Positions 1 through 24,534 of a stretch of 24,534 nucleotides of DNA are shown one piece after another. Position numbers and translations under genes: made by a program. Numbering within the stretch: the first letter of the stretch is position 1; every line of letters begins with the position of its first letter. The stretch comes from a virus, in the IMG/VR virus record IMGVR_UViG_3300029263_000510, positions 1 to 24,534 of that record. The stretch is one strand, 5' to 3'. The notes beneath the pieces were generated by a model that saw only the letters and a list, made by a program, of their open reading frames with translations, was not told the DNA's origin and ran no database searches.

Positions 1-2472
1 ACAACTTTAACAGCTACAAATACAGTATCTACAAATATAACAGCTTCAGGCACTAATATACTATCAGGTTTAACTTACCCGACAAGTGATGGTTCAAGTG
101 GTCAAGCTCTTGTAACAGATGGTTCAGGTGGACTAACATTTAGTTCTATATCAGCTGGTGGAAATGCATTTGGTAGAATATCAGTATCAGGACAAACTAA
201 TGTCGATGCAGATTCTAATAGTGATACCCTTACACTTGTTGCTGGTTCTAATATTAGTATTACTACTGCAGCAGGTTCAGATTCAGTTACAATTAACTCC
301 ACAGCAAGTGGTTCGGCTTTAACAATACAAGAAGAAGGTTCGTCCTTATCAACAGCAGGTTCAACATTAAACTTTGTTGGTTCTGGAGTTACAGCAACAG
401 GTTCTGGTACTACTAAAACAATTACAATTCCTGGAACAGGTACAGTATCAGAAGCATTTAAAACAATTGCAGTTTCAGGTCAAGGCAGTGTCGTTGCAGA
501 TACAGCTACTGATACTCTTACTCTTGTAGGCGGGTCTAACATGACTCTGACTACAAACGCTAGTGGAGACACAATTACATTTGCTTCATCAGGAAGTGGC
601 GGCGCTGCTGGTCAAAGCGCATTATATAAAGAATATGTATACACACCAGGAAGTACTACGACAACCTTTAGTGGCAATGATGCAAACGGTGCGACGCTGT
701 CGTACACGGTTGGCTATTTAAGTGTTTATTTAAATGGTGTGTTATTAAAACCTACCACTGACTATACAGCTTCTAATGGAAGTTCTGTAGTATTAGCTAA
801 TGCAATAGGAAGTGGTGATGTATTACAAATTGCTACATTCGTACAAATAGTAGGCTCTGGAGATTCAGCATTAACTACAGTTACATATAGTGGTTCTGGT
901 ACTATAACACTCAGTGCTAATCCAAATCATGAAAATAATACACAACTTTACATAGATGGTGTTTATCAAAATAAAGATGCTTATTCAATAAGTGGAACAA
1001 CACTTACATTTGGAACAGTTCCACCAGCTGGAGCAATAGTTGAGATTGTTATTGGAAGCAGAAATGTAACTGTTGATGATGTACAAGGATTAACAGTCAA
1101 TGGGGACGCATCAATAACAGGTGATTTAACCGTTGATACAAATACATTGCATGTCGATTCTGCAAATAATAAAGTCGGAATTGGAACTGCTTCACCTGCA
1201 GTTAGTTTAGATGTTGGTTCTAAGACAGACGCATTAAGAGTTCCAAATGGTACAACAGGCCAAAGACCAACCTCTGCTACAGGACAATTAAGATATAATA
1301 CAACCACTTCAGAATTTGAAGGATACGCAAATAGTGCATGGGGTAAAATAGGTGGTGGAGATTCATTTGGAACCATCGGTGTTTCAGGACAATCCAATGT
1401 TGTTGCAGACCAAGAAAATGATACATTAACAATGTCAGGTGGCACTGGTATTACTATTACTACTAATGCTGGTGGTGATGAAATTATATTTACAAACTCC
1501 GCAGCAGGAGCTAATGCATTTGGTAATATTGTAGTAGCTGGCCAGACAACATTAGCAGCTGATAGTACAAATGATAGTCTTACAATAGTAGGAGCAGGTG
1601 GTATTACTGCCACAACAACTGCAGGTACAGATACACTTACATTAACTGGTCAAACATCAATTAATCCATATACTCATAATTTCTTTACAGCTTCTGGAAC
1701 CGGTTCAGCTTTATTAACCTATACCTTAAGTGTCACACCACCAAGTGAAGATAATTTAATCGTATTTGTCGAAGGTGTATATCAAAATAAAAATTCATAT
1801 GCATTAAGTGGTACAACACTTACTTTAGATTCTGGTATTCTTTCAGGTCAAGAAGTTGTTGTTCATATAATTCAAAATGGTGTTGTAGGCGCTGGACATA
1901 TTGTTGATGAATTTACTGGAAATGGTAGCACAGCAGCTTATACATTATCAGTCACGCCTTTAAATGAAAATAATACTTTTGTATATTTAGATGGTGTGTA
2001 TCAAGAAAAATCAACATATAGTGTAAGTGGTAACACATTAACATTCCCGAGTAATATTACCACTGGCCACAGTATAGAAGTTGTAACACCACAAGTTTCA
2101 CAAATAAATCAACCAGCAGCTGGTTCAATTGATAATGTTAATATGTTTAGTGGCTTACAAGCTTCAGAGATAGCATCAGTCACATTAAATTCATCAAGTC
2201 AACAAACATTATTAACACACAGTGCTAGTACATATAGGTCAGTTAAATATAATGTACAAATTACTCAAGGCAGTAATTATCATACCACTGAAATAAATGT
2301 TTTACATGATGGTAGCACAGCTTATATAACAGAATATGGAACAATTTTTAGTGGTTCTTCTTTAGCAACATTTGATGCTACAATTACGAGTGGTAATTTA
2401 TTATTACAAGTAACTATGGGAAGTGCAGCTTCAGCAACAATTAAGGTAGTTTCAACGGCAATACCTGTATAA
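1..2472 (+). CDS. Modular virion/tail-fibre protein, 5' partial
   Basis: The reading frame is open from base 1 through the stop at 2470-2472, so the true start lies left of the window; the ATG at 541 falls inside a repeat unit and is not the start. About 823 residues are visible. They comprise four ~45-residue modules centred on V-[SA]-G-Q, four ~60-residue modules most of which carry [DE]-G-V-Y-Q, one shaft motif VGIGTASP (from about 1180), and a C-terminal segment (about 2130-2469) containing TYRSVKYNVQ and TEYG, which I recall as a recurrent module of marine phage virion proteins. There are no membrane segments. Low-complexity Ser/Thr/Gly-rich beta-repeats and the position upstream of other fibre genes point to an extended appendage or baseplate-attached fibre. 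The exact structure it belongs to is not shown. A late promoter for the next gene overlaps its stop codon. Confidence 0.85.
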   Translation, partial: TTLTATNTVSTNITASGTNILSGLTYPTSDGSSGQALVTDGSGGLTFSSISAGGNAFGRISVSGQTNVDADSNSDTLTLVAGSNISITTAAGSDSVTINSTASGSALTIQEEGSSLSTAGSTLNFVGSGVTATGSGTTKTITIPGTGTVSEAFKTIAVSGQGSVVADTATDTLTLVGGSNMTLTTNASGDTITFASSGSGGAAGQSALYKEYVYTPGSTTTTFSGNDANGATLSYTVGYLSVYLNGVLLKPTTDYTASNGSSVVLANAIGSGDVLQIATFVQIVGSGDSALTTVTYSGSGTITLSANPNHENNTQLYIDGVYQNKDAYSISGTTLTFGTVPPAGAIVEIVIGSRNVTVDDVQGLTVNGDASITGDLTVDTNTLHVDSANNKVGIGTASPAVSLDVGSKTDALRVPNGTTGQRPTSATGQLRYNTTTSEFEGYANSAWGKIGGGDSFGTIGVSGQSNVVADQENDTLTMSGGTGITITTNAGGDEIIFTNSAAGANAFGNIVVAGQTTLAADSTNDSLTIVGAGGITATTTAGTDTLTLTGQTSINPYTHNFFTASGTGSALLTYTLSVTPPSEDNLIVFVEGVYQNKNSYALSGTTLTLDSGILSGQEVVVHIIQNGVVGAGHIVDEFTGNGSTAAYTLSVTPLNENNTFVYLDGVYQEKSTYSVSGNTLTFPSNITTGHSIEVVTPQVSQINQPAAGSIDNVNMFSGLQASEIASVTLNSSSQQTLLTHSASTYRSVKYNVQITQGSNYHTTEINVLHDGSTAYITEYGTIFSGSSLATFDATITSGNLLLQVTMGSAASATIKVVSTAIPV
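166..1653 (+). repeat. Four dispersed V-[SA]-G-Q modules
   Basis: Four copies at 166-300, 454-588, 1363-1500 and 1516-1653, each about 45 codons. The pattern is [AS]-F-[GK]-x-I-x-V-[SA]-G-Q, then A-D, then D-[TS]-L-T, then a Gly-rich turn followed by I-x-x-T-T-x-A. The last two are nearly adjacent and the others are separated by different module types. They are coding repeats, probably beta-structured fibre segments. Confidence 0.8.
634..2088 (+). repeat. Four dispersed [DE]-G-V-Y-Q beta modules
   Basis: Copies at about 634-852 (divergent, L-N-G-V-L), 871-1056, 1675-1875 and 1906-2088. The three clear copies read [DE]-G-V-Y-Q-x-K-x-x-Y-x-[VIL]-S-G-x-T-L-T, followed by a G-x-x-[IV]-E/V-V strand. 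The first clear copy and the third share long DNA runs (for example around 955-1010 and 1771-1825), suggesting duplication. Confidence 0.75.
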
Positions 2473-2475
2473 ATA
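2468..2475 (+). promoter_or_regulatory. T4-type late promoter TATAAATA
   Basis: Exact match to the T4 late promoter -10 box, overlapping the stop codon of the upstream CDS (2470-2472). By T4 spacing the transcript would begin near 2481, giving a leader of about 35 nt to the ATG at 2516, with GGAGAG at 2498-2503. Confidence 0.85.
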
Positions 2476-2515
2476 GAATAATAAGATATTAAACGATGGA
2501 GAGTGAAATCGTATC

Positions 2516-4750
2516 ATGGCAAATAAAAATTTCGAAATAAAAAATGGTTTAACAGTAGCAGGTACAGAACGTATCACATCTGCTGGTGTCGTTACTGGAA
2601 CGACAGCAACTCAATCTGCTTCAGACAACACAACTAAATTAGCCTCAACAGCTTATGTAACTACTGCACTGGCAAACTTATCTGATTCAGCACCAAGTAC
2701 ACTCAACACCTTAAATGAATTAGCCGCGGCTTTAGGCGATGATGCAAATTATGCAACAACAACGACTAATGCAATCGCAGCAAAACTACCACTCGCTGGT
2801 GGAACATTAACGGGCAACTTGTTAATTGGAACTACTGACGCTGGTTATCCTTCTTATGGAGATGAATTGACTATTGGCGCTGCCAGTGGAAACAATGGCA
2901 TGACTCTTAGAAGTGGTACATCAAACTATGGTACTTTCTATTTTTCTGATGCTACTGGAAATGGTGCAGGAACTTACGCAGGAAAACTTCAATATAATCA
3001 TGCTAATAACTCCATGGTACTCGCAACAAATAGTTTAGATAGATTAACTATTGATAGCGCTGGCCAAGTTGGAATTGGAACTACTTCGCCTGCAGCTAAA
3101 TTAGATGTAAGTGGAGTTTTTCAGTTTTTTGATGACACTACTCCTGAAATAAAAATAATAGATTCAGACGACAGTAATTATGCTTTATTAAGTTATTCAG
3201 ATGGAACTATTAATTTAAGCTCTAATCATGGTAATGAAAGCGGTGGTGCTAATGTAATAAAACTTTCTACTGGTGGAACAGAAAGAGTGCGTATTGATAG
3301 TGGAGGTAATGTACTTATAAAAGGAGTTGGTTATTTAGATTTAGAAGAAGGATTTAGAATTAGAAGTGCATCAGGACAAACGGGAACTATAGGATTCAAT
3401 AGAGATCCAGCCGGTGGAGGACATCTTGGACAAAGTGGACTAGCTAGATACCAAGTCAATGGACCTTTTAGTGGTAGTGATTTTCTAGATTTTCAAAATT
3501 ATAACAGTAGTGGTACTTATACGGGAGGATTTAGAGTACAAGAAGGTTCAATAAGAGCATATCCTCAAGGAGTATCTATTCCAAGTTATTCATTTACTAA
3601 CGATACTAATACTGGTATGACGAGACCAACAGGTGATACCCTACAATTAGTTACTGGCGGAGTAGAACGTATAAGAATTACTTCTGCTGGAGGTATTGGT
3701 ATAGGAACTGCGACTCCAGTTGAAAAACTAGATGTAGCCGGCTCTGGAGGTATTTCTGTAAATAATAATTATGCTCATATGGGAAGCACTGTTTCTGGTG
3801 CAATGGCTATTTTTGGTCATAATATTAAAAGTGATTCAGGAACTAATATAATTAAAAGTGCTAATAATGGTTATCATAGTAGTATGATAAAAATGTATTA
3901 TAACGAAGGTATTACATTCCACTCAACAACAGGAACTCAATCAGCAGGAGCCGATTTCTATAATATATCTGGTACTACTAACGAGCTTATGCGTATTAAT
4001 AATAACGGCAACGTGGCAATAGGTCAAAGTTTTTATACTGCTGCAGCTAATTTACATGTTGAAGATACTTCTGATTCAATGGTACTTATTTACGAAACAG
4101 GAACTGCACCATATACTGCGACTTTAAAACTAGCGTCTCAATCAATGACTAATTTTGGGTCCAATGTACAATATACTTCAGACGCTGAAACACTTACTAT
4201 AGAAAACTACGGTAGAAGTATCCAACCAACACACACTGCTGGAAGTATTCGTTTCAGAACTAAAGTAGGTAATAGTAGCATGACTGAAGTAATGAGACTT
4301 CAAGGTCATAGCGGCCAAGTTACTACACCACAAAATCAAGCATTCCGAGCTCGTGCAACAACAGGACAAGTTTTAGCTAGTGGGTGGAAAAAAGTAGGAT
4401 ATGACAGTTTAATTCAATCGAGAGGAGCTGGTAATGGAGGATATAGTACTTCAAACTCTAGATTTACAGCTCTTGTTGATGGTTGGTATCAGTTTAACGC
4501 TCAATGGACAGCAAATGCTAATAGCGATAATGATGGAACTTTTTCAATATTTATAAATGGTAGTACATCTGATTTAGCAGGTAGTGTTTCTATGACAGAT
4601 ACTGGTAGTTATCATGGTCATGTAGTTTCAGGTTGTTGTTATTTAGCAGCAACTCATTATGTTGAGGCTTGGAGATATTCTTCAGTAGAAACAACAACAA
4701 GAACTTCCAACCCTTATGGTGGTTGGTTCAGTGGATATTTAATAGGATAA
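2516..4750 (+). CDS. Tail-fibre-like protein with C1q-like tip (744 aa)
   Basis: The ATG at 2516 follows GGAGAG at 2498-2503 (spacing 12, long) behind a late promoter. After a short leader, residues about 31-100 form the N-terminal module shared with three other proteins here (T-A-Y-V, D-S-A-P, L-N-T-L-N-E-L-A-A-A-L-G-D-D). The shaft carries VGIGTTSP and IGIGTATP, each followed by K-L-D-V, plus E-R-[VI]-R-I motifs. The C-terminus (about 608-744, from F610) has the layout of a C1q/TNF-type jelly roll: F-T-A-L-V-D-G-W-Y-Q-F, F-I-N-G, Y-V-E-A-W, G-Y-L-I-G. In that family the domain trimerises and binds surface ligands, so a receptor-contacting tip is inferred. It ends with the same 18 bases (GGATATTTAATAGGATAA) as the next gene. 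Confidence 0.8.
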   Translation: MANKNFEIKNGLTVAGTERITSAGVVTGTTATQSASDNTTKLASTAYVTTALANLSDSAPSTLNTLNELAAALGDDANYATTTTNAIAAKLPLAGGTLTGNLLIGTTDAGYPSYGDELTIGAASGNNGMTLRSGTSNYGTFYFSDATGNGAGTYAGKLQYNHANNSMVLATNSLDRLTIDSAGQVGIGTTSPAAKLDVSGVFQFFDDTTPEIKIIDSDDSNYALLSYSDGTINLSSNHGNESGGANVIKLSTGGTERVRIDSGGNVLIKGVGYLDLEEGFRIRSASGQTGTIGFNRDPAGGGHLGQSGLARYQVNGPFSGSDFLDFQNYNSSGTYTGGFRVQEGSIRAYPQGVSIPSYSFTNDTNTGMTRPTGDTLQLVTGGVERIRITSAGGIGIGTATPVEKLDVAGSGGISVNNNYAHMGSTVSGAMAIFGHNIKSDSGTNIIKSANNGYHSSMIKMYYNEGITFHSTTGTQSAGADFYNISGTTNELMRINNNGNVAIGQSFYTAAANLHVEDTSDSMVLIYETGTAPYTATLKLASQSMTNFGSNVQYTSDAETLTIENYGRSIQPTHTAGSIRFRTKVGNSSMTEVMRLQGHSGQVTTPQNQAFRARATTGQVLASGWKKVGYDSLIQSRGAGNGGYSTSNSRFTALVDGWYQFNAQWTANANSDNDGTFSIFINGSTSDLAGSVSMTDTGSYHGHVVSGCCYLAATHYVEAWRYSSVETTTRTSNPYGGWFSGYLIG
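2606..2815 (+). repeat. Shared fibre N-terminal module, copy 1
   Basis: About 70 codons containing L-N-T-L-N-E-L-A-A-A-L-G-D-D and ending in G-G-T-L-T-G. Other copies are at 4826-5032, 7744-7950 and 10676-10882. By eye this copy is closest at its end to the third one (A-K-L-P-L-A-G-G-T-L). Confidence 0.85.
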
Positions 4751-4753
4751 GAA

Positions 4754-7348
4754 ATGGCATTAACAAAAGTAAAAGGACATATAATAGCTGATGATTTAGC
4801 ACTCGGCGGTAATCCGACAACGAGTACTCAAAGCACAGGTAATAATACAACCCGACTAGCAACAACAGCATTCGTACAAACAGAATTAGCGGCTTTAGCC
4901 GACTCTGCTCCAGCTGCATTAAATACACTTAATGAATTAGCTGCGGCAATGGGAGATGATGCTAGTTTCTCAACAACAGTCACAAATAGTATTGCAACAA
5001 AAGCGCCATTAGCTAGTCCTACTTTAACTGGTAATCCAAAAATAAATGTAGGTACAAATAAGAATATTATTTTTAGTGGTGGTATAGGAGAAATAGGAAG
5101 TGTACCAGGTTTTCAAGCCATAAATGACGCAGGAAGTGCTAACACAGACTTTGGTATAAGAGCAACATCAATTAGATTAGCTACAGGTTCAGCAGAAAGA
5201 ATGCGTATTGATTCTTCAGGAGAGGTTTTTGTAGGAAAAACTTCATCTTCTAACACAACAAAAGGTTTTACTGTAGACCAAGATGGTCTTATACAAAGTA
5301 CAAAAACAGGTAGTGGTGGACAATGTGTATTTTTAAATAGACAAGCTTCAGATGGAATTCATATATTATTTAGAAAGGCAAATAGTACAGTCGGAAGTAT
5401 TGGTGTTGTTGGTGGTAATAATTTATATATTAATGGAGACACAGTTGGTTTAGGAATTGGAGACGATAATCTATATCCAACTAATGCAGCTGGAGCTTCA
5501 ACAAATGGTGCTTTAGATATAGGTGATTCAAGTGCAAAATTTAGAAACCTTCATCTCTCAGGTATAGCTTATATTGCCGACAAAGTAGGTATCGGAACTG
5601 GAAGTCCTAATGACATATTACATGTTTCAACAGCAGGTGCTGCAACAAGAGTAAGAATTGGAAATAACGGTTCTCATGATGCTTCTATTTATTTTAATAC
5701 AGCTACGGATTGGTCTATAGGTACAGATACTTCTAATTCAAATGCGTTATCCATAGATAATAATTCTAGTGTTGGTGGTGCAGCTAAAATGACTATTGGA
5801 ACAAACGGCTTAACTAATATTGATGCTAGTACAGGTTCATCAGTAGGTAATTTAAGAGTTAATGGCACAAGTGGTCATTCATATATAGGTGCTAACAGAG
5901 CTTCTGCAGGACAAGGAGAAGTTGGTTTTTCATTGAATACTGGCGGCAGCACTGTTTGGTGGAATTATCTTTCAGCCAATGATAATACTCTTAAGTGGTA
6001 TTCGGATAGTGGTAATAAATTAACCTTAACTCAAGCTGGTAATTTAACTGCAGTTGGTACTATAAACGCTCTAACTTTAGGAGCAAGTGGTATATCAGGT
6101 AATTCAGGTAATAACTTTGCTTTAAATACTCCTCATTCATTAAGAATAAATATTGACTCTGATAATAATGCAACTGACCAAGATTTTATTATTGGTCATA
6201 ACCAAACAGCTGTAAATCAAAGTAATATATTATTTAAAGTTCAAGAAAACGGTAAAGTTGGAATGGGTATAACACCAAGTGAAAAACTTCACACATATGT
6301 AGCTTCTGGTAGTAATGAATTTAGAAATCAATTAGGTAGTAATAGTGTATATATGAGACATGGTGTTAATCGAAACTCACCGCAGGGTGTGAATGTTTTT
6401 GATATATTAGCATCTCAAAATCAAGATATTGTTATAGGAACAAGTAATGCGTTTCTTATTGGTGATGGTGGAGCAATGAATAGCGAATCAAGCAATCGTT
6501 TAAGAGTAGATTCAACCGGGGTTACAATAGGAGAAGTATTACCAACACTAACCACAACAAATGAAAGTGTACAAAGAAGATTATGGGTAAGAGGACAAGG
6601 AGTATTCCATAGTCAAGACCAAGGCACATTACTTCCAAGAGCTAGAACATCTGCAATAAATATTGGACCTAGTGCTACAAGAGGAACCACTGCTAATTCA
6701 GGTACAGCAGCTTATAATGCTACAACTCCAACAGGACATGTACATGGTGGTATTGCTTGGGACCATTTAATGAACTATAGCAGTTATGGAAATATAGGCT
6801 ACAATTCCAAACCACATGGCTGGTTAGGAATGGAGATGCATTCAACTCCAGGTCACGAACTAAGTAATATGATTATGTGTACTAGAGAAGGTGTTGCTTC
6901 TACCTCTGAGCCATTGGTAGCACAAAGATGGTACGCAACTGGAGAAATAACAACTCCAAGAAATCCAGCTTTCCATGCCTATGGAACGGGTTTAGCTAAT
7001 CAAGGAACTGAAGGAAACCATGGAAGTTGGGTTGAAAGCTTTGATAGAAGTGGAGATTATGTAGGGGGAACAACCAATGTATTTACAGCTCCAGTAGATG
7101 GAGTATATGCATTTTATGCACACGCTAACTTCAATACAGCTACTAGTACTCCATATTACTTTAGAGCGTTTAAAAATGCTGGTGGAATAGGAATTTTTTA
7201 TGGTTCTGGTGCAAATCAGAGTTGGGACCATATTTCTGCATTTATAACAGTAGTACTCGACAAAAGCGATACTTTTGAATGGTATTATAGAGGCGACCCC
7301 GATGAAGGAGCTGAATGGGCTCAATGCGGCGGATATTTAATAGGATAA
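4754..7348 (+). CDS. Tail-fibre-like protein with C1q-like tip (864 aa)
   Basis: Starts three bases after the upstream stop; its Shine-Dalgarno AGGA (4744-4747, spacing 6) lies inside the last codons of that gene. Residues about 25-93 are the shared N-terminal module. The shaft has E-R-M-R-I-D-S-S-G, VGIGTGSP and a degenerate VGMGITPSEKL. Residues about 590-735 are less repetitive, rich in His, Trp and Tyr (H-V-H-G-G-I-A-W-D-H), and may be a distinct folded domain I do not recognise. Residues 740-864 resemble the C1q-like end of the preceding protein: F-T-A-P-V-D-G-V-Y-A-F-Y, then F-E-W-Y-Y, then G-Y-L-I-G. The two tips are paralogous but clearly diverged, as expected of receptor-binding ends. 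It is inferred to be a second fibre with different specificity, or a second ring of the same appendage. Confidence 0.8.
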   Translation: MALTKVKGHIIADDLALGGNPTTSTQSTGNNTTRLATTAFVQTELAALADSAPAALNTLNELAAAMGDDASFSTTVTNSIATKAPLASPTLTGNPKINVGTNKNIIFSGGIGEIGSVPGFQAINDAGSANTDFGIRATSIRLATGSAERMRIDSSGEVFVGKTSSSNTTKGFTVDQDGLIQSTKTGSGGQCVFLNRQASDGIHILFRKANSTVGSIGVVGGNNLYINGDTVGLGIGDDNLYPTNAAGASTNGALDIGDSSAKFRNLHLSGIAYIADKVGIGTGSPNDILHVSTAGAATRVRIGNNGSHDASIYFNTATDWSIGTDTSNSNALSIDNNSSVGGAAKMTIGTNGLTNIDASTGSSVGNLRVNGTSGHSYIGANRASAGQGEVGFSLNTGGSTVWWNYLSANDNTLKWYSDSGNKLTLTQAGNLTAVGTINALTLGASGISGNSGNNFALNTPHSLRINIDSDNNATDQDFIIGHNQTAVNQSNILFKVQENGKVGMGITPSEKLHTYVASGSNEFRNQLGSNSVYMRHGVNRNSPQGVNVFDILASQNQDIVIGTSNAFLIGDGGAMNSESSNRLRVDSTGVTIGEVLPTLTTTNESVQRRLWVRGQGVFHSQDQGTLLPRARTSAINIGPSATRGTTANSGTAAYNATTPTGHVHGGIAWDHLMNYSSYGNIGYNSKPHGWLGMEMHSTPGHELSNMIMCTREGVASTSEPLVAQRWYATGEITTPRNPAFHAYGTGLANQGTEGNHGSWVESFDRSGDYVGGTTNVFTAPVDGVYAFYAHANFNTATSTPYYFRAFKNAGGIGIFYGSGANQSWDHISAFITVVLDKSDTFEWYYRGDPDEGAEWAQCGGYLIG
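4826..5032 (+). repeat. Shared fibre N-terminal module, copy 2
   Basis: About 69 codons. By hand alignment it is roughly three-quarters identical in protein to the copy at 10676-10882, with G-D-D-A-S-F-S-T-T-V-T-N-S-I-A and K-A-P-L-A-S-P-T in both, and visible DNA similarity. Confidence 0.85.
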
Positions 7349-7361
7349 TAGGAGAAAAATT

Positions 7362-7622
7362 ATGGCAACATATACAATAACAACAACTGATGCTGATGAA
7401 ATCTGTATGAAAACTGATATTATGTCAGTCGAAGACTGGATTAACGCAGCAGTATTAGGCAAAGTAGGTAGTACTAAAAAAAGACTACTTAATAAATACA
7501 TGCAACATTGTTCTGCAAATGAGATACAAATGAAAGTAACTCAAGCTGAACAAATAGCACATGCAAGAACGTTGGGTATAGCTGAATTTGTATCAGAAAT
7601 AGATGCATCAATAGATAAATAG
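7362..7622 (+). CDS. Small virion-cluster protein of unknown function (86 aa)
   Basis: AGGAG at 7350-7354 sits 7 bases before the ATG, a strong ribosome site. The protein begins MATYTITTTDADE and contains V-E-D-W-I-N-A-A-V followed by a mainly helical, Lys/Gln-rich remainder. From memory it resembles short proteins next to fibre genes in marine T4-like phages (M-x-T-Y-T-[IV]-T start, then [ED]-x-W-I-x-N-A-V); I know of no assigned role. There is no signal peptide or membrane segment. Its place between two fibre genes suggests an assembly factor or minor virion component, which is inference only. Confidence 0.75.
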   Translation: MATYTITTTDADEICMKTDIMSVEDWINAAVLGKVGSTKKRLLNKYMQHCSANEIQMKVTQAEQIAHARTLGIAEFVSEIDASIDK

Positions 7623-7645
7623 GTTTAGTAACAGGATAAAATAGG

Positions 7646-7653
7646 TATAAATA
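7646..7653 (+). promoter_or_regulatory. T4-type late promoter TATAAATA, abutting a start codon
   Basis: Exact TATAAATA with only 6 bases to the ATG at 7660. With T4 geometry the start of transcription would be about 7659, leaving essentially no leader and no Shine-Dalgarno on that transcript. Confidence 0.8.
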
Positions 7654-7659
7654 GACTAT

Positions 7660-10608
7660 ATGGCATATTCAAAAAATAGAAGATTAGCAGAAATTGTATC
7701 AGATACTTCAGGTAATTTATCTGTTGAAGGTCTTATAGTACCTACACAAAGTAGTTCAGACAATGATACCTCTGCAGCCTCAACAGCATTTGTTCATACA
7801 CATATTGATGCAGTATTAGATAGCGCTCCTGGAACATTAAATACACTTAATGAAATTGCAGCAGCTCTTAACGATGACGCAAACTTTAATACAACAGTAA
7901 CAAATGCAATCGCAGCAAAGTTACCTCTAGCAGGTGGAACATTATCGGGCAATCTAGGTATTGGTGCATCACCAGGAGCTCCACTTCACATTACTCATGG
8001 AACTCCTTCTATTAAATTTACAGATAGTAGTTCTTCAGCTAATTATAGTATGACTCTTGATGGAGTCACAGTAAATAATACAAATGCAGGAACAAATGGT
8101 AGCATTGCTTTCCACACACATAATGGAGAAAAGCTCAGACTTGGTGCAACAAACTCTTACTTTAGTAATACTAACGTTGGTATCGGAACAAGTAGTCCAG
8201 ACACAAATTTAGAAGTTGAATCTAATGCAGGTGCTTCAACAATAATAAGGGTAAAAGGGACTGCCAGCGATGGCTACAGACATGGCTTTGAAGCATCAAA
8301 TACACATACAGGCGGAAGTGTCTGGTCTATGTTTTCTACTAATAATAGTGATGGTTATTTTGGTGGAGGTAAATTTGGTATAGCTAACGAAACAATGGGT
8401 AATGTTGATGCAAATACTGCAGCCGTATTTGTAATAGATGGTACTGGAAAAGTTGGTATAGGAACAAAGGCTCCAGCTACAGACCTTCAAATAGGAGATT
8501 ACACAGATAACGCAGAAACGCTTACATTTGCTACAGCAAGTGACCAAACAGGAAGAATAAATTTCTATAATGCTAATAATACTGAAGGAGCTAGTTTAAG
8601 AGTAACTGGTGGCGGAGCCGGTGCAAAAATGTACTTCGCCAATAGATACGATAGCGATGCCGATAAAGTTACTTTTGATTTAGTTAATGGCAGAGTTGGT
8701 ATTGGAACAACTTCTCCAGCTCAACCTTTAACTATTAAATCAAATGGAGCTGTTTCTTATAATGGTGCAACTGATCTTGATGGAGAGTCTTTCTTAACTC
8801 TTGAAGGCACAAGTGCTGATGGTGAAGCCGCTATGATTAGGTGGGCAAATCATGGAGGTATGAATAATTATTTTGGAGTTGTTCAAGTAGGCTCAAGTGG
8901 TCAAGGAGACTTCGTATGGACATCTTATAATGGAAGTGCATATGCGGAAAGAATGCGCCTTAATAAGAACGGCAACGTTGGTATTGGCGCTGCATCAAAT
9001 ACTGCAAGATTAAGAGTAGAACAATCAGTTAATAGTGAATGGGCCGCGATAATAAAACATGCTGGCACATCTGTTAATTATGGATTGTCTATAGATACTT
9101 CAGCTGGATCATCTAATGCGGTTGGTGCTCTTCAAGTTTATACACCAGCTGGTGGTGGATTAATACTTACTAATGCTGGTAGACTTGGTGTCGGAAATAA
9201 TAATCCAAATAAGCCTCTTACTGTCACATCAGATGGTGGTGCAAATGGTATTGCAATTAGAGCAAGGTCTGCCGATGACTATGGCTTTTTCCAATTTTTT
9301 AATAACGCAGGTACTGCGCTAAGAGGGCAAATTTATAGCCATAGCAATAGCATAGGATTCACAACGGGTACTGATAGCTCTGCAGGAAATGATTTATATA
9401 TCAAAGATGGTGTTGGAGTTGGTATTGGAACGACAGCTCCATACTCAAAATTAAATGTACAAGGTACAAGTGCATCAACATATACTGGAGCTGGACCCGG
9501 TGCTACGATAAGAGCAAGTCAAAGTACAGATGGCAACTGGATTGCATCAGATGTTGATGGCAAATTTGCTTATTTTGGCATTGATGGAAATGATGCTAAA
9601 TTTGCGGCCTACAATTATGCAAGTAGCGCTGAAATGGGTATGGTGCTTGGGCAAAATAGAATGTACATTAAATCCAATGGCAACGTTGGTATTGGAACGA
9701 CTGCTCCAGATGATAAATTAGATATTATGGGTGGTGGTTATGACCAAATAAGAATTGGAAGTAATAAAACAGATAATACAAACAAGTTAGCGGGCATAGT
9801 TTCTACAACATATACAAATGAATCAGTAAGCTTTTTGCAAGGGTATTTTCAAAACGGTACTAACTCTGTTTATTACGGTTCAGCCGATGCTTCACACAGA
9901 GGAATACAAAATCATTACTTTTATGTTAACACGAATTACAACTCTACTAGCAACCATAAATTAGCTTATAAAATTAAAGCATCTGGTGGCGGTGGCCATG
10001 AATGGCATACACAATCAAATAGTAATTCTAAAAAATTAGCATTACATAATGGTGAAGGTCTTTGGTTATATAATAATGGTGGTGGTAGTTATAGTTCTTA
10101 TGGTACTGGTGCAGCATTAAGAGTCACTGAATTATCTTATAACCAGTCAGCACAGCACTATATTGAAATAGGTGGTAATCTTCCTGGCTATACTGCAGGA
10201 GCATATAACTGTTTAAAAACAGATATGGGTGATTTGCATTTTGCTGCTGGTGGTACTTATACAGGGTATATTTCTTCTGGTGGTACATTTACTGATATAT
10301 CCGATGTAAGAGAAAAAGAAAATATTGTTACAATTACTAATGCAACAACAAAATTAAAACAATTAAGAGGTGTATATCACACTTGGAAAGATACAGAAAA
10401 TAGAGGAACAGGTACAACAATCGGATTAATAGCACAAGAAGTAGAAGCAGTCGTACCAGAAGTTGTCACAACTTCAAACCCAACTAGTTTAAATACTCCT
10501 GCATCAGATACAGCTGGACTAAAAGGAGTAGCGTATGCTAAATTAGTACCACTTCTTATAGAAACAATAAAAGAACTAGAAGCTAGAATAACGACACTTG
10601 AAGGATAA
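7660..10608 (+). CDS. Tail-fibre-like protein with S74 self-cleaving chaperone (982 aa)
   Basis: Starts MAYSKNRRLAEIVSD. The shared N-terminal module (residues about 29-97) and the lack of any other early Met support this start despite its weak ribosome site (only TAGG at 7642-7645, spacing 14). The shaft has about seven V-G-I-G-T-x-x-P-type units, the most in this window. The C-terminus is a Peptidase_S74 / endosialidase-type intramolecular chaperone: S881-D882 with K886 (Ser + 5 = Lys, as in the family's Ser-Lys dyad), K-E-N-I, G-L-I-A-Q-E-V, V-P-E-V, then a coiled-coil end I-K-E-L-E-A-R-I-T-T-L-E. In that family the chaperone drives trimerisation and then cuts itself off just after the Ser, so about 101 residues (882-982) would be removed from the mature fibre. 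The Ser and Lys are present, so cleavage is expected. Confidence 0.85.
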   Translation: MAYSKNRRLAEIVSDTSGNLSVEGLIVPTQSSSDNDTSAASTAFVHTHIDAVLDSAPGTLNTLNEIAAALNDDANFNTTVTNAIAAKLPLAGGTLSGNLGIGASPGAPLHITHGTPSIKFTDSSSSANYSMTLDGVTVNNTNAGTNGSIAFHTHNGEKLRLGATNSYFSNTNVGIGTSSPDTNLEVESNAGASTIIRVKGTASDGYRHGFEASNTHTGGSVWSMFSTNNSDGYFGGGKFGIANETMGNVDANTAAVFVIDGTGKVGIGTKAPATDLQIGDYTDNAETLTFATASDQTGRINFYNANNTEGASLRVTGGGAGAKMYFANRYDSDADKVTFDLVNGRVGIGTTSPAQPLTIKSNGAVSYNGATDLDGESFLTLEGTSADGEAAMIRWANHGGMNNYFGVVQVGSSGQGDFVWTSYNGSAYAERMRLNKNGNVGIGAASNTARLRVEQSVNSEWAAIIKHAGTSVNYGLSIDTSAGSSNAVGALQVYTPAGGGLILTNAGRLGVGNNNPNKPLTVTSDGGANGIAIRARSADDYGFFQFFNNAGTALRGQIYSHSNSIGFTTGTDSSAGNDLYIKDGVGVGIGTTAPYSKLNVQGTSASTYTGAGPGATIRASQSTDGNWIASDVDGKFAYFGIDGNDAKFAAYNYASSAEMGMVLGQNRMYIKSNGNVGIGTTAPDDKLDIMGGGYDQIRIGSNKTDNTNKLAGIVSTTYTNESVSFLQGYFQNGTNSVYYGSADASHRGIQNHYFYVNTNYNSTSNHKLAYKIKASGGGGHEWHTQSNSNSKKLALHNGEGLWLYNNGGGSYSSYGTGAALRVTELSYNQSAQHYIEIGGNLPGYTAGAYNCLKTDMGDLHFAAGGTYTGYISSGGTFTDISDVREKENIVTITNATTKLKQLRGVYHTWKDTENRGTGTTIGLIAQEVEAVVPEVVTTSNPTSLNTPASDTAGLKGVAYAKLVPLLIETIKELEARITTLEG
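7744..7950 (+). repeat. Shared fibre N-terminal module, copy 3
   Basis: About 69 codons and the most diverged copy (A-F-V-H-T-H-I-D-A-V-L, I-A-A-A-L-N-D-D), but it keeps D-S-A-P-G-T-L-N-T-L-N-E and the terminal A-K-L-P-L-A-G-G-T-L. Confidence 0.8.
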
Positions 10609-10612
10609 ATAA

Positions 10613-13303
10613 ATGACAACTAAAATAAGATTATTACATGACACAGTTATAATACCAACTGGTTCAGTAGCAACTACACAAGGAGCATCTGATAATACCA
10701 CAAAGGTAGCAACTACAGCGTATGTAACGACTGCGTTAGCCAATTTGGCTGATAGCGCACCAGGTACATTGAATACTCTGAATGAGTTAGCTGCAGCTTT
10801 AGGTGATGATGCTAGTTTTAGTACAACTGTAACAAATAGTATTGCTTTAAAAGCGCCTTTGGCTAGTCCTACATTTACTGGGACTGCAGAAATACCTAAC
10901 CTAACAATTGGCGGGGCACAAGGTTCAGACGGACAAATATTAACTTCAACAGGAAGTGGTATTGGTTGGGAAGACGCAGCAGGTGGCGTAACCTTTAAGG
11001 CTTTTGGTACTTCTTCCATTATGGTTGGAGACAGCGCTACAGGAACTATTAATGCTGCAAATTATAATACTGGTTTAGGTGTTGATGTTTTTGCTGGTTT
11101 AACGTCAGGAGATAGAAACACAGCAGTTGGTTTTGAGGCTGGAAATGCTTTAACGGTACATGGTGATAATACTTTATTTGGATATCAAGCAGGAAAATTG
11201 CTTGGTGGTTCTTCAGACTCCTGGGAAGCTCAAAGAAATACGTTTATTGGATTCGGCGCGGGTCGTGATGTTGACGAAGGCAATAGAGCTATTGCAATAG
11301 GTTATAATGCTATGATGAGTAGCATAGGCACTACAAACAATGATGTAGCTATCGGCTATCAGGCAATGCAATATAGGAGTTCTAATACTGGAGATAGTGT
11401 CGCTATTGGTGGCAATGCAATGAGAGGCGATATTAATCAAGGCTATCAAAATGCAAATAGAAATGTTGCAGTTGGGTCTTACGCTTTACAGGTGCTAGAA
11501 ACTGGTGCTAACCAAAATACAGCCGTTGGTTGGTACACAGGTAAAAATTTAACAACTGGTAACAGCAATACTTTATTAGGTTCTGAAGCTGGAGAAGGTT
11601 TAATAACCGGACAAAAAAATTCATTTATTGGGTTTAGGTCTGGAGAGATGATTACTTCAGGAGGCTTTAATGTTATCCTTGGTGGTTATGACGGTAATGA
11701 AGGCGGTTTAGATATAAGAACATCTAGTAATCACGTTGTAATATCTGATGGCGCTGGTAATATTCGAATGTATGCTAAAAATAATGGTAATATTGGTATT
11801 GGAACGATTAGTCCAGACTCTATCTTACACGTGTTCGGAGCAGAGAACGGTGAAGGAGCTTCAGTAGGACAACTAAGAGTTCAGTCATCTACTGCATATG
11901 GTTCTAGTCCTAAAGCTGGAATGGTTTTTACAAATCAACACACCAGTGGTTCACAGGCAATCATGGGCGGCATTTATGTAGGTAAAGATACCACAGCTAA
12001 TGGTAACTATGCAGGTCACATGGCATTTAGCACTAGAGCGCATGGAGCTGTTTCAGTAGAAAGAATGCGTATTGATTCTTCAGGCAATGTAGGTATCGGA
12101 ACGACATTAGTTACAGATGCCGGTTTATGGTATGATGCCAATCCAGGTTACTTAGCTATATCACATTGGGCTACACCTCCTACACCTGCAGCCATGTTAC
12201 ATTTATCTGATAATTCAAATGATTTAGATGTTCCTCAAATAAGAATAGAAGGTAGAGAAAATGCAGGGGACACAAAATTAGATATATCAGTTAAAGATGC
12301 TGGAACTAGAATGAGTTTGATTGAGGGTTCAGGAGACGCTGGTCAAGGTTATGGTCTCATGGAATTTAAAACCAATGCAGCAGCTAATGCTTCACATGCA
12401 ACAAGAGGTGGATTTAAATTCAGTACAGTTGCTAATGCTAACAATTTATTTATTACTAACACTGGAAATATTGGTATCCAAACTGATTCTCCAGCGCATT
12501 TAGGAAGAACTGGTAGTGGTCCTGTGATTCATTTAGCTGGAAGTAACGATGACTGCCAACTTAGATTAGTAAATAGTATTCTTCATCATGACAATAGTGG
12601 TAATACAAATTTATATTTAAGAAATCATTACACTACTTTAGGTAATGATAATAATGCAAAGGTTACTTTAGAAGCAGGAAAGATAGTTTTTGCTACAAGT
12701 ACAAATTATACTAACCGATGGCAGATTGATAGTTCAGGACACTTCACACCTAGTCAACAACATACTGTTGATATTGGTGGAACAAATGCTGAAGTTAGAA
12801 ATATTTATGCACAAGGCATAAGCTTTGCTTCCCATGCTAATTACAGTGGAAAGACTTCAGAACTACTTGACGATTATGAAGAAGGAAACCATACAGCAAC
12901 GATTACTTGTGCAAGTGGAACTATAACTCTTTACTCAACTTATAATAATTTAGAATATACAAAAATTGGAAGATTAGTACACATACAAGGTAAGTTAGCT
13001 ATACAAGCTGTAAGTAGTCCTTCAGGAGCTACTACTATAAGTTTACCATTTGCAATTGCAAACTTAACTGACCAGGGAGGGGCTTGTTCACATATATCAA
13101 CTGGCTATTTTAATGGTGGTTCTATACATACTGGTTTTCATACAGTATATATGGAAATGACCGAAGGTCAATCTTATGTTAGACCCTATGTATTAAAACC
13201 TAGTAGTACAGCAGGTAATGCTCCCGGAACACATAATATAGGAGATGGTTACACAGCAACTGGGTCAGATATATACCTGAATTTTTCATATATAGCTGCA
13301 TAA
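10613..13303 (+). CDS. Tail-fibre-like protein with beta-roll repeats and DDYEEG tip (896 aa)
   Basis: AGGA at 10602-10605 (spacing 7) within the end of the previous gene serves as its ribosome site. Residues about 22-90 are the shared N-terminal module. Residues about 169-361 hold eleven N-x-[AVLF]-[VIFL]-G-x-x-[AST]-[GML] units (NTAVGFEAG, NTLFGYQAG, NTFIGFGAG and so on), a pattern resembling left-handed beta-rolls such as YadA-type adhesin heads. Shaft motifs GNIGIGTISP and NVGIGTT follow. The C-terminal part opens with L-L-D-D-Y-E-E-G (from about residue 751), then an Y-T-K-I-G-R-L-V-H-I-Q-G strand and L-P-F; this segment is, from memory, widespread at the C-termini of phage and prophage tail proteins. 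A host-contacting tip is inferred. There is no S74 domain. Confidence 0.8.
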   Translation: MTTKIRLLHDTVIIPTGSVATTQGASDNTTKVATTAYVTTALANLADSAPGTLNTLNELAAALGDDASFSTTVTNSIALKAPLASPTFTGTAEIPNLTIGGAQGSDGQILTSTGSGIGWEDAAGGVTFKAFGTSSIMVGDSATGTINAANYNTGLGVDVFAGLTSGDRNTAVGFEAGNALTVHGDNTLFGYQAGKLLGGSSDSWEAQRNTFIGFGAGRDVDEGNRAIAIGYNAMMSSIGTTNNDVAIGYQAMQYRSSNTGDSVAIGGNAMRGDINQGYQNANRNVAVGSYALQVLETGANQNTAVGWYTGKNLTTGNSNTLLGSEAGEGLITGQKNSFIGFRSGEMITSGGFNVILGGYDGNEGGLDIRTSSNHVVISDGAGNIRMYAKNNGNIGIGTISPDSILHVFGAENGEGASVGQLRVQSSTAYGSSPKAGMVFTNQHTSGSQAIMGGIYVGKDTTANGNYAGHMAFSTRAHGAVSVERMRIDSSGNVGIGTTLVTDAGLWYDANPGYLAISHWATPPTPAAMLHLSDNSNDLDVPQIRIEGRENAGDTKLDISVKDAGTRMSLIEGSGDAGQGYGLMEFKTNAAANASHATRGGFKFSTVANANNLFITNTGNIGIQTDSPAHLGRTGSGPVIHLAGSNDDCQLRLVNSILHHDNSGNTNLYLRNHYTTLGNDNNAKVTLEAGKIVFATSTNYTNRWQIDSSGHFTPSQQHTVDIGGTNAEVRNIYAQGISFASHANYSGKTSELLDDYEEGNHTATITCASGTITLYSTYNNLEYTKIGRLVHIQGKLAIQAVSSPSGATTISLPFAIANLTDQGGACSHISTGYFNGGSIHTGFHTVYMEMTEGQSYVRPYVLKPSSTAGNAPGTHNIGDGYTATGSDIYLNFSYIAA
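10676..10882 (+). repeat. Shared fibre N-terminal module, copy 4
   Basis: About 69 codons with T-A-Y-V-T-T-A-L-A-N-L as in copy 1 and K-A-P-L-A-S-P-T as in copy 2, so it combines features of both. This is consistent with recombination or gene conversion among copies. Confidence 0.85.
11117..11695 (+). repeat. Eleven N-x-A-V-G-type units
   Basis: Coding repeats of 9 residues separated by linkers of variable length, from NTAVGFEAG (11117) to NVILGGYDG (ending 11695). Several linkers contain L-T-T-G or similar. They are inferred to stack as a beta-roll. Confidence 0.75.
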
Positions 13304-13318
13304 GAATTTAACAATTAT

Positions 13319-13335
13319 GTCTATCGGAGATAGGC
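13319..13335 (+). other. Small inverted repeat upstream of 95-aa gene
   Basis: GTCTATCGGAGATAGGC can pair as 7 bp (one G-U) around a GGA loop in the 54-base gap between two genes. No T run follows, so it is not a classical terminator. It could be an RNA pause or processing site, or chance. Confidence 0.35.
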
Positions 13336-13357
13336 ACGGACAAAGGAAAAAAATAAA

Positions 13358-13645
13358 ATGGCAATAACAAAAGAAACAGTCGAAGACAAAATAGAAATTG
13401 TAGGAAACTATAAATCAATACAGGTGCGAACAGCTACTATTATCAAAGAAGATGGAGTTGAACTTACAAGGTCTTTTAATAGGAAAGTACTAGATTGCGT
13501 ATTGTCTGTAGAGAATGATGACGATACTTGGACTCATACTGATACAGATGTATCAAGCGAAAGCTCAGAAGTTCAAGGTATAGCAACAGCAGTATGGACA
13601 ACATCTGTTAAGAACGCTAAAAAAGCAGCTAATGAAGCAGCGTAA
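13358..13645 (+). CDS. Small virion-cluster protein of unknown function (95 aa)
   Basis: AGGA at 13344-13347 precedes the ATG by 10 bases. The protein begins MAITKETVEDKIEIVG and has a beta-rich first half (S-I-Q-V-R-T-A-T-I-I, V-E-L-T-R-S-F), an acidic middle and the motif D-V-S-S-E-S-S-E-V-Q-G-I-A-T-A-V-W-T. I recall similar short proteins beside fibre genes of marine T4-like phages, with no known function. There is no membrane segment or signal peptide. The gene is 11 bases upstream of the S74 fibre gene, paralleling the 86-aa gene that precedes the other S74 fibre. Confidence 0.75.
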   Translation: MAITKETVEDKIEIVGNYKSIQVRTATIIKEDGVELTRSFNRKVLDCVLSVENDDDTWTHTDTDVSSESSEVQGIATAVWTTSVKNAKKAANEAA

Positions 13646-13656
13646 GGAATAATAAT

Positions 13657-16506
13657 ATGGCACTCACAAAAATACCAGCAGGATTATTAGATACGACAGC
13701 TCATGTTGATTTATTAGATAACGAAAAAATAAGATTAGGCACAAACCAAGATTTAGAACTTTATCATGATGGCTCTAATAGTTATATAAATGATGTAGGA
13801 ACAGGAAGTTTATATATAAAGGCTACTAATTTAACTTTAGCAGATGCGGCAGGTGAACAATTTTTAAATGCTTACTCTAATGCTGGAGTCGTTCTGTATC
13901 ACAATAATGTACAAAAAATAGAAACAACAGCTGCTGGCGCATCAGTAACTGGTAACCTTGCAGTATCAGGTAATCTCACAGTAAGTGGAACGACTACCGA
14001 ATTAGATACAACAAATTTAAACGTTACAGATAAAAATATAACACTTAACTATCATGCTTCAAGCGATACTTCATCTGGTGTAGATGGTGCTGGTATTACA
14101 ATTCAAGATGCTGTAAATGCATCAACAGACGCAACACTTAATTGGTCTGCATCAAACGACAGATTTGTAATGTCACATGGCTTACAAGTAACTTCAGGCA
14201 ACGTTGGTATTGGAATTGCTAGTCCAGATCACACATTACATGTTTTAAGTAGTTCACAATCAATGGTAGAATTTGCTTCTAGTAATGCATCACCAAAAAT
14301 TAATTTTGCAAGAAGTGGTGCACCGACTGCGTTTATACAACATCATGAACCAGGTGCGTCGGGTACAGGATCTTTTAGATTCGCCACCGGTTCTGGGCAT
14401 AGCCCAACCGTTACAATGACTATAAGTGAAGATAATAAAGTTGGTATAGGAACAGATTCTCCAAATGAAATGCTTATGGTGCGACAAACTTCTGGAACCA
14501 CAATGGTTAAAACAGAAGTTGCAGCAAATAGTGTAGTTGGTTTCAATATCAAAAAGACTGGAGCTACTACTCAAGAATGGAAAATTGTAGATGGACAAAC
14601 AGCAAATGGTGTGCTTGAAATATATGATGTTACTGATTCACGAAGTGTCATGGCATTTAAAGGTGATGGCAAAGTTGGTATAGGAACGAGTAGCATTGAT
14701 AATAATGCGAAACTTCATATAGAAGATAGTGCATATCCAATTATAAATTTAGATAGAAGTAGTTCTTTAACTACTGGCAACCACTTAGGTTATATTAATT
14801 TCCAAAACAATGGAGATGTTTACGGGTACATGGGAGCATGGGTAGAGTCAGCAAGTGGAACTGATGGAAAACTTGTTTTTGCTACACAAAATGGCACTAG
14901 CTTAACTGATAAAATGACTATTAATAGTACAGGGCATTTAACACTTAACCCTGCTAGTGGTTTCTCTGGATTAAACAACAGTCTTTTAGGAAGCACAAAT
15001 GGGTACATGTACGCAATGGGTGGAACGGCTGGACTATACTTAGCAGATAACTCAGCTCTTGAAAATGCCATTGGCATAAGAGACGCCGGTTTTATAGATT
15101 TTATTACAGGTGGAAGTGGCGAAAAAATGCGTATAACTTCGGGAGGGTCATTGCTCGTTGGTCGTACTGTTGAAAACAGTTCATCATCAGGACATAGGTT
15201 TACTAACTCAGGTTTTGCAGCACACATTGTGGCTAATGATTATCCATTATTACTGAACAGGCTTAGTAGTGACGGCCCTCTTTTAACATTCCGTAAGGAT
15301 AGTGCTACAGTTGGCGCTGTTGACAGTTATGCCGGTATAATTCAATTTGGTCAAGGCAACGTAAATCTTAAATTTTCTAATGCCGCTGATGCAATCATCC
15401 CTGCAAATGATTCAGGCTCAAATAACAACGCTGCTATAGATTTAGGCCTTGCTGGAGTTCGCTTCAAAGACCTCTTCTTATCAGGGACAACAAATACTGG
15501 TGCAGTTACTTTAGCTTCTGGCGGAGTACTTAGTCAAACAGTAGTTTCAGGTGGGGGAGTTTATCATACTATAAACCATACAGGAAACGAAGCATGGAGT
15601 TGGGCAGCACAATCAGGTCAAGGTTCAAATGATTATTTAGATGTAGGTATTTCGGGTGGTACAAGAGTTATGACTTGGCACGAAGATGGAAAAGTTGGTA
15701 TAGGTACCGCGGATCCTGGCGTAGCACTGACTGTTCAAACCTATACAGGTGAAACTGATAGCTTCGTATCAGGATTAATGCTTACTGCTACTTCTACTGG
15801 TACAACAATTCCTGGATTTGGACCTGCAATACAGTTTCAAGGAGAAAGAAACAATGGCGTAGTTCAGAATACAGGACTTATTGCAAACATGGCAGATGTT
15901 AATTCCGGCGCTAACATATCTTCAGGATTAAGATTCTATTGTTCTACAGCTGGAGTTTTAAACGAAAGAGTGAGGATGCATTATGATGGAGAAGTTTCAA
16001 TTGGAAATACAGTCACTATTGGCTCAGGTTCTAAAACTTTTCTTTCAGTAGGAGATGGTTCAGGAAATGCTTCATTAACGATATATACAGGTACAAGTAA
16101 CTATGGTTATTTAAACTTTGCAGACGGAACATCTGGAGCAGCTGCAGACCCAGGCTATATTAGATATAACCATAATGACAATACTTTATATACCAATAGA
16201 GTTTTTTCTGGCGACTTTAATGATACTTCAGATGAAAGACTAAAGGAAAACATAGTTGATTTAGCAGACGGAAGTACAAATATAATAAAACAATTAAAAC
16301 CAAGAACATTTGATTGGAAAGATTCAGATACTCCTAATCAAACTGGAAGAGCAGGATTCATTGCTCAAGAGATAGCAACAGTTTTACCAAACGAAGTTTA
16401 TGGTTATTTAGACGAAACGAAGTCTGTTAATGTAACAGCAATAGTAGCACATCTAGTTAAAACGGTGCAAGAATTAGAAGCAAGAATTAATACATTGGAA
16501 GGATAA
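13657..16506 (+). CDS. Fibre/structural protein with S74 self-cleaving chaperone (949 aa)
   Basis: AAGGA at 13644-13648 lies 8 bases before the ATG. The N-terminus differs from the other fibres: MALTKIPAGLLD, then L-G-T-N-Q-D-L-E-L-Y-H-D-G-S-N-S-Y-I and a strand-turn segment with T-G-N-L-A-V-S-G-N-L-T-V-S-G-T-T (about residues 105-125). This suggests a different attachment partner. The shaft has four V-G-I-G-x-x-x-x units. The C-terminus is Peptidase_S74-like: S858-D859 with K863 (Ser + 5), K-E-N-I, F-D-W-K-D, A-G-F-I-A-Q-E-I, V-L-P-N-E-V, and a helical V-Q-E-L-E-A-R-I-N-T-L-E end. Autocleavage after S858 would release about 91 residues once the trimer has formed. It is the last gene before the gp13 promoter. 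Confidence 0.85.
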   Translation: MALTKIPAGLLDTTAHVDLLDNEKIRLGTNQDLELYHDGSNSYINDVGTGSLYIKATNLTLADAAGEQFLNAYSNAGVVLYHNNVQKIETTAAGASVTGNLAVSGNLTVSGTTTELDTTNLNVTDKNITLNYHASSDTSSGVDGAGITIQDAVNASTDATLNWSASNDRFVMSHGLQVTSGNVGIGIASPDHTLHVLSSSQSMVEFASSNASPKINFARSGAPTAFIQHHEPGASGTGSFRFATGSGHSPTVTMTISEDNKVGIGTDSPNEMLMVRQTSGTTMVKTEVAANSVVGFNIKKTGATTQEWKIVDGQTANGVLEIYDVTDSRSVMAFKGDGKVGIGTSSIDNNAKLHIEDSAYPIINLDRSSSLTTGNHLGYINFQNNGDVYGYMGAWVESASGTDGKLVFATQNGTSLTDKMTINSTGHLTLNPASGFSGLNNSLLGSTNGYMYAMGGTAGLYLADNSALENAIGIRDAGFIDFITGGSGEKMRITSGGSLLVGRTVENSSSSGHRFTNSGFAAHIVANDYPLLLNRLSSDGPLLTFRKDSATVGAVDSYAGIIQFGQGNVNLKFSNAADAIIPANDSGSNNNAAIDLGLAGVRFKDLFLSGTTNTGAVTLASGGVLSQTVVSGGGVYHTINHTGNEAWSWAAQSGQGSNDYLDVGISGGTRVMTWHEDGKVGIGTADPGVALTVQTYTGETDSFVSGLMLTATSTGTTIPGFGPAIQFQGERNNGVVQNTGLIANMADVNSGANISSGLRFYCSTAGVLNERVRMHYDGEVSIGNTVTIGSGSKTFLSVGDGSGNASLTIYTGTSNYGYLNFADGTSGAAADPGYIRYNHNDNTLYTNRVFSGDFNDTSDERLKENIVDLADGSTNIIKQLKPRTFDWKDSDTPNQTGRAGFIAQEIATVLPNEVYGYLDETKSVNVTAIVAHLVKTVQELEARINTLEG

Positions 16507-16511
16507 ACTCT

Positions 16512-16519
16512 TATAAATA
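16512..16519 (+). promoter_or_regulatory. T4-type late promoter TATAAATA for the neck/terminase operon
   Basis: Exact match in the 33-base gap before gp13. The predicted transcript start near 16525 leaves a leader of about 15 nt that still contains AGGA at 16529-16532, 7 bases before the ATG at 16540. Confidence 0.85.
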
Positions 16520-16539
16520 GATTATAATAGGAATAAATA

Positions 16540-17505
16540 ATGGCAAAACCAAATAGTAAAACAACATTTATAGATTACTGCTTAAGAAGTTTAGGTGCGC
16601 CTGTAATTGAAATCAATATTGATGACGACCAAATAGATGATAGAGTAGACGAAGCTCTTCAATTCTATGAATTTTATCATGCTGATGCTGTAGAAAAAAC
16701 ATTTTTAAAACACAAAGTAACAAATTCAGAATTAACTTTAACCGGTTCAGTTGCTGGTAATTTCTCAGTAGGAGAAAAGATTACCGGTTCATCAACAGGT
16801 GCAGTTGCTACAATTAAAACTGGTGTTGGAACTAAAATTACATATAGCGCATTAAAAGATTCAAATACACCGTTTACTACAACGGAAACAATAACAGGTG
16901 GAAGTTCAGGAGTTACAGCAGTTATAAGTGCTATAACAAAAGGTGATATCGAAAACGGATACATTACTTTAAACGATTTAGTAAGAGATGTCGTAAGAGT
17001 TATGCCTATAAGAGATACTGTATCATCAACTGATATGTTCGATATTAGATATCAAATGCATTTAAATGATATGCATTCAGTTGGATTCATGGGTAGTCTT
17101 ACAGATTACGTAATGACACAACAGTTTTTAGCACTTTTAGACCAAGTAATTGATAGTGATGAGAAACATATTAACTTTGAAAGACATAAAAACAGATTAG
17201 AAATATTTATGGACTGGGACAAAGAAGTTTTAGTTGATGATTATTTAGTTGTTGAATGTTACAGAGTTATAGACCCTAATACATATACAGATGTATACAA
17301 CGATTATTTCTTAAAAAGATATGCAACAGCGTTAATCAAAAGACAATGGGGTACAAACCTAATTAAGTTCGAAGGAATGGTAATGCCAGGTGGAGTAACA
17401 TTTAATGGACGTCAAATATTTGATGACGCAAACGAAGAAATTACAAAATTAGAGGAAGAAGCTAGATTGAACTGGGAACAGCCAGTCGACTTCATGATAG
17501 GATAA
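16540..17505 (+). CDS. 13: Neck protein gp13 (head completion), 321 aa
   Basis: T4-family gp13 sits with gp14 at the filled head's exit and is needed before the tail can join. Family-like segments flank the protein: N-terminal T-F-I-D-Y-C-L-R-S-L-G-A-P-V-I-E-I-N, then D-D-Q-I-D-D-R-V-D-E-A-L, and C-terminal Y-T-D-V-Y-N-D-Y-F-L-K-R-Y, I-K-R-Q-W-G-T-N-L-I-K-F-E-G and N-G-R-Q-I-F-D-D-A. Between them, residues about 66-136 hold two related beta units (V-G-E-K-I-T-G-S-S-T-G-A-V-A and T-E-T-I-T-G-G-S-S-G-V-T-A) that I do not remember from other gp13s and that look inserted. The start is fixed by the good ribosome site. It heads the operon through the ATP-grasp gene. Confidence 0.9.
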   Translation: MAKPNSKTTFIDYCLRSLGAPVIEINIDDDQIDDRVDEALQFYEFYHADAVEKTFLKHKVTNSELTLTGSVAGNFSVGEKITGSSTGAVATIKTGVGTKITYSALKDSNTPFTTTETITGGSSGVTAVISAITKGDIENGYITLNDLVRDVVRVMPIRDTVSSTDMFDIRYQMHLNDMHSVGFMGSLTDYVMTQQFLALLDQVIDSDEKHINFERHKNRLEIFMDWDKEVLVDDYLVVECYRVIDPNTYTDVYNDYFLKRYATALIKRQWGTNLIKFEGMVMPGGVTFNGRQIFDDANEEITKLEEEARLNWEQPVDFMIG

Positions 17506-17508
17506 ACC

Positions 17509-18447
17509 ATGCCGAGAAACGTATACTTTTCTCAGGCCGTCAAAAGTGAACAACACTTATACGAAGACCTGATAATAGAATCCCTAGGAATATATGGACA
17601 AGACGTCTATTACATTCCACGCACAATAGTAAATAGAGATAGTGTTTTAAATGACGACCCAGCGTCAACATTTGACGATGCTTATCTTATGGAAATGTAT
17701 ATTGATAACGCAGAAGGCTTTGATGGTGCTGGTGATTTATATAGTAAGTTTGGATTAGATATAAAAGACGAAGCTACATTTGTAGTATCACGTAGAAGAT
17801 GGGACGATAGAGTTGGCCCGTTCTCTAGTCAGGTAGAAAATCCAAGACCTACTGAAGGAGATTTAATCTTCTTACCGATGACAAATAATTTCTTTGAGAT
17901 TAATTTTGTTGAAGACGAACAACCATTTTATCAATTATCAAATTTGCCAGTCTATACTATGAAGTGTTCATTGTTTGAATATAATGATGAAGATTTCGAA
18001 ACAGGTATCGTAGATATAGATGACTCAGTATCTCAAGTAGGATATCAATTACCAATAGACGTAACTATTTCTGGCGGAAATCATTTTGAAGTTGGTGAAA
18101 TTGTAAGACAAACTGTTGATGCAAGTGTAACACCTAATGTAATAGTATTTGGAGAAGTTCAACAAAGAACTAAATCATCAAATATATTAAGTAAATTGTG
18201 GGTATCTAATATTGGAACAACCGGTTCAACATTAGCTAAAACATTTACTCAAGGCGGAACATTAACAGGAGATACATCAGAATATAGTGGTACTATTGCT
18301 AAAGTATATAGTGATGTCACAGATACCACAGGAAATTCTTGGTCAACTGATGAACAAGCTCAAAACGTAGAATTTGAAATAGATGCAGATGGATTTATGG
18401 ACTTCTCAGAATCTAATCCATTCGGCGACCCATCGGAGACTTACTAA
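17509..18447 (+). CDS. 14: Neck protein gp14 (head completion), 312 aa
   Basis: Begins 3 bases after gp13; its ribosome site AGGA (17498-17501, spacing 7) is inside gp13's end. The N-terminal half (Y-E-D-L-I-I-E-S-L-G-I-Y-G-Q-D-V-Y-Y-I-P-R and S-R-R-R-W-D-D-R-V-G-P) is typical of T4-like gp14, as is the C-terminal D-F-S-E-S-N-P-F-G-D-P. Residues about 180-270 carry G-x-x-F-x-V-G-E and T-G-D-T-S-E-Y-S-G-T-I-A strands of the same general kind as the gp13 insert. It is longer than T4 gp14 (256 aa, from memory). It works with gp13 to form the collar below the portal. Confidence 0.9.
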   Translation: MPRNVYFSQAVKSEQHLYEDLIIESLGIYGQDVYYIPRTIVNRDSVLNDDPASTFDDAYLMEMYIDNAEGFDGAGDLYSKFGLDIKDEATFVVSRRRWDDRVGPFSSQVENPRPTEGDLIFLPMTNNFFEINFVEDEQPFYQLSNLPVYTMKCSLFEYNDEDFETGIVDIDDSVSQVGYQLPIDVTISGGNHFEVGEIVRQTVDASVTPNVIVFGEVQQRTKSSNILSKLWVSNIGTTGSTLAKTFTQGGTLTGDTSEYSGTIAKVYSDVTDTTGNSWSTDEQAQNVEFEIDADGFMDFSESNPFGDPSETY

Positions 18448-19190
18448 TGTTTGGAGACCATTTTTATCATTCAACAATGAGAAAATCAGTGGCTGTATTT
18501 GGTACACTGTTTAATAATATTCAAGTAGTAAGAAAAAAGGCTGATGGCAGCACTATAAACCAAATAAGAGTTCCTCTTGCCTATGGTCCTAAAGATAAAT
18601 ATCTAGCTCGTATTGATAGTAACGAAACTTCATCAATGGGTATTAAATTGCCAAGAATGGCTTTTGATATAACTGGTATTACATTAGACACTACTCAAAA
18701 AATGGCTAAGAGAAATATCATATCAGAAACACATGGCTCAGACATTACTAAAAAGAAAACAATAAAACATTATACTTCTTATGATATTGGTATGTCATTA
18801 TATATTTTAGCTAAAAATCAAGATGATGGACTACAAATTGTTGAACAAATATTACCGTATTTTCAACCAGAGTATAATGTAGCTATTACACCAGTAGCAG
18901 GATTTAATTATAAACAAGATGTTTCTGTTATACTTGGTAGTATCAGTATTGATGACCAATATGAAGGAGACTTTACTGAAAGAAGAGTACTTGTATATCA
19001 ATTAGATTTTACAATGAAGATGAAATTCTTCGGTCCAACAGCTGACCAAAAAGTTATACGTGAGGTCAATTTAGACTTCCATGAAAAAGGTAATGTAGGC
19101 AGAATGTTTGAAGAAATGGACTTTACAGTTGGAGCTTCGGATACTGCAGATAGTTTCACAGTAACAGAAACTAAAACTGAAGGTGGATAA
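18447..19190 (+). CDS. 15: Tail completion / sheath stabiliser gp15, 247 aa
   Basis: Overlaps gp14 by one base (TAATG), with GGAGA at 18435-18439 as ribosome site, so translational coupling is likely. T4 gp15 forms a hexameric ring ending the sheath and tube and joins the tail to the head neck. Supporting segments are F-Y-H-S-T-M-R-K-S-V-A-V-F-G-T-L-F-N, I-K-L-P-R-M-A-F-D-I-T-G-I, Q-D-D-G-L-Q-I-V-E-Q-I-L-P-Y-F and V-Y-Q-L-D-F-T-M-K-M-K-F-F-G-P. The length is close to the T4 protein (272 aa, from memory). There are no anomalies. Confidence 0.9.
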   Translation: MFGDHFYHSTMRKSVAVFGTLFNNIQVVRKKADGSTINQIRVPLAYGPKDKYLARIDSNETSSMGIKLPRMAFDITGITLDTTQKMAKRNIISETHGSDITKKKTIKHYTSYDIGMSLYILAKNQDDGLQIVEQILPYFQPEYNVAITPVAGFNYKQDVSVILGSISIDDQYEGDFTERRVLVYQLDFTMKMKFFGPTADQKVIREVNLDFHEKGNVGRMFEEMDFTVGASDTADSFTVTETKTEGG

Positions 19191-19597
19191 TGGATAAAAA
19201 AGAAAAAATGACAGCAAGTTTAGAAAAGAATTTGCCAGCAGTTAACAATAGACCTATAAAGATAGATAAAGATATTAAAGACGATTATGATTTTTCTCGT
19301 AAAACTTATAAAGACTTAATATATACAGGAACAAGGTCAATGGATGTACTTGCTGAGTTAGCAAGAGAATCAGAACATCCAAGGGCATTTGAAGTACTTG
19401 CTCAAACAATAAAAAGTATTAGTGATACTACTGAAAAGCTTATGTCTTTGCAAAAGAAAAAGAAAGAATTAACAGCAGAAGAAGACGAAAAGCAAAAAAA
19501 CGTGACGAATAATAACATGTTTGTGGGTAGTACAACAGACTTACAAAGGTTGTTATTAAATAGAGATAATGTAATTGATGCAAAAGTTAAAGAATAA
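19190..19597 (+). CDS. 16: Terminase small subunit gp16, 135 aa
   Basis: Overlaps gp15 by one base (TAATG), with AGG at 19181-19183 upstream. The central region D-Y-D-F-S-R-K-T-Y-K-D-L-I-Y-T-G, S-E-H-P-R-A-F-E-V-L-A-Q-T-I-K and T-T-E-K-L-M-S-L-Q-K-K-K-K is helical and matches T4-like gp16, which forms rings that regulate the packaging motor. A Lys/Glu-rich linker and a short M-F-V-G-S-T-T-D-L-Q-R-L-L tail follow. It is a little shorter than T4 gp16 (164 aa, from memory). It overlaps the start of gp17. Confidence 0.88.
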   Translation: MDKKEKMTASLEKNLPAVNNRPIKIDKDIKDDYDFSRKTYKDLIYTGTRSMDVLAELARESEHPRAFEVLAQTIKSISDTTEKLMSLQKKKKELTAEEDEKQKNVTNNNMFVGSTTDLQRLLLNRDNVIDAKVKE

Positions 19598-21191
19598 TGA
19601 GTTTGGTTATCTAGGCAATCCTCAAGTAAAAAGAGATGGCGTAGAAACCGAATTTACAAAAGAAGACATTCTAGAATACCAAAAATGTATGCTCGAGCCA
19701 GCATATTTTGCTAGGAAATATATCAAAATTATAAATCTAGATGAGGGCTTAGTCCCATTTGATTTATATCCTTATCAAGAAAAAATGTTTAAACATTTTA
19801 ATGAGAATAGATTTAGTATAGTATTAGCATGTCGACAAAGTGGTAAATCAATATCTTCAGTTGTATATCTCTTATGGTATGCAGTATTTCATCCAGAGAA
19901 AACGATTGCTATATTAGCAAACAAAGGAGCAGTTGCAAGAGAGATGCTCGCGCGTATCACGCTCGCGCTAGAAAATTTACCGTTCTTTTTACAGCCTGGA
20001 TGCAAGGCTTTAAATAAAGGAAGCATAGAGTTTAGTAATAATAGTAAGATAGTAGCTTCAGCTACAAGCGGTAGTTCAATAAGGGGTATGTCTATTAACT
20101 TACTCTTCCTTGATGAGTTTGCCTTTGTAGAAAATGATGCACAATTCTATACATCAACATATCCTGTAGTATCATCTGGTAAAGATACTCAGATTATAGT
20201 ATGTTCTACAGCAAATGGAATAGGTAATGTGTACCATAAACTATGGGAAGGCGCAGTACAAAAGACAAATGAGTTTTATCCATTTAGAGTAGATTGGTGG
20301 GATGTTCCAGGAAGAGATGATAAGTGGAAACAAACTACAGTATCTAATACTTCTGAATTACAGTTCGAACAAGAGTTTGGTAACACATTTCATGGAAGAG
20401 GTAATACGTTAATTAGTGCTAATCATTTATTAGCTCAAATGAGTATAGACCCAGAGTTTTATAAAGAGAATGTTTATATATACAAACAACCTATAGAAAG
20501 TCATGAATATGTAATGACAGTAGATGTTTCAAAAGGTAGAAACCAAGATTATAGTACATTTACTATTATCGATGTAAGCGAACAACCGTTTGAACAAGTA
20601 GCAGTATTTAGAGACAACAATATATCTCCAATGTTATTACCTGATATAATCTATAAGTATGCTAATTTGTATAATGAAGCGTATGTTGTAGTAGAAAGTA
20701 ATGACCAAGGAGCTGTAGTTTGTAATGGATTATACTATGATTTAGAATATGAAAACATATTCGTAGAATCTTCTATCAAAGCAAATGCTATTGGCGCGAC
20801 AATGACACGAAGAGTAAAACGTATTGGTTGTTCAAGTATAAAAGACTTAATAGAACAAGGTAAACTTAAAATTAATGATGCCAATACAATTGTAGAAATG
20901 AGCACATTCGTAAGTAAAGGGAATAGTTATCAAGCTCAATCTCCAAATCATGATGATTTAATGATGAACTTAGTTATGTTTGCATGGTTTACTACAACAG
21001 ATGTATTTCAAGCTTTAACAAATATCGATATGAAAGATATGTTATACAGAGAAAGATTAGCTGCAATACAAGATGACATGTTACCGTTTGGTTTTGTCGA
21101 GAGTGGGAACTATGAAAAGGATAAATATACTAAAGACGATGATGGGAACATCTGGTTCGAACAAGAATGGACAGGAAATGCAAAATTTTAA
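19578..21191 (+). CDS. 17: Terminase large subunit gp17 (packaging ATPase/nuclease), 537 aa
   Basis: ATP-driven DNA packaging motor that also cuts concatemers into headfuls. The ATPase domain has Walker A C85-R-Q-S-G-K90-S and Walker B L-L-F-L-D179-E180. The RNase H-like nuclease has D316, D324 (V-D-V-S-K-G-R-N-Q-D), E373 (V-V-E-S-N-D) and D459/D460 (H-D-D-L); the spacings match T4 gp17 D401, D409, E458 and D542. The start is taken as ATG 19578, the first ATG of the frame, overlapping gp16 by 20 bases; a TTG one codon earlier is less likely. The only nearby ribosome-site-like sequence is GAGA at 19563-19566, so coupling to gp16 is probable. It is shorter than T4 gp17 (610 aa, from memory) but has all catalytic residues. 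Confidence 0.95.
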   Translation: MQKLKNNEFGYLGNPQVKRDGVETEFTKEDILEYQKCMLEPAYFARKYIKIINLDEGLVPFDLYPYQEKMFKHFNENRFSIVLACRQSGKSISSVVYLLWYAVFHPEKTIAILANKGAVAREMLARITLALENLPFFLQPGCKALNKGSIEFSNNSKIVASATSGSSIRGMSINLLFLDEFAFVENDAQFYTSTYPVVSSGKDTQIIVCSTANGIGNVYHKLWEGAVQKTNEFYPFRVDWWDVPGRDDKWKQTTVSNTSELQFEQEFGNTFHGRGNTLISANHLLAQMSIDPEFYKENVYIYKQPIESHEYVMTVDVSKGRNQDYSTFTIIDVSEQPFEQVAVFRDNNISPMLLPDIIYKYANLYNEAYVVVESNDQGAVVCNGLYYDLEYENIFVESSIKANAIGATMTRRVKRIGCSSIKDLIEQGKLKINDANTIVEMSTFVSKGNSYQAQSPNHDDLMMNLVMFAWFTTTDVFQALTNIDMKDMLYRERLAAIQDDMLPFGFVESGNYEKDKYTKDDDGNIWFEQEWTGNAKF

Positions 21192-22350
21192 CGACTTTAC
21201 AACTGGAAAAACAGTAATAACAGAGGAAGAGAAAACTTATAGGTATGTATACCTATGGTATGATGACCCTGAAGACCCTGATGACCCAGAATCTACGGCC
21301 GATGATTTTATAAAAGAAGGAGATTCTGTAGGCTTAAAAGGATTTAAAGTCGATGTACAAGGTGCTTATTCTGATTTAGAAGATGGAGTAAGGTATATCT
21401 ATGATGGTATGTCAGATAAAAAAATAAGAAAGTTTAGAATAGATGAAAACACATTAGTGTTTGTAAGAGCTCCAGTTACTAAAAGAAAAGCTTGGTCAGA
21501 CTTTTTAACTCAGTTAGAAAGAGCTGGCGTTGTATGTGTTAACACACGTGCATGTATGGAGATAACATCTGATAAATATAGAACAAGTTTATATCTTGCA
21601 GAAGCAGAACTTAATCAACCTAAGACAGTTTTAGTTCATCATCCAGAAAAAGCAATACCAGCAATGAAAAGACTCGGTGGTAAATACCCAGTAATTCTTA
21701 AAACACTTACTGGTTCATTAGGTATTGGTGTTATTAAAGTAGATTCAGAAAGTTCATTACATTCTACCGTGCAGTTACTATATAAGTTAGACCCAAATAT
21801 GGGTGTGCTGTTACAAGAAATGATTAAGGACTTTACATTTGATATACGTGCTCATGTTATTGGTGGTAAATTCCATGGAGCAATAAAAAGACCGGTAGTA
21901 GCAAAGGATTTTAGAAGTAACGTATCACTAGGTTCTGTTCCAGCACCTATTGAGCTAACTGAATTAGAGATAGAACATGTTGAAAGAGCAGCTAGAGCTG
22001 TTGATGGTCTATGGGTAGGAGTAGATATATTCCCATCTAAAGATAGAGATAATGAACCACCAATATTTATTGAGATCAATTCAACACCAGGAACAAAAGG
22101 ATATAGAAAAGCTACAGGCGAAAACTTAGCTAAGAATATCCTAGTAAAATTTAAAAACAGAGATTTTTGGCTTAAACCTAATACGTATAAGTCAATGTTC
22201 GAAAATATACAAACAGATAGCATGGAGTTTGAAGGCGACATTGTTAAATGGTCTAAAGACGGTATACAATACGAACATGATATAGTAGGGATATCAAATA
22301 AAAACCCTATAATAGAGTACAATTCTATAGAAGTCGAGTTACTTCGTTAG
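21178..22350 (+). CDS. RimK-family ATP-grasp amino-acid/peptide ligase, 390 aa
   Basis: Start ATG 21178 overlaps gp17 by 14 bases; earlier in-frame ATGs lie deep in the gp17 code, and no good ribosome site is seen (GGA is too close), so coupling is likely. Residues 93-157 align with the RimK pre-ATP-grasp region (V-F-V-R-A-P, S-D-K-Y-R-T). The ATP-grasp region has P-V-I-L-K175, the loop G179-S-L-G-I-G184, D222-I-R-A-H, D244-F-R-S-N248, and metal ligands D283, E299 and N301 (E-I-N-S-T-P-G), matching D248, E260 and N262 of E. coli RimK. RimK adds glutamate to the C-terminus of ribosomal protein S6 using ATP. Here the substrate is unknown: virion protein, host S6 or a small peptide are all possible. 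Extras are an N-terminus with an acidic D-D-P-E-D-P-D-D-P stretch (29-37) and an unassigned C-terminal extension (about 333-390). All catalytic-site residues I checked are intact. Confidence 0.85.
   Translation: MQNFNDFTTGKTVITEEEKTYRYVYLWYDDPEDPDDPESTADDFIKEGDSVGLKGFKVDVQGAYSDLEDGVRYIYDGMSDKKIRKFRIDENTLVFVRAPVTKRKAWSDFLTQLERAGVVCVNTRACMEITSDKYRTSLYLAEAELNQPKTVLVHHPEKAIPAMKRLGGKYPVILKTLTGSLGIGVIKVDSESSLHSTVQLLYKLDPNMGVLLQEMIKDFTFDIRAHVIGGKFHGAIKRPVVAKDFRSNVSLGSVPAPIELTELEIEHVERAARAVDGLWVGVDIFPSKDRDNEPPIFIEINSTPGTKGYRKATGENLAKNILVKFKNRDFWLKPNTYKSMFENIQTDSMEFEGDIVKWSKDGIQYEHDIVGISNKNPIIEYNSIEVELLR
21239..21256. repeat. 18-bp palindrome (8-bp arms, 2-bp centre)
   Basis: ATAGGTATGTATACCTAT, a perfect inverted repeat about 60 bases inside the ATP-grasp gene, encoding part of T-Y-R-Y-V-Y-L-W. 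It could form an RNA hairpin or be a protein-binding site, but AT-rich coding sequence yields such palindromes by chance. Confidence 0.5.
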
Positions 22351-22362
22351 AAAACAAATTGT

Positions 22363-22370
22363 TATAAATA
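22363..22370 (+). promoter_or_regulatory. T4-type late promoter TATAAATA for gp18-gp19
   Basis: Exact match in the 83-base gap between the ATP-grasp gene and gp18. The predicted transcript start near 22376 gives a leader of about 58 nt, ending in AGAGGA (22421-22426), 7 bases from the gp18 ATG. This is the longest leader of the four promoters. Confidence 0.85.
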
Positions 22371-22433
22371 AGTATGTATTGAATATAATCTTATTATGAA
22401 ACATATTAACTAACTCAAATAGAGGACAAAGCG

Positions 22434-24146
22434 ATGGCATTTCAAGTATCACCAGGCGTCGAGGTAAAAGAAATCGACGCAACGAATGTAGTTCCAGCCG
22501 TATCAACCAGCATTGGTGGATTCGCGGGATCATTCAACTGGGGTCCAGTGGAGCAATTAGTAACAGTAGGTTCTGAACAAGAACTTGCAAATACTTTTGG
22601 CGCTCCAGACGATTCCACAGCTAAACACTTCTTAGTAGCAGCATCTTTTTTAAAGTATGGCAATGCACTAAAAGTGGTTCGAGTAGCTTCCGGTCATTTA
22701 AACGCGACCGCACAGGGTACAGGACAGCTGATAAAAAATAATGAACATTATGAAAATAATTATGCAGCGGGTCAACTAAATTTGGGTAATTGGGCAGCTA
22801 AACATCCAGGCGTACTGGGTAATAGCTTAAAGGTATCAATGATTTCAGCAGGAGCTTCACCATTTAGTGGTTGGGCTTATGCTAGCAATTTTGATTCTGC
22901 ACCAGGTACATCTACAGCAGCAACAGCAGTCGCCGTCACAAACGACGAATTGCATATTGCAGTTATAGATGAAGACGGAGCGATCTCCGGAACAGCTGGG
23001 ACAGTATTAGAAACATTTGGGTTTGTATCACAAGCTTCAGATGCTAAGAAAGACGATGGTACCTCACTTTATTACGTTGATGTTATTACTACTCAATCTA
23101 ACTATATTCGTTGGATTGACCATAATACCACTAACCTAAATGAAGCCGGATTTACCCTAGCAGCAGCGAAAGCAGCCAACACAGACAGTGAAGGTGCTAA
23201 CCAATTTAAGACTCATAGCTCAGCGATAGAGGATTCACTTTCAGGTGGAACCGACGATAACACACCAACAACAGCAGAGATAGCAACAGGATTCGATCTT
23301 TTATCAGATGCAGAAACTGTAGACGTTAACTTACTTTTTGCAGCAGCAGACGCCGATGGCGCTGAAGCAATTGCAGAAGATTTAATAACTATAGTAAATG
23401 CAAGAAAAGATTGTATGGCGTTTATATCTCCACCATTAGAAGACACTGTTAATAATGCTACTCCAGCAGCAAGCGTAAAAGCTTTTGCTGATGGTTTAAC
23501 ATCAACATCTTACGCTTCATGTGATTCAACAGCACTATATGTATATGACAAATATAACGACAAATACAGATATATAGCTGCTTCAGGTCATATGGCAGGA
23601 CTTTGCGCTAATACTGATTCAGTAGCAGATGCATGGTTCTCACCAGCAGGAGTAAACAGAGGACAACTTTTAGGAGTAACTAAATTAGCATTTAATCCTA
23701 AGAAAGCAGACAGGGATTCTTTATATAAAGCAAGAGTCAACCCTATAGTATCATTACCTGGACAAGGTACTTTACTATTTGGAGACAAAACTTTATTAAG
23801 TAGACCTTCAGCATTCGACAGAATTAATGTTAGAAGGCTGTTTATAGCATTAGAAAAGGCAGTTAGCACAGCAGCTAAAGCACAACTTTTCGAATTTAAC
23901 GACGAATTTACAAGAGCACAGTTCAGAAACTTAGTTGAACCGTTCTTAAGAGACGTCAAAGGAAGACGTGGTCTTTCAGACTTTTCAGTAGTCTGTGATA
24001 CTACCAATAACACTAGCTCAGTAATTGACGGTAATAAATTTGTAGCTGATATCTTTATCAAGCCTGCAAGAAGTATTAACTTCATAACATTGAGCTTCGT
24101 AGCAACGAGGTCCGGAGTAGAATTCTCCGAGATTTCAGGTTCATAG
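22434..24146 (+). CDS. 18: Tail sheath protein gp18, 570 aa
   Basis: Major contractile sheath subunit that polymerises around the gp19 tube. The start is fixed by AGAGGA 7 bases upstream and by the typical opening S-P-G-V-E-V-K-E-I-D followed by G-G-F-A-G-S-F-N-W-G-P-V. The C-terminal domain is strongly family-like: F-R-N-L-V-E-P-F-L-R-D-V-K-G-R-R-G-L, F-S-V-V-C-D-x-T-N-N-T, I-D-x-N-K-F-V-A-D-I-F-I-K-P-A-R-S-I-N-F-I. The central region is more variable, as expected of the surface domain. It is shorter than T4 gp18 (659 aa, from memory). It starts a new transcription unit with gp19. Confidence 0.95.
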   Translation: MAFQVSPGVEVKEIDATNVVPAVSTSIGGFAGSFNWGPVEQLVTVGSEQELANTFGAPDDSTAKHFLVAASFLKYGNALKVVRVASGHLNATAQGTGQLIKNNEHYENNYAAGQLNLGNWAAKHPGVLGNSLKVSMISAGASPFSGWAYASNFDSAPGTSTAATAVAVTNDELHIAVIDEDGAISGTAGTVLETFGFVSQASDAKKDDGTSLYYVDVITTQSNYIRWIDHNTTNLNEAGFTLAAAKAANTDSEGANQFKTHSSAIEDSLSGGTDDNTPTTAEIATGFDLLSDAETVDVNLLFAAADADGAEAIAEDLITIVNARKDCMAFISPPLEDTVNNATPAASVKAFADGLTSTSYASCDSTALYVYDKYNDKYRYIAASGHMAGLCANTDSVADAWFSPAGVNRGQLLGVTKLAFNPKKADRDSLYKARVNPIVSLPGQGTLLFGDKTLLSRPSAFDRINVRRLFIALEKAVSTAAKAQLFEFNDEFTRAQFRNLVEPFLRDVKGRRGLSDFSVVCDTTNNTSSVIDGNKFVADIFIKPARSINFITLSFVATRSGVEFSEISGS

Positions 24147-24157
24147 GAGATTAAGAC

Positions 24158-24534
24158 ATGGCAATATTAGGCGTAGACGATTTTAAATCAAAATTAGTAG
24201 GCGGTGGAGCAAGGTCTAACCTTTTCAAGGTGACTATGAACTATCCAAGTTATGCACAAGGTGATGTTGAACAAACATCTTTCATGTGTAAGACAGCTCA
24301 GATGCCTGCATCAATTATAGCACCTATCCCTGTATTATTCAGAGGTAGAACATTGCAAATAGCTGGTGACAGAACATTCGACCCATGGACAATTACTGTA
24401 ATCAACGATGTTGATTTCACAGTTCGTAACGCTATGGAACGTTGGATGAATGGTATTAATGGACATAACGAAAACACAGGATTATCAAATCCTACTGACT
24501 ATCAAGCTGACGCAATTGTTGAACAATTGAATAA
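24158..24534 (+). CDS. 19: Tail tube protein gp19, 3' partial
   Basis: The ATG at 24158 follows AGGAGA (24145-24150, spacing 7), which overlaps gp18's stop. The 125 residues visible start M-A-I-L-G-V-D-D-F-K-S-K-L and include A-R-S-N-L-F-K-V-T-M-N-Y-P, C-K-T-A-Q-M-P-A-S, P-I-P-V-L-F-R-G-R and A-G-D-R-T-F-D-P-W-T-I-T-V, all typical of T4-like tube protein. Its position after gp18 confirms it. gp19 forms the hollow inner tube through which DNA passes. The rest of the gene lies beyond the window. Confidence 0.93.
   Translation, partial: MAILGVDDFKSKLVGGGARSNLFKVTMNYPSYAQGDVEQTSFMCKTAQMPASIIAPIPVLFRGRTLQIAGDRTFDPWTITVINDVDFTVRNAMERWMNGINGHNENTGLSNPTDYQADAIVEQLN

What the first reader, a model, noticed from the sequence alone, without database searches (positions are those of the whole stretch)
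21178..22350. RimK-like ATP-grasp ligase embedded between terminase and tail-sheath genes
Seen: a complete RimK-type site (K175, G179-G184 loop, D222-I-R, D244-F-R-S-N, D283/E299/N301) in a gene overlapping gp17 and ending just before the gp18 promoter. Known: RimK family enzymes ligate glutamate or similar to C-termini or peptides; in T4 itself gene 18 directly follows 17. Inference: a late-expressed ligase in the morphogenesis operon could modify a virion protein C-terminus, or host S6, during assembly. I cannot say from memory how widespread this placement is.
Basis: partly seen in the sequence, partly recalled or inferred. Interest (0 to 1): 0.75.

Follow-up and report, generated by a model that had tools for sequence, protein, structure and literature searches.

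The report
Phage RimK ligase with capsid-targeting-like leader
A marine T4-like phage carries, between its DNA-packaging and tail-sheath genes, an intact enzyme of the kind that adds glutamates to protein tails; its start resembles the tag T4 uses to load proteins into its head, so the enzyme may be injected into the next host cell.

Summary
Window 21178-22350 encodes a complete 390-aa RimK-family ATP-grasp ligase with every named residue in place, overlapping gp17 and ending just before a late promoter and gp18. Phage rimK genes linked to gp17/gp18 were already reported in ocean metagenomes (Monier 2008), so this is not a new kind of gene.

What I add:
(1) The gp17-gp18 gap is a recurrent RimK slot. 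Sister phages hold at least four distinct RimK types there, or nothing.
(2) The family's commoner home is regA-[rimK]-gp43, usually as a RimK plus RimB-like retropepsin fusion. The window's ligase clusters with protease-free regA-slot genes. Its folded C-terminal tail is a protease-domain remnant, without the DTG, matching the slot's own fusions, so the gene looks chimeric.
(3) Nearly all these enzymes carry an extra N-terminal leader with the spacing of T4's capsid-targeting sequence. The window's leader is arranged like T4 IPI's.

Best explanation: a late-made, capsid-packaged, injected glutamyl ligase acting on host protein tails early in the next infection. Ribosomal S6 is the leading candidate substrate. 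The ligase identity is near certain. Packaging is inferred at about 0.55, and S6 as target is weaker. No virion or activity data exist for this clade.

The parts
21178..22350 (+). rimK-family ATP-grasp ligase gene (390 aa), last gene of the gp13-gp17 late operon
   Evidence: conserved gp17-rimK-gp18 order in IMG/VR relatives
21178..21225 (+). N-terminal leader, residues 1-16 (MQNFNDFTTGKTVITE): aromatics at 4 and 7, then an [IL]xE site; outside the RimK fold (model residue 21 aligns to RimK residue 1); candidate capsid-targeting/propeptide sequence
21178..21191 (+). 14-nt overlap with the end of gp17
21238..22170 (+). RimK pre-ATP-grasp and ATP-grasp fold (residues 21-331)
   Evidence: AF2 pLDDT 88.3; Z 29.6 to P. 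syringae RimK 7qys, 29.2 to RimK of 5zk6
21700..22080 (+). catalytic/nucleotide residues K175, G179-G184 loop, D222-I-R224, D244-F-R-S-N248, D283, E299, N301
   Evidence: invariant columns in A2
22204..22347 (+). C-terminal tail, residues 343-390: small beta domain, remnant of a RimB-like retropepsin lacking the catalytic DTG
   Evidence: HMM 28.7 bits vs best of 500 shuffles 6.6; five strands at high pLDDT
19578..21191 (+). gp17 terminase large subunit
   Evidence: Pfam Terminase_6N/6C
22434..24146 (+). gp18 tail sheath
   Evidence: Pfam Phage_sheath_1/1C
16512..16519 (+). T4-type late promoter box TATAAATA upstream of gp13
22363..22370 (+). T4-type late promoter box TATAAATA between rimK and gp18
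16540..19597 (+). gp13, gp14, gp15, gp16 of the same late operon

Best explanation
The gene encodes an active RimK-type ATP-dependent glutamyl ligase. It is made late, as the last gene of the gp13-gp17 operon. Its N-terminal leader probably targets it into the prohead core, and the head protease gp21 then probably cuts after an [IL]xE site, as for the T4 internal proteins and Alt. The mature enzyme would then be injected with the DNA and add glutamate(s) to the C-terminus of a host protein at the start of the next infection. The most likely substrate is ribosomal protein S6 (RpsF), which would bias the host ribosome. Shown here: fold, intact conserved active site, late-operon position, the leader with T4 spacing across the family, and ancestry shared with RimK-RimB fusions. 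Inferred: glutamate as donor, packaging and injection, and S6 as acceptor.
For: Ligase: (RimK folds Z 28.6-29.6, including the RimK of the RimK-RpsF entry 5zk6). R97, R224 and N301 are invariant; by alignment they match R64, R189 and N262, which bind glutamate in P. aeruginosa RimK (PMC10092738). Poly-Glu chemistry: sister enzymes carry C-terminal PF05618/DTG domains, the RimB retropepsin that removes glutamates from RpsF (PMC11957791). Leader: T4 IPIII targeting depends on residues 4 and 7 and processing on 8 and 10 (PMC9026906). That spacing occurs in all 96 members of the main Mosig-type cluster (85 by ATG plus 11 GTG starts), in 9/9 of the nearest relatives (L053 cluster) and in most slot fusions. 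It occurs in 1 of 200 Mosig proteins, the RimK itself, and in 7 of 1081 non-RimK ORFs versus 67 of 109 RimK ORFs. Run on T4, the same pattern hits only ipII and ipIII among annotated starts. T4 ipI has the window's arrangement: aromatics at 4 and 7 with the E further on. Window-type phages carry gp21, and their gp23 has an ISE-A site. L017, of the window clade, has a second leader-bearing late gene with a weak ADP-ribosyltransferase match. Yersinia phage GN1/YerA41 homologues are labelled structural protein, and YerA41 virions were analysed by LC-MS (PMC7354516).
Against: No virion proteomics, activity or substrate data exist for this clade. The window's own leader does not match the strict IPIII-spaced pattern, because the [IL]xE is displaced; MQNF lies in the gp17 overlap, so its invariance is confounded. 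The pattern was written after seeing some leaders, and its counts are not phylogenetically independent. At least one RimK type in the same slot (334 aa, L195) has no leader, and cyanophage RimKs have none. The GenBank 'structural' label was not traced to a peptide table, and the Yersinia homologue lacks this leader. The S7/R8/S14 part of the poly-Glu site of bacterial RimK has no evident counterpart.
Confidence: 0.55

Rival explanations
1. Intracellular host-takeover ligase, not packaged: made during infection and glutamylating S6 (or another translation protein) in the same cell to favour late phage mRNA, as proposed in 2008 by analogy with T7 kinase.
For: Monier 2008; the usual neighbours are regA and often a phage bS21 gene; phage bS21 is found in ribosome fractions (PMC6375957).
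Against: Does not explain a conserved extra-fold leader with T4 capsid-targeting spacing that is almost confined to this gene.
Confidence: 0.27
2. Assembly-time modifier of a virion protein: glutamylates the C-terminus of a head or tail protein.
For: Late operon and adjacency to gp17/gp18.
Against: Most relatives lie in the replication operon, not next to structural genes; many sister phages have no rimK in the slot, the gap there being 76-108 bp; the RimB-like domain points to poly-Glu substrates.
Confidence: 0.08
3. Small-molecule or cofactor ligase (MptN-, LysX-, CofF- or glutathione-like) used metabolically.
For: MptN and LysX NCBIfam models give strong sub-cut-off scores; ArgX/LysX folds are about as close as RimK.
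Against: All equivalog models are far below cut-off; the FRSN and E-x-N-S-x-P-G motifs are those of RimK; relatives are fused to a poly-Glu protease domain.
Confidence: 0.08
4. Decaying or inert ATP-grasp moron.
For: The protease domain has been lost and the tail is variable or absent.
Against: Invariant active site, dN/dS about 0.07-0.16, repeated re-occupation of the slot.
Confidence: 0.02

Closest known systems
Bacterial RimK (E. coli, Pseudomonas), S6:glutamate ligase
   Same: Fold (Z about 29) and ATP-grasp residues; R64/R189/N262 equivalents conserved
   Different: About 25% identity; extra 20-residue leader and C-terminal tail; S7/R8/S14 acceptor residues not evident; phage late operon
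Marine phage rimK of Monier et al. 2008 (PMC2530865)
   Same: Same gene family and same neighbours (regA, clamp loader, gp17, gp18); some with DUF785/PF05618
   Different: The sections read do not report the leader, multi-type occupation of the slot or the chimeric tail
RimBK hybrids (PMC11957791)
   Same: Ligase plus retropepsin in one chain, in sister phage genes
   Different: Described hybrids have RimB at the N-terminus; phage ones have it at the C-terminus; the window protein has lost the catalytic DTG
T4 internal proteins and Alt (capsid-targeted, injected)
   Same: Leader spacing (ipII/ipIII, ipI-like for the window), late synthesis, gp21-type site
   Different: Cargo is a glutamyl ligase; packaging not demonstrated
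Cyanophage 'ribosomal protein S6 glutaminyl transferase' (phrog_2599)
   Same: RimK-family ligase in T4-like marine phages
   Different: About 30% identity, no leader, other genomic positions

Membership tests
RimK family alpha-L-glutamate ligase (TIGR00768/PF08443) | Profile score above curated cut-off | tested here: met
   TIGR00768 150.2 vs 143.4 bits; PF08443 104.3 vs 21 bits
RimK family alpha-L-glutamate ligase (TIGR00768/PF08443) | ATP-grasp catalytic and Mg/nucleotide residues intact | tested here: met
   Invariant across 48 sequences
RimK family alpha-L-glutamate ligase (TIGR00768/PF08443) | Fold of RimK | tested here: met
   Z 29.6, rmsd 2.6 over 286 residues
Ribosomal protein S6-glutamate ligase (RimK equivalog PRK10446/NF007764) | Score above equivalog cut-off | tested here: not met
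   81.4 vs 331 bits; not filed as a RimK equivalog
Ribosomal protein S6-glutamate ligase (RimK equivalog PRK10446/NF007764) | Adds glutamate to the S6 C-terminus | not testable with these tools
   Needs a biochemical assay
LysX / MptN / CofF equivalogs | Score above equivalog cut-offs | tested here: not met
   125.8/275.6, 143.9/350, 81.9/300 bits
RimB-like retropepsin (PF05618) fusion | PF05618 match with catalytic DTG in the same protein | tested here: not met
   No PF05618 hit and no DTG in the window protein; only a remnant detectable with a family-specific HMM
T4-type capsid-targeted internal protein | N-terminal leader with aromatics at 4 and 7 and an [LI]xE site | tested here: met
   Aromatics at 4 and 7 and ITE at 14-16 (ipI-like arrangement); the strict ipIII spacing is not met by the window itself but is by its nearest relatives
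T4-type capsid-targeted internal protein | Prohead protease gp21 in the same phage group | tested here: met
   gp21 downstream in window-type contigs; gp23 has an ISE-A site
T4-type capsid-targeted internal protein | Present in the virion and processed | not testable with these tools
   Needs virion proteomics

The most novel reading that the evidence does not exclude
Hundreds of marine T4-like phages carry a capsid-packaged, injected protein-glutamylating enzyme (RimK, often with its own RimB-like eraser). It would act on the host translation machinery at the first moment of infection, a glutamylation counterpart of T4 Alt. In the window's lineage a chimeric, write-only version has replaced the writer-eraser fusion in a dedicated gp17-gp18 slot.
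Probability: 0.45. Interest if true: 0.8.

Novelty: new variant of a known kind. Interest (0 to 1): 0.6.

Why it matters
Phage rimK has been known since 2008 with no explanation beyond a general S6 idea. If the leader is a capsid-targeting sequence, these enzymes are injected effectors and the question becomes testable by virion proteomics of cultured phages such as Mosig. It would add protein glutamylation to the injected modifications phages use (Alt ADP-ribosylation being the model). It would also explain why several distinct RimK types recur in one slot of the head-tail operon.

Tried and rejected
Active RimK-RimB fusion in the window itself: rejected, no PF05618 hit and no DTG. Tail as disordered junk: rejected, it folds as five strands with high pLDDT and is conserved. 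Tail derived from Mosig-type protease: weak (9.8 bits vs shuffle maximum 8.0), whereas the slot-fusion HMM gives 28.7 vs 6.6. Eleven apparent leader-less Mosig-type genes: a start-codon artefact, they begin with GTG. Leader invariance explained wholly by the gp17 overlap: rejected, since it covers only about 4.7 codons and the leader also occurs in the regA slot. Genome-contig search for cellular sources gave no real cellular relative: two distant bacterial hits with very long tree branches, and one 'Thaumarchaeota' bin that is a T4-like phage contig. A second rimK copy in the same phage could not be tested; the records are fragments. Structure search of the fusion's protease domain alone was not possible; the ATP-grasp domain filled the list. 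Host identity and host S6 C-terminus could not be established.

Full report
OBSERVATION. The ORF at 21178-22350 (+) encodes 390 aa. It is a RimK-family ATP-grasp ligase: Pfam RimK E=7.8e-30, TIGR00768 E=7e-44 and above its cut-off, and PDB RimK chains at E down to 1e-24. In an alignment of 48 diverse phage relatives, R97, K133, K175, G179, G182, G184, D222, R224, R238, R246, N248, D283, E299 and N301 are invariant. Ligase-domain dN/dS is about 0.07-0.16 over dS 0.36-2.0. The gene overlaps gp17 by 14 nt. The four + strand exact late-promoter boxes TATAAATA in the window are at 2468, 7646, 16512 and 22363, each just upstream of a gene. Those at 16512 and 22363 bracket gp13-gp14-gp15-gp16-gp17-rimK. 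The total number of boxes, 5, is what chance gives; only their placement is informative.

PRIOR ART. Monier et al. 2008 (PMC2530865) already found more than 100 ocean metagenome contigs with phage rimK. They lay beside regA, clamp-loader, gp17 or gp18 genes, some had a C-terminal DUF785 (PF05618), and the authors suggested S6 modification by analogy with T7 kinase. The presence and placement of the gene are therefore known.

DISTRIBUTION. IMG/VR relatives at 75-99% identity all sit gp17-rimK-gp18 where both flanks are present. Most of those kept sit elsewhere, in gp45-gp44-gp62-regA-[rimK]-gp43. The Mosig-like ones there are RimK plus a C-terminal PF05618/DTG domain: 113 of 113 ORFs with a closed 3' end. 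In GenBank phages, Mosig, Melnitz, several cyanophages and Yersinia phages carry homologues, none of those inspected in the gp17-gp18 gap.

THE GP17-GP18 SLOT. Among contigs whose gp17 is 78-96% identical to the window's, the gap is either empty (76-108 bp) or filled by one of several types: the window type, 475-488-aa RimK+DTG fusions only about 27-35% identical to the window, a 334-aa RimK, or a Melnitz-like 376-aa RimK (L204). In the tree the slot fusions form one clade (99/100), the 334-aa type another (100/100), L204 groups with Melnitz (100/99), and the window type groups with the protease-free regA-slot genes L053/L054 (100/100). Long branches make the deepest joins unsure. So the slot has been occupied several times by different RimK lineages.

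CHIMERIC TAIL. Residues 343-390 score 28.7 bits against an HMM of the slot fusions' protease domain (best of 500 shuffled tails 6.6), but only 9.8 bits against the Mosig-type protease (shuffles up to 8.0). The catalytic DTG is missing. AlphaFold (mean pLDDT 88.3) folds the tail as five strands at high confidence. Some close relatives end before the tail. The simplest reading is that a regA-slot-type ligase replaced the ligase part of a resident slot fusion, leaving a piece of its protease.

LEADER. The RimK fold begins at window residue 21, which aligns to RimK residue 1 (7qys Z 29.6; 5zk6 Z 29.2). The preceding residues begin MQNFNDFTTGKTVITE. In T4 IPIII, capsid targeting depends on residues 4 and 7, and gp21 processing on 8 and 10, cleaving after Glu (PMC9026906). 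The pattern aromatic-x2-aromatic-hydrophobic-x-E near the start occurs in 96/96 of the main Mosig-type cluster, counting 11 with GTG starts, in 9/9 of the L053 cluster, and in most slot fusions. In the Mosig proteome it occurs once in 200 proteins, in the RimK. Across fetched loci it occurs in 67/109 RimK ORFs against 7/1081 others (nominal Fisher P 8e-72, not phylogenetically independent). As a positive control, in T4 it hits only ipII and ipIII among annotated starts. T4 ipI has aromatics at 4 and 7 with a later Glu, as the window does. Within the window clade the leader varies from 16 to 27 residues but ends in [IL]xE (ITE, ISE, LSE, LKE) just before the fold. The same phages carry gp21, and their gp23 has ISE followed by Ala. 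L017 has another leader-bearing gene between gp15 and gp16 with a sub-threshold ART-PolyVal match (E 0.0012), reminiscent of Alt. Caveats: MQNF falls in the gp17 overlap, the pattern was written after seeing leaders, and the 334-aa slot type and cyanophage RimKs lack it.

MECHANISM. Glutamate as donor is supported by the conserved counterparts of R64, R189 and N262 (PMC10092738) and by kinship with fusions to RimB, which removes glutamates from RpsF (PMC11957791). Packaging and injection are inferred from the leader. S6 as acceptor is inferred from the RimK/RimB precedent and from the neighbourhood of regA and phage bS21 in many regA-slot contigs. The window protein would be a write-only enzyme.

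VERDICT. Observation confirmed, interpretation partly supported. A new variant of a known kind of phage gene, whose capsid-targeting-like leader makes its role directly testable.

Noticed in passing
L017 and L020 2567-3004 (between gp15 and gp16): 146-aa protein with a CTS-like leader (MESFKSYITEA) and, in L017, a sub-threshold ART-PolyVal (ADP-ribosyltransferase) match; possible second capsid cargo in window-type phages.
   Followed up: partly
L261 (phage C48C1) 42294-42908, 46825-48045, 48081-48449: Three further proteins with CTS-like leaders, one a very basic 123-aa protein and one DUF6267; candidate internal head proteins.
   Followed up: partly
L001 5893-7278 (MT647606.1 3351-4736): Mosig RimK-RimB fusion is annotated 'putative glutathione synthetase'; probably a misannotation.
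   Followed up: yes
L003 5743-7164 (LC779065.1): Yersinia phage GN1 RimK+PF05618 protein is labelled 'structural protein'; the YerA41 virion was studied by LC-MS, but the peptide table was not seen.
   Followed up: partly
L177: Contig PAWD01000042.1, binned as a Thaumarchaeota MAG, carries T4-like gp45-gp44-gp62-regA-rimK-DNA polymerase genes; probably a misbinned phage.
   Followed up: partly
L025 1346-3305 and L026 850-2883: HTVC008M and Melnitz carry other inserted genes (dioxygenase, tryptophan halogenase; F5/8 type C protein) between gp16 and gp17, so the terminase region is a general insertion hotspot.
   Followed up: no
window 541-16506: Five large fibre-like ORFs; several share an N-terminal repeat around 'LNTLNELAAALGDDA', and two (7660-10608, 13657-16506) end like S74 intramolecular-chaperone domains, by eye from the translations.
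   Followed up: no
window 16700-16930 and 18080-18330: gp13 and gp14 each contain a Gly/Thr-rich stretch that looks like an inserted beta domain, by eye from the translations.
   Followed up: no
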